This document shows, in pieces, positions 1-64,000 of a DNA stretch of 64,000 nucleotides (the first letter of the stretch is position 1; every line of letters begins with the position of its first letter). The position numbers and the translations under genes were made by a program. Below the pieces are notes generated by a model. It saw only the letters and a program-made list of their open reading frames with translations. It did not search any database and had not been told where the DNA came from. The stretch is from Hemerocallis citrina (Eukaryota > Streptophyta > Magnoliopsida > Asparagales > Asphodelaceae), in the NCBI GenBank assembly GCA_017893485.1, contig JACEHZ010000200.1, positions 248,001 to 312,000 on the forward strand. Direction: 5' to 3'.

Positions 1-446
1 AGAGGCTAACTTGAAGAGGGCATCTGCTTGGGCATTTTCCTCCCTAGGGATTCGCCGAATAAGTGCCTCTTCGAATAGAGCCATGAGATTTGGACCTTGG
101 CTAGATACTTTGCCATTCGGTCATCTCGCGCTTCATACTCGCCCAAGACTTGGTTCACGACCAGCTGAGAGTCACTAAATATGCGGAGGCATTGTGCCCC
201 TGCTTTGCAGGCCATTCCAAGGCTTGCTATGCGGGCTTCATACTCTGCTTCATTGTTGGAGGCCTTGAAGTTGATGCGGAGGGAGTATTAGAGAACGAAG
301 TCATCTGGGCTTACCAGAATGACCCCGGCTCCGCTCCCTTCGATGCAAGAGGATCCATCTACATATACCTTCCAAATGGGAGGTCCGTTTGCCGCTTGAC
401 TGACCTCGGAAATGGTTCTCTCAACTATGAATTCGGCTAGGGCCTG
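1..446 (-). pseudogene. Element A second (archaeal-type) RNase H, partial
   Basis: Residues VYVDGSSC near 345-375 (first catalytic Asp), then NNEAEYEA near 248-270 (Glu) and FSDSQLVV near 157-182 (Asp), define a second RNase H that follows the normal one. This tandem RNase H is the signature of Tat elements. A TAA at 288-290 (expected Gln codon in VLQYSLRI) and a frameshift near 95 break it. The integrase that should follow is outside the window. Confidence 0.85.
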
Positions 447-899
447 AGCTTTGATTGCGGTCCGAGGCTGGTATGATATATCATGCTGGCTCAGCTCGAT
501 CGACCACTTCATTAGATGGCTAGAGATCTCCGGCTTGTGCAGAACTTGCTTCGGCGGTTAGTCGGTAAGAACGACCACCGAGTGAGACTGAAAATATGGG
601 CGAAGCTTCATAGCTGCCATAACCAAGGCGTATGCCATCTTCTCTAGTCTTGGATAACGAAGCTCGGCATCCCGAAGTACCTTGCTTACGTAATAGATGG
701 GCTTTTGAGCCTTGTCTTCTTCCCTCACCACGACAGCACTGAAGGTTTGTTCGGAGGCAGCTAAGTAGAGGTAGAGTGTTTCCTCGGGGATAGGCTTGCT
801 GAGGAGAGGGGCTTGACTAGATAGGCTTTAAGCTGATCGAACGATTCCTGCTATTGTTGACCCCATTCGAAGCCCTTAGCCCCCCTGAGAGCCTTGAAG
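447..899 (-). pseudogene. Element A RNase H domain (remnant)
   Basis: Translated remnants match the first RNase H of element B: the AVVVREEDKAQKPIYYVSKV-like segment (about 690-750), MAYALVMAA near 625-650 and KWSIELSQHD near 480-512. Several in-frame stops and frame changes occur between 530 and 900. It is the classical gypsy RNase H that removes RNA from the RNA/DNA hybrid. Confidence 0.75.
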
Positions 900-1899
900 A
901 AGGGAAGACACTTATCCCCTGACTTGGAAAGGAAGCTCCCTATAGCTGCGAGGCCCCCGGTTAGCTTCTGAACTTCTTTCACATTTTTGAACTTCTTTCA
1001 CATTTTTGGGAGGAGCCATATCCAGTATTGCTTTGATCTTCTCGGGGTTGGCTTTGATCCCTCTTTGGCTGACCATGAAGCCTAGGAATTTTCCCGAAGA
1101 GACTCTGAATGCACACTTGTTTGGATTGAGCCTCATATCATGTTTCCTTAATACATCGAACGCCTCCTGCAGATCGGTGACATGGTCGGCCCCACGGATG
1201 CTCTTCACAAGCATATCATCAATATACACCTTCATGTTGCGGTCGATCTGATTTTGGAAGACTTTGTTGACGAGGCGTTGATAGGTGGCACTTGCATTCT
1301 TCAACCCAAAAGGCATTACCCTGTAGCAGTAGAGGCCCTGATCGGTAACAAAGGAGGTCTTCGGGATATCCGGGGGGAACATGCAGATTTGATTGTATCC
1401 AGAGAAAGCGTCCATGAAGCTGAGAAGCTCATGGCCCGAAGTGGCGTCAATCAGGGTGTCGATGCTTGGAAGAGGGAATGGATCTTTGGGGCATGCTTTA
1501 TTCAGGTCGGTAAAATCGATGCAGATTCTCTAGCTCCCATTGGCCTTCTTTACCATCACAACATTTGAGAGCCATTCGGGATAATTGTCCTCCTGTATGA
1601 ACCGAGCCTTAAGGAGCTTGTCCACCTCTTCTTTTATAGCTTGTTGGTGCTCGGGAGCAAATTTGCGCATCTTCTGTTGAACCGGTTTGGACCCCGGTGC
1701 AACACTCAGGTAGTGGACGAGGAGCTCTTCGGAGATTCCTGGCATGTCTGCAGCCAACCATACGAAAAGGTCACGGTTCTTTCTAATACATTGGACTATG
1801 TCCGAGCTTAAGGCAGAGGGGAGGGTCTTGCTGATAAAGAACTTGCGGTTCGGATTTTGCTCAGAGAATAGCACTTCCTCCAATTCATCCACTGGCTCG
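900..1899 (-). pseudogene. Element A reverse transcriptase (broken)
   Basis: The fingers/palm entry (KFAPEHQQAIKEEVDKLL) is near 1615-1680. The frame stops at 1530 where a Trp codon in NGTWRICIDF reads TAG. After that the palm reads MDAFSGYNQI, PFGLKNASATYQ and the catalytic YIDD at about 1213-1224. The 3' end of the domain is shifted by a 19-bp tandem duplication at 971-1008, after which the frame gives unrelated residues to 912. TGG-to-TAG at 1530 is a C-to-T change on the opposite strand in a CAG context. Confidence 0.87.
971..1008. repeat. 19-bp tandem duplication inside element A RT
   Basis: AACTTCTTTCACATTTTTG occurs twice back to back (971-989 and 990-1008). Element B has the segment once. 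Because 19 is not a multiple of three it shifts the RT frame. It is a post-insertion lesion, likely replication slippage or filler repair. Confidence 0.9.
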
Positions 1900-2585
1900 G
1901 ACATTAGTCGGACATCATCTTGGGGGATTTCAAGAGTTTCGAGGGAGATGACTGGACCCCCGGTAGAGGTCATGTAGCATTTGCGGACCATTTCCTGACT
2001 GCCTCTGACTTTCCCTACTCCTGCCCGGGTGGGGAACTTCATCTTGAGGTGATAAGCAGAAGGGACGGCTTCGAGAGCAGCTAGGCCGGGCCGGCCTAGG
2101 ATGACATTATAAGCTGCGGGGATATCAACGACCATAAAGTCCATCGGCTCCGTTCGGGTAGTAGGAGTTTTGCCAGCGGTTATGTCGAGGGTGATCACCC
2201 CTTCGATAGTCACTAGCACTTCCGTGAACCCATGGAGCGTGTAGCCGGCGGGCTTAAGCCTGTCCCGGGGTAGCTTGAGTCGTTTGAAAGCATCGAGGAA
2301 GAGGATGTTAACGGAGCTGCCATTGTCCACCAGTATCCTTTCCACCTTAAAATTCGCCATATGGAGGTTGATCACAAGTGCGTCGTAGTGGGGGGTTCAG
2401 ATGCCCACCAGGTCTTCATCTGAGAATGTGACGGGTACTCCGAGGCCTTTAGGGGGAGGTGTGCCGTGAACCGAATTAACTTCTCTTATGAACACCTTTC
2501 GAGAGGAGTTGGAGGAGCCCCCAATTGGGCCCCCATGAATGAGGTGTAGGACACGCTCCTCTTCGAATTTGGGTGTCTCATCGCG
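1900..2585 (-). pseudogene. Element A aspartic protease region
   Basis: Open from 2375 leftward, continuing into RT. The active-site segment LVDNGSSVNILF lies near 2300-2340 and the flap/second half ILGRPGLAALEA near 2065-2105. The D-N-G triad in place of D-S/T-G is also seen in element B, so it appears to be lineage-typical rather than a defect. It would cut the Gag-Pol precursor. This frame is uninterrupted through the region where element B has a one-base deletion (46259-46261), which shows what the intact frame looks like. Confidence 0.85.
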
Positions 2586-4492
2586 TCATTCAGGACGCTT
2601 TTTAGCCCCCCGAGAAGGAGGAGGCGAAAGGTTGGTTTGGTCTTTTCTCACGAATTTGGCCAGCTGCCCCCTCTGAATGAGGGCCTCAATCTCGTTCTTC
2701 AAGGCCCGACAATCATTGGTGTCGTGGCCATGGTCTCGGTGACAGCGACACCACTTCTCTTTGTCCCTCTTCTTACCGGGGGTGTTCATCTTCGGGGCAG
2801 GAGGTATCACCCCTTCCTTCTCAACTTCCATGAGAATAGTGGAAATGTTGGCGTTAAGAGGAGTGAATTTTTCGAATTTGGGGGGAGGGCAGCGCTGTCC
2901 GCCATTGTCCTTATGGAGCTTCTTGGCTCCCTCTTCTTCACTTGCCTTTCTTTTGGTTCCGGAGGAAGGCCCCTCAAAGGTGGGGCGATGCTCAGCTTCC
3001 TCGACCCGGATATACTTCTCGCTTCGGAGAAGGAGGTCGAAGAAGTTCTGCGGGGGCTTCTTGGCGAGGGAGGACCGAAGGCTAGAGTTAAGGACATTCA
3101 ACTGCAATGCTGCTGCAGCAACCGAATGGTCGAGGGAAGCGATGGACCTGGCTTCCGCGGTGAACCTTTTCACATAGTCTCTTAGCTTCTCATCTTTCTT
3201 CTGGTTGAGGTAGAGTAGCGAGATGCTGGTCTTCTCAGTTCGGCGGCTACTCACGAAGTGGGTGACGAAGAGGGTCTCGAATTGCTCGAGGAGAATATTG
3301 AGGATGGGGCGAGGCGAGAGTACCACTCCCGGGCCGGACCCTTGAGAGTAGCGGGGAAAGTCTTGCAGAGCAGGGCATCGGAACTTGGTGGATTAGCATA
3401 AGGGTCTTAAAGCTTTCGATGTGGTCGACGGGGTCGAATTCCCCGGAATAAGTCTTGAATTAGGGAGGCTTGAAGCCTATTGGAACGGGTGCCTCCATGA
3501 TGGTTCGAGAGAAAGGAGGTCGGCTGGGACAGAAGGTCCTTCCTCTAAGCTCCTCTTCCCGGTCTAGCTGACCCAAGCACCTCTCCATCTCGTGGAGACG
3601 ACGGTAGACGGCATCATCCCTTCGATGGTAGCCGAACGAGTCTTTGGACTCGTCTTCATATGAAGGGGAGCGGGGACTACGACGGCGGTAGCTCCGGGAG
3701 TGGCGAGGGCTAGGAATGTGTTGACGATTGCTAGGAGCTGGGGGAGGAGTTAAGGACCGATGGCGGGGACTTTGGACCGGGGGAGGAGTAGGAACCCTCT
3801 GAGCATTGTTGTTGTTGGGGCGGAGATTAAGGGCCTGCAATATGGTGTCTTGGAACTGCTGGAACTCGACACGGGTGATGGGTGCCTCATTGTTCCTCGG
3901 AGGTTGCCGACCAGCAGAAGTCTAGGGTCTTCTCCTATGGTGGCCTGGGGACTCTTGTTGAGGAGCGCGCTTAAACTGTCTTTGCTTTGCTCGGTGAATC
4001 CTTTGATTTAGTCGAATCAGTAAATCCTCCGCCCTCTACGAGGGGGGGACTTTCTGTATTCTCGGCGATGAGGAGATAGCTCATTCGGACGGTGTTGGCG
4101 GGAGGCTCCCTCTCGGGCCCGCCTTCCATCCAAACGGTGGCGAAGATCCTCTTCTTTGCGCCGGTTTTCGAGAGTGTTGCGGAGGTCGTCGGATGCTCGG
4201 GGATTGTGAGATGCCATGGAATCAGTAGAGGGGTTGTGCACGGAAACATGGTCATGTTGGAGAGGTTGTTTTTGAGGATTGGGATGGGAGCCCCCCGCGC
4301 CGGCGTTCTGGAGGCCAGTTTGGCCGCGAGGGGGTTGAAGATTCTGAGGAGCAAGTTGGTCCTGTTGCGGGGCCTGGTTAGGTGAAGGAGTAGGTCATGT
4401 TGGCTGGATGGTCTGGAGGGGGATCCCCTGTTGTGGTTGAGGAGGAGTGGCCACGGTTGGACCCTCTGGATCTTAGCTTTCGGGGAGGCATG
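2586..4492 (-). pseudogene. gag: Element A gag (broken)
   Basis: The likely start is the ATG at 4492 (minus), where the protein begins MPPRKLRSRG like gag of element B. The N-terminal third is split by several stops and frame changes. The middle keeps the RS-rich stretch and the conserved RSPSYEDES motif (about 3645-3670). The gag core with WYSRL lies near 3320-3350. A one-base loss in the IFSFEQFE region near 3310 shifts the frame. The last part (3326-2586) is open and holds the zinc-knuckle-like segment WCRCHRDHGHDTNDC near 2715-2760. It would form the virus-like particle and bind RNA. It cannot be made intact from this copy. Confidence 0.88.
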
Positions 4493-4540
4493 GCTTGGTA
4501 GATCTGACCAACGGGAAGAGGAAGGGCTGTTATTTGTTGT

Positions 4541-4558
4541 TTCCCACAGACGGCACCA
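4541..4558 (-). promoter_or_regulatory. Primer-binding site of element A
   Basis: TGGTGCCGTCTGTGGGAA lies three bases inside the LTR on the minus strand and is shared with element B (43964 onward). It has the TGG start expected of a site pairing with the CCA end of a tRNA. I did not assign the tRNA with confidence. Confidence 0.75.
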
Positions 4559-4561
4559 ATC

Positions 4562-5154
4562 TGTTACCGCTGAATCTGGTGTGCGGGCAAACAGATAGTA
4601 TTTGTGGATTCTTGGGGAAACTGAATAGTCAAACCTTAACTTCTTCCGCCGGAGTTTGACCACTGACTCCCGCCGTTCACTTGCAAAAAGTGCGAAACAC
4701 CGGGGTTGATCCCGGCGACGCACCCTTCGACGCTCAAGTCAGTAATCAGGAAAGATTATGAGAGAGCGTAAATTGACAAAAGATTGATTACCTCTTAATG
4801 GTGGTGGATGGGGGGTATTTATAGCCGCCTTTGGGATCAGATTAGGAATGTAATCCCTATGACCAGATAAGGAATGTAATCCCTAATTCCCAGTGAAAGG
4901 ATAGATGTGAATCAGGTCCGTTGATTAGGATTAATCAGAAACCCTAATTCTATCATGCTGGACCGGGTTTGCTGTAGGTTGGAACCCGCACCCAGTCGAG
5001 ATGGATCCATTCGTGGGTTATTGGGTCTTTGGGGGGAAGACCCAGTACCCACTTCAGACTCGTTTGTCAAGTGAAATTACCATTTTACCCCTAGGCTTTA
5101 AGATTCGCGCCCGATTTGGACGGTTCCGATTTAACCCCATTTTTAGCCATATCA
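4562..5154 (-). repeat. 5' LTR of element A (593 bp)
   Basis: On the minus strand it starts TGATATGGCTAAAAATGGGG and ends GCGGTAACA, matching the LTR ends of elements B and D (TGATATGGC...CA). A TATAAATA box lies at 4816-4823 (minus). The U3 part has two copies of a GGAATGTAATCCCTA motif, as in the LTRs of D. It is clearly nearer to the D LTRs than to the B LTRs by eye. Only one LTR is in the window, so its age cannot be estimated. Confidence 0.92.
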
Positions 5155-6565
5155 AAGCCATTGCCAGAATTTTTGGAAAAAGAATGCGGGGAATCCATCC
5201 GGTCCTGGAGCTGAATCGCTCTTTAAAGAGAAAACAGCCGAATGAATCTCCTCCAAGGAGAATGGGGCCTCAAGAGAGGAGAGATCCTAAGAGTTAGGAC
5301 CATAAAGGTGGTTCCAGTCAAAGCTTATAGAACTTTTTTTGTATGATCCGATTAGATTTTTGTAGAAAGAAAAGAAATCACTATGGATCTCTTGATCGGA
5401 GTTAAGATGGCTACCATTGTCACTGATCGAAGAGATCCGATTGCAACGTTGCCTGTGCGATACAAAATTATGAAAGAAAGTGGTATTGCCGTCACCCTCA
5501 TTTAACCATTTAAATCTGGCTCTTTGAGCCCATTTAATATGGTTCTGATGAAGGATGTCAGCATAATCTCGCTTGCATGAAAGCCTTTCCGAACGGTAAG
5601 ATTTAGGATGTGGACCCATCTCTTCCATCTTATCAAAGGACTCAATGGAGGCTAGGAGAAAGTTTTTAAGGAAAACGGTGTTATTTAGTCTTTCGGTGCG
5701 CCAGATCTTACAACCGAATTTAATGGCGTGAAGTTTGGGGAGGATGCTACCCAGTCCAGAGGAGCCGGTAACTAACGAAAGGCATTCAACAATAAGATTA
5801 ACGAACATTTGGTCTTGTAACCAAAGTTTTTCGAACCGGAATTTATGATGGTGAGAGAAAGGGAAATTTGAGTAGAGGGCGATGGGAACGTGGTCGGAGG
5901 ATGGATTGGGTAATGCCTTGGAGAAGGAGTTGTGAAACTGGTTAATCCAGTTATGGGAAACAAGGAAACGGTCGAGTTTGGCCAACGTCGGGGATTGACG
6001 AAGGTTGGACCAGGTGAAAGATCTACCGTTAAGCGGAAGATCGGTCAACTGCAATGCTTGGATGCAATCGTTAAAATTATTGGAGTGATAAAAGGAGGAA
6101 GACGGAACCGATCTTTCATAGGAGAACCTGGTGACATTAAAGTCCCCACAGAGAAAACAGAGGCCGTTAGTGTAATTGTGAAGCGAAAGGAATTCATCCC
6201 AAAATAAACTACGCCTACTTGAAGAGGAGGGTCCATAAACCGAAATCACTGATACAGTGCAGTTAAGAACTGACCAGTGCAGTTGGACGATAAGGAAGAA
6301 ATTAAGCCGTCGCACCGCGATAAGAGAAAAAACTGACTCTTTGAAGCCGCAAAGGATACCTCACCTCGATCCTATCACGTCTAAAGAGATCCATTTCGGG
6401 ATAATGGATTCGCCAGTCGCGCAAAAGAGGGTCGGGGAAGGAGAATCGATCTTCGATTCTTGAATAGAAATAAGATCACAGTGGGAAGAGTTTATTAACT
6501 GGTAAATAGCCCTTTTGTTTAACGGGGCAATTGAGACCCCGGATGTTCCAAGAAATACTAATCAT
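5155..6565 (-). pseudogene. LINE ORF2: endonuclease and start of reverse transcriptase
   Basis: The start is taken at the ATG at 6565 (minus), giving MISISWNIRGLN, the usual first motif of plant L1 endonucleases. An early TGA near 6490 and a TAA near 6315 break the frame. From 6315 the frame is open to 5287 and contains GDFNV (about 6140-6155), SFTWSNLR and SDHVPIALY (about 5870-5900), the catalytic segments of the endonuclease that nicks target DNA. The linker WLNEGDGNTTFFH (about 5485-5525) follows. A TAG at 5294-5296 precedes the RT opening motif APGPDGFP (about 5190-5215). Element A then replaces the rest in the window. Confidence 0.85.
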
Positions 6566-6602
6566 TAGAAAGTAGATGCTCCCGAACTCTAAAACGTTCT
6601 TG

Positions 6603-9028
6603 CTACCTAATGGCTTGTAACTGCGTCGAGTTTTCAGAATTTACCAAAAAACCCATATCCAGGACAAGGGCGGCCATATCCTTATCTGACAATGCGTCAA
6701 ACTGAAATTGGAATATGGAACCTAGTATTATATGTTCAGAATGGGGTTGGGGGTGGCCTAGGTTGATGCCAGAGGGGTTCAAAGCTTGCGGCAAAGTACC
6801 GAGAGGGCGAGTGGAGTTCTCCAGCCCTTGTTTTTTAGCTTTAATGCGGGCGCTAGATCTAATGAGACGGTTAGAGAGCTTACAAGCTGTAGAAAGCTTC
6901 AAAAGGGAGCACCCTAACTCCTTTAGAGTAGGGCGGAGATGAGGAGAGTCTACCAAGTCGATATGCGAGACTATCGAAAGATAATCAGGAACAAACGAAG
7001 TGGGTGACTGCAACTGTGCAACCCGAGAAAGAGACTTAGGTCTTTTGGGGTATGTGGAGAAAACTCTGGGTATCGAAGCACCCAATTTTGATCCAATCAA
7101 AACCGCCAAGGGGGATAGCCAATTAAGGTTCGCAAAATAGAGAACGGGTGCGAGAGAGGCCCGGAGCGAGAGAAAAGGAATGGTATTAAAAAACAAAATT
7201 ATCTCAGGCTGCCAAGCAGCGACATGAACACCAAATTGTTGGGAATTAAAGGAGACAAGTTTTGGGAATACCCGTTTGAGAGAATGCTTGAGGTTCAGCT
7301 CCGCTTCCTTTTCTCCAAGAAGGTTGTCCTGATCAATCCAACCTTCCTCTTTAGAGGGTTGAGACATCTTGACGTTGATAGAGGGAAGAGGCGGTGCAGA
7401 CTCACAGAGGCTGGGAAAGTGCGCTTCCTTTTGAAATTTTTCCCAATCCAAAGCAAAGTGGGGATTGAATTCCCAAGTGGGCCACTAAGACGCTGGATCC
7501 TGCGGCTTGGGGGTAGGAAGAGGGGCGGAAGAGGGAAGCACTGGGGGTTGCCCTTCCAATAGAGCGGACTTAGGAGGACCAGAGAGAGGTGGTAGAGGAT
7601 GAAGAATGGTCAAAGAAGAAGCAGGCGGAGCAGACACTTTCCCTGATTGGAGATGAGAGGTTTCGGGATTGATCCAAACTAGGTTTGGCGCTTTGGATGG
7701 TGAGATCTTCTTGCTACTTGGGGAAGCAAAACTCTTGTTGGGAAAAGAAAATTTTTTCTTGGCAGAGACCTTTTAAGCTCCTTTAAAATAGGTCGATTTA
7801 GGTTTAGAAACTGAGGAAGAGCCAAGATGGAAGGGAGAGGAGGAAGTAGCAGGTTTAAATACTTGCTTTGGGGCTCCAGTGGAGGACGGCAGGGTAGGAT
7901 TGCTAATACCTATCCGAATCGTGATATTGCGCCGAGACAGATAAGGAGGAGATACCATCTGTCAAGTTGTAAACCTCAATACGGTCTTAGCGCCTAGTAC
8001 AATGAAAAAGACCCTCCACCTGAAGACATCCCGATGCTAACTAGGTAGAGGAGGAGATACTAATGATCTCTCCGATGCATTTGTACATTTCACCAACCAG
8101 TCGCAACGACTCACAAAAGGGGGGAAGCCCTAAGAGCGAGACCTTGGTAGTTGAAGTGCTGGAAGGCTGCAAATGAGGATTGATCTGAACCTATTTCCGA
8201 ATGGATAGGGTGATTGCCCCAATAGACAGGGAAGAGTTGTCGATAAGGTCTTCTAGAATTTTGGGGGACGGACAGCGGATCACTACATCACCATTAGAAC
8301 AGGTGTGGAGTACCCAGTCCCACTCTTTAACGCTGCAAGAATTGCTTAGAAATGAGTTTAAGGTGAAGAAAGGAATCGAGCCCCCGCGGAATGAAATCGC
8401 ACCATAGGTGTCGAAAAATTTCAACCTATCAGACAATTCCATGTTTGGAATGAACACATGAGTAACAGTCGGCTTGGACGGAAGGCTTTGTGAAGCAGTC
8501 GGAAGAGGAGTAAGAGAGGGGGTGCTGTCGGAGAAACGACTATAAATAGGAGGAGTAGGAAGTAAGGGAGACTTAGAGGAAATTTTTTGCTTCTTGGCTT
8601 TGTTGGCATGTTCTTCCGCAAGCTTAAGTTGTAGGAGGGAAAGTCGAGAGCTGCTAGAACCTGCTCCGATATAGGCGCACCCAGAGTGAGCCCCAGCAGC
8701 TTTTGAAGAGTGAAGCAACGGTGATTTGCATGCCCTGACTTGAGACAGAATAAACATTTCATTTTGTCGCAACAGAATTTCTTTAAGTGGCCTGATTGCA
8801 GACACCGAAAACAGATGATGGGAGCTCGGAGCGGTTTAGAATGAAGAGCAAGAGAAGATGAAGAGGTAGGTAAGGATAATTGGCGGGAAAAGGTAGGCCT
8901 AGAATACCCAGGCACCTTCTCGAAGGTGGGCCTGGGTGGGTAAGAAGATGGCGGCCCAGAGAGGGACGAAATACCGAGGCCAAATTTTGTGTTGTTATTT
9001 TGTTTACTTTTTTTTTTACCACTTCCAC
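6603..9028 (-). pseudogene. LINE ORF1, gag-like nucleic-acid-binding protein (broken)
   Basis: A likely start is the ATG at 9028 (minus). A frame change between 9000 and 8915 connects it to a segment with two zinc knuckles, CFRCLQSGHLKKFC and CLFCLKSGHANHRC (about 8725-8815), both C-X2-C-X4-H-X4-C. A second open piece (8805-8191) and a third (7451-6603) follow in differing frames, with Ser/Pro-rich linkers. The protein would coat LINE RNA. It lies directly upstream of ORF2 (gap 6566-6602). Plant L1 ORF1 often also has a DUF4283-like domain. The 8191-8450 segment (HVFIPNMELSDRLKFF...) could be that, but this is a weak call. Confidence 0.7.
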
Positions 9029-9905
9029 CTACGGAAGATCCATGGGCCCAAAAATAAACTCAACAGAGCTAAGGCCCAATAGAGTGGGCATCACGTAGGG
9101 CAAAGGAAGACCACGAACAAGAGCTGAAAAAGTCAAGCTCACGGAATACTGGAGAAGTTTGAAGATCACAGCTCCTGTTGCCTCACAGGAGAAGCGGAAG
9201 AAGAAGTAAAGTGTTACTTAAGAGAGTAGAGAAGATCCCAGAAGAAGAGGGGATTAAGTTTCCACGATGTGGAAAAAAGAGAACGGACTATAGAGCTAAA
9301 AGCTGACTGCTATGGCCACCAAGACCATACAAATCTCCAAAACCACAGTGGAACAAACAGCTAATCAAACCCACCTGCACTGCAAAACTAAATAGCAAGA
9401 AAAAAAACTTACAGTGATGGGTTAGAGATAAGGAGCAACAGCTAGCCCCAAAGTACCGAAGAAACTGCGAGGGACGAAGGAGGGCAGTGGACGAACGGAG
9501 CCTGAAGTCGTGCGAGCTGACTGCACCAGGGGAAGGGCCCACACTGAGGCTAAGATGCACGATCTAGGAACGGGATCGACCAGCGGATGACCAGAAGGGA
9601 GCGAAGGAAACAAACTCAAAATCGACCGACCGGACCACACCGCGCAAAAGGAGAGCGCCGCACCTAAGGAACGCCTAAACGAGGCGCCGCTGACTGAAGC
9701 TGCGAAGGGGGGAGCCGGAGGAGAGGGGGAGAAGACAGGACCAAGAAAGTGAAGGGAAGGGCCAAGAGCGAAAAAGGGTTTGGAGAATACGAGAAGGACT
9801 ACAACTTTAAAGAAGGGAGAGAGTGGGGGGGGGGGGGGGAGACGCCGGATCTGAGCGTTCAGAGAGAAAGGGGAGAAAGATAGAGAGTCGCCAGAGAGAG
9901 ATCGA
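9029..9905 (-). other. LINE 5' region, no confident ORF
   Basis: Several short overlapping ORFs exist on the minus strand (9288-9560, 9422-9964) but none resembles a known protein. The stretch is GC-richer than its surroundings and contains a G15 homopolymer at 9825-9839. It is interpreted as the LINE 5' UTR/promoter because it precedes ORF1. Confidence 0.45.
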
Positions 9906-9929
9906 TAGAGTTCAAAATATACTCGTAGC

Positions 9930-10426
9930 AATATACTTAATTTCAACGGAGAAATGTTAAACATGATAAAAATGCAATATAAGAAAAAAAATATATGTTT
10001 ATTAATTTTATGTATTCCGCGACGTAATCGTCATGTACATGGAAAACACGTGCATTACACGTAAAAAAGTATTTTAATCAAGATACGAGAAAAAATAAAT
10101 TTTCGGTTTATCAAAAATGGATTTTAATACCTAAAATAAATAATTTAAACATATAAAAAATATTACACGTAGCGGTAGAAACACATAATCGATATGTGCA
10201 TCAAAAACATGTAAAAAGCACGTAAAATATCAAGATTGAAATATTTATTCGAGTTGACTCAAAATAGGATAAAATCAATACGAAAAATGCATAAATAGTC
10301 CGAAATCAAAATACCTAGCAAAACACGTTACAAATACTACTAGTAACGGTACAAAATATACGTGCGTAACACACGAGGGCAAAATTATCATTTTCAATTT
10401 TACGGGGTTTTACAGCTATAGTTATT
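9930..10426 (-). repeat. Truncated LTR fragment
   Basis: The right boundary reads ...GGGGTTTTACA, the reverse complement of an LTR start TGTAAAACCCC, the same style as the LTR starts of Y1 (TGTAATACCCC) and Y2 (TGTAACACCC). Inside are several ACACGTG/ACGTGC motifs as in those LTRs. No mate or target duplication was found. The left part is lost where the LINE begins. Possible Y-family relative. Confidence 0.45.
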
Positions 10427-10680
10427 ATTATTGCATGTCATAACAGTTGAACGATATTATTACATGCAATGGTGTTTTCCAGCTCAAAACCCTAAAACCA
10501 TCATCCAAGATCACAAATTGTGCTTTTTAATTAATTGTGCCCATTTAGTTGAGTTTGAGATATAGCCACTTTATTTCTATCTGAGATATTATATGGCATA
10601 ATGTATGTTTGTTTAAAGTCAAGTCATTATATATAAAGGAAAAATTTTAGATTGTTAACTTTTGTGGAAAATAAAATAAC
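10427..10680. other. AT-rich spacer, nothing recognised
   Basis: No ORF, repeat or structural signal stands out. Confidence 0.5.
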
Positions 10681-10985
10681 TAGGCTCGCTATCTTAGATT
10701 GCGACCCTGGTTCAAAGAGGCTCGCTATCTGTGATAGGGATTGTGAGAATTGCGAGTTTTCAGAGACTTTGAAGTAAACTTCATATTTTTCTTCAAGTTT
10801 TTCTCTAAGTGGTGGAGAAACACCTCAACATACACTCGCTATCTTAGATAGCAAAGTTGTTTTCACCAAACTCGCTATCTGAGATAGTGGTCTAAACTTA
10901 GAAAATTTCTTCACATTTGAACACCTCAACATACACTCGCTATCTCAGACAGCAAGGTTATTTTCACCAAACTCGCTATCTGAGG
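10681..10985. repeat. Cluster of short hairpins built on CTCGCTATCT
   Basis: Six copies of CTCGCTATCT occur in about 300 bp (near 10684, 10720, 10836, 10870, 10935 and 10971). Most are followed at once by the inverted partner, for example CTATCTTAGATAG and CTATCTGAGATAG. The phrase CACCTCAACATACACTCGCT occurs twice. This resembles the ACTCGCTTTTT cluster at 61905-62137 in layout and in the shared CTCGCT core. Function unknown. Confidence 0.7.
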
Positions 10986-11039
10986 ATCATTTTGGTAAAT
11001 ACTTTCAAAAGTAGGCCAGTCTAGTAAATAATTTCAAAA

Positions 11040-11395
11040 AGTGGTTCATTCTGGTAAAAAAATTATGCTTTTCACGTTGAAGAGTACGATGATGAGATCG
11101 AGATCGATCCTACGCTTGACTCAAGGATACTTCCTTTACTTTTTATGGATCCCCACCCCCAAGGTTTGTTTGGAAAATCTCATTGTGTTGTTGTACTTTT
11201 GATATTACTTTATTGTATATTTCTATGATTGTTCTACCCTCCCATGACCGGGGGAGGACCTATGTTTTATTTATGTAATGTTATACTCTTTATTTTGCTC
11301 ATAACTCTGAGTTTGTTTATTAATCTCTTATTAATGAAACATGGTGACTATACTCCACATTTTTCTTTATAAAAAAACAAAACAAAATAAAAAAG
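11040..11395 (+). other. Possible 3' end of a LINE-like retroposon
   Basis: The stretch ends in an A-rich tail (about 11370-11395) after TTAATGAAACATGGTGACTA, which looks like the 3' end of a plant non-LTR element. There is no coding match, so this is weak. The short reading VEEYDDEIEIDPTLDSR near 11080-11130 is unassigned. Confidence 0.25.
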
Positions 11396-11687
11396 TATTG
11401 GGCGGAGGTTTTTAATGATAAAGTCCATTGAATTTTGTTTAAATTGCATATTTGCCCTTTTGGTTGAAAATAGGCTAAATTTGGAAAAATACCCACTCAA
11501 CATTATCAGTGTGTGATAAAATACTCATTTTTTTGTTAAAAAACATGCTTCAACCTTTTTTTTCTCAATTTGGTACTCAAAATTTTCGTTTAAAAAACTA
11601 CCATGAACTATATTAGTGATACAAAAAATAGCTTTGAACTTTTACTTGTAAAAAAAATTATCCTAAACTTTTATTAATATTTGAAAT
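11396..11687. other. AT-rich flank of element C
   Basis: Low-complexity A/T sequence. GAAAT at 11683-11687 abuts the 5' LTR of element C and differs at one base from TAAAT (59252-59256) after its 3' LTR. It is the probable target duplication of C. Confidence 0.5.
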
Positions 11688-13419
11688 TGTAACATCCTGG
11701 AATTTTAAATAATATTTTAGAATTTATAAATGAATTAAATTGAACTTTTTGTGATTTAATAAATACTTTTTCTGAAATTTATCTTTTTGCACGTGATAAA
11801 CACGTGCAAATATTTTTTTGGGAAACACAATGTCATAAAATTCATTTGGAAAAATCTAAAATTTATTATTAAATATTATTTATAATTTTTGTGTATTTTT
11901 ATGAATGATTTACGGCATATTTACAAATACTAAAAAATGAAGGACTTTTGTGTAAAATTACCACTTAGAGTAAAAACTCTAGATTTTGGTTTTCTGGGCA
12001 GTGCATATTGGCTAAAAAATTCAGGAGAGTAAGGGGATTTAATTTTATTTGATTTTAAATCAATTTGATTAACTAATAATTGGAATGATCCATATATGTA
12101 AATAAATAATTTCCTTGAGAAGTAAATTTGTAAACTTTGTGAAACCCAAAAAACTGAAATCCCAACCTATATCAGGCGCCACAGCCGCCCATTCCCTGTT
12201 GTTCACTCAAAACTATTTTCTCATTATTTTCTTGGAGTTTATAGCTTGTATCTTGGACTTTTGCAAAGGAGATAGAAGGGGGTTTTCTTTACTATTTCTT
12301 TTGTGCTTCGATTGAATCTTCTTGAGGCGTGTGATACTTTCATACCTCTTGTTTGCTATATGATTATAAATTGTTCAAGTATAATGCATGATTGGAAGTT
12401 GTATGATTATGAAATATGATTGGTGAATATAGATTCTAAATGAATAGATAACTAATTAACATCTTTCAAGAAGAGATATGAAGTTATGAAAATTTTTCCC
12501 ATGCTTAAATAGTTGATGTATGAGATACACAAAGATCATCACTTTCTTATGCCATGCTTGAATGAACGTGTTTAAATTGATATTAAAGGTGTATAAGATA
12601 TGTAGAGTTGTCATCTAATTAGCATAGATCCAATTTTGCTTGTGTGAGTAATTATTGGATTGTGGATGTATATCATGTATAAGTAGAATGCAAATTGAAT
12701 AGTAATGTCATATATGCATATGGATAAATAGAAAATCTTTAAGTTACTGATTTACTTTTGTACTCGCTATTCTGAGATGAAACATAGAGAGTTTGTCACA
12801 CCCCGCTTCCAAAAAATACGGAATACGAGTGCGTGACGAAGCCCAATGAATGATTTTAACATCATCCATAAGCTATAGGATCGAATCAGTATCACAACAA
12901 GAATATAACAAAATATATATATACAACCACGCATGCATGAAATATTTATTAAACAACAGAAATAATTGAAACAAATACTAGCGTCTCAAATAATTCTCAA
13001 ATATGGATCAAATGTAAAACTCGGAAACATAAGCCCGTTACAAGTTTTAAGTAGCAAGAAATAAATAACTCAAAGGAAATAAATAATTTAAGCATGTCTT
13101 TTCTCCATTTGAAGCTTAAAATCTTTGCTCACCAATTCCAGCAGGCAACACGCCTCCAAAGTCTGTTTAATAATTATAAAAAGGGAAAAAATAGAGAAGA
13201 CAAGAGAAAACGCCCTTAGTGCAAGTTAGGACCATAAATAGTAAAAACGAGTACAAGTAATGTGGAACAAGATTTGGAATCGAGAATATAATAGGGATGC
13301 AACAAGTAGTGGGAATTCAAGAAAACTAGCTAACAAGAAGGACAACTCAAGTGATCAGGTTGGGTAACATATACTAATAGTGGAGTAAGTGGCAAGTGGA
13401 CATGTAAGGGTATCCAACA

Positions 13420-13580
13420 TCAAGTGACAAGTATTAAGTTCAAGTGTCAAGTAACGAGTCTCAATTCTAGTATCAAGTAACAAGTCTCAAGTCTAGTGTC
13501 AAGTTGTCAAGTACAAGTATCAAGTTCCATGTATCATGTCATCAAGTATCAAGTAAGCATGTATCAAGTTTAAGTTTCAT
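13420..13580. repeat. Minisatellite of CAAGTATCAAGT type in X1
   Basis: Irregular repeats of AAGTATCAAGT, AAGTGTCAAGT and AAGTCTCAAGT fill about 160 bp. X2 has AACAGTA repeats at the matching place instead (26101-26255), next to the shared motif ACTTTTACTACATGG / ATTTTTACTACATGG. Confidence 0.75.
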
Positions 13581-13794
13581 ATATCAAGTCTTGTGGTTGT
13601 TACTATCTAGGTAGCACTTCATGTATCCATACTTTTACTACATGGTTGCTACATTCAATCAGTTACGTTTAGGCTTAGTAATGAAGTTTATAGGACGGTG
13701 TACTCAGGTATCAAGTATCAAGCAAGCTATGCTCATGAATCTGGTAATCATATAACTAGTTCATGTGTCGAGTCATAACAAGACAAGTCATGAA

Positions 13795-13915
13795 TTATAT
13801 ATATATTAGTTCATGGATCGATAATATACTAGTCCATGAATCGATTTATAATATACTAGTTCATGAATCAAATAATATACTAGTTCATGAATCGAATAAT
13901 AATATACTAGCTCAT
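13795..13915. repeat. Short tandem repeats of TAGTTCATGAATCGAATAATA type
   Basis: About four to five imperfect copies of a 22-30 bp unit containing ATATACTAGTTCATGAATC lie within X1. They generate a short low-complexity reading frame that is not considered a gene. Confidence 0.75.
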
Positions 13916-15276
13916 GAGACATGTATCATGTGGAAAATATGGGCCCCCTTCCGAGTACACTTACCTATATTGTCCACTACTATGGTCTTTCCCTTAAACC
14001 CAGGCTTGTTACTTTTTATTAATTTTTATCAAGAAAGCATGCAAGTGTGCGAAACAAGTCAAGAAATCATAATCATGGACATGGAACAAGTTTGAGATAT
14101 TTATATAGCATATTCGAGGGTCAACATGAATAAAAATACACGAACAACGAAAATCTCAAATTCGGACAGCACGATGTTGCTGTACCAAAACTGCGATTTC
14201 CGTTGCTACGAGATAGAAAATATGGATCCGTCAGAAGGTCTAGAAACTAGACTCATGCCCGATCCTAATGCATATAATTAAGGTACATAAAAAATGCGGT
14301 AACATGTGTAAAAACAGCAAACTATACAGCTTTTGTGTTCAGCCAGAATTTGTGAATCTGAGTTTGTACATGTGAAACACGGTTGAAACAGTACTAATTA
14401 ATTCGGAAAATTTTTGGGAATGTTATCTAGGGTGTCCAGCAACAGCATGAAAAATTTCAGATCAATTGCTTACTGGTAACATAGTTAAAATAAATTGCAA
14501 CTAAAGAGGTACAACTGTTTTGTGAATCTGCGATTACCGACACAGCAGCAGTAAAACTATGATATCTTCTAGACCGTAACTTGGAATTCGAAAATTCTAG
14601 AAGTTATTGACAACTAGACATTTATAGATACATTTCATATTCAGGGCTCAAGTTCAAATTTTGATTTTAAAGGGGTCGAAACAGCAAGTAAAGTTCAGGA
14701 CACCAACAAGTGTGAATGTCTTTCATATATAAGTTGTATAATAATTGGTTATTATGAGTCCAAATTAATGTGTGATACAAATACGGATGCACTGGGGATC
14801 AAATCAGCAAGGAACATCTATTTCTCAACTCAAAGAAATGCAAGATCATCACATACATGATACAACACACACCTACAAGTCTAGGATTTATTAGTTTCAT
14901 GTGTTCAAGTGAGTAGGAGATAAAATGAGTCCAATTAATTTATATAATATATCAACGAAGGGTTGTGACTCTTGAGATTAGGGGATCGATGATGAATAAT
15001 TTAAGATCAATAACGATGAGACAAGGAGGAGTCACAACTACTATCTATTTACAGTATTTTCAATTAAACACTTGTACTAGAACAAAAATTTGTACAAGAA
15101 GAATACTTGCCTGATCGACGGTGAATCCGAACACGAACAAATGCGGGATGAGAATCCCGAAAGGTGAGGCACGAGCACGAACACACGCACACATGTACGA
15201 GACACGTGCAAACACCCACACAGCGGATCTATTCCGGATCGGCTCTGGATGCCAAACAGCAAACACCCACACAGAT

Positions 15277-15800
15277 ATGATCAGATCGAGATCTGATCAG
15301 ATCGAGATCTGATCTTGATGAGTTCTAACGGTCGGAATTCAAAGTTGCCAATCCCGGTTCCTTCTTCTTCTCGATCGGCAGACAGGGAGAGAGAGCGGGA
15401 CTGTGATGAGAGGCGACTGCGGCAGGGCGGAGCAACGTTGAAGTTCGACTGGGGAGCATTCAACGATGGCGACGACGGCGATGAAGGGAAGGCGGCGACG
15501 AGCTCTGTTTTGGGTTCGAAAACAGAGCGGCAAAGCAATGGCGGGAGCTCGGGCTTCTGGTTTGGACGAGGCGATGGAGAGGAAGAGGCGATGGGGTAGG
15601 GGTGATTGGCGATGAGGTTGCGAAGTAATGGAGGAAACGGCGGTGCAAATGGGTTCGGGATTGAGGGAGACGATGGTTAGGCGAAGGTGGGTTCGATGAC
15701 GGGAGGTGGGTGACGATGAGGAGAGTGGAGGTCATTGGCGAGGAGGCAGTGGGTCAAGGCAGAGGTTGGGGAATTCGGAGATCAGTGATGGAGGTGGGGA
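15277..15800. other. GATC-rich palindromic repeat and GC-rich block in X1
   Basis: Positions 15277-15315 are a near-perfect tandem of AGATCGAGATCTGATC. A GC-rich block to about 15800 follows, with short ORFs on both strands that match nothing I recognise. X2 has the same order (GATC-rich 27880-27990, then GC-rich 28140-28790), so the block is a family feature rather than an accident. Confidence 0.55.
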
Positions 15801-17749
15801 AGACGATGAACAGGAAAATCTTGGCTGCTGGGTGTATGGGGTTTGCACAGTAATAGGGGTTAGGCTAGGTTTAGGGTTTAAATAGTTAGGGTTTGGGTTA
15901 ATGGGTATTTGGGTCGCGGTTTTGAGGGGGATCCAATAAGAGACTTTGTCAAAATTCAATAAAATTGGGGGAAAAGAAATAGATAAAATGAATAGTCAAT
16001 TTCTACATGAAGAACGACACAAAAGAGCAGAACAAACAATACAGTTGAATTAGATATTTACACCAAAAAAATTGAGTTGAAACAAAAGAATGATTTTATT
16101 CGATCTGGAACAAAAATACAGATCTCAAATTGAATACAAGAATACCAGGAATGAAAATATAGTAGAAAAATATTGACACAAAAAATAGGAGTTACAGAGT
16201 TTAATGTTGTTGTGGGTTTTATTGAATGAGAAGTGAAATAATTTGATGTTGATTTGGATGGATTGAGATATTTTGACCAATGAGTGTGTTAAACGAGATT
16301 ACTCTCAGTTTCAAACATGTTTGAATTGTGTTTTCTGTATATGAAGACAATTTTGGCTGCAATTGTAAGAGTTCAAATATTCATATGAGAAGTTCTTCGA
16401 AATCTTGGTTTTTTTGCAACAATATGATATTTGAAAAATTGCTTCTTTGGTGAAATTTATGAGGATTTGATTTGATGCATAAGTTAAATTGTTTGGCCAA
16501 GGATGTACCTTTGTTGTTACAGATTTTTAGCAATTGAAATCATGTATTTGAAGTTTTATATGTATATCAGTTTTGAAAGAATTGGCTGTCACAGACTGGA
16601 CATGCCAATCGTCTATGCGGTCGACCGCAGTATATCTTTCGGTCGACTGCAGTTCAAATAACGCACAGTGCAGTCGGCTGTCATGCTTGGTCCGTCGCCA
16701 TTCTTCCCCTGTGCAGTTGAATGCAGCAATTTATGCAATAGCTGTCAGTCGACCGCCGTAGTGTGAAGGGGAGTTTTTGAGCGCTGTCAGTCGATCGCCA
16801 TAGTTTATACAGTATGAGATAGCCGACAGACTCGTGTTGTGCACACTGTTTTGGTGAGTTTTGTTGTTCTTCGAACGATTGTTTATTTGTGTTTGCAAAG
16901 TTAATTTCTTTGATTATTAGCAATAATTGAACTTACATTTCACCACTATGTATTCTCAAATTTTATCAAGTACTTAAATTCTAATTCTTGTGGTTTCGAA
17001 AAGTGAACGTTTCACAAATTCCAAAAGTATTATATTGAATTTATTTCGCTGTTTTTAGAGTATAAATCTCAGTTTTGTTCATATTTCGTTTCAGTTTTGA
17101 TAAATTATACAGTTGTACCTTGGAAGTATTTGGTTTCTATTAACTATTGGCTTTGAGGACCTCGTTATGAGTTAAATTATTTGGAGTTATGAGATACCAA
17201 GAAATGTTCATTTGATGTTTGATTTTTTAAACTTTAGAGGTTGAGTGGGACCCTAACATGCCGGCAATTGAGACTTTGTGGATATTTTGGCCAGTGGGGC
17301 CTTGTTTTTGAGTTAGTTGAATTAAGTCCGGCAGGGTACGCCAACTCTGGGGGGAATTATGACTTAACTAATAATAATAAACCTAAGGACATGCACTATT
17401 TGGAGCTGTGATGAAATAAGAGCAAACATGGGTAGGGAAGCCTCCTATGGCCGGACGGTGGAAGATAAATCTCAGGAATTATCGGGGTTTGATCACGGAC
17501 GGTGTGGGATGAATCTTCTGGATCACCAGGGGTCGAGGCGACGCTTATGGGATATTTTTGTGATGAGGTGCCATTGGAGGATGGTGTGGGTTTCAATTTT
17601 CGGAATTACCGGTGTGTGAGGGTGCGTACCCAATATCACAGACGATGAGAAAGTTGATTCTCAGGAATTATCGGGGCGTGGCACTAGATACTCACATAAT
17701 ACTCTAAATCTTAAAGTAATCACCAATTAGGATTAGTTGCATAACGTGA

Positions 17750-20700
17750 TGTAATACCCCAGATTTTTTAAATAATGTTTTTAAGATTAATAAATGAATT
17801 AAAATTATTTTTGGTGATTTAATAAATATTTTTCTGAAATTTACCTTTCTACACGTGCAAAACACGTGCAAATATTTACTAGGGAAGTTTAAAGTCAAAA
17901 ATTATTTTGGAAAAACTCATTATTTATTATTATATATTATTTGTGAATTTTTTGGATTTTTCTGATAATTATTGGACCTATTTGCAAATATTACAAAAAG
18001 ATGGACTTTTGTGCAAAATTATCACTTGGAGTGAAAACTCCAGATTTTCGGATTTTTGGGCTTGGTACGATCCTAGTCAACTCAGAGATAAGGATTTTAT
18101 CTTTTGTTTTAATAAATTTGGTTTATTTTGTAAGTTTTGATAAAGAAGGACCCTTTTGCAAAATCGCCACTTAGAGGGGCAAAAGTACAATTTCGTTTTT
18201 CTGGGTTTTCAAAACAGTGTCGGTTGATAATTGAAGGGATTATTCTTGTTTTAAATCTCAATTAAGATGGTTTTATTTAATTTCGAAGTATAAGGATCTA
18301 TACATGTAAAAATATATTAACAGAGGTATTTTACAAATCTATTCAAAACCCTAATTACTTGAATTTCCGGCCTATAAAGGTTGGGGTGCAGCCGTCTCTT
18401 TGCTGCACAACACAAAGAGATTTCTTATTATTATTTTCTTGGAGTTTTAAAGCAATGATCTTGGTTTTCTTGCGAAATGAGAGATTTTTCTTATTTCTTT
18501 ATTATCTTCGGTTGATTTTTCAATAAGGTGAGTGACATATGTTTGTTTTCTTATTGTTCTAAGCAAGTTGTATGTGATGATTTATCTACTAGAAAGCACG
18601 TTAGATGATAGTATGTAGATATAATGAATTTTGATGAGTAGATGAATTAAAAATTGAATCATTTCATGAAACTATACTATTGATGAATAAAACCCTAATT
18701 TGATGACTTGAGATTGTTAAAGAACCTAATAGAAATCTTGGGTGTGTTGTTGTGCATTATGATCTTGCTGATTTGTTTGCATAAGATAAATTTTATGTTG
18801 ATTATTGCATAAAAATGATTAAAACATAACCTTACTGTGTACATAAGCATAGACTATGTTCATGATGTTTTGATGAATGAAACTTGATTGTTTACATGTT
18901 ATATTTGCACATAACCATGGATAAATTAATCTAATTAGTTGTAGATGTGTATAAGAAGAGGTAGAAGGATTTTTGGATCTAAAGAAATCAAGTTTTGATG
19001 TGTTGAAGAGGTGCTGTTTACGGGTCTGACTGTGCTCAGTCGAAAAGTGGGTGGATTTTGTGGGATTTTGAAGTTTTTGATTGATTCTTGAGTTGTTTTG
19101 GTACTAAGATTAAATTTAACCCTACACTAATCCTATATACTGATTCTAAATGCTTAAACACTATATGTATAGACAATATATACACATATATATACAAAGA
19201 TCTAAATGTTTCTATTTTGAAGACTGCCGAAATTGATTTGATGATTTTTATCAAGTTTTGATTGAGATCTGATTTGTTTTAGTGCTGATGTTGAATCCAA
19301 ACATTTTACAACTCCTAAATGATGTATTTTGATGTTTAAACTGATGCTTAATTACCCTATGCATATATATATATACTATCTTGCTGACTTTGCAGAGATT
19401 TTGTGAAAAATCTACTCTTTTATGGATTTGATGAGATTTTGCTTTGTTTTATAACTTCTATATGTTATACAAGATATGTTTAATCATCTCAGGAAGTTTA
19501 ATTTTGATTTTACAAAGTTTTAATCGAGTATCAGTCAAAACATGCACAACCCTTACCCGGTTGTATAGCAGGTCACGGTCGACCGCCCGGTCGACCGTCA
19601 TGCTTCCATTTTGGGGATTTCTAATTGACAGTCGACTACCCTTCTTGTACGGTCGACCATCAATTGTTCTTTTGGACTGTTTTGCTGATTTTCTTCGTTT
19701 CTTTTAAATGATTATTTTTCTTAATATTATGGACTATTACTCTACTATTTTATATGATATTTTTACTACAGATTACAGTATTTTACAAGAGTTATATTTA
19801 TTTATAATAGTATTTTAATTTTATTCTTATGACCTTATTAAGTGAGTTATATGTGTTTTCAAACGAATTGATGTTTTTGTGATATTCTACAACTTAAAAA
19901 TATGATTTTCTGTTATTTAATGGATTAAATATTTTATTTAAATTCTGGAATTATATGAGTACATTATATAGATTTGGATTTTTGTTGATTTAAAAAGTTT
20001 CTTCATATAATCGTTTTTATGATGGATTTGTGAGTTTTACTGAAAGTTTTGGTATTGATGGTTGAGCTATGAGTCTTTAGAGATTGAGTGGAGCCTTAGC
20101 TACCGGCAGTTGAGATTTTGGTTGTTGTTCAGGTGAGTTAAGCCCGGTAGGGTACACCAACTCTAAGAGATTCAAAATCTAATAAATAATTAATTAACTT
20201 AAAAAGATAAGAACATGCACTAGATGGTGATATGATGAAATGAGTGCAAACGTGAGTTATGGACTCTAGGATGATCCAAGGAGTGAGATATTCCCCAGTA
20301 TTACGGGACAATGGACGTAAGGACCATAGAGTGATCCGCGGAGTGGGATTAATCTCCAGTATTCTGAGGATGAGAGCGATGCTCATGGGATGTTTGTGCA
20401 ATGAAGGTTTCAGGATGACCTGCGGAGTAAGGCAATCTCCAGTTTTCCAGGACGATGGACGTAAGGGCCACAGAATGATCTGCGGAGTGGGATTGGCCTC
20501 CAGTATTCCGAGGGCGAGAACCGATACTTGCAAAATGTCTAAATCTCATAGTAGTCATCATAGTAGGATTAATTTTATAGCGGGGGATTTAACCCTATCA
20601 AGTGGAGAACGTTAAGGGATTGCACCGAACCTATGTAGAGTGGGATGGATAGAATCCAAAAAGTATGCATTAGAGAGTCAGCATATAGCATTGGTGTTTT

Positions 20701-21236
20701 CTTGACTTGGTTTTATGCATGTTGTTTCCTGTTTTCCTACACTCGACACTTAGTCTAGTTTCACTTAATGTTTAGTCTAGTTTTACTTGATGTTTTCATG
20801 TTTTATTTATTGTCATTTCTTATTTCATTTATTCTTGTTTTTGATACATGTTATTTATGATTCTATGTCTTAAGTTTTATTTATGTTGCATTTATTTTTA
20901 TGTCTCTCACACCGTTATGGCTGACCCTAGTAGTTTTGGGGGTTAGGGTTATCTCTAGTCTCGTGTTTTACAGGTAGGTACCTATAGCTTTGGGATTTGG
21001 ATGCATGAGATAGAATTGATGTTATGGCTTATGTAAATTGTAAAAGAATGTGTTGTAAAAGAAAGAATTATAATTCAAGGTGTTTGTTTTTCCGCTATGC
21101 TTTGTAAAGAATTAATGTAATAAAAGTTAAAAAATTTATCTGTGTTTTGGCTATGTTTACTATTATAATTGAGGTTGATGATGGAAATTGTGCCACGTAT
21201 TTCTGAGATATCATATTGGAAATTCGGGGCGCTACA
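17750..21236 (+). mobile_element. Solo LTR Y1 (3,487 bp)
   Basis: It begins TGTAATACCCC and ends CGGGGCGCTACA. The flanks are CGTGA (17745-17749) and CGTAG (21237-21241). The uninterrupted sister LTR of C reads CGTGG at this site (near 58652), so each flank is one G-to-A change from a common CGTGG duplication. It has the same layout as the LTRs of C (paired CACGTG near the start, GTCGAC cluster, matching terminal 600 bp) and is a related chromovirus family. No internal coding region. Confidence 0.85.
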
Positions 21237-21848
21237 CGTAGGATTGAATCCTGTAAAGTGGAGAACAATAAGGGCTTGCACCGGACCTATGTAGAATGAG
21301 ATGCATAGAATCCAACAAGTATGCATTAGTAATCATCATATGCATATGCATTTGTGTTTTCTTGACTTGTTTTATGCATGCTTGATTTCTATTTTTCTTA
21401 CACTTGACACTTAGCCTAGCTTCACTTGTTGACTTATGATTTTATTCTTTATGTTTCCATTAAGTTTGTATTTCCTCAAATATCACTCACACCATTTATG
21501 GCTGACCCCTGTAGTTTTGGGGGTTAGGGATATCTCTAACCCCATGTTTTACAGGTAGGTACCATTAGCATGGAGTTCGGAGCATGTGGTAGAATATTTA
21601 ATGTTTATGCATATCTTGTAAAAAGATAGATTGTAAAAGAAAAATTGTATTTATGGTGCTATGTTGTAAAAGAATTGTAATTCAAAGTATTTAAATTTCG
21701 TTATGCTTTGTAAAAGAGCTGATGTGATAAAAGTTTTTAAATCTCCCTGTATTTGGACGCTATGTTTATGATTACAATTGAGGTTGATTCGGGAATTTGT
21801 GTCACATATTTCTAATTTATTTATTGGAAATTCGGGGCGCTGCAGTGT

Positions 21849-21860
21849 TGGTATCAGAGC
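21849..21860 (+). promoter_or_regulatory. Primer-binding site of element C (initiator tRNA-Met type)
   Basis: TGGTATCAGAGC starts four bases after the 5' LTR. This is the usual plant gypsy/copia primer site, complementary to the 3' end of initiator tRNA-Met. Confidence 0.92.
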
Positions 21861-22822
21861 AAGCTTCAATAGTAATGTTAAACATGTTAAAGGGAATGAA
21901 CCTAGGTGTGGGCATTAGAGCGTGAGTACCTAGGTATGGACATTAGAGTGTGAGTATTAAAACATGAAACTAAAACAAATGAAATGGTTTGAGTATGAAT
22001 AGACCTTTGCAGTGGGCAGTTAGTATGAATGTGATTTATGTTATGGTGCTCTAACATTTCCACGTGTTTTGCAGTATTTAGCGAAATGGCAGGACCCAGA
22101 ACCGGGAATGGTGGGAATGATGATGGGGCTGAAGGTTCCCATGGGGCTAGACTTGATTTGGAGATGGAGATTGCCAGGGTGTATCAAACTCTGAATGCAT
22201 TTGTGGCAGCAAGTGCGACTCAGAATCAAGGAGCAGACCTTGTACCTATTAATGCTGATTCGATCAAGCAAGTGGAGTTTAAGCGGATGAAGCCGCCATT
22301 CTTTGAAGGCAAAGCAAATCCCAATGAAGCTGATGACTGGATCAGGCAGATGGAGATGGTCTTTGAGGTTTTGGAAACCCCCGAGGCTAACAAGGTGAAA
22401 TTGGCTACGATGCTGTTGGAAAAGGACGTCGGTATTTGGTGGCAGTCTGTGAAGAGGACTTTTGGTAATGAGCATGTGACTTGGGAAGCTTTTCTTGGAG
22501 AGTTCAGGGATCACTACTTCCCTTTAGACATTCAGGAGAAGAAGGCAATGTATTTTCTAAACTTGTAGCAGGGTAATATGACCGTGCGTGAGTATGAGAC
22601 TAGGTTCACGCAGCTGTCAAGGTATGCTCCGGACTTGGTTGTTGATGAAGCAAAGAAGGCCAAGAAACTTGAGCAGGGCTTGAGGCCAAATCTAACGTCC
22701 CAAATGATATTTTTGGGGATCAGAAGGTTCGACAAACTTGTTTGGAGGGCAGTCATGACCGAGGAGGACATGTATCAGTTCCAGAAGAAACAGGAAATCT
22801 TGAACAAGAAGAAAATGCCAAC

Positions 22823-23311
22823 TGTAATGCTCCTGCCCCTAGCTCAGACAATTTATATAATTTAGACAACAAATTAGATACTATGTAGTACAACTGCCCA
22901 CCACAGGCTGCCTCTCAAAAGGTGGTTAACCGAATTGGTGACTCTTGATCATAGACATTATTATTTATATATTATTTTTATTCAAGTTATCTCCCGATAT
23001 GGGACTATTACTTACCTTTCTCCCATTTCTCTCTCTCGAGAAATGCACAACAGCATCAACATCCAGGTGCCCCCCCTCCCCTCGTGAAAGCCACGTCAAC
23101 CCGTGGTGACGTCACACACAAGAGAACAGCAAGCAATAACAGCATGCTTTTGCTATTTCTCTCCCAAGTGGGCCCCCCACAACACTATTCCTTTTCCAAA
23201 TAATTACAAACCATGCCATCATGTATATTAAAATTTCCAAACAGCCACTTTTTACTATTTCAACATATATTATATATATTTATACTCTTTTGAAAATTAT
23301 GGGGTGTTACA
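22823..23311 (-). repeat. TRIM 3' LTR
   Basis: On the minus strand it starts TGTAACACCCCATAATTTTC and ends with AGGAGCATTACA. It differs from its partner at about 5% of sites by eye, including the outer end. It contains GTGGTGACGTCACACACAAG with a TGACGTCA palindrome (about 23103-23122). Confidence 0.92.
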
Positions 23312-23553
23312 CCCCCCCCCTTTAGAAATTAGCGTCCGCGCTAAGCACGGGCATGCACAATCTAGTGCAGGATCTCCTTTCTAGACGATGTGGAGTGGAG
23401 TACCCTGATTCTGCTAGTGCACAGTACCCCAATTCTGCAGGTTGTCCATTATTTCAGGCTGCAATCTCGCTCCCTCTCAGGCATACCTGTACATCTGCTA
23501 GCTCCATCTCAGGCATACATCTCACCCACTCTTACCCACACTCGGTATCGAAA

Positions 23554-23569
23554 GTCGGCTCTGATACCA
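23554..23569 (-). promoter_or_regulatory. TRIM primer-binding site
   Basis: TGGTATCAGAGCCGAC on the minus strand, complementary in its first 12 bases to initiator tRNA-Met, two bases from the LTR. Confidence 0.9.
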
Positions 23570-23571
23570 TT

Positions 23572-24057
23572 TGTAACGTCCCTATCCCTAGCTCAGAAAA
23601 TTTATACAATTTAGAAGACAAATTAGATACTATGTAGTACAACTGCCCACCACAGGCTGCCTCTCAAAAGGTGGTTAACCGAATTGGTGACTCTTGATCA
23701 TAGGCATTATTATTTATATATTATTTTTATTCAAGTTATCTCCAGATATGGGACTATTACTTACCTTTCTCCCGTTTCTCTCTCTTGAGAAATGCACAGC
23801 AGCATCAACATCCAGGTGGCCCCCCCCTCGTGAAAGCCATGACAACCCGTGGTGACGTCACACACAAGAGAACAGCAAGCAACAACAGCATGCTTTTGCT
23901 GTTTCTCTCCCAAGTGGCCCCCCCACAACACTATTCCTTTTCCAAATAATTACAAACCATGTCATCATGTATATTAATCTTTCCAAACAACCACTTTTTA
24001 CTATTTCAACATATATTATATATATTTATACTCTTTTGAAAATTACGGAGTGTTACA
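23572..24057 (-). repeat. TRIM 5' LTR
   Basis: Starts TGTAACACTCCGTAATTTTC on the minus strand. The primer site lies two bases inside it. It carries the same TGACGTCA palindrome, a bZIP-type (CRE/AS-1-like) motif that could act in transcription. Confidence 0.92.
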
Positions 24058-24451
24058 CCAACATTAGCAAATCAGAGTGGGAGGAGGTTCCCGGAGAAAA
24101 AATGGTAGATTTGGTAGATCCGAGCAGAAGGCAACCGCAATTCAGGGAGTGATTTGCTATAACTATGGAGAGGCAGGTCACTACAGGACAGATTGTACCA
24201 AGCCAGCAAGAGGTCCGACTTGTTCCCTGTGTGGGCGAGAGGGTCATACCAGGCCTCTTTGCCCGCAGCTTAAGAAGGGTGGTGCGAATAGGGGCAAATT
24301 TCAGAGGTAAGGGTGAGTGTTCGCATTGACTGGGGAGGATGCGGGTAACTCAGAATATATGATCCAGGGTATGCATGAATTTTAATTTATTTATTGGTTG
24401 TATTAAATAAGACTTTGTTCAAGAATAAAATGAAGTTTTGAGTATCATTCT

Positions 24452-24914
24452 TCATGTAACAGGATATGTTTTGATTAATGGAATAAAAGCTTGAGTATTA
24501 TTTCCTACTGGTTCTTCGCATACATTTGTGTCATCCAATTTTATTAAAGTTTTAGGTATGGAACCTAAGATATTTCCAGGCAGAGTCTTATCAGTGGCAA
24601 CACCATCAAGAGAGGAATTGATTGCTGATCGGTATAACGAGGATTGTGATATCGAGATTGGAGGGAGGCTATTCGGAATCGGTCTCATTGAACTGTAAGT
24701 TTTAGGTGTAGATGTGATCATGGGCATTGATTGGATGGTGATTTATGTTGCTACAATTGAATGCAAGTATAAAGAAGTCATAGTGAAAGCACCGGAAGGA
24801 CCCGTAGTGACTTTCTAAGGGAAGAAAGGGAACTCGAAGATGGTTGCAGCTATGTCGAAGTTGTTGATTCCATAAGGGGTCAGGGAGATTCCAGTTGTTA
24901 GAGATTTTCATACT
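24452..24914 (+). pseudogene. Element C protease region (broken)
   Basis: Readable pieces are TGSSHTFVSSNF (about 24508-24545; the expected catalytic Asp before TG reads Pro), GMEPKIFPGRVLSVATPS and VDVIMGIDWM (about 24708-24738). In-frame stops at several points show decay. Its role was Gag-Pol processing. Confidence 0.8.
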
Positions 24915-25280
24915 ATGTTCTTGGAAGATCTACCAGGGTTACCGCCACAGCAAGATGTTGAGTTTTGCATCAATGTTCAGCCAGGAAGTGCTCCAATATC
25001 TAAGGCTCCGTACAGGATGGTACCTGTAGAACATGATGAAGTTAAGAAGCAAGTTGAGGAATTACTGGGTAAGGGATTCATCAGGCCAAGTGCTTCACCT
25101 TGGGGTGCACCAGTATTGCTAGTAAAGAAGAAGGATGGGTCAATAAGGATGTGCATTGACTATCGGGAATTGAACAAGGTAACTATCCTAAACAAGTATC
25201 CGCTTCCACGGATTGATGATCTGTTTGATAGTCTTCAGGGAGCAGTAGTATTTTTGAAGATTGATCTTCGGTCAGGGTAC
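24915..25280 (+). pseudogene. Element C reverse transcriptase, N-terminal part
   Basis: Open frame from [16 protein letters not shown] through [45 protein letters not shown] and LKIDLRSGY at 25280, where the X2/Y2 block cuts in. The continuation is at 32279. These are the finger and palm motifs before the catalytic YxDD. Confidence 0.92.
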
Positions 25281-26100
25281 GCCCGGCTTCCTAAAAAGAA
25301 AATACGGAATACGGATACGTGACTAAGCCCAGCGAATGATTTTCATCATCCATAAGTTGTTCAGGAATCTTTACAACATCTCTTAAAATAATCAGAGTCG
25401 GAAGCAAGATAATCAACCAATCATGCACAATTGAATCAAATAGATCAACAGAAATTTACTTGAAACAAAATGTATTAATCTCAAATAAATCAGAATCTGG
25501 ATAAGTCAAATATCCTGGGTCACATTGCCCAAATACAAAATAAATATCCAAGTAACAAATACATTGTTCAAAATGAGCAACAGAAAATAAATGAAGATAG
25601 CAAAAGCTCTAGCTAACTAGAACTTTAGATCACATACTCTATCGGGCAGCTGATCACCAAAATCTGCAATTGATAATTGCAGGAGAAGAAAAGAGAAAAC
25701 AAGTACCTGTCAATTGCAAGTTATGGGCCACTTATAATGTAGTATACAAGTACATGGTAAACTAAACAAATCTAAATAATAGCAGAAACAGATAAAACAT
25801 GGTATAGCATAATAAACTAGCATGGTATACTAACATGTATCCAGTACAGTGTCATATGGTAACTAACAGTGTCTAATAACAGTAAGCTCGGTGTATCAGT
25901 GTAACAGTATAACAGAGTCAGTCCAACAGTATCGGTCTAACAGTATCAGTCTAACAGTATCAGTCTTATATTCTTACAGTCTTGTGTGTATTACTAGCTA
26001 GGTAACACTTCATGCATCCCGATTTTTACTACATGGTTTCTACAAAAACATTTTTGCTTTTAGATTTCATAGTGGATCATAATGGGCTAGTGTACTCAGG

Positions 26101-26255
26101 TATCAGTAACAGTAGCAGTAGTAGTAACAGTAACAGTAAGAACCTAGTGGTTCTCTTCTCCTCTACACCTTCATATAAAAAGTAATGTAGACAAGGTCAG
26201 ATAACAGTAACAGTAACAGTAACAGTAACAGTAGCAGTAACAGTAACAGTAGCAG
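26101..26255. repeat. AACAGT/AGCAGT minisatellite in X2
   Basis: More than fifteen AACAGT or AGCAGT hexamers are arranged in two runs (26106-26142, 26201-26255). They lie beside the same landmark as the CAAGTATCAAGT array of X1. Confidence 0.85.
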
Positions 26256-27879
26256 TATGGAACACTAGTTCCCTTCCAAGTACACGTTTCCATATTTTCC
26301 ACTACTAGATCTTCCCTTAAGAAACCCCGGCTTGATTATTTTCATTATGGTTATCAACAGACATGGTAGTGCATGAAATAGTATCAAACTAACATGATAC
26401 AATCAGCATTAGGTTTAGGGAAACAAATAAATATGCATAGGTGATATACGGTCACATAAACGAGCAAAACAGTGAATGTTCATATTCAGGACAGCATGAC
26501 AGTACAGTACTAAAATAGTGATTCCCGTTACTATAGAAATCCAAATCTGAATCCGTCAAAAAATCTGGAAAATAGACTTCCACACAAATCCAGCGATTAT
26601 ATATAAGCCATATAGTACTTCATAAAACCATAACTCAAAACTGATTTGAATCTAGAAGATACATTCAGTCAGAAATCAGTAAAATGAATTCTCAGTTAGA
26701 AAAACAGCATTAAAACTCCTCAAATAAATCCAGGAAAATACTGGGATAATCCCCTATATGTCTAGTAACAGAATATAGAGTTTCATAATATTCCAGTAAA
26801 ATAGTTCAGTCAACAAAAATCGGAAAACCTAAAGAAATGATAGTTTGGTAAATCTGGAATTTCCAACACAGCTGTACGAAAACTGAAATATCTCGCAAAC
26901 CGTGAAATGAAATCCAAATCCTCCAAAGGGAGGTGAAATTAGAAAAAATAATATAACTTTCATATTTCATAAATATTTTCCATACAGTAGAAGAAAATAT
27001 GGTGAAAATACGATTCTTTACAGAACAGCGAGCAAAATACAGCAAGTATAGCTTTCATTAACAATAATGAAACGACATATAAAACTCATCAATAAAATCC
27101 ACCAAAATTTTGGGTAACCCTAAATAGATATAGAAGTAATGACCAAAGTTTCATATCAAAATAATATGTGTAGAACAAGTATCAAAATAATTTAGTCATC
27201 AAAATCACCAAGAAACAAAATCTGGAAAAGAACTACACCTCTGTAGTAAAATAGTCATATCTCACACATACAAAAACGAAATCGAGCAAGGTCAGAGGGG
27301 TTGGAAATAAGACGAATTTCTCTAAAACTCATGTTTTATACCGAAATTAAGGTTCTGACCTTAATATGGTCTAAATTACGGATCAAGACAGATTATCGGC
27401 AAAATACAGAATTTCCTCAAAAACCAAAATCAACATAGATTCAATGAAACTTGATCCAAACACAACCAAAAACAAAATCGAGTCTACCAAGTGTCTGAAC
27501 ATCAAAAATAGGGCAATTAACATATCTAAAACAAGTCTATCACATGGTTCTCCACAAATACCCAAATTCTCACAAAATCCCTCATACATGATCAAAATTA
27601 AGAACGGTCAAATCCTAAGTTGTTTCATGTCAAATTTGTGTCGTGAGTCAACTATGGTCAAATAACACTATAGAGACAAAACCCATCAAGACTAACACAC
27701 ACACGGGTTGTCTCTAGAACCTAACTACATTATAGGTGGTATTTTTGACTTGTATCATACAAAGAAATTTGAGTACAAGTTACTTTCCTGAGAGACAACG
27801 ACGAGAACAGAGTAAGAACAAGAATAACGGGAACGGATCTCGGCACGAACACAATGAACAGATACGAACCAATCACGAA

Positions 27880-28790
27880 CAAGATGAAGACGATCGAGAT
27901 CACAAACACAATCGGACGGCTAAGATCGAAGATCAAGATCAAGATCATGGTCACGATCGCGATGATCAAGGGAGATCCGATAGTCGAGATTAAGTATCTT
28001 GATGATGATGATGATGATGATTGGATCATAGCGACGATCGGATGGTCCACAATCAAAGAGATCAAGATGAGATGTGATGAAGATGATCGGACGGCCCACA
28101 ATGCACTCAAACAAAACTCCAAGAACAACCCATGATCACAACAAATCAACAGCAACCCAAGATGGTTGCGGCTCGACGGAAGCAATGCAGGGAAGCTGCG
28201 CTGGCTACTCCGGCGGTGGGACAGCGACGGCGGCGGCATGGTGGTGGAGGATAGGCCGGGGGGGTCTGCTGGACTAGCTCGTTGCTGGTCGCGACACCGG
28301 GAGGGTAGGCCAGTGCAGGCGGCGTGCTGTCGCGTCGCAGAGAGGTTGCAGCTGACGACGGAGCAAAAGGGAGAGGGGGCCGGGAGAGCAGGAGACGCCG
28401 GTAGGGAGACAGCACCGGGAGTAGGCTGCTACGGGGGCTTCGTGATGAGGAAGAGGAGGCAGGGCAGAGGACTGGTGGTGGTTTTGGCTGACGGCTGTCG
28501 TGACAACAGCAACACCAGCAGCCATGGTGGAGTGCTGCACTGGCTGTTCGAGTCGACATCGCTGCGACGTCGAGGTGGCGCGACGTAGGAAGGCGAGGGA
28601 CCAAGATGTTGTGTCGCAGCTGGGCTGAGCGACAAGGGACGAGCATCGCGGGGCGTCGAGAGGAGTTCGGTCGATGGGAGGAGCCCGATAGGTTGATAGG
28701 AAGAGGATGGACGGAGACAAGGCGCTGCGGGGTGGGGGAGAGACGAGAGGGAAGAAGGGTTTAGGAGACGAGGGAGAAGGAGGGTGAAGA
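27880..28790. other. GATC-rich stretch, (GATGAT)n and GC-rich block in X2
   Basis: GATC/GATCAAGATC motifs fill 27880-27990. A GATGAT microsatellite is at 28001-28021. A GC-rich block (28140-28790) with overlapping ORFs on both strands follows. No protein family is recognised and neither strand is clearly coding. X1 has the same succession at 15277-15800. Confidence 0.5.
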
Positions 28791-29332
28791 AGACGACTGA
28801 AAGGTTAATAGAAGATGAACAGGTTATATGAATAGTTGGGTATATATACAGATAGGTATTTATGGTTTAAAGATGGTTTCGGATTGGGGAAATGATAATG
28901 GGTTTGGGTTTGTTATAAAAATGGGTTAATGGGGTTATTGGGTTTAAACAATGGGTAAAATTCAATAGGGTAAAATAGGGTTTATAAATTCAATAAAATA
29001 ACAAATAAAAATATTGCTTATAATAAAATGTAATTTGCATTACAAAATATAATTTATTTAAAATAATACAAATACAATTTGTACATAGAAATAGGTCTTT
29101 AATAACCAATCAAAATTAATAACAATAATAACAATAATAATAATGAGATTTGTATTACAATATAAAATCATAGAAAATAGTTACAAATAAATTCATTGGT
29201 CGAAAATAAATTTTAATAAAAGATCAAACAATACATTTTATCAAAAAAAAAAAAAAAGAATTTGAAAACAGAAAAATACTTTGCGAAGATTCTAAATATA
29301 GAAAATACATTCTTGGAAAAATAGGGGTTACA

Positions 29333-32278
29333 CGAAGTTTCACAGAATCTTTACGCTTCTCTTCGTACAATTTTACAAGAAAATTTAAAACTTTTATTAC
29401 ATCAGAGTTACATATCAAATTATACTTAAATAGTGGAAGCAATTTACAATAATTACATAAATAAAATGTACAACACTTGAATAATTCTTTACGCATCAAT
29501 TCCTCCTTAGTCTTTTTCATGCACTTTATCCTGCATAGAAACTGTGGGCACGTCAGTTGCTTACAACTGACGAAATGTTATACACGGCCATCCTCGCTAT
29601 GCCGAATGGTATAACGATTCTCAAATACTTTAACAAACCACAAACTTGATCACAAATAAAGCTACAAAGGGACTATCCTATTGATGTCGTGTTGTGCTGT
29701 GCACTAAGTCCTTGATGCAATTATTTATGTTACATGACACTAATGCGCACTTGTTCAGATTCTATGCATCTCATATTACATAGGTCCGAGGGCCAGCCCT
29801 TAATCGTCCTTCATCTTGTAGGGTTCAATCCCTCGCCATGATTTAAACTACTACGGTAACTACAGTAAGTATCCTAGATGTTCTATGAGTTATGAGCTCA
29901 TGTCCAGACAACCTGGAGAGGAATCCCACGTCATGACACAACGCATCGTGTAGACAGCCTGAGGAAAATTCAGCCTCCGTCATGGATATGATACCACCTG
30001 CAGTCACCAAACACCCCACAAGCATCGCGTGTGGTACGGACTCCTGAGATGTATCCACGTCATGACACGACGCATCGTGTAAACAGCCTGTGAATACTCT
30101 CACACTGTAGCTCCGAGGCCCTCATACTCGTGTTTTTTCTCCTACTTTCATCACATTTCCACTATGTATCTAATCCTTAGTTATTGAATCATGAATAAAA
30201 TCAATACTCTAGAGTCAGCATTTCCTCTATACTGGTCTTAATCATCAATTCAGCAATATGACCCAAACTTGGTCTTTTCCTTTCAATATCACTTCTCAAA
30301 AGTATTAATTCAATGCCGGTATAAGGCTTAGCTACCTTCTAGCTTTTAATTCCATTACATGTTCATAGCATTTGAGTATTCATATTCATAAGATCTTTCA
30401 TAATTTATCACGACATTTTATTTCACTTTCATGTACAATTTCATGCATAAGACAATTGAATTCATTTTCTAACTTGTCACATTCATAATTCTTTTATTCT
30501 CACTTTATCAGTACTAAATCCCAAATTTACACTTTCAAATTTTCCTTTACCAAGTCTCATTTCAAAATTCTTTTAAGCAATACATTTATTTTTCTTTATC
30601 CAAAAATAATTTAAACCAACAACTTATAATAAGTTCTTTCTTGCAAAAATAGTCTCAAATTCTCATTTATACTAGGTCAAAGGTTATAGAAAATTATCTC
30701 ATAAAATTTGGATATTATTTGAACTTTAGGGCAGTCGACTGTTAAAACAATGCCAGTCGGCTGTTCTACGAGGATCTAAAGCTCGAAAATAAATAATCAG
30801 GGCATTCGACTGTTAAAATATAGTAGGTCAACTGTTCTAGGAAGATTTAAAACTCGAAAACAAATAATCAGGAAAGTCGACTGTTAAAATATAGTAGGTC
30901 GACTGTTCTGCAACAAAAATCCGAAATTTATTACGTGACAGTCGATTGTCGACTCTAATTCGGTCAACTGTCGATTGCACCAGGTTGCTATTTAGAGTAA
31001 ATCATGGATATATTTTTGACATTGAAAACAAGAATCATAATTTTCACATTATTTATAATCAAAGTTTCCACAAAAGAATATTTTTAAAACACAAGTTTTC
31101 ATCTTTCTACATTGGTGTTGCTTAAAATTAGGCAATCAAACTTTCATGGTGCATTTAATCAATCATTCGTCTCATAAACACAAATTTCTCAATAAAGCAT
31201 ATTTCAAACGCATGATAGATCCTAGCACATTAAATCACAATTTTAGCAACTAGCAATCAATTGGTCAAGCATTCTCTTATCTACAATTTTTCTTCTCTAA
31301 ATAGGCAAACATGAGGCTAAATTACTTAGTTTCACTTTAGCAATTCTATAAATTCAAACCCTAGCATGATGTCTAAATTAGAAGCATGAGAATCACCCAC
31401 CTCTAATGGAGAGAAAATCAAACAAAACTCCTAGGGATCTCTTAGAAGGAACAAGGGAAGTCTTTTCCTCCTAGATCGAGCCGCCAATTGACTTCTCCTC
31501 CTAGTATGTAAGCAACCCGAGCCCTCACCCTTGCTCCTTGGAAAATGCCGGCCACTTTTAGGTTGATGAACACACACACTAGCACTCAATCTTTTAAACT
31601 CACAATATTCTCAATCTTTTGTCTCACTAATTTGTCTTTCTTTCTTTCTTTCTATTCTTTTCTTTTCAATTCTTTAGGTGTGAGAATGAAGAGTGTAGGG
31701 GGGGGGGGGTATTTATACAAACATTGAGGGTAAATGGAGGGCTAGGATTAGTCCAAATGGTTAAGGATCAAGGGTCAAGATGAACTAGGGAGTTATAGAA
31801 ACTACACATGATGAAGTAACCAACTCTCCACCTCTCCCATCTCTTCCTCTCTCCTATGCACATCCGGCCAATGGTGAAGAGTGTACATTGCACACTCTCG
31901 TGCATGCACGTGCCATACTAGTACCTCCATTTACAAATTTGTTCATGTAAATTAATTAATTGTTCACTAAACTTGTCTACACTACAAGTTAGATTAGAAA
32001 AAAGAGAAATTAAGTTAAATGGGCTCACTAATGGGTCACTAAACCATGAGCTCTACTAATTTAATTAATTAATTAATTATGATGGGCTAAAAGAGACAAT
32101 TAGGCCTAGGATTTAATTAAGCTTTAAAAATAGTCTTTTTGGAAAAATAAAGAAAACAATTACTTGTTCAAGCTATAAAGAAATATTTTTTCTAAAAGAA
32201 AATATATATATATGAAATTATACGTGCAAAACACGTAAAATCATAAAATCTTCGTAAATAAGAACTTAGGGTGTTACA
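29333..32278 (-). mobile_element. LTR Y2, truncated at its end (minus strand)
   Basis: On the minus strand it starts TGTAACACCCTAAG at 32278, directly abutting RT codons of element C. It carries the landmarks of the C/Y LTRs in order: CACGT motifs near the start, a GTCGAC/GTCGACTG cluster (30733-30985), and the block GGACCTATGTAATATGAGAT (about 29770-29790) seen near the end of the C and Y1 LTRs. About 100 bp of the expected 3' end is missing where X2 begins. AATCA at 32279-32283 would be the right flank, without a visible left copy. Confidence 0.75.
31697..31708. repeat. Poly-G tract in Y2
   Basis: An uninterrupted run of about 10-12 G. Its length may be unreliable in assembly. Confidence 0.6.
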
Positions 32279-33147
32279 AATCAGGTCGAAAATGTGAGTA
32301 AAACAACTTTCAGAACTCGGCATGGGCTTTATGAGTTTTTGGTGATGCCATTTGGGATTACGAATGCGCCAGCAGTGTTCATGGATATGATGAATTGGAT
32401 TTTGTGGTTGTTCATTGATTCCTTTGTGATAGTATCCATTGATGATATTTTGGTGTATTCGAAGTCAAAAAATGAGCATGTTGAGCACTTAGCAGAGGTG
32501 TTGAAGAAGTTGCAGGAACATGACTTGTACGCCAAGCTATCTAAGTGTGAATTTTGGAAGTCGGAGGTGGCTTTCCTTGGTCATATCTTTTCTAAGGAGG
32601 GAGTGGTCACTGATCCTCAGAAGGTTGAGGCAGTAAAGAGTTGGCCTAGATCGACGACTGTGAAGGAGGTCAGGAGTTTCTTGGGTTTGGCTAGTTAGTA
32701 CGGCCGATTCATTCAAGGCTATGCACAGATTGCAGTTCCAATAACAGGTTTGACTCAGAAGGATGTGAGTTTCACTTGGACTGATAAGTGTGAGGCGAGT
32801 TTTCTGAAATTGAAGGAGAAGTTGACGACAACACCTATTCTAGCTTTGCCACAAGCTGGGAAAGAGTATGATTTCTACAGTGATGCATCACTCACAGTTT
32901 TGGGTTGCGTCTTGATGCAAGAGGGGAAGATTATTGCTTATGGTTCGAGGCAGTTGCATCCTCATGAGAATAATTATCCGACGCACAATTTGGAGCTTGC
33001 AGCTATCATCTTTGCCTTAAAGAAGTGGAGGCATTATGTATATGGAGAAAAGGTCAGTATGTATACTGATCACAAGAGCTTGAAGTATATTTATCAGCAG
33101 AAGGATCTGGATCTTCGGCAGAGAAGGTGGTTGGAGGTGTTGGAAGA
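32279..33147 (+). pseudogene. Element C reverse transcriptase C-terminal part and RNase H
   Basis: Continues from 25280 with QVENVSKTTFRTRHGLYEF and MPFGITNAPAVF. The catalytic box reads SIDD (VSIDDILVYS, about 32437-32466), with the usual Phe/Tyr before IDD changed to Ser. A TAG at 32696-32698 interrupts SxYGRFI. RNase H follows with [11 protein letters not shown] (Asp), [18 protein letters not shown] (Glu) and YTDHKSLKY (Asp). The frame runs to 33147, where element D is inserted. The next codons are at 40540. Confidence 0.9.
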
Positions 33148-33748
33148 TGTTGCTGCTAATTTTGGTGTGGGAGCAAACAGATGAATTTGTGGTTTCTTGG
33201 AGAAAACGATAAAGCAAACCTGTTGACCTGTTGACCTTCATCAATGTGTTGACTTGGTCTCCTGCCGTTGCTGCGAACCTACAAAAAGTGCGAGACACCG
33301 GGATGGATCCCAGCGACGCACCCTCCGACGCTCTTGTCAGTAATCTGAATGATTAAGCAAGAACTTAAACTGGAAAAGTATTGATTACCTCTTAATGTTG
33401 GTGGATGGGGGGTATTTATAGTCGCCTTTGGGATCAGATTAGGAATGTAATCCCTAGAAACAGATTAGGAATGTAATCCCTAATTCCCAGTGAAAGGATA
33501 GATACGAATCAGGACCGTTGATTAGAATTAATCAGAAACCATAATTCTACCCTGCTGGACTGGGTTCGCTGCGGGTTGAAACCTGCACCCAGTTGAGATG
33601 GATTCGTTTATGGGTTATTGGACTTTGAATAAAGATCCAGTTCCCATTTCAGACTCGTTAGTAGGTGAAATTACCGTTTTACCCCTGAGCTTTAAGATTC
33701 GTGTCCGATTTGAACGGCCCCAATTTAATCCCATTTTCAGCCATATCA
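33148..33748 (-). repeat. 3' LTR of element D
   Basis: On the minus strand it starts TGATATGGCTGAAAATGGG and ends AGCAGCAACA. A TATAAATA box is at 33413-33420 (minus). Two copies of AGATTAGGAATGTAATCCC occur at 33437-33455 and 33462-33480. Confidence 0.95.
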
Positions 33749-33752
33749 CGAG

Positions 33753-33764
33753 CCCCCCACTCCT
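33753..33764 (-). promoter_or_regulatory. Polypurine tract of element D
   Basis: On the minus strand AGGAGTGGGGGG precedes CTCG and the LTR start, identical to the tract of element B (56340-56351). Confidence 0.9.
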
Positions 33765-34574
33765 GGAAACTGAGTTTTACAGTCTTCGAGGAGTAGTTTT
33801 GTTGTTCTAATGGCGTATGGGATTTTATTGGTGTTCTTAAGGGAGTTCGGGTCTTGCTCTGGGTATAACTGTGTTATTCCAGACTTGTAAAATGCCCAAA
33901 AATATCCTCAAAATTTTCTGAATTTTTGGTGATTTTTCCAGATTTTTCTTAATTTTTTCTCATTTTTTTGAATTTTTTATTCATTTTCAGAATTAAATAA
34001 TTAATTATCAAAAATATTAATTAATTATTCTAATTTAATAATTATTTTTTCAGAATTTTAAAATAATTTTTCTGAATTAATAATTATTTTTAGAAATTTT
34101 AATTAATTTTTTTGATTTTTAAATATTTTTTCGGATTTTTTAAAATTAATTAAAACAAATAAATAAATAAATTAATTAATTAAATATTACCTGGACACGT
34201 GGCGCGTTTCTGAGCGTCGATCATATCGTGACGCGAATTTTGAGAAGATCGAACGGATTGTATAGGTCGGCAGGTTTTTTCTCCAATTTCAAGGTCGGTA
34301 CATCGGCACCTCGGCAACCCGCCGACCCTTAGAGGTGAAGCCACGTGGCATCGCCACGTGGTGATTTTTTTTTTCTCTCCTTTCTCCCACCTCTGTTCTT
34401 CTTTCTTTCTCCTCTGCTTTCTCCTTCGGCTCGTCTTCTACTTCGTCCTCTTCTTCGATTCTTCTCCGCGCATCTCCTCTCGCCTTCTCCTGCTCTCTTT
34501 CGTCTCCCTTTCCTTCCTCTCCTCCGTGCGCCATGGAGCTCGACGGAGTTGGGTTCGAAGCTCGTGAAGGCGAA
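33765..34574. other. AT-rich segment and paired G-boxes in element D
   Basis: Positions 33890-34190 are dominated by TAATTATTTTT-like sequence. At 34341-34361 two CACGTG motifs (34342-34347, 34355-34360) lie in an inverted repeat CCACGTGGC-ATC-GCCACGTGG. No gene. Confidence 0.6.
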
Positions 34575-35049
34575 GAGAGTGGAGCTCGGAGTCGGTGAGG
34601 AAGAGGAGTTTGGAGCTTCGGCAAGGGAGCTCGGCACCATGGAGAGTTGGGTTCGACGAGGAGCTTAGCGGGGAGCTCGGAGTCGGTAAGGAAGAGGAGT
34701 TTGGAGCTTCGGCGAGGGAGCTCGGCACAATGGAGAGTTGGGTTCGACGAGGAGCTTGGCGGGGGAGCTCGGAGTCGATGAGGAAGAGGAGTTTGGAGCT
34801 TCGGCGAGGGAGCTCGGCACCATGGAGAGTTGGGTTCGACGAGGAGCTTGGCGGGGGAGCTTAGAGTCGGTGAGGAAGAGGAGTTTGGAGCTTCGGCGAG
34901 GGAGCTCGGCACCATGGAAAGTTGGGTTCGACGAGGAGCTTGGCGGGGGAGCTCGGAGTCGGTGAGGAAGAGGAGTTTGGAGCTTCGGCAAGGGAGCTCG
35001 ACACCATGGAGAGTTGGGTTCGACGAGGAGCTTGGCGACGGAGAAGGTG
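34575..35049. repeat. 92-bp tandem array in element D (about 5 copies)
   Basis: ATGGAGAGTTGGGTTCGACG recurs at 34639, 34730, 34822, 34914 and 35006, period 91-92. Because the period is not a multiple of three in most copies, the reading frames across it are shadows. Confidence 0.9.
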
Positions 35050-36119
35050 GTTTCTTCGTGAAGGTTGGAGATGAGCCCGCAAAGGTGACGGGGAGTTCGG
35101 AGCTTCGAGCTTCGGAATATGGCGAGCTCGAGCTATAGGGAGGAGAGGCCACTGGAGCTTGACGAAGGTTTGAAGAAGAAGCTCGGTTTTGTTCCCTTGG
35201 TTTTGGTGCCAAACTGGTTGAAGAAGAGGAAGTGAAATGGGGTTCGGGTTTGGGACCCTAACGGGTCCGAACCCGACCCTTCTCTCCATTCTTTTTCTTT
35301 TTTTTTCTCGCTGCTTCTTGTTCGGCAAATCCGAGCACGGATTTTGAGGCGCATTTTTTTGCCATTTTGTAGTTCGGTAAATCGGTAGCTCGGATTTTAG
35401 ATCCGAGCTACGTGGCTCAATCTGGACGGTTGATCACAATCATGGCGCGAATCACAAGGCAAGAGGCTCAGATTTTGAGAAAAGGTTATCATGTCGTTTT
35501 GTGGAGACGTGGCGTGATCTGAGCCGCTCATCAGATTCGGACACGAATTTTGAGACAATCTGACGGTGAAACTGACTCGGCAGTATTTTTCTCCATATGT
35601 GGAGGTCGATACCTCGGCACCTCGGCATTGTGGCTCGGTAGCTCGGCATAGTAGAGCTCAACCCTGGCGGAGCTCATCGAGGTGAGCTCGACGACGGAGG
35701 AGGGTTCGGATCTCAACGAGGAAGGGGGTCGGCATATTGGAGAGGTGAAGAGCTCCGAAGCTTGGTGTCGGATCCGCTTTCCCGGTGATACGGTGGTCTG
35801 ATCGGGGCGTGTGACCCCTCGTTTCGAAGCTAACTCGAAGATCTACAACTTCTCTTCAGAAATGGGTTGAAGAATCACCCTTCTTCATGGTCAAAACACT
35901 CCTCAACTTCGACGAAGGGGTCGGAGCTCGACGAGGCAGGGGGTCGGAGCTCGACGTCGGCATCTTGGAGCTCAGCCAGGTGAGAGGGGGTCGAGCTCGG
36001 TGATGTGCTGTTTGGTTTTGGCTCCAAATCGAAGAAGAGGAGCTCCACTCCTAGGAGCAAAGAAGATGGGCTAGGAAGATCCTCGTAAGAGCCATGGGAA
36101 GATCCATTCTTGGGGGTGA
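35050..36119. other. Non-coding GC-rich part of the element D 3' region
   Basis: No conserved ORF. A segment at 35400-35640 (ACGTGGC, ACACGAATTTTGAGACAATC, CTCGGCACCTCGGCA) resembles 34190-34330 and suggests an old duplication. Confidence 0.5.
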
Positions 36120-37494
36120 GTGGAGCGAAGAGCATGGCTCTAGGAGAGAGCCATTTGGGAGACGAGTTTGAGGAGGAACTCTAGAGGAGAGTTGTGCTCC
36201 GAACTCGTTGAGAAGAGGTCCGCTTTGGAGGCATGCAGAGTGAAGAGCTCGGCTCTACGAGAGAGCCATTTGGGAGACGAGTTTGAGTAGGAACTCTAGG
36301 GGAGAGTTGTGCTCCGAACTCGTTGAGAAGAGGTCCACCTTGGAGGCAAGCGGAGTGAAGAGCTCGGCTCTAGGAGAGAGCCATCTGGGAAACGAGTTTG
36401 AGGAGCAACTCTAGGGGAGAGATTCAGCTCCGAACTTGCTAAGAAGAGGCCCGCCTTGGAGGTGAGCGGAGCGAAGCACTTAACTCTAGGAGAGAGCCAT
36501 TTGGGAGACGAGTTTGAGGAGGAACTCTAGGGGAGAGTTGTGCTCTGAACTCGTTGAGAAGCGGTCCGCTTTGTAGGCGAGCGGAGTGAAGAGCTCGGAT
36601 CTAGGAGAGAGCCATTTGGGAGATGAGTTTGAGGAGGAACTCTAGGGGAGAGTTGTGCTCCGAACTCGTTGAGAAGAGGTCCGCTTTGGAGGTGAGCGGA
36701 GTGAAGAGCTCGGCTCTAGGAGAGAGCCATTTGGGAGACGAGTTTGAGGAGCAACTTCAAGAGAGAGTTGTGAGCTCCGAACTCGTTGAGAAGAGGTCCA
36801 CCTTGGGGGTGAGCAGAGCGAAGCACTTGACTCTAGGAGAGAGCCATTTGGGAGACGAGTTTGAGGAGGAACTCTAGGGGAGAGTTGTGTTCCGAACTTG
36901 TTGAGAAGAGGTCCGCTTTGGAGGCAAGCATAGTGAAGATCTCGGCTCTAGGAGAGAGCCATTTGAGAGACGAGTTTGAGGAGCAACTCTAGAAGAGAGT
37001 TGTGAGCTCTGAACTCGTTGAGAAGAGGTCCGCTTTGGAGGCGAGCGGAGTGAAGAGCTCGGCTCTAGGAGAGAGCCATTTGGGAGACGAGTTTGAGGAG
37101 CAACTCTAGGAGAGAGTTGTGAGCTCCGAACTCATTGAGAAGATGTCCGCTTTGGAGGCAAGCGGAGTGAAGCACTTGACTCTAGGAGAGAGCCATTTGG
37201 GAGACGAGTTTGAGGAGGAACTCTAGGGGAGAGTTGTGCCCCGAACTCGTTGAGAAGAGGTCCGCTTTAGAGGAGATCAGAGTGAAGAGCTCGGCTCTAG
37301 GAGAGAGCCATTTGGGAGACGAGTTTGAGGAGAAACTCTAGGAGAGAGTTGTGAGCTCCGAACTCGTTGAGAAGAGGTCCGTCTTGGAGGTGAGCGGAGC
37401 GAAGCACTTGACTCTAGGAGAGAGCCATTTGGGAGACGAGTTTGAGGAGGAACTCTAGGGGAGAGCTTCAGCTCCGAACTCGCTGCTTAAGTGA
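36120..37494. repeat. 115-117-bp tandem array in element D (about 12 copies)
   Basis: CTCTAGGAGAGAGCCATTTG recurs about every 115 bp (near 36139, 36254, 36369, 36485, 36600, 36715, 36832 and on). Copies differ by scattered substitutions and a 2-bp length change. This is non-coding. Tandem arrays between coding region and 3' LTR are typical of Tat elements. Confidence 0.9.
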
Positions 37495-37850
37495 GAGAAT
37501 CAACGGTTGTGGGAGCAGTTCCGAATGGCGAACCACTTCTAACTTGCTTAAGAGCAAGTTATTTGAAGCGGAATCAAGCCAAGTGTTGGACTCCGAACTC
37601 GTCGTTTAAGAGAGTATCAACGGTTGTGGGAGCAGTTTCGAATGGCGAACCACTTCTAACTTGCTTAAGAGCAAGTTATTTGAAGCGGAATCGAGCCAAG
37701 TGTTGGACTCCGAACTCGTCGTTTAAGAGAGTATCAACGATTGTGGGAGCAGTTCCGAATGGCGAACCACTTCTAACTTGCTTAAGAGCAAGTTATTTGA
37801 AGCAGAATCAAGCCAAGTGCTGGACTCCGAACTCGTCATTTTAAGCTTAG
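37495..37850. repeat. 117-bp tandem repeats in element D (three copies)
   Basis: CAACGGTTGTGGGAGC recurs at 37501, 37618 and 37735, period 117. Each unit has a hairpin AACTTGCT-TAAG-AGCAAGTT with an outer arm CCACTTC/GAAGCGG. The reverse complement of the unit matches the 104-bp half-units of the element B array (49921-50850), including GGAGTCCAACACTTGG and GCCATTCGGAACTGCTCCCA. Confidence 0.9.
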
Positions 37851-37854
37851 CAAG

Positions 37855-38156
37855 TTGCGGGAGCAGTCATGTAGAAGAAGCTGGACTCCGAACTCACCAT
37901 TTAACGAGTCGTAGATGTGACTCGAAGAGATAGAGAAGAAGCAAGAGCAATAATTTTCAATGAAAAATGTAAAGTTTTATTGAGATAAACTAAGTGGCCG
38001 CTTCAATAAGGCGAGCCATTATTACATGCTATTGGCCGAGTTACAAGCATCGGCCTTATTGAAAATCAAGATCCTACTTCTACAATAAGGTGAAGACCTT
38101 TTGGGAGGAGCTAAGTCTTGAAGCTCGGCGGGCCTTTCTGTTCGTTTGTTGGCTCC
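37855..38156 (-). other. Element D deletion junction and post-integrase segment
   Basis: On the minus strand, gag homology ends near 38110. About 38025-37960 matches the sequence after integrase in element B (49799-49870): TAATAATGGCT, GAAGCGGCC and an AATAAA signal occur in both in the same order. Element D therefore joins gag directly to the post-integrase region. The AATAAA lies near 37977-37982 (minus). Confidence 0.75.
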
Positions 38157-39863
38157 TCAGGGGGGAAGCTCGGCCCCCTCTTTTTGGACGAACTTGGTCA
38201 GGTGCCCCCGCTGTATGAGTTCTTCAATCTCCTCCTTGCGAGCCCGACAATCATCCGTGTCATGGCCTTGGTCCTTGTGAAAGTGGCACCACTTATCCTT
38301 GTTCCTCTTCTTGCCAGGGGTATTCATTATAGGGGGAGCGCGGAGTAGTCTTTCCTTATCCACCTCCATAAGAATTTCTGATATATTAGCAATGAGGGGG
38401 GTGAACTTCTCAAAACGTGGAGTCGAGCGGCGCTGGCCATTACTATCCTTCTGGAATTTTTGGGACCCCTCTTCGCTCGTATTCTTCCGTTTGTTCCCAA
38501 AAGATGTCTCCTCAAGACAAAGGGGGTTGAGAGCCTCTTCTGCCTGTATGTACTTCTCCACCCTAAGTAGGAGCTCTGAGAAGTCCCGAGGAGATTTCTT
38601 AGCAAGGGATGCCCTGAGGTTGGCATTAGCGACATTGTGCTCGAATGCGGCAGCGGCTACTGACTGGTTGAGGAAGGGAATGGACCGGGCTTCGGCGGTG
38701 AAGCTTTGAACGTAATCCCTTAGGCATTCACCCTTTTTGTGGTTGAGGGTCACCAAAGATACACTTGTTTTCTCAGCCCGGTGGCTACTCACGAAATGAG
38801 TAAGGAAGAGCCCTTCGAATTGATCGAATGAGAAGATGGAGGCCGGGGCGAGTCGAGAGTACCATTCTCGTACAGACCCCTTCAGCGTGGCAGGGAAGAT
38901 CTTGCAGAGGAGGGCGTCTGAAGCATGGTGGATCATCATGAGAGTTTTGAAACTCTCTATGTGATCTGCGGGGTCCCACTCCCCGGTATACGTCTCGAAG
39001 TGAGGCGGCTTGAATTTTTCTGGGATGGGGGCCTCCATGATGGTGCGGGAGAATGGAGGTCTGCTCGGGCGGAGGTTTATTGCCTGTTACTCTTCTTCCT
39101 TGTCAATTCGGCCGAGGCGCCTCTCCATCTCGTGGAGACGGCGGTAGAGTCTGTCTTCTCTTTGATCATATCTTACCGAGCCCCGGGACTCATCTTCGTA
39201 CGAGGGTGGACTGGGGCTGCGGCAATGGTAGCTTGGAGAAGGACGAGGACTGAGAGTGTGAAGGCGGTGGCTCCTAGCTGGCTCATGAGTAGGTGGCCTC
39301 TGGTCGTTCTTTGGGGCGATATTGAGGGCCCGTAAGACTGTCGCTTGGAAGTCTTGAAGATCTGCCCTTATGACTGGTGCCTCTCCAACTTGGCGGTCCC
39401 TATGTATGGCTCGGCTTACTGGAGAATGAGTTCTCCGATGATGACGCTGAGGGGACTCTCTTCGCCTCCTCCGGGGAGGGGATCTTCTAGTCCTCGGTCG
39501 GTGGGAGGTCCAGACTCTTGAGGCCCCTGGGTGCTCGGGTTGATGGACTCCACCAAGGGCTCGCCATCCATTCAGGCGAGTTCTGAGGTCGACCCCCTTT
39601 TGGCGGTTGGCAATCACTTGATGGAGATCCCGCTCGGGAGGGCTTTGAGAAGCCATAAATTCATCTGAAGGATTGGGACCCGCGACATGGTCATGAGGAG
39701 GATGTTGCTTCGGACGACTCTGACGGGAGCCCCCCTGGGCAGCCTCCCGAGACCCTGGAGGGGCCTGTTGAGTAGGAGTACCTTGAACCGGAGGAGGGAG
39801 AGGAGGAAGAGAAGTGGTTCTTCGGTTGGAGACCGCTGCCTTCCCCTTCTGTTTTGGATGCAT
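38157..39863 (-). pseudogene. gag: Element D gag, one in-frame stop
   Basis: One frame runs from the ATG at 39863 (MHPKQKGKAAVSN) to a stop at 38157-38159, broken only by a TAA at 39087-39089. The N-terminal half is rich in Arg/Ser/Pro (RTRRSPPRRRRRESPQ) and has the conserved SPSPPSYEDESRGS. The core follows with FETYTGEWDPADHIESF, WYSRLAPASIFSF and a knuckle-like WCHFHKDQGHDTDDC near 38240-38285. Homology to B gag continues a few codons past the stop (GANKRTERP) and then ends, which places the edge of the pol deletion near 38105-38130. With one stop over 569 codons it is far better kept than C gag. Confidence 0.9.
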
Positions 39864-39913
39864 GGCTTGAAACTAGTATCGTTGATGAAGTTAGGTCAGG
39901 TTGCTTTTTCGAT

Positions 39914-39931
39914 TCCCACAGACGGCGCCGA
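39914..39931 (-). promoter_or_regulatory. Primer-binding site of element D
   Basis: CGGCGCCGTCTGTGGGAA is found just inside the 5' LTR on the minus strand. It differs from A and B (TGGTGCC...) in the first and fourth bases. The changed first base would unpair the tRNA CCA end. Confidence 0.65.
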
Positions 39932-39933
39932 TC

Positions 39934-40534
39934 TGTTGCTGCTAATTTTGGTGTGGGAGCAAACAGATGAATTTGTGGATTCTTGGAGAAAACGATTAAG
40001 CAAACATGTTGACCTGTTGACCTTCACCAATGTGTTGACTTGGTCTCTTGCCGCTGCTGCGAACCTGCAAAAAGTGCGAGACACCAGGATGGATCCCGGC
40101 GATGCACCCTCCGACGCTCTTGTCAGTAATCTGAATGATTAAGCAAGAACTTAAACTGGAAAAGTATTGTTTACCTCTTAATGATGGTGGATGCGGGGTA
40201 TTTATAGTCGCCTTTGGGATCAGATTAGGAATGTAATCCCTAGAAACAGATTAGGAATGTAATCCCTAATTCCCATTGAAAGGATAGATATGAATCAGGG
40301 CTGTTGATTAGAATTAATCAGAAACCCTAATTCTACCCTACTGGACTGGGTTCGCTGCGGGTTGAAACCCGCACCCAGTTGAGATGGATCCGTTTATGGG
40401 TTATTGGACTTTGAATAAAGATCCAGTTCCCATTTCAGACCCGTTAGTAGGTGAAATTACTGTTTTACCCCTGAGTTTTAAGATTCGTGTCCGATTTGAA
40501 CGGCCCCGATTTAATCCCATTTTTAGCCATATCA
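39934..40534 (-). repeat. 5' LTR of element D
   Basis: Same length as its partner with no indels. A TATAAATA box (minus) is at 40199-40206. Transcription from here would run leftward through gag. Confidence 0.95.
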
Positions 40535-40539
40535 GAAGA

Positions 40540-42213
40540 CATTCTTCATAAAATCAAGTATCATCCAGGCAAGGCGAATGTAGTGGTTGATGGGCTTAGT
40601 CGGAAGAGTAGCCTGTCATGTTTTATCATGGCTCAGAAGGAGTTGGCAGCAGAGATAGATCAAGCAGGTATTGAGGTTGTTCTACAAGGATTGGGAGCTT
40701 CGTTGGTGCAGTTAAGAGCCTACTTTGAAGGAACAAATTATGGAGGGCCAGAATCAGATTCAGCAATTCAGAAGATGTTGCAGCAGGTTTCCGATGGCAA
40801 GTTATTAAAATTCTGTGTCCAAAATGGGATTCTATGGATGGTTGAGAGGTTTTGTGTGCCGGAGAATGCAGATTTGAGGGAGAGCATCTTGCAGGAAGCA
40901 CACATTACCTTGTTTTCAATACATCCTGGAGGTACGAAGGTGTACAAGGACATTAAGCAGCACTTTTGGTGGCCAGGAATGAAGAGGGATTTGGCAGACT
41001 TTGTGGCGAGATGTTTGACTTGTCAGCAAGTCAAGGCGAAAAATCAGAAACCTGGAGGCATGTTGTAGCCGTTGCCTATACCGAAATGAAAGTGGGAAAA
41101 TATCAGTATGGATTTCATCGCTGGTTTGCCTAGGAGTCCGAAGGGCAACGACTCGATTTGGGTCATTGTGGATCGTTTGACCAAGTCAGCTCACTTCTTG
41201 TCTATGAAGATTACGTGGTCCTTGGAGAAGCTAGCAGAGTTATACATTGATGAGATTGTGAGACTTCATGGGGTTCCCGTGTCTATTGTTTTTGACAGGG
41301 ATGTAAGGTTAAATCGAGGTTCTGGAAGAGTTTACAAGCAGCTTTGGGTACTAGAACCGACTTCAGTACTGCTTTTCATCCGCAGTCAGATGGTCAAATA
41401 GAAGGGGTGAATCAGGTGTTAGAGGGCATGCTGAGGTCATGTGTCATGAATTTTGGTGGCAGTTAGGAGAGGTACTTGGTATTGGTTGAGTTTGCTTACA
41501 ACAACAGTTACCATGCAAGTATCGGTATGACACCTTATGAAGCGTTGTACGGGAGAAAGCGCAGAACACCCGTTTTTTGGTATGAAGTTGGGGAGAGGTA
41601 AATGTTTGGGCCGGAGATTGTGCAGTAAACTTCGGAAAAGATCGAACTAATTCGGAAAAGGTTGGTTGAAGCTCAGAGTCGGTAGAAGAGTTATGCAGAT
41701 ACTTGGCGTAGAGACTTGGAGTCCGAGGTTGGAGATGCAGTGTTTTTCAAAGTATCTACGACTAAAGGGGTGATCAGATTCGGGAAAGGTGGCAAGTTGG
41801 CGCCAAAGTACATTGGGCCATATAGGATTTTGAGCCGGATTGGTAAGATGACATATAAGTTGGAGTTGCCCGAAGAATTGGCACACGTACATGACGTGTT
41901 CCATTTGTCAATGGTAAGTAAGTATGTGCCGGATCAAAGTCATCATTTGATGGAAGTGCCCGAGGGATTGCAGCTGAACTTGAGCTACAAGGAACAGCAT
42001 GTGAAGATTGTGGACCGTTGAGAGAAGGTATTGAGGAATAAAGTTATACCCATGTTCATGGTGTTGTGGAGGAACCAGATGTTCAAGGAAGCCACTTGGG
42101 AGCCGGAGAATCGTATGAAGAAGGATTTCCCAAACTTTTTATGTAATTTTCTTCTTTTGCTTGTAATTATTTTGTCCCTATTAGCGGTAGTTCTGAGGAC
42201 AGAACTATTATAA
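40540..42213 (+). pseudogene. Element C integrase with chromodomain-like tail (broken)
   Basis: RNase H end (KYHPGKANVVVDGLSRK), then the zinc-binding HHCC region (AHITLFSIHPGGTKVYKDIK, CLTCQQVK), the core ([36 protein letters not shown]), and DVFHLSMVSKYVPD. Near 42020-42120 WEPENRMKKDFPNF gives the end of a chromodomain. Stops or frame changes occur at about 41066, 41090, 41400, 41466, 41600 and 42020. A chromodomain on integrase directs chromoviruses to certain chromatin. Confidence 0.88.
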
Positions 42214-42221
42214 GGAGAGAG
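42212..42221 (+). promoter_or_regulatory. Polypurine tract of element C
   Basis: AAGGAGAGAG, three bases before the 3' LTR start at 42225. Primes second-strand synthesis. Confidence 0.85.
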
Positions 42222-43299
42222 TAATGTAACATCCTAGAATTTTAAATAATATTTTAGAATTTACAAATGAATTAAATTGAATTTTTGTGAATTAATAAAT
42301 ATTTTTCTGAAATTTATCTTTTTTGCACGTGCAAAACACGTGCAAATACTTTCTTGGGAAACACAGTCAGAAAATACATTTGGAAAAATCTGACATTTAT
42401 TAGTACATATTATTTATAAATTTTCTGGATTTTAATGAATGATTTATGACATATTTGCAAATACGCAAAAATGAATAAATTTTGTGCAAAATTGTCATTT
42501 GGAGTAAAAACTCTAGATTTCAATTTTCTGGGCAGTGCATATTGGCCGAAAAATTTAGGAGAATAAGGGGATTTAATTTTATTTGATTTTAAATCAATTT
42601 GATTAGCTAATAATTGGAATGATTCATATATGTAAATAAATAATTTCCTTGAGAAGTAAAATTGTAAACTTTGTGAAACCCTAAAAACTGAAATCTCGGC
42701 CTATATCAGGGGCAGCAACCGCAAATTCCCTATTGCGCACTCAAAACTATTTTCTCATTATTTTCTAGGAGTTTAAAGCTTGGATCTTGGACTTTTGCAA
42801 AAGAGAAAGAAGGGGTTTTTCTTTACAATTTTTTTTGTGCTTCGATTGAATCTTTTTTAGGTGAGTGATACTTTCATAGCTCTTGTTTGCTATATGATTA
42901 TAAATTGTTCAAGTATAATGCATGATTGAAAGTTGTATGATTATGAAATATGATGGGTGATTATAGATTCTAAATGAATAGATAAGTAATCAACATCTTA
43001 CATGAAGAGATATGAAGTTATGAGAAATTTTCCCATGCTTAAATAGTTGATGTATGAGATACACAAAGATCATCACTTTCTTATGTCATGCTTGAATGAA
43101 TGTGTTTGAATTGATATTAAAGGTGTATGAGATATGTAGAGTTGTCATCTAATTAGCATAGATCTAATTTTGTTTGTGTGAGTAATTATTGGATTGTGGA
43201 TGTATATCATGTATAAATAGAATGCAAATTGAATAGTAATGTCATACATGCATATAGATAAATAGAAAATCTTTAAGTTACTGATTTACTTTTGTACTC

Positions 43300-43960
43300 T
43301 GATATGGCTAAAAAACGGGGGTTAATCGGAACCGTTCAAATTGGGCACGAATCTTGGGACCTAGGGGTAAAACGGTAATTTCACCTGCAAGAGGGTCCAA
43401 AATGGGTATTGGATCTTCTCCCCAAGGACCCAATAACCCACGAATGGATCCACCAGCAAGAGGTGCGGATTTTAACCCGCTGCGCACCCGTTCCAACAAG
43501 ATAAAATCAGGGTCCCTGGTTAATCATGATCAACGGCCCTGATATACATCTATCTTTTCACCGGGATTTGGGGATTAAATTCCTTATCTGATTACGGGGA
43601 ATATACCTTATCAGATTACATTACTAATCTGTTTACAAGGAGAATATTCCTTATCAGATCACGGGGATTACATTCCTAATCTGTTCTCTAAGACGCCTAT
43701 AAATACCCCCCATCCATCTCCATTAAGAGGTAATCAATCTTTCACCAGTTTTTACGCTCATTCATAGTCTTCCTAGATTACTGACTTGAGCGTCGGAGGG
43801 TGCGTCGCCGGGAACAACCCCGGTGTTTCGCACTTTTTGCAGGTGTACGGCGGGAGCATCGATCGAAGCCCCAAGGAACAGGTATACAGGTTTACTATCC
43901 AGTTTCCCTAAGAATCCACAAATTCATCTGTTTGCCCCCACACCAAATTTAGCGGCAACA
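43300..43960 (+). repeat. 5' LTR of element B (661 bp)
   Basis: TGATATGGCT to GCGGCAACA. The TATAAATA box is at 43699-43706. U3 carries repeated AATCTGATTACGGGG / AATCTGTT blocks. The end contains GTCGGAGGGTGCGTCGCCGG and TTTCGCACTTTTTGCAGG, conserved with A and D. Confidence 0.96.
43699..43706 (+). promoter_or_regulatory. TATA box of element B 5' LTR
   Basis: TATAAATA inside CGCCTATAAATACCCC, at the same LTR place as in A and D. It sets the U3/R boundary about 30 bases downstream. Confidence 0.8.
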
Positions 43961-43963
43961 GAT

Positions 43964-43981
43964 TGGTGCCGTCTGTGGGAA
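43964..43981 (+). promoter_or_regulatory. Primer-binding site of element B
   Basis: TGGTGCCGTCTGTGGGAA begins three bases after the LTR. It is the same as in element A. Confidence 0.8.
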
Positions 43982-44032
43982 ACTAACGGATAGAAACCTC
44001 TCCTCTTCCCCGAAAACAGGTCTTCTCCAGCC

Positions 44033-46306
44033 ATGCCACCTCGCAAAGTCAGGTCAAGAGGGTCTAACCGAGTACCCAACCCTGACCAGCAAGAAGTCCT
44101 TCCCGATCCCGCTCAGCAACAAGGGCAACTTCCCCCTACCGCGGAAGAGCCGCTCCAACAAAACCTTCCCCCTCCTGATCCAAAGGGTCCTAACCCTCAG
44201 AAACAGCCTCTTCACCAAGAGAACCTCTCCATCCACAACGCCTCCACTGACTCTATGGCCTCCCATCATCCCCGAGCCTCTGGTCGCCACAATGCAGCCC
44301 CCAAACGCCAGAAAGATGATGACCTCCGTCGTCATCTGGATGAAAAACGGGCTCGGGAGGAAGCCTCCCGCCAGCATGAGCGATCCCCTCGTCGCCGAGA
44401 GTACAGGAGGTCCCCCATCCGAAGAGGGAGGAAGGAGTCTCCCGATCATTACCGAAGAAGGCACTCTCCCGTAGGTCGGCAACAGCCCAGGAACAATGAG
44501 GCACCAATCACCCGTGCCGAGTTCCAGCAGTTCCAAGCGACCGTCCTGCAGGCTCTCAACCTCCGTCAGAATCCTATTGAGCCGAAGCTCCCATCCCCTC
44601 CTCCGGTCCGAAGCCCTCGCCGACGGTCTCCCTCTCCTCGACCCGCTCCTACCAACTCCCGGCGTACCCCAAGTCCTCGCCGCTCCCGAAGTTACCATCG
44701 TCGCAGCCCTCGATCTCCCTCATACGAAGACGAGTCTCGTGGCTCGGCAGATTACCGTCGGAGAGATGACACCATGAACCGCCGTCTTCATGAAGTAGAG
44801 AGACGCCTGGGTCAGATAAACCGAGAAGAAGAGCTCAGGGGGAGAACCCTGCGTCCTAGCCGACCCCCTTTCTCCCGAACCATAGTGGATGCACCTGTCC
44901 CGTTCGGCTTCAAACCTCCCCAATTCGAGATTTATACCGGAGAGACTGACCCGGTTGATCACATAGAGAGTTTTAAAACTTTAATGCTCCTTCACCAAGC
45001 TTCCGATGCCCTCCTCTGCAAAACCTTCCCCGCAACTCTCAAAGGGCCGGCCCGAGAGTGGTATTCTCGTCTCACCCCCTCCTCGATATTCTCTTTCGAA
45101 CAGTTTGAAACCCTCTTCGTCACGCATTTCGTAAGCAGCCGAAGGGCAGAGAAGACCAGCATCTCCCTCTTGCACCTTCACCAGAAGAAGGGGGAAAAAC
45201 TGAGAGATTATGTGAAGAGGTTCACAGCTGAAGCCAGGACCATAGCATCTCTCGACCAGTCGGTCGCTACGGTAGCATTTCAATCCAATGTCCTCAATTC
45301 CAACCTCCGCTCCTCCCTCGCCAAGAAACCACCACATGACTTTTCCGACCTCCTCCTTCGCACTGAAAAGTACATCCGGGCCGAAGAGGCCGAGCAACAA
45401 CCCAACCGGGAGGGGTCTGCCTCCGGGCTTAAGAGGAAGGGGACGGAAGAAGAAGGAGCCAAGAAGCTCCAGAAAGATAATGCCGGCCAGCGCCGACCTC
45501 CTCCTAGATTTGAAAAGTTCACTCCCCTCACTACTGACATCTCCACCATCTTCATGGAAGTTGAAAAAGAGGGAGTCATACCCCCTGCTCCGAGGATGAA
45601 CACCCCGGCCAAGAGAAGAGATAAAGAGAAATGGTGCCGCTACCACCGGGACCATGGGCATGATACCAACGATTGCCGTGCTCTGAAGAACGAGATCGAA
45701 GCCCTTATCCAGAGAGGGCAGCTGACCAGGTTTGTAAGAAAAGATCGAGCAGGACTTCCTCCTCCGCCTCCGGGGGCTAACAAGCGTCCGGAAAGAGAAG
45801 AGACGCCAGACTTCGAGGAAGAACGAGTCCTCCACCTCATTCACGGGGGCCCAATGGGGGGTTCCTCGAACTCCTCTCGGAAAGCCTTTATAAGAGAAGT
45901 CAACTCGGTCCGAGCCACCCCTCCTCCCAAAGGCCTCGGAGTGCCAGTCACGTTCTCCGACGAAGATCTCGAGGGAATTCGTACCCCGCATTGTGACGCA
46001 CTCGTCATTAGCCTCCACATGGCGAATTTCAAAGTGGAGAGGGTCTTAGTAGACAACGGCAGCTCCGTCAACATCCTCTTCCTCTCCGCTTTTAAAGGCC
46101 TAAAGCTCTCCAGAGAGAGACTCAAGCCCACCGGCTACACTCTCCATGGGTTCACGGGGGTTCCGGTAACTATTGAAGGGATGATCACCCTCGATGTAAC
46201 TGCCGGCCAAACTCCTACCACCCGGACAGAGCCGATGGACTTCATGGTGGTGGATGTTCCGCCGCCTACAACGTCATTTTGGGTCGGCCAGGCCTCGCAG
46301 CCCTAG
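44033..46306 (+). pseudogene. gag: Element B gag-protease ORF, frameshifted at its end
   Basis: Starts MPPRKVRSRG. Residues about 110-240 are an Arg/Ser domain (RSPRRRSPSPRPAP, SPRRSRSYHRRSPRSPSYED). The gag core runs about 280-440 (PPQFEIYTGETDPVDHIESF, WYSRL). A knuckle-like WCRYHRDHGHDTNDC lies at about 533-548. The aspartic protease has D-N-G at 46052-46060. One base is missing in a Pro codon at 46259-46261 (element A reads VDIPAAYNVILGRPG), so the frame ends early at 46306. The rest of protease continues in the next frame from 46262. Gag and Pol would otherwise be one ORF. It builds the particle and processes the polyprotein. Confidence 0.93.
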
Positions 46307-47391
46307 AAGCTGTTCCCTCAGCATACCATCTGAAGATGAAGTTTCCCACCCGGTCCGGGGTCGGGGAAGTAAGGGGAAATCAGGAGCAGGCCCGGAAGTG
46401 CTACATGACCTCCACCCTTGGGCCCGTCCTCTCCTTAGAGACTCTGGAAATTCCTCAAGACACTGCAAGACCGACCTCCGAGCCGGTGGATGAACTGGAG
46501 GAGGTGCTCTTCTCTGAACAAGAGCCGACCCGCAAGTTCTTCGTAAGCAAGACCCTTCCGTCCGCCCTATACTCAGATATTGTGAAATGCATCCGAACCA
46601 ATCAAGACCTCTTCGCATGGTCCGCAGCAGATATGTCCGGTATCTCCGAAGAACTCCTAGTCCACCGCCTGAGCGTTGATCCGGGGTCCAAACCGGTTCA
46701 GCAGAAGAGACGCAAGTTCGCCCCCGAGCGTCAGCTCGCTATCAAAGAGGAGGTAGACAAGCTGCTGAAAGCCCGATTCATACAGGAGGTAAACTACCCA
46801 GAATGGTTGTCTAACGTAGTAATGGTGAAGAAGTCCAATGGGACGTGGAGAATTTGTATTGATTTCACCGACCTCAACAAGGCCTGCCCCAAAGATCCTT
46901 TCCCTCTACCGAGCATCGACACTCTGATTGACGCAACCTCGGGACATGAGCTCCTCAGCTTCATGGATGCCTTCTCAGGTTACAATCAGATAAGAATGTT
47001 CCCTCCAGACATCCCAAAGACATCCTTTGTGACCGACCGAGGCCTCTATTGCTACAGAGTCATGCCATTCGGCCTAAAGAACGCAAGGGCGACCTACCAG
47101 CGCCTCGTCAACAAGGTTTTCCAGGCCCAGATCGGCCGGAACATGGAAGTGTACGTCGATGACATGCTTGTAAAGAGCATCCGAGGTGTTGATCATGTGG
47201 CCGACCTTCAGGAGGCCTTTGACGTCCTAAGAAGGCACAATATGAGACTCAACCCGAACAAGTGTGCGTTCGGCGTCTCATCAGGAAAGTTCCTCGGCTT
47301 CATGGTTAGCCAACGAGGAATTGAAGTAAATCCGAAAAAGATCAAGGCCATACTGGACATGGCCCCTCCCAGAAATGTTAAAGAAATCTAG
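46262..47391 (+). pseudogene. Element B protease end and reverse transcriptase
   Basis: Open from the frameshift through ILGRPGLAALEA, KFAPERQLAIKEEVDKLL, NGTWRICIDFTDLNKACP, MDAFSGYNQI, PFGLKNARATYQ and the catalytic YVDD at 47152-47163. It ends at a TAG (47389-47391) replacing the Gln codon in KEIQRLTGR. CAG to TAG is a C-to-T transition in a CHG context. Catalytic residues are intact. It would copy element RNA into DNA. Confidence 0.93.
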
Positions 47392-47892
47392 AGATTGACT
47401 GGTCGCCTAGCTGCCATAGGGCGCTTTCTGTCGAAGTCCGGGGAGAAGTGCCTCCCGTTCTTCAAAGCCCTCAGGGGGGCTAAGGGATTCGAGTGGGGGC
47501 AGCAGCAACAGGACTCCTTCGACCAGCTTAAAGCCTACCTCGTTAATCCACCTCTTCTCAGCAAACCGATACCTGGCGAACCACTCTACCTATACTTGGC
47601 AGCTTCCGAACAGACGCTTAGTGCGGTCTTAGTCAGAGAAGAAGAGAGGGCTCAGAAGCCCATTTACTACGTCAGCAAGGTGCTTCGGGACGCCGAGGTC
47701 CGGTACCCGAGGATTGAGAAAATGGCCTATGCCCTGGTAATGGCCGCGAGAAAGCTTCGACCCTACTTTCAGTCCCATTCAGTGGTCGTCCTTACCGACC
47801 AGCCGCTGAAACAGGTCCTTCACAAGCCTGAGACTTCCGGTCGCCTCATGAAGTGGTCGATCGAGCTGAGCCAACATGATATAACTTATTAG
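47392..47892 (+). pseudogene. Element B RT connection and first RNase H
   Basis: Continues in frame with RLTGRLAAIGRFLSKS, then the RNase H fold YLYLAASEQTLSAVLVREE, MAYALVMAARKLRPYFQ, VVVLTDQPLKQVL and KWSIELSQHD. It stops at TAG 47890-47892 where element A has Gln (ISYQPRT). This is again CAG to TAG. Confidence 0.92.
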
Positions 47893-48390
47893 CCGCGGAC
47901 CGCTATCAAGGCTCAGGCGCTGGCCGAATTCATAGTTGAGAGTACAATCCCTAAGCCCTGCCAAACAGTAAAAGGACCGCCGTTTTGGTCAATTTATGTT
48001 GACGGATCTTCTTGCAATGAGGGAAGCGGGGCAGGAGTCATCTTGGCAGGCCCAGACGACTTCATCCTCCAATACTCCCTCCGTATAAACTTCAAAGCTT
48101 CAAACAACGAGGCCGAATACGAGGCGCTAATAGCCGGTCTAAGAATGGCCCGAAATGCAGGGGCACAGCGGCTACAGATCTTCAGCGACTCTCAGTTGGT
48201 TGTCAACCAGGTCCTCGGTGAGTATGAAGCCCGCGATGATAGAATGGTTAGATACTTGGCTAAAGTCAAGAGCCTCATGGCGCTGTTTGACGAGGCTCTC
48301 ATCCAAAGGATCCCCTGAGAAGAAAATGCTCAGGACGACGCCCTGTCCAAATTAGCCTCCTCTTCCCTTCAAGGTCTTGAGCAGACCGTA
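47893..48390 (+). pseudogene. Element B second, archaeal-type RNase H
   Basis: IYVDGSSCNEGSGAGVIL (Asp), NNEAEYEALIAGLRMA (Glu), FSDSQLVVNQVLGEY (Asp) and QDDALSKLASS (final Asp) give all four catalytic positions. A TGA at 48316-48318 stands where element A has Arg (IPREENA). The extra RNase H is the diagnostic trait of the Tat lineage. Confidence 0.92.
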
Positions 48391-49740
48391 TTGATAGAAG
48401 TCCTCTTAAAGCCAAGCATAGAGGACGAAACCCCTGACTCCGTTGAAACGTTGCCTGTCCTCCTCGAAGACAACTGGATGAAACCCATTGTCGAATTCCT
48501 AAGGGACGGACTCCTCCCTGAAGATCCAAGGGAAGCAAGAAGAATCAGGACACGAGCCGAGCGTTTTACTTTAATCGAAGGCATCTTATATAAACGCTTC
48601 TTCACCCAGGTGGACGGTCGGCCTTACCTAAGGTGCCTTTCCCCCGGGCAAGCCGACTACGCCCTGCAAGAGCTCCACGAGGGCATCGGAGGAGCTCATT
48701 CCGGGTCCAGGGCTCTAGCGCGCAAAGTGTTGAACTACGGATATTACTGGCCCACTCTCCTACGGGACGCCGAACGACACGTTCGGCAATGCAGCTCCTG
48801 TCAAAAGTATGCAGACATCCGACGCCTTCCACAAGCACCGCTCACCTCCCTATCAAGTCCGATCCCCTTCGCTATGTGGGGGATGGATTTACTGGGACCG
48901 TTTCCACCAGCTCCCGGACAGCTAAAGTTCCTAGTCGTGGCAGTCGACTATTTCTCTAAATGGATAGAAGTCGAGCCCCTGGCTACAATCACCGAACATA
49001 GAGTCGTTCAATTTTTCTGGAAAAACGTGATTTGCCGGTTCGGCGTTCCCCGAGTCATAGTCACGGATAATGGAACACAGTTCACTGGGGCCGCCTTCCG
49101 AGCCTTATGTGAGGACCTCTCCATACAACACCGATTCTCCTCCGTCTCCCATCCTCAGTCGAATGGCCAAGCAGAGAATGCCAACCGACAGATTCTCTCG
49201 GGCATCAAGAAGAGATTAGACAAGTGTTCCAAAGGACTGTGGGTCGATCAGCTGCCGAACGTACTCTGGAATCACCGCACCACTAAGCGGACCCCAACAG
49301 GCGAAAGCCCATTTAATCTCACCTATGGGGCCGAGGCCATCATCCCCCTAGAAGTCGGGATACCCTCTCCTCGTCTGATAGCTTATGAAGAAGAGCAGAA
49401 CGCTAGAGAACTCAGAGCGAGCTTAGATCTGATAGATGAAATCCGAGAGAGGGCTGCCATACACCAGCAAGCTTACCGAAGGAGGATCGAGCTACCATAC
49501 AACAAAAGGGTCCGACCAACAGACCTCAAAGAAGGGGACCTAGTCCTACGAAAATTGGCCATCTCGTTCCCCGGACAGAAAAGCAAACTGGCCCCGAATT
49601 GGGAGGGACCGTACAAAATCTCAAAAGGGATCCGCCCAGGTGCATACAAGCTAGAAGATCTCGAAGGCAGAGAAATTTTCAGGACTTGGAATGCCGACCA
49701 TCTTTTGAAATACCAAGAGAAGGCAACCACACCTCTCTAA
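48391..49740 (+). CDS. Element B integrase region (open)
   Basis: 449 codons open to a natural stop at 49738-49740. Zinc-binding HHCC: ELHEGIGGAHSGSRAL then CSSCQKYA (about residues 92-135). DDE core: GMDLLGPFPPAPG, VDYFSKWIEVEPL, VIVTDNGTQFTG and SHPQSNGQAENAN (about 165-275). The C-terminal domain with GDLVLRK and WEGPYKISKGIRPGAYKLEDLEG has no chromodomain, as expected for Tat. The first ATG (48391) is only the first Met after the upstream stop. In the live element this was part of Gag-Pol. It joins the DNA copy to the chromosome. Confidence 0.93.
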   Translation: MIEVLLKPSIEDETPDSVETLPVLLEDNWMKPIVEFLRDGLLPEDPREARRIRTRAERFTLIEGILYKRFFTQVDGRPYLRCLSPGQADYALQELHEGIGGAHSGSRALARKVLNYGYYWPTLLRDAERHVRQCSSCQKYADIRRLPQAPLTSLSSPIPFAMWGMDLLGPFPPAPGQLKFLVVAVDYFSKWIEVEPLATITEHRVVQFFWKNVICRFGVPRVIVTDNGTQFTGAAFRALCEDLSIQHRFSSVSHPQSNGQAENANRQILSGIKKRLDKCSKGLWVDQLPNVLWNHRTTKRTPTGESPFNLTYGAEAIIPLEVGIPSPRLIAYEEEQNARELRASLDLIDEIRERAAIHQQAYRRRIELPYNKRVRPTDLKEGDLVLRKLAISFPGQKSKLAPNWEGPYKISKGIRPGAYKLEDLEGREIFRTWNADHLLKYQEKATTPL

Positions 49741-49920
49741 GTAACTCGAGATGTCGAACCATTCCCTTACTAGTAGTGATTTTTTCTTTTATTTTTTCAT
49801 TGTAATAACGGCTAGCAACTTTAGAAGCAGCCGATCATTAGATATTAGTAAATAAAGTATTCTTTTTTCTAGTATTTTCACTGCTACTACATCTCTCTGC
49901 TTTTAACTCTTTAATCTAAC
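49741..49920 (+). other. Post-integrase segment with AATAAA
   Basis: TAATAACGGCT, GAAGCAGCC and AGTAAATAAAG (about 49803-49860) match the element D sequence after gag (38025-37960 minus). The AATAAA at about 49852-49857 may end shorter sense transcripts before the tandem arrays. Confidence 0.6.
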
Positions 49921-50850
49921 AATGGTTCCGGAGTCCAACACTTGGCTCGATTCTACTTCGCAAGTTCGCTCCCAAGCGAGCTAGAAGTAGCTCGCCATTC
50001 GGAACTGCTCCCAAAGCTGTTGAATGGTTCGGAGTCCAACACTTGGTTCGACTCTACTCCGCAAGTTCGCTCCTAAGCGAGCTAGGGGTAGTTCGCCATT
50101 CGGAATTGCTCCCACACCCTTAAACTAACAATGGTTCCGGAGTCCAACACTTGGTTCGATTCTACTTCGCAAGTTCGCTCCCAAGCGAGCTAGAAGTAGC
50201 TCGCCATTCGGAACTGCTCCCAAAGCCGTTGAATGGTTCGGAGTCCAACACTTGGTTCGACTCTACTCCGCAAGTTCGCTCCTAAGCGAGCTAGGGATAG
50301 TTCGCCATTCGGAATTGCTCCCACACCCTTAAACTAACAATGGTTCCAGAGTCCAACACTTGGTTCGATTCTACTTCGCAAGTTCGCTCCCAAGCGAGCT
50401 AGAAGTAGCTCGCCATTCGGAACTGCTCCCAAAGCCGTTGAATGGTTCGGAGTCCAACACTTGGTTCGACTCTACTCCGCAAGTTCGCTCCTAAGCGAGC
50501 TAGGGGTAGTTCGCCATTCGAAATTGCTCCCACACCCTTAAACTAACAATGGTTCCGGAGTCCAACACTTGGTTCGATTCTACTTCGCAAGTTCGCTCCC
50601 AAGCGAGCTAGAAGTAGCTCGCCATTCGGAACTGCTTCCAAAGCCGTTGAATGGTTCGGAGTCCAACACTTGGTTCGACTCTACTCCGCAAGTTCGCTCC
50701 TAAGAGAGCTAGGGGTAGTTCGCCATTCGGAATTGCTCCCACGCCCTTAATCTAACAATGGTTCCGGAGTCCCACACTTGGTTCGATTCTACTTCGCAAG
50801 TTCGCTCCTAAACGAACTAGAAGAAGCTCGCCATTCGGAGTCCAGCACTT
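49921..50850. repeat. 209-bp tandem array in element B, each unit a dimer of about 104 bp
   Basis: AATGGTTCCGGAGTCC starts at 49921, 50130, 50339, 50548 and 50757, an exact 209-bp period: four full units and a partial fifth. Each unit has two related halves, both with GGAGTCCAACACTTGG. Each half holds a long imperfect hairpin: CTACTTC-gca-AGTTCGCT-loop-AGCGAGCT-a-GAAGTAG in half one, CTACTCC...GGGGTAG in half two. Paired changes between the halves keep pairing. Matches the 117-bp units of element D in reverse orientation. Confidence 0.95.
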
Positions 50851-51047
50851 TAGAAGCTACGGCACAGCAGACAACAGTCACAAGAACAAAACACACAAAT
50901 TCGGCAACAACACTTTTATTAATGAAACCGAAGCGGTACAAAGACAAACGCAGCGGGATTACAACTCGTCAAAGAAAAAGCTACAATGCCGACTTATTAC
51001 ACTTAGCAAAAACAAAAAATACTCAACAACTAACAGAGTCGACCACT

Positions 51048-51962
51048 CTAGCGCTTTTTCGGAGCCGGGGCGTTCCGCTTCAAAGACACCCGAGGATGGC
51101 GATGCTTGTCTCCGGAGCACGACCCCAAGCCCGCGAACTGAGACGTGTCCTCGGCACCACTCCTAGTGGCCACTCCGACGGATGCACCGCTCGACGAAAT
51201 TGCCACCGAACTCTGCGCGTCCCCCGGACTGGGTTGGCCGATCCGCTGACGGGTCGCCATCTCATAAAAGGTAATGCCCCACTTGCTCTCAGCGCGAGTG
51301 CATGACGTGCTTCGAACATTGATCGGCCCTGAATGCGGCTTAAGACGGGCCACTTCTGCCTCCAACTCCGAGATCTGATCCCGCAGCGAGTCGTCCTTGA
51401 CGTCGACTTCGAAACGTGGGGGTATCGCGGAGTCCGGGACTCCAGATCGGCAGGCGATGAGGCGCCGAAGGTGGGTGACCTCGATGCTTTTGTCCACCGT
51501 CGCCCTCTTGAGCGCTTCAACTTCGGCAGACAGCTGAACCCGGTCGGTCGTCAATTTGGCCACTTCGGCCGTCAGCGCCTCACCCTCACTCCGAAGCTTC
51601 ACCTCTACGGACTGAAGATGTTGTATTTCGGAAAGCAAATCGTCTCTCTCCGCTGTCATTTTGGACAAGTTATGACGGATGCACTGAACCCGAATCTCAT
51701 TATGGAAATCAGTTGGCGAATATTCACCTTCGGGGATAAGCTCCGCGATCCTACTTTCCAGTCGGCGAATCTCGATATCCCGCCGGCCGAGGATGAGCTG
51801 GAGATGCTTCCTCTCGCTTTCAGCTTGGCGCAAACCGAGCTCGACCTCGTAGAGCCGCTCTCGGCACCTCGCCAGACATAGCCTCGTCGCCCCTAGGCCG
51901 ACCTCGGCTCGAGCTCCTTCATCCGAGCCCAAAGGTTCGACGTCTTGGGCAATCAACATAAG
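51048..51962 (-). CDS. Antisense gene 2 of element B: coiled-coil protein
   Basis: About 300 residues on the minus strand ending ...RVSLKRNAPAPKKR. Residues about 30-205 are heptad-rich coiled coil (RHLQLILGRRDIEIRRLE, AERDDLLSEIQHLQSVE, EALTAEVAKLTTD). The tail has a Lys/Arg cluster that could be a nuclear signal. Just upstream, CTCTTTTGCAG ending at 51963 (minus) is a good 3' splice site, so this may be a downstream exon. The first ATG after it is at 51959. An AATAAAAG signal lies downstream (about 50913-50920 minus). No enzymatic domain is recognised. Its place beside antisense gene 1 suggests shared function. Confidence 0.65.
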   Translation of the reverse strand, partial: LMLIAQDVEPLGSDEGARAEVGLGATRLCLARCRERLYEVELGLRQAESERKHLQLILGRRDIEIRRLESRIAELIPEGEYSPTDFHNEIRVQCIRHNLSKMTAERDDLLSEIQHLQSVEVKLRSEGEALTAEVAKLTTDRVQLSAEVEALKRATVDKSIEVTHLRRLIACRSGVPDSAIPPRFEVDVKDDSLRDQISELEAEVARLKPHSGPINVRSTSCTRAESKWGITFYEMATRQRIGQPSPGDAQSSVAISSSGASVGVATRSGAEDTSQFAGLGSCSGDKHRHPRVSLKRNAPAPKKR

Positions 51963-52245
51963 CTGCAAAAGAGATCGAAGCGATCAGCAAAAATGTCGAA
52001 AACTGCCGAAGCACCACACTTGGAAAAATCTAAGCTAAAGACAAGAAGGGAATGCTCAGCGCAAAAAAGGGGGCAAAAGACAAAGACTGTTGAACACCAA
52101 TACTTGCAAAAAATTTTCTTTTCATTCATTTCAAAAAGTAGCGGTGGCCAGTCCGCTATTAGGCGTTACAACGATTGAAAAGAAAAACAAAAAAAAACAA
52201 AAACAACAAACATACGAGCAAAAAAGAAGAAGACGAGGAGCGGAG

Positions 52246-54348
52246 TCAAGGCCCGACCTCTTTCCCCGGGCGACGAGGTGGAGTAGGGGTGGACTTCGCC
52301 GAAGGAGACGCCGCCGCCAGCGGAGTGATCGTGGCGCTGGGGACCTCGCCAGTAACCCCGGCGTCGGCATCGGCGTCGCCCTCCTCCTCTTCTTCCCCTT
52401 CGGACTCGGGGTCGAAGCCCTCAACGTGTCCGGGGAAGAGCCGCCATCCCGAGACATCCACTGAGGGGTATGCCTCCAACACCCGCGTGAGGGCGGCAGC
52501 AAAGGCCTTCGCCATGTTTTGCGCGAGGAACCCCTGGGCCTTCTCCATGGTCGCGCCCTCCGCCGCCTTCACGGCTGCCGCCTGCTTCGCCTCGGCCTCG
52601 GCCAGCTGCTTGGCCGACCCCTCCTTCTCCCGAAGGAGCTCGCCCTCCAGCCTCTTCACCTCAGCCTCGAGATGCTTGATCCTCGCCGACCGACCCTCAT
52701 GCTCGACTCGGAGCTTGTCGAGCTCGTTCGCCATCCGAGCCTTATCATTCCGAGCTTGGTCGGACTCCTGCTTCAGCTCTTTCTCCAGAGCTGTCAGCCT
52801 CTCGGTGAGATGGCCGAAGTGGACGATGATCTGCAGCAAAGAAGAACTAAAAGAGTTAGAAAAAATTTTCGGTTCAAGAAATACAACAGAAGTGGAGAAG
52901 CTTACCGATACCGCCGAACGAGCGATCTCGATCACGTCGTCGCCTTGCCTCCCCGCCTCCATGGCGGCTCGGTCCTTCAGGGTGGCGAGATGCTTGACAG
53001 CCTGCATGCTCGCCAACGAGTTCCCGAGGAACCCATCGTGCTTCCGGACTTGCCAGTCCGGGATATGAATCCGCTTGTGCTCCTCTGTCAGGAGCTCCTC
53101 GCCTGCCACGGTCAGCGGCGGTGTCGGCATGGCGAGGGCGGCAGCAATGGGGAACTCCCCCACAGGTGAGGGAGCAGAAGTCCCCGCCACGGTGACGACC
53201 GGGGCATCGAGGATCTCCACCCCCTCGTCAGGGGCAGCAATCCTCGGCGTCTTCGAGGTCGAGGGCAGCTTCGACGCGACCCTCTTGCGCTTCTTCGGTG
53301 CCTTACTCGCGAGCCCTGCCCTGAGCGCCAAGACCTCGTCGTAGTCCATGGATTCTGCATCAAAAGTAAAAAAGTGATTAGCATACAAAAAAACAACAAG
53401 GCAGCAAGTACGGAAAAAAGAACTTGACGAGAGCCGCGTACTAGGGTCTACGCGGCAGAGCCCTCCCCTGTAGAGGACGTCCTCCGTCAGCTCCTTCCAA
53501 TCGTACTTCGGACGGTCAAGAAGGATCCGGACCGCCTCTTCTTCTTCTACTGAGAGCCTCGGCATCGCCGTCGCCCTCTTCGGCACCCCTTCTGCCCAGC
53601 TAGAGGGGATCGGCCAGGCCTCACGACTCCGCACGACGAACCACTTCTCTCGCCAGTGCTTAATGGAGTCAGGGCAAACGACGAGTCTGCCGCCGTGCCT
53701 CGGAGTCAAATAATACCGGTACTCCGACCTATTCCCTTGGTGGAGCCGGTATAACGCCCGAAGCACGTTTAGCTGCGGCTCGATCCCTGCGGCCTGGCAG
53801 TGGAGAACGAAACCATTGATCACTCGCCACGCGTTCGGCATCAGTTGGATGGGGCTGACCCCGAACCAACTCACCACGGTAATTGCGAACGCGTGGAGAG
53901 GTAGCCGAGCACCGGCGATAAAAGCATCGACCGGCCAGCAACACATGGTCACTAGCAGCGGCGAATTGGCCCTAACTCCGGGGCCCGGCAGCATGATTTC
54001 GTACTCCTCCGGGATGAAAAACGAATCCCGGATCACAGCCAGTTCCTCCTCGCGCAGGATCGACGCCGCATCGTCCGCCTCCGTCATCTCCCTCGCTTCA
54101 TTCTCCTCGAAGGACCTCTCCCTCCCATGGACAATTCGCTCGGCCTGATCCTCCGGGAGCTGCCTGACTCTGTGTAGTCCCGTCAACGGACCGGGCAGTT
54201 GCCCGAACTCCCCCATCCTCTTCGGATCCTCCACGATCGAATCCTTGCCGAACACTTTGCCTTTGGTCGGAGTCAGTGTCGAGTCCTCGACGTCTTCAAG
54301 GGAGGGCTCGGACCAGGAGACTTCATCGGAGACAGAAGCTAGAGACAT
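52246..54348 (-). CDS. Antisense gene 1 of element B: putative gypsy-type transposon protein (Transposase_28-like), two introns
   Basis: Runs from ATG 54348 (MSLASVSDEVSW) to a stop at 52246-52248. Residues about 105-270 hold the domain known as 'putative gypsy type transposon' (PF04195), with LPLHAFAITVVSWFGVSPIQ, LMPNAWRVINGF and LRALYRLHQG. Two GT-AG introns lie at 53355-53441 (87 bp) and 52831-52905 (75 bp). Both are multiples of three without stops, so the genomic frame is also open. Spliced exons 54348-53442, 53354-52906 and 52830-52246 total 1,941 nt (646 residues). The second half is Ala/Pro-rich, then coiled coil (VHFGHLTERLTALEKELKQ, then 160 residues), ending in an acidic patch SEGEEEEEGDADADAG. 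Function unknown. Extra antisense ORFs of this family are known from Tat elements. Confidence 0.85.
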   Translation of the reverse strand: MSLASVSDEVSWSEPSLEDVEDSTLTPTKGKVFGKDSIVEDPKRMGEFGQLPGPLTGLHRVRQLPEDQAERIVHGRERSFEENEAREMTEADDAASILREEELAVIRDSFFIPEEYEIMLPGPGVRANSPLLVTMCCWPVDAFIAGARLPLHAFAITVVSWFGVSPIQLMPNAWRVINGFVLHCQAAGIEPQLNVLRALYRLHQGNRSEYRYYLTPRHGGRLVVCPDSIKHWREKWFVVRSREAWPIPSSWAEGVPKRATAMPRLSVEEEEAVRILLDRPKYDWKELTEDVLYRGGLCRVDPSTRLSSSSFFRTCCLVVFLYANHFFTFDAESMDYDEVLALRAGLASKAPKKRKRVASKLPSTSKTPRIAAPDEGVEILDAPVVTVAGTSAPSPVGEFPIAAALAMPTPPLTVAGEELLTEEHKRIHIPDWQVRKHDGFLGNSLASMQAVKHLATLKDRAAMEAGRQGDDVIEIARSAVSVSFSTSVVFLEPKIFSNSFSSSLLQIIVHFGHLTERLTALEKELKQESDQARNDKARMANELDKLRVEHEGRSARIKHLEAEVKRLEGELLREKEGSAKQLAEAEAKQAAAVKAAEGATMEKAQGFLAQNMAKAFAAALTRVLEAYPSVDVSGWRLFPGHVEGFDPESEGEEEEEGDADADAGVTGEVPSATITPLAAASPSAKSTPTPPRRPGKEVGP
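52831..52905 (-). other. Intron 2 of antisense gene 1
   Basis: Minus strand GTAAGCTTCTCC ... TTCTTTGCTGCAG, a consensus plant donor and acceptor. Length 75, phase 0, U-rich. Confidence 0.85.
53355..53441 (-). other. Intron 1 of antisense gene 1
   Basis: Minus strand GTACGCGG ... TTTTGATGCAG, with a CTAAT branch-like motif and a T-rich tract before the acceptor. Length 87, in frame. Its translation (RLSSSSFFRTCCLVVFLYAN) is unlike the flanking protein, which supports removal. Confidence 0.82.
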
Positions 54349-54495
54349 AATTGATAATGAATTACCTTAAAAAGCTTTGGTTGCCGGAAAACTTCGCCTG
54401 AGTCAAACGCCGACCACCGGAAAAACTCGCCTGAAGCACAAGAAAACGCCTGAGCAAATGAGAGGAGAAATGAGAAATGAGAGAGGGGGGTGAGG

Positions 54496-54502
54496 ATTTA
54501 TA
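54496..54502 (-). promoter_or_regulatory. TATA box of antisense gene 1
   Basis: TATAAAT on the minus strand in TTCTATAAATCCTCAC, about 148 bases before the ATG. A CT-rich leader (CTCTCTCATTTCTCATTTC) follows. TGGGCC and AGCCCA motifs lie 40-70 bases further upstream, a common plant promoter layout. Confidence 0.7.
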
Positions 54503-54778
54503 GAAGGGGGGCACTCCCAACGAGGCTAATGGGCTCGTACGACCGGCCCATTTAAACCAAACGGCGGAGCAACCCCAATCGTCACCTCGCTAACCATGCC
54601 AAATCATGAGTTGAATTTAATGCGCATCCCGTCTGATAGAAGCCCAGAGGTCACTGCAATTAATGAACGTCCCATCTGTCAGGGTTGTCAAAGTTGTCAG
54701 AGCTGTCAGAGCTGTCAGAGCCACCAGAAGTTCAAATGGCGCACAGAAAAAACAAACCCCTAAAAACGACAAGTCTAG
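54503..54778 (-). promoter_or_regulatory. Promoter-proximal region of antisense gene 1
   Basis: Contains TGGGCCGG (near 54545-54555 minus) and a short tandem AGAGCTGTC / AAGTTGTCAGAGCTGTCAG (54685-54720). No ORF. Confidence 0.5.
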
Positions 54779-55996
54779 AAGTTCGGCACTCACTGCCGAG
54801 CGTTCGTGACACCGATCTTGTTACGGGATAAAAATCAAGCTCGGCACTCACTGCCGAGCGTTCGTGACACCGACCTTGTTACGGGACAAAAATCAAGTTC
54901 GGCACTCACTGCCGAGCGTTCGTGACACCGACCTTGTTACGGGTAAAAAATCAAGTTCAGCACTCACTGCCGAGCGTTCGTGACACCGACCTTGTTACGG
55001 GGCAAAAATCAAGTTCGGCACTCACTGCCGAGCGTTCGTGACACCGACCTTGTTACGGGGCAAAAAACAAGTTCGGCACTCACTGCCGAGCGTTCGTGAC
55101 ACCGACCTTGTTACGGGTAAAAAATCAAGTTCGGCACTCACTGCCGAGCGTTCGTGACACCGACCTTGTTACGGGACAAAAAACAAGTTCGGCATTCACT
55201 GCCGAGCGTTCGTGACACCGACCTTGTTACGGGTAAAAAATCAAGTTCGGCACTCACTGCCGAGCGTTCGTGACACCGACCTTGTTACGGGGCAAAAATC
55301 AAGTTCGGCACTCACTGCCGAGCGTTCGTGACACCGACCTTGTTACGGGTAAAAAATCAAGTTCAGCACTCACTGCCGAGCGTTCGTGACACCGACCTTG
55401 TTACGGGGCAAAAATCAAGTTCGGCACTCACTGCCGAGCGTTCGTGACACCGACCTTGTTACGGGGCAAAAATCAAGTTCGGCACTCACTGCCGAGCGTT
55501 CGTGACACCGACCTTGTTACGGGGCAAAAAACAAGTTCGGCACTCACTGCCGAGCGTTCGTGACACCGACCTTGTTACGGGGAAAAAAACAAGTTCGGCA
55601 CTCACTGCCGAGTGTTCGTGACACCGACCTTGTTACGGGTAAAAAATCAAGTTCGGCACTCACTGCCGAGCGTTCGTGACACCGACCTTGTTACGGGGCA
55701 AAAAATAAGTTCGGCACTCACTGCCGAGCGTTCGTGACACCGACCTTGTTACGGGGCAAAAAACAAGTTCGGCACTCACTGCCGAGCGTTCGTGATACCG
55801 ACCTTGTTATAAGGTAAAAAACAAGTTCGGCACTCACTGCCGAGCGTTCGTGACACCGACCTTGTTACGGGGCAAAAAACAAGTTCGGCACTCACTGCCG
55901 AGCGTTCGTGACACCGACCTTGTTACGGGGCAAAAAACAAGTTCGGCACTCACTGCCGAGCGTTCGTGACACCGACCTTGTTATAAGGTAAAAAAA
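54779..55996. repeat. 58-bp tandem array in element B, about 21 copies
   Basis: The unit has GTTCGGCACTCACTGCCGAG, CGTTCGTGACACCGACC and TTGTTACGGGGCAAAAA, with a period of exactly 58. Each unit has a perfect 6-bp hairpin TCGGCA-CTCAC-TGCCGA. Units are nearly identical. Differences concentrate in the GGGGCAAAAAAC / GGGTAAAAAATC spacer. Shared rare variants recur 406 bp (7 units) and 174 bp (3 units) apart, showing block duplication. The array lies upstream of the antisense promoter and before the 3' LTR. Confidence 0.96.
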
Positions 55997-56339
55997 AAGT
56001 TCGGCAGATCGCCAGACTCACTCCTAGTGCTCGCAGCTATGCCGAACTCGCTTTCCTCTCCGGAAAAGCCTGCCGAACTGCATGTGGACCTCGGCCCCCT
56101 AGTCAGCGAGCCCTAGGGGGGGTTTAAGGCGTGATCCAAATGTATAAGACCCCCGAACAAACGAATTGACGCTTCGCAAAGGACAAAAGGATATCCCTGC
56201 AAGTCGGAGCTCAATCCACTTGGAAAATCACCTCACTACCCCTTCGAGATTCGAAACCCACCATTTGAACTCCGATGCAACTCCGCTAGCCATTAAAACA
56301 GTTAAACTACTCCTCAAAGGCCGATCAAATTTAGCCTTT
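55997..56339 (+). other. End of element B 3' untranslated region
   Basis: Unique sequence between the 58-bp array and polypurine tract. A 71-codon open frame (56166-56381) overlaps the LTR and is considered noise. Confidence 0.6.
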
Positions 56340-56351
56340 AGGAGTGGGGGG
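56340..56351 (+). promoter_or_regulatory. Polypurine tract of element B
   Basis: AGGAGTGGGGGG then CTCG, directly before the LTR start at 56356. Same tract in element D. Confidence 0.9.
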
Positions 56352-56355
56352 CTCG

Positions 56356-57017
56356 TGATATGGCTAAAAAACGGGGGTTAATCGGAACCGTTCAAATCGG
56401 GCACGAATCTTGGGACCTAGGGGTAAAACGGTAATTTCACCTGCAAGAGGGTCCAAAATGGGTATTGCATCTTCTCCCCAAGGACCCAATAACCCACGAA
56501 TGGATCCACCAGCAAGAGGGTGCGGATTTTAACCCGCTACGCACCCGTTCCAACAAGATAAAATCAGGGTCCCCGGTTAATCATGATCAACGGCCCTGAT
56601 ATACATCTATCTTTTCACCGGGATTTGGGGATTAAATTCCTTATCTGATTACGGAGAATATACCTTATCAGATTACATTACTAATCTGTTTACAAGGAGA
56701 ATATTCCTTATCAGACCACGGGGATTACATTCCTAATCTGTTCTCTAAGACGCCTATAAATATCCCCCATCCATCTCCATTAAGAGGTAATCAATCTTTC
56801 ACCAGTTTTTACGCTCATTCATAGTCTTCCTAGATTACTGACTTGAGCGTCGGAGGGTGCGTCGCCGGGAACAACCCCGGTGTTTCGCACTTTTTGCAGG
56901 TGTACGGCGGGAGCATCGATCGAAGCCCCAAGGAACAGGTATACAGGTTTACTATCCAGTTTCCCTAAGAATCCACAAATTCATCTGTTTGCCCCCACAC
57001 CAAATTTAGTGGCAACA
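56356..57017 (+). repeat. 3' LTR of element B (662 bp)
   Basis: Eight substitutions (seven transitions) and one inserted G relative to the 5' LTR. The TATAAATA box is at 56755-56762. Confidence 0.96.
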
Positions 57018-59251
57018 TACTCGCTGTTCTGAGATGAAACATAGAGAGTTTAATGTTGTTGTGGATTGTATTGAATGAGAAGTGAAAGAATTTGATGTTG
57101 AGTTGAATGGATTGACATATTTTGACCAATGAATGTGTTAAACAAGATTACTCTTAGTTTCAAACATGTTTGAATTGTGTTTTCTGTATATGAAGAAAAT
57201 TTTGACTGCAATTGTAAGAGTTCAAATATTCATATGAGACGTTGTTCGAAATCTTGATTTTTTTGCAACAATATGATTTTCAAAAAATTGCTTCTTTTGT
57301 GAAATTTATGAGGATTTGATTTGAAGCATAAATTAAACTGTTTGGCCAAGGATGTACCTGTGTTGTTACAGAATTTTAGCAATTGAAATCATGTATTTGA
57401 AGTTTTATACGTATATCAGTTTTGAAAGAATTGGCTGTCGCAGACTGGACATGCCAGTCAACTGCGCGGTCGATCGCAGTATATATGACGGTTGACTGCA
57501 GTTCAAATGAACGCGCAGTGCAGTCGACTGTCATGCTTGGTCCGTCGCCATTCTTCCCCTGTGCAGTCGACTGCAACAATTTATGCAGTAGCTGTCAGTC
57601 GACTGCCGCAGTGTGAAGAGGAGTTTTTGAGCGCTATCAGTCGACCGCCATTGTTTATACAGTATGAGACTGTCGACCGACAGACTCGAGTTGTGCACAC
57701 TGTTTTGCTGAGTTTTGCTGTTTCTTCGAACGATTGTTTATTTGTGTTTGCAAAGTTAATTTCTCTGATTCTTAGCAATAATTGAACTTAGATTTCACCA
57801 CTGTCAGAGAGTATGTATTCTCAATTTTTATCAAGTACTTAAATTCTAATGCGTGTGGTTTCGAAAAGTGAACATTTCACAAATTCCAAAAGTATTATAT
57901 TGAAATTATTTCGCTGTGAGAGTATAAATCTTAGTTTTGTTCATACTTCGTTTCAGTTTTGATAAATTATACAGTTGTACCTTGGAAGTATTTGGTTTCT
58001 ATTAACTATTGGCTTTGAGGGAAACCTCGTTATGAGTTAGATTATTTGGAGTAATGAGATACTAAGAAATGTTGAGTTGATGTTTGATTTTTGAGACTTT
58101 ATAGGTTGAGTGGGACCCTAACATGCCGGCGGTTGAGATTTTGTAGATATTTTGGCCAGTAGGGCCTTGTTTCTGAGTTAGTTGAATTAAGTTCGGCAGG
58201 GTACACCAACTCTAGGGGGGAATTGTGACTTAACTAATAATAATAAACCTAAGGACATGGGGAATTGTGACTTAACTAATAATAATAAATCTAAGGACAG
58301 ACACTTGTTGGAGTTGTGATGAAATAAGAGCAAACATGGGTAGGGGAGCCTCCTATGACCAGACGGTGGGAGATAAATCTCAGGAATTATCGGGGTTTGA
58401 TCATGGAAAGTGTGGGATGAATCTTCGGGATTACCGGGGGTCGAGGCGACGCTTATGGGATATTTGTGTGATGAGGTACCATTGGCGGATGGTGTGGGTT
58501 TCAATTTCCAAAATTATCGGGGTGTGAGGGTGCGTACCCAGTATCATGGACGATGGGAAAGTTGATTCTCAAGAATTACCGGGGCGTGGCACTATATACT
58601 CACACAATACTCTAAATCTTAAAGTAATCACCGTAGTAGGATTAGTTGCTTAACGTGGGATTGAACCCTATAAAGTGGAGAATGATAAAGGCTTCCACTG
58701 GACCTATGTAGAATGGGATGCATAGAATCCGACAAGTATGCATTAGTAATCATCATATGCATTTATGTTTTCTTAACTTGTTTTATGCATGCTTGATTTT
58801 ATTTTTCTTACACTTGACACTTAGCCTAGCTTCACTTGTTGACTTATAATTTTATTCTTTATGTTTTCATTAAGTTTGTATTTCCTCGAATATCACTCAC
58901 ACTATTTATGGCTGACCCCTGTAGTTTTGGGGGTTAGGAATATCTCTAATCCTATATTTTAGAGGTAGGTACCATTAGCATTGAGTTGGGAGCATGTGGT
59001 AGAATATTTAATGTTTATGCATATCTTGTAAAAGGATTGATTATAAAAAGAAAATTATATTTATAGTGATGTGTTGTAAAAAAATTGTAATTCAAAGTGT
59101 TAGTTCCGCTGTGTTTTGTAAAAAGATGATGTAATAAAAGTTTTTAAATTTTCTAGTGTTGGGACACTATGTTTATGACTACAACTAAGGTTGATTCTGA
59201 AATTTTTATTACGTATTTCTAATTTATTTATTGAAAATTCGGTACGCTACA

Positions 59252-59576
59252 TAAATAACCCCACCCTTAGCTCTATATATTTTTAGGGATATTTCTTCAT
59301 GAAAAAGTTGAGAGGTATTTATTTTTTTTAAAAGTAGGGGATGTTCTGTCAGAAATTCATATGGCTGACGATTTTTTTTCTTCTTTCGAATATAGCCTTG
59401 AATACATTTGAACTCTTCTTATGCAAGTCTTCTCATTTACATAGTTCATGTAAATAATGATTGCAAGCAATACTAAGAAACACATTCAATTTTTCTTAAA
59501 ACTATGATGTTATTTAAATTTATAACTCTAAAGGTATCAACCGTACATTGGTCATTGTAAACAGAAGGTGGAGCGG
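59252..59576. other. AT-rich flank to the right of element C
   Basis: Starts with TAAAT (59252-59256), the probable right target copy of element C. No gene or repeat found. Confidence 0.5.
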
Positions 59577-60843
59577 TTTTTTTTAAGGGTAAATTTCAGG
59601 TTAATCCTACTCAGTTTTATATATTTTGCAGATAATCGTACCAAATTTTTTTTTGCACTAAATTTTACCGCCGTCAGTTTTTTTGGCGTTGTGGCCCACT
59701 CCATTACGACGACGTTAACTTTTGTATGAAATGTCTAAAATATCCCTACCAGTTCAATTTAGTTACTCAATTACTAGTCCATCATCATCTTCTTCTTCTT
59801 CTTTTACTCCTTCATTAATTTTAATCTCATAATTAGTTTTAATCACATCATTAATTTAAATTTTAATCACATCTTTATTTTTAATTCTATAGATTAATTT
59901 TAATTATATCATTAATTTTAATTTTAATCACATTATTAATTTTAATTTTATAAATAAATTTATCTTAATTTTAATTTTTCCTCCCCCTTTGACCAACCAC
60001 CACACCTTCTCCTCCATCAACCACCAATACCTTCTCGAATCCCCCTTCCCACCCCACCTCCGACCAACCACCACCACCACCACTTCCTTCTCCATTCAAT
60101 CATTCACCTCCATGTCCTTCCTTAAATCCCCCCCCCCCCCCTCCCCCCTCATTCTCCTACCTCAAATCCACCACCTCCCACAACCTCCGACCAACCACCA
60201 CCACTATCACCTACCTCTCTCCATTAAAATGTTCAAACTCAAATCACTTTCATTACTACATCATCCTCACTCGAATCTCTTACCTCACACCAAAATCTAA
60301 CACACCCCCCCCCCCCCCCCCCCCCCCTCTCATTCTACTACCTCACATCTTTCACCTTCCACCACCTTCGACCAACCACCACCACCACCACCACCATCCC
60401 CATCACCTAGCTCTCTTCATTAAAATTTTCAAACTCAAACAACTTCCACCATCACCGCATCATCCTCCCTCGAATTCGGTTATCAACACCACTTGCTCCG
60501 CCCTCAATTCCCCCCCCCCCCCCCCCCCCAAAAAAAAAAATCCAAGCACCACCACCCTCTCTTTCTCCTTCATTAAATCTCTCATTTCCATCAATTTAGG
60601 GTATTTATTTCTTAATTATATCCAAATAAAATAATAATAATAAGGGTAATTTGAATATTGAAAAGTAGAAATGGTAGAGCGTGGTTGCATGTGATCGAAA
60701 AAACGACCCAGAACAGACGAAGTAGGCCATAATGCCTAATGGAGCAAAAACTTACGTTGGGGTTTATGCCAAAAAATTAATCCAATATAGTTATCTACCA
60801 AACTTATAAAATAGAATTAACTGAAATTTACCTTTAAAAAAAA
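59577..60843. mobile_element. Candidate non-autonomous TIR transposon with C-rich core (about 1.27 kb)
   Basis: The left end TTTTAAGGGTAAATTTCAGG and right end CTGAAATTTACCTTTAAAA form inverted repeats. The similarity extends inward some 70 bp with mismatches (GTTAATCCTACTCAGTTTTAT against the reverse complement of ATAAAATAGAATTAAC; GCAGATAATCGTACCAAA against GGTAGATAACTATATTGG). The interior has AT-rich TTAATTTTAATC repeats, then about three diverged copies of a CCACC-rich unit separated by C homopolymers (60127-60148, 60304-60327, 60512-60529). No transposase. Target duplication not clear. Confidence 0.55.
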
Positions 60844-60946
60844 TTTGAAATATAGTCACCTGTTTTATTAAATAGTCATGAATGAAACAATCTCAGATAA
60901 ATCTTAGTATGAAACATAACTACAATATCAACCCACAAATCTCTAA

Positions 60947-61154
60947 TCTCTAATATTATAATGGGAGAAGACCTTTGTGTCATTTGTCCTTTTGTCATTC
61001 TACCAACATGTCCTTTTGTCATTCTACCAACATGTGCAATGCACGTACATAACTAATATAAATAAGATTTTCGGTTCAAATCCTCCCTACGTTAGAATTT
61101 TTATTTTTATTTTTTGAAATTATTAAAACGTGCATCGCACGTGTAAGTTACTAG
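60947..61154 (+). mobile_element. Short non-autonomous Helitron (208 bp)
   Basis: The 5' end is TCTCTAATATTATAATGGGA, typical of plant Helitrons. The 3' end has a hairpin ACGTGC-ATC-GCACGT (61128-61142), eight bases, then CTAG (61151-61154). The preceding base is A (60946) and the following base is T (61155), the expected A/T insertion site with no target duplication. It contains a 24-bp direct repeat around TCCTTTTGTCATTCTACCAA. No coding capacity. Confidence 0.85.
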
Positions 61155-61904
61155 TATCTAGAAAGGAAGAGTAGTTTTGGCTCGATATCCTTATTACAAC
61201 CTCTACTTTATTTCGCCACTGTTATTCCAAATCATCTCTCTGACTACAAATTCTTTAAATGGAAGTGTTTATTCAATTTCTCAAGACTCAAGAGGTTGAT
61301 GTTTCATTAAAAAAATTATGCATTTAATAGTGCCAAACCCTTTTTACACTAAATTTTAGAATGCAATAAAACCTTGTAACTTTGATAAAAATACAGACTG
61401 CCTAGTGCATTTCTTATAGCTAAAAATGTATCTCCAAAAGATAAAATTGAGGATTATAAGATTCATTTTGTTGGGTGAGAAATAGCTTAACCTAGGTTTT
61501 AAATGAAGAAGAAAGTGGAGAAAGAGAAATAAAAGCATTTTGGAAAAGGTTAAGAGCAAAATAAACATTATGAACTTAAGGATGTAGTTTAATTTCAAAA
61601 AAAGAGGTAGTGTTAGTTTTTTAAATGCTGGAGTACTTGATAATTTAGCTTCACTTTATAAATAATTTAGTAATTTGGTATCCTAATATTGGTTATTTGT
61701 AGTTTCATCCCCAATAATATGGTGTTTATGTATCATCATACCTACTTAGTGTTTGTTGTTTTGAGCTGAGGTCAGCAGACTATCTAGATATTCTAAAGAT
61801 ACCTTAGTTAGATGCCATTCAATATGGAATTTTTTCCCTAAATAATCCTATTTTTGAAAGTTTTTTCACAAACGACCTGTTTTTTTTTTATTCCATAAAC
61901 GCTC
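61155..61904. other. AT-rich stretch, nothing recognised
   Basis: The only longish reading frame (minus, 61356-61598) is hydrophobic, AT-driven and unsupported. Sequence just before 61905 (CACAAACGACCTG, TTCCATAAACGCTCC) leads into the hairpin cluster. Confidence 0.5.
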
Positions 61905-62137
61905 CACTCGCTTTTTGGAAAAGCGAGTGTGGTATATTTCCTCGCGCTTTTTCAAAAAACGAGTCTTAGGGTTCAGAAAATTTGAAACCTAAGACTCGCT
62001 TTTTGAAACACCGCGGGTGATAATACCACACTCGGTGTTTCAAAAAGCGAGTCTTGGCCTTTTGGCCCCAGCAACACTCGCTTTTTGAAACACCGCGGTG
62101 AATTAGCCCACACTCACTTTTTCAAAAAGCGAGTGTC
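61905..62137. repeat. Interlocking inverted repeats built on ACTCGCTTTTT
   Basis: Hairpin one: 61905-61915 with 61919-61929, 11 bp perfect, loop TGG. Hairpin two: 61991-62013 with 62033-62055, 23 bp perfect, 19-base loop. Alternative pairing: 61951-61970 with 61988-62007, 19 of 20. Hairpin three: 62111-62122 with 62124-62136, one mismatch. The arm at 61991-62007 can pair left or right but not both. GAAACACCGCGG occurs twice. It lies about 0.9 kb upstream of the PMD exon 1. Confidence 0.9.
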
Positions 62138-63065
62138 GTTTGGGACTTAAACCCCCCACCCCCAAACAGATCTCCCTATTCTCTCTTCTTTCTCCTTCTT
62201 CGCTCGCGAAACCCTAACCCAACGTCCAATTTCGACGATTTAAGGCCCTATTCCATCAAAATAGTGGTCGAATCACTCCTAAATTCTTCAATATCTCATC
62301 CCACTCCAATTGCCCACTTTGTGTTTGTTGTTTCTTTCGAATTTTTTGGTGATTTCCGTGGTGTTCTTCCAAAAGGGCTTTGAACGATTTGGGGTGCTTC
62401 AGGTGTGGTTCGATTATTCGGCGAATACTGTGGTATATTATTGAAACTCTACATTTTCTAATGTTGTATTTATATTTAGAATTATTTAGTTAGAAATTGG
62501 TTGATTATATTGGAGGTACAATTTGCTTCGTTATTGAAAATGTGTAAAATTCGGTATAAAATTTATGGGTATTTAGGGTGTAAAATTTCAGTTTTGGTAC
62601 CAATATACGTGAGCTATTTACTATTAAAGTGGGCCATATATAGATGAAAATAACTCCACATAAAGATTTACTTAATCTTGTAAGCTTCTTTCCGCCTCAC
62701 ATTTGCCAGATTTACTGAATCATATAAGTTTTGGTATGTTGTATTTGCATTTCACATAATTTTGCTTCTGTGATTATTTAAATTGCTAAAATGAATTGCA
62801 ATATGCAACCAAACTTCATTACCTGCTTATTGTGCTCAAATCTTGTAGTGGGTCTTTTTAAGAGTTTGAAACGAAAGGATATCCTTACTTCAAATTGATT
62901 TCTATATGTAGTAATATCCTAATTTTATTTGTTTGTGAACCTCAACTCTCCCATTATAATAGTTATAGTCGTTCGTATGTGTTCTATATTTCTTGATTTT
63001 ATATTTTGGTATTGTTAATAATGACTGCTCGCTCCACATTGTAGGACACTCTTATTTTTTGAAAA
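62138..63065 (+). promoter_or_regulatory. Putative promoter and 5' leader of the PMD gene
   Basis: A CT-rich block with AAACCCTAACCC (62209-62220), typical of plant transcription start regions, is followed by AT-rich sequence. CATTGTAG ending at 63045 could be a 3' splice site of a 5' UTR intron before the ATG at 63066. No start site can be fixed from sequence alone. Confidence 0.45.
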
Positions 63066-64000
63066 ATGTCACGGACTAGGGGACATGTGGAGGTAGGTTC
63101 TAGTAGTAGAGCCAATCGTGGCGATGGACCACGTACATCTTTTGGCCCACCTCCACGCGGTAGACGTGGTGGTCGTCGTGGTGGCACCAAACGGAGTAAT
63201 GTAAGCTTATAATTTTCTGCATTCGATTTGTTTCATTATCATATAATTGACTGATATATTTCTTTGCTGATGTAAATATTGTTTTGCAGGTCCCAAGTAA
63301 CCCAAATGTGGCTGGTACTTCGTCCCTGGCCCCTTCTTCATCTACTATTCCCCTTGGAGGTCCAGGTCCCCTCGACCTCGCTCTTCTTACTCTTCAGTCG
63401 CACCATCGTTCTAGAGATGTGTAGGAGGGCAATTCGAAGGAGTGTACATTCTGTGGGGGTCATCTACTCCCTATGCACCCACGGATTCACCAAATCTTAC
63501 GGGATTGCGGACTCTATGGTATTGGACTGATGAGCGGCATCAAGTGCGATCGGCCACTGCTTACAGCACTCCTCGAGAGATGGCGTCCTGAGACCCACAG
63601 CTTCCACCTATCAGTTGGGGAGATGACGGTTACGTTGCAGGACGTTTCAATAATCACAGGCCTTCCGGTAGATGGGCAGATGGTGACTGGATCTATGGAC
63701 TTCGATGCCCCATATTTAGTAGAACAATATCTTGGTGTCGAAGTGGAGACTGGTGCAGTAGTTAGGAAACAGATTCGGTTGAAGTGGTTAAAGGAAAAAT
63801 TCAAAGACCGATTGACAGATGATTCGACTGAAGAGAAGGTCCACTACTACTGCAGGGCGTACATCCTGACTCTTTTTGGAGGTGTACTGTTCTCTAATTC
63901 CAGCGGCCATTCTGTCCCCCTCATGTACCTCCCGCTTATTGCAGACCTTGGACGAGTCGGCCAGTACAGTTGGGGTAGTACTGCCTTAGCATCTCTCTAC
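63066..64000 (+). pseudogene. Plant mobile domain (PMD) protein gene, 5' part, in-frame stop
   Basis: Exon 1 is 63066-63200 (MSRTRGHVEVGSSSRANRGD, then Arg/Gly-rich). The intron is 63201-63289 (GTAAGC...TTTTGCAG, 89 bp, phase 0). Exon 2 runs from 63290 past the window. Exon 2 encodes LDLALLTLQSHHRSRDV, a TAG at 63422-63424 where relatives have Trp, then PRIHQILRDCGLYGI, LLTALLERWRPETHSFHL, GEMTVTLQDVSIITGLPVDG and SVPLMYLPLIADL, the PMD signature (PF10536). PMD proteins include Arabidopsis MAIN/MAIL1, nuclear factors in silencing and genome stability, and many transposon-linked copies. The rest of the frame is open, so the lesion may be recent or the true gene model different. Confidence 0.8.

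Follow-up and report, generated by a model that had tools for sequence, protein, structure and literature searches.

The window, i.e. the whole stretch of 64,000 nucleotides analysed here, is plant DNA with LTR retrotransposons, and within one of these elements lies a tandem array whose units can fold into a long hairpin. The question raised by this locus is whether the array is a repeat without function or whether its hairpin is selected and, in the latter case, in which molecule and for which task. In the literature plant satellite DNA is known to arise from Tat/Retand arrays behind pol (PMC11963269, PMC7004042), and for Ogre elements satellites derived from such arrays have been described (Vondrak 2020, PMC7004042). 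About half of the recently active Retand elements are reported to possess tandem arrays behind pol, with family-specific repeats whose origin and function are called unknown there (PMC11963269; on origin and function likewise PMC7004042).

The element that contains the array (element B) is full-length in outline. Its plus-strand LTRs (43300..43960 and 56356..57017) share 98.6% identity and are flanked by the 5-bp target duplication TACTC (43295-43299 and 57018-57022), the ends having been read directly. Between them the plus strand encodes gag (44033..46306, PF03732), reverse transcriptase and RNase H (46279..47892, PF00078, PF17919, PF17917) and integrase (48391..49740, PF00665, PF17921) in gypsy order; a protease domain was not matched in the scanned ORFs. 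The integrase stop is the last sense stop before the array. On the minus strand two further ORFs are located, one without Pfam match (51048..51968) and one with the Transposase_28 domain (PF04195, E 1.7e-13; 52246..54348), which is a Retand signature; outside this genome no relative of the latter ORF was detected among 7,994 scored candidates. The hairpin array is positioned between integrase and this antisense ORF, internal in the element and 5.5-6 kb away from either LTR. With 6,615 bp the region between pol and the 3' LTR (49741-56355) slightly exceeds the maximum of the range of 2,933-6,566 bp published for Retand elements (PMC11963269). From the domain order, the antisense Transposase_28 domain and the length of this region, element B is a Retand-type Ty3/gypsy element. 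Its second array (54779..56006, plus strand) comprises 21 copies of 58 bp with an unrelated hairpin, GTTCGGCA-ctcac-TGCCGAGC, in which a T.G pair occurs in 20 of the 21 copies and which has a folding z-score of -3.6 in sense and -0.3 in antisense.

The hairpin array itself (49911..50850, plus strand) comprises nine half-units. A period of 209 bp with 4.4 copies and 97% matches extends over 49911-50839, and because the spacing of the conserved boxes alternates between 101 and 108 bp the 209-bp unit is a dimer of two half-units, as the preliminary description of this DNA had claimed. The boxes start at 49930, 50031, 50139, 50240, 50348, 50449, 50557, 50658 and 50766, the last unit (50766-50850) being decayed. 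In the half-unit 49930..50012, with the 5' box GGAGTCCAACACTTGG and the 3' box CGCCATTCGGAANTGCTCCC, the outer stem is formed by 49953-49959 with 49984-49990 and the inner stem by 49963-49970 with 49975-49982. In general the hairpin unit has about 87 nt and shows an 8-bp inner and a 7-bp outer stem between two nearly invariant boxes. Both halves are present exactly as they had been written down before, half one as CTACTTC-gca-AGTTCGCT-ccca-AGCGAGCT-a-GAAGTAG and half two as CTACTCC...GGGGTAG with the loop ccta. Confirmed is also the T-to-C change in the left arm that is matched by A-to-G in the right one, here pair 29-56, together with the neighbouring T.G, here pair 28-57. Among the matches listed for B, the odd units carry T-A at pair 29-56 (123 of 124), while the even ones carry C-G there (104 of 105) and T.G at pair 28-57 (101 of 105); this means that both features are typical of the two B half-unit classes sampled. 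As a separate observation, C.A at 40-47 and A.A at 26-59 are each found in 20 of the 124 odd B units listed, and their recurrence suggests a recurrent edge form of the unit. A ribozyme or known RNA family was rejected, Rfam 15 being without match at E<=1 across 43000-57500.

The hairpin unit is common to three families, namely B, A and the gag-only C. Element A is found on the minus strand and is cut by the start of the window; its 115-bp array, taken from the neighbouring sequence, lies just past the integrase. In element A the parts that can be aligned to B's integrase region are separated by about 3 kb that have no match in B. Element C (33148-40534, minus strand, with LTRs at 39934-40534 and 33148-33748) keeps its LTRs, a shortened gag and a homologous 117-bp array (37472..37845, minus strand). 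C can be aligned to B in gag, in the array and in the LTRs plus short pieces next to them, and in no other part at E<=1e-3. The copy of C in the window is without pol, and between gag and the 3' LTR it has no antisense ORF of at least 150 aa. Two further arrays are seen in C. The 115-bp array (36110-37482) shows two hairpins per unit, GGCTCT/AGAGCC (also AGAGTC, AGAGTT) and CAACTCT/AGAGTTG, with z-scores of -4.3 in sense and -2.2 in antisense (one unit); the 92-bp array (34581-35037) reveals little structure (sense z -1.7), hence the arrays of these elements do not always consist of hairpins. The loop of the unit shared by the three families reads CCCA or CCTA in B and CTTA in the A and C units of the alignment. 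Self-complementary loops of the retroviral dimer-initiation type are not found in the array, and a kissing-loop dimer was rejected because the TTAA loop core is confined to A and C.

With boxes 40-70 bases apart, the two-box pattern gave 48,606 exact matches (23,309 + 25,297) in the 3.78-Gb genome and 0 in the control, which means that the hairpin unit is very common in this genome. The search with each of the three arrays gave 30 loci each (best 40 scored of 1242, 2128 and 1753 candidates). From the matches listed 432 units remained after overlap removal, of which 431 were kept and one partial unit was dropped; they represent 18 A, 23 B and 25 C elements. An array has between 2 and at least 18 units, the longest one reaching the end of its locus. 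Outside this genome no relatives of the unit were found in viral contigs, and 25 single pattern matches in prokaryote genomes are taken as chance.

The arms of the hairpin covary beyond a tree-based null, and this holds for the inner and the outer stem separately. Among 14 units from A, B and C 98.3% of the cells are paired, slid controls giving at most 44%; in the same units there are 13 double-change cells versus 4.3 in shuffles (0/500) and 5 double-change pairs, a level reached in 48/500 shuffles. The tree-based null keeps the tree and the per-column substitutions; distinct sequences were used, and units with more than 8 gaps (main set) or more than 3 gaps (genome-order sample) were left out. 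Against this null 97.1% of the cells are paired versus 89.8+-2.5 (0/500) and 351 double-change cells are observed versus 56 (0/500), and the 6 pairs with at least 3 double-change cells versus 3.1 do not stand out in the full set (29/500). In each of three balanced subsamples (60 units) the result was 0/500 both for paired and for double-change cells, and for pairs with at least 3 double-change cells it was 3, 0 and 3 of 500. Divided by helix, paired cells and double changes have 2/500 and 4/500 in the inner stem and 8/500 and 0/500 in the outer stem. The genome-order sample consists of the first 32 of the 48,606 box matches (25 distinct), which have exact boxes and were not chosen by likeness to B. 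Over 18 pairs 432 of its 450 cells are paired, with 36 G.U, 11 A.C and 7 other cells. Over 21 pairs pairing reaches 96.6% versus 86.8+-2.7 in the tree null, and there are 9 versus 3.4 pairs with double change and 35 versus 8.9 double-change cells (0/200 in all three cases).

In an R-scape-like test no single pair reaches E<=0.05 over all 2,926 or 2,346 column pairs; the set with 2,926 pairs contains some A and C units in duplicate, and the test with 2,346 pairs was performed on other sets. With 65 sequences the structure pairs 29-56 and 35-52 rank 1 and 3. Scaled to the 21 structure pairs, their E is about 0.010 and 0.018, that of 41-46 about 0.12, and in the 25-sequence sample about 0.02 is obtained for 41-46 and 29-56 and about 0.04 for 35-52. 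Significantly covarying pairs in both stems, which the preliminary description had named as support, are missing over all column pairs and present, one per stem, on the scale of the 21 structure pairs. Three additional helices were discarded: the competing 3' hairpin of the even half-unit wins the predicted fold but is not conserved between the families (paired 71/500, double changes 448/500), the terminal helix is paired no higher than in the null (189/500), and the basal helix is paired above the null (18/500) but without double changes. An alternative 5' hairpin has 9/500 for pairing and 194/500 for double changes.

Differences among the four unit classes concern 2 of 34 columns in the boxes (1/17 each) and 12 of 30 in the stem arms. 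In the matches listed, almost every A and B unit has G-C at pair 35-52, where the C units have A-T (99/99). Pair 38-49 appears in C as T-A (67), T.G (26) and C-G (4 of 99), in A as a C.A mismatch in 61 of 103 units besides C-G (34) and T-A (5), and pair 34-53 of C is A-T in 92 of the units listed and flipped to T-A in 5. Pair 36-51 is T.T in 14 of 124 odd units and T.G in 191 of 229 units of B (matches listed), and in the genome-order sample pair 26-59 is T.T in 3 of 25 units. Pairing that is kept while the letters change, between boxes that are conserved letter by letter, is typical of RNA-protein recognition sites.

Sense-strand RNA rather than DNA is favoured as the selected form, for which the predicted folds and the variants are suggestive. 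In the sense B array the inner stem has a mean pair probability of 0.94-0.96 in 7 of 9 units; in antisense it is 0.00-0.30 in 8 of 9 units and 0.54 in the last. A and C show a weaker strand contrast, with one antisense unit each reaching 0.86 and 0.89. For all seven unit types tried (one unit each) the z-score is lower in sense than in antisense, including B odd (-3.4 vs -3.0), C (-5.6 vs -1.5) and B even (-4.1 vs -0.5); in the B odd and A units it is the antisense strand that has the lower absolute folding energy. Among shared transitions there is a tendency towards G.U on the sense strand, which is clear only in the class present in at least 4 elements. Genome-wide the G.U context of pair 39-48 has 691 matches, a number that by itself speaks for neither strand. 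If the whole B array is folded, the mean pair probability of the outer stem is 0.95-0.98 in the four full odd units and 0.00-0.28 in the four even units, where this stem is mostly unformed because the competing 3' hairpin wins. The hairpin proposed earlier for the second half is corrected in this respect, its outer stem being mostly lost in the predicted fold of the whole array.

The surroundings of the array suggest what such an RNA might do. Between the integrase stop and the array of B a block (49795..49865, plus strand) contains TGTAATAA and AATAAA, and in our reading this block is like a plant poly(A) site. The succession TGTAATAA[C/T]GGCT...AATAAA (49790-49860) is by eye similar in the three families and might contain another small hairpin. 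Of the 66 elements among the matches listed, 65 (17/18 A, 23/23 B, 25/25 C) have an AATAAA at a nearly constant position no more than 230 nt upstream of the array, compared with a background of 10%; since element copies are related by descent this represents three families and not 66 independent cases. In the window or adjoining copies the distance from the terminal sense stop to the array is about 190 nt for B and 215 nt for A, where this is the stop of pol, and about 330 nt for C, where it is that of gag.

This location behind an internal poly(A)-like site makes recognition of the genomic RNA the first guess. The array would act in the sense transcript and not as coding sequence. Transcripts ending at the internal site would serve as mRNA devoid of hairpins, which would be carried by read-through genomic RNA only. 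There the repeated hairpins would mark the genomic RNA for binding of Gag (packaging), for C also in trans, and the number of units (2 to at least 18) would set the affinity. The retention of hairpin units in C, whose window copy has neither pol nor the antisense ORF, points to a cis role. Known packaging signals are usually found near the 5' end, which counts against packaging. A selected hairpin of the element's sense RNA is probable. That recognition or packaging is the job of the array is possible but doubtful, and the explanation as a whole, i.e. a multi-copy cis-acting RNA element of the retrotransposon by which genomic RNA is marked for Gag, we rate at somewhat less than an even chance. 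BARE1/BARE2 offer a model for a parasite that keeps cis signals and uses the Gag of another element: separate pools of mRNA and packaged RNA are described and the Gag-less parasite is packaged in trans (PMC3735527). These elements belong to a different group, and in the parts of that source considered here no hairpin array is named.

The same location could also mean that the hairpins protect a transcript whose 3' UTR is very long (6.6 kb in B) against nonsense-mediated decay, by analogy with the stability element of Rous sarcoma virus (RSV). The array stands 190-330 nt behind the terminal sense stop and is followed by such a long 3' UTR, and the RSV counterpart is located immediately downstream of the gag stop (PMC5580461). 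This is a likeness by position, an RNA element right behind a retroelement stop. The RSV element is a 400-nt sequence with a function shown by experiment, which the relevant parts of PMC5580461 do not describe as an array of one hairpin, whereas the array presented here is known from sequence alone. A stability element is unlikely because the poly(A)-like signal is found between stop and array; an mRNA that ends there would be without the array and would need no shield.

To the same degree unlikely is the absence of any function, with reverse transcriptase slippage or template switching at hairpins building the arrays and switching within the hairpin correcting the arms, so that double changes would arise without selection. 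Both the varying copy number (2 to at least 18) and the presence of hairpins in two unrelated arrays nearby agree with it. However, such correction should produce perfect palindromes, yet G.U pairs are common (36-51 in 191/229 B units, 28-57 in 101/105 even units), and the most conserved part of the unit are the boxes outside the stems. Moreover, pair-breaking variants thin out with sharing. Counted over 21 pairs, with 22 decayed terminal odd units left out, variants present in one element keep pairing in 25 and break it in 70 cases, those in 2-3 elements in 17 and 22, and those in at least 4 elements in 16 and 7 (matches listed; private versus all shared variants P=0.00076). For transitions the corresponding numbers are 25/25, 17/14 and 16/5; all shared transitions amount to 33 keeping versus 19 breaking, which is a weak strand bias. 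The thinning-out of pair-breakers is what would result if dead copies decayed neutrally and moving lineages were under selection. Arm mutations without partner changes at the neutral rate, which had been named as an argument against selection, do occur at what looks like this rate among private variants (transitions 25/25), as is expected of dead copies. The original suggestion of a selected structure and not slippage alone is upheld by the tree null for each stem, by the genome-order sample and by the rarity of pair-breakers among shared variants; over all column pairs no single pair has E<=0.05.

Between converging transcription units the array might form a boundary that pauses the polymerase or ends transcripts between the sense gag-pol and the antisense Transposase_28 ORF. 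Facing AATAAA signals are present in most A and B elements listed: in addition to those upstream (17/18 and 23/23), an antisense AATAAA occurs within 150 nt past the array in 15/18 A and 21/22 B elements, one further B locus having ended too early (background 6.9%). In element B of the window it is located at 50910..50920 on the minus strand, downstream of the antisense ORFs. This boundary is quite improbable, as C keeps the hairpins with the antisense signal in 0/25 elements listed and its window copy is devoid of an antisense ORF of at least 150 aa between gag and the 3' LTR.

Very improbable is a DNA element, either sites for a dimeric protein (CCAA-CAC-TTGG, GGA-G-TCC, TTC-G-GAA) or a cruciform, to which the antisense-encoded Transposase_28 protein might bind; its domain is predicted to bind DNA (PMC11963269). 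The boxes are nearly invariant and partly palindromic, but the persistence of G.U pairs and the bias of folding towards the sense strand speak for RNA, and the units are kept in C, of which the window copy is without the Transposase_28 ORF. The palindromic motifs of Sireviruses (PMC2829016) are likewise repeated and non-coding in a plant LTR element. As described there, they are short, mostly with a CGG-CCG core, lie in the LTR (in two elements also beside env) and are compared with DNA transcription signals; the hairpins presented here have about 87 nt and are found in the internal region, not as palindromic boxes inside the LTR.

The selected RNA hairpin has to be seen in relation to the Retand and Ogre 3' arrays (PMC11963269, PMC7004042), which resemble the array of element B in their place, in the antisense Transposase_28 ORF and in the varying nature of the arrays. 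The published arrays are presented as family-specific; here, one and the same unit, with nearly invariant boxes and a hairpin whose arms covary, is found in no fewer than three families, one of them gag-only. The words hairpin, stem and secondary structure are absent from the main text of PMC11963269, as are hairpin, palindrom, dyad and secondary structure from that of PMC7004042, and by title or abstract start no report of a covarying hairpin in Retand arrays was found in the openly licensed literature. Retand 3' tandem arrays are already known; as far as the searched openly licensed literature goes, it is the covarying hairpin in them that is new.

The covarying arms suggest that a supposed junk repeat is a working part of the element RNA. 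In a wider sense Retand 3' arrays could be multivalent RNA recognition sites that mark genomic RNA and let gag-only relatives be copied in trans, the repeat number would be a selected dose and derived satellite DNA would start as a functional RNA motif, a generalisation that we consider unlikely. With a shared covarying hairpin at tens of thousands of places it becomes testable which protein or process reads the unit and whether the repeat number matters. Such a hairpin would also be a candidate cis-acting RNA signal for plant Ty3/gypsy elements.
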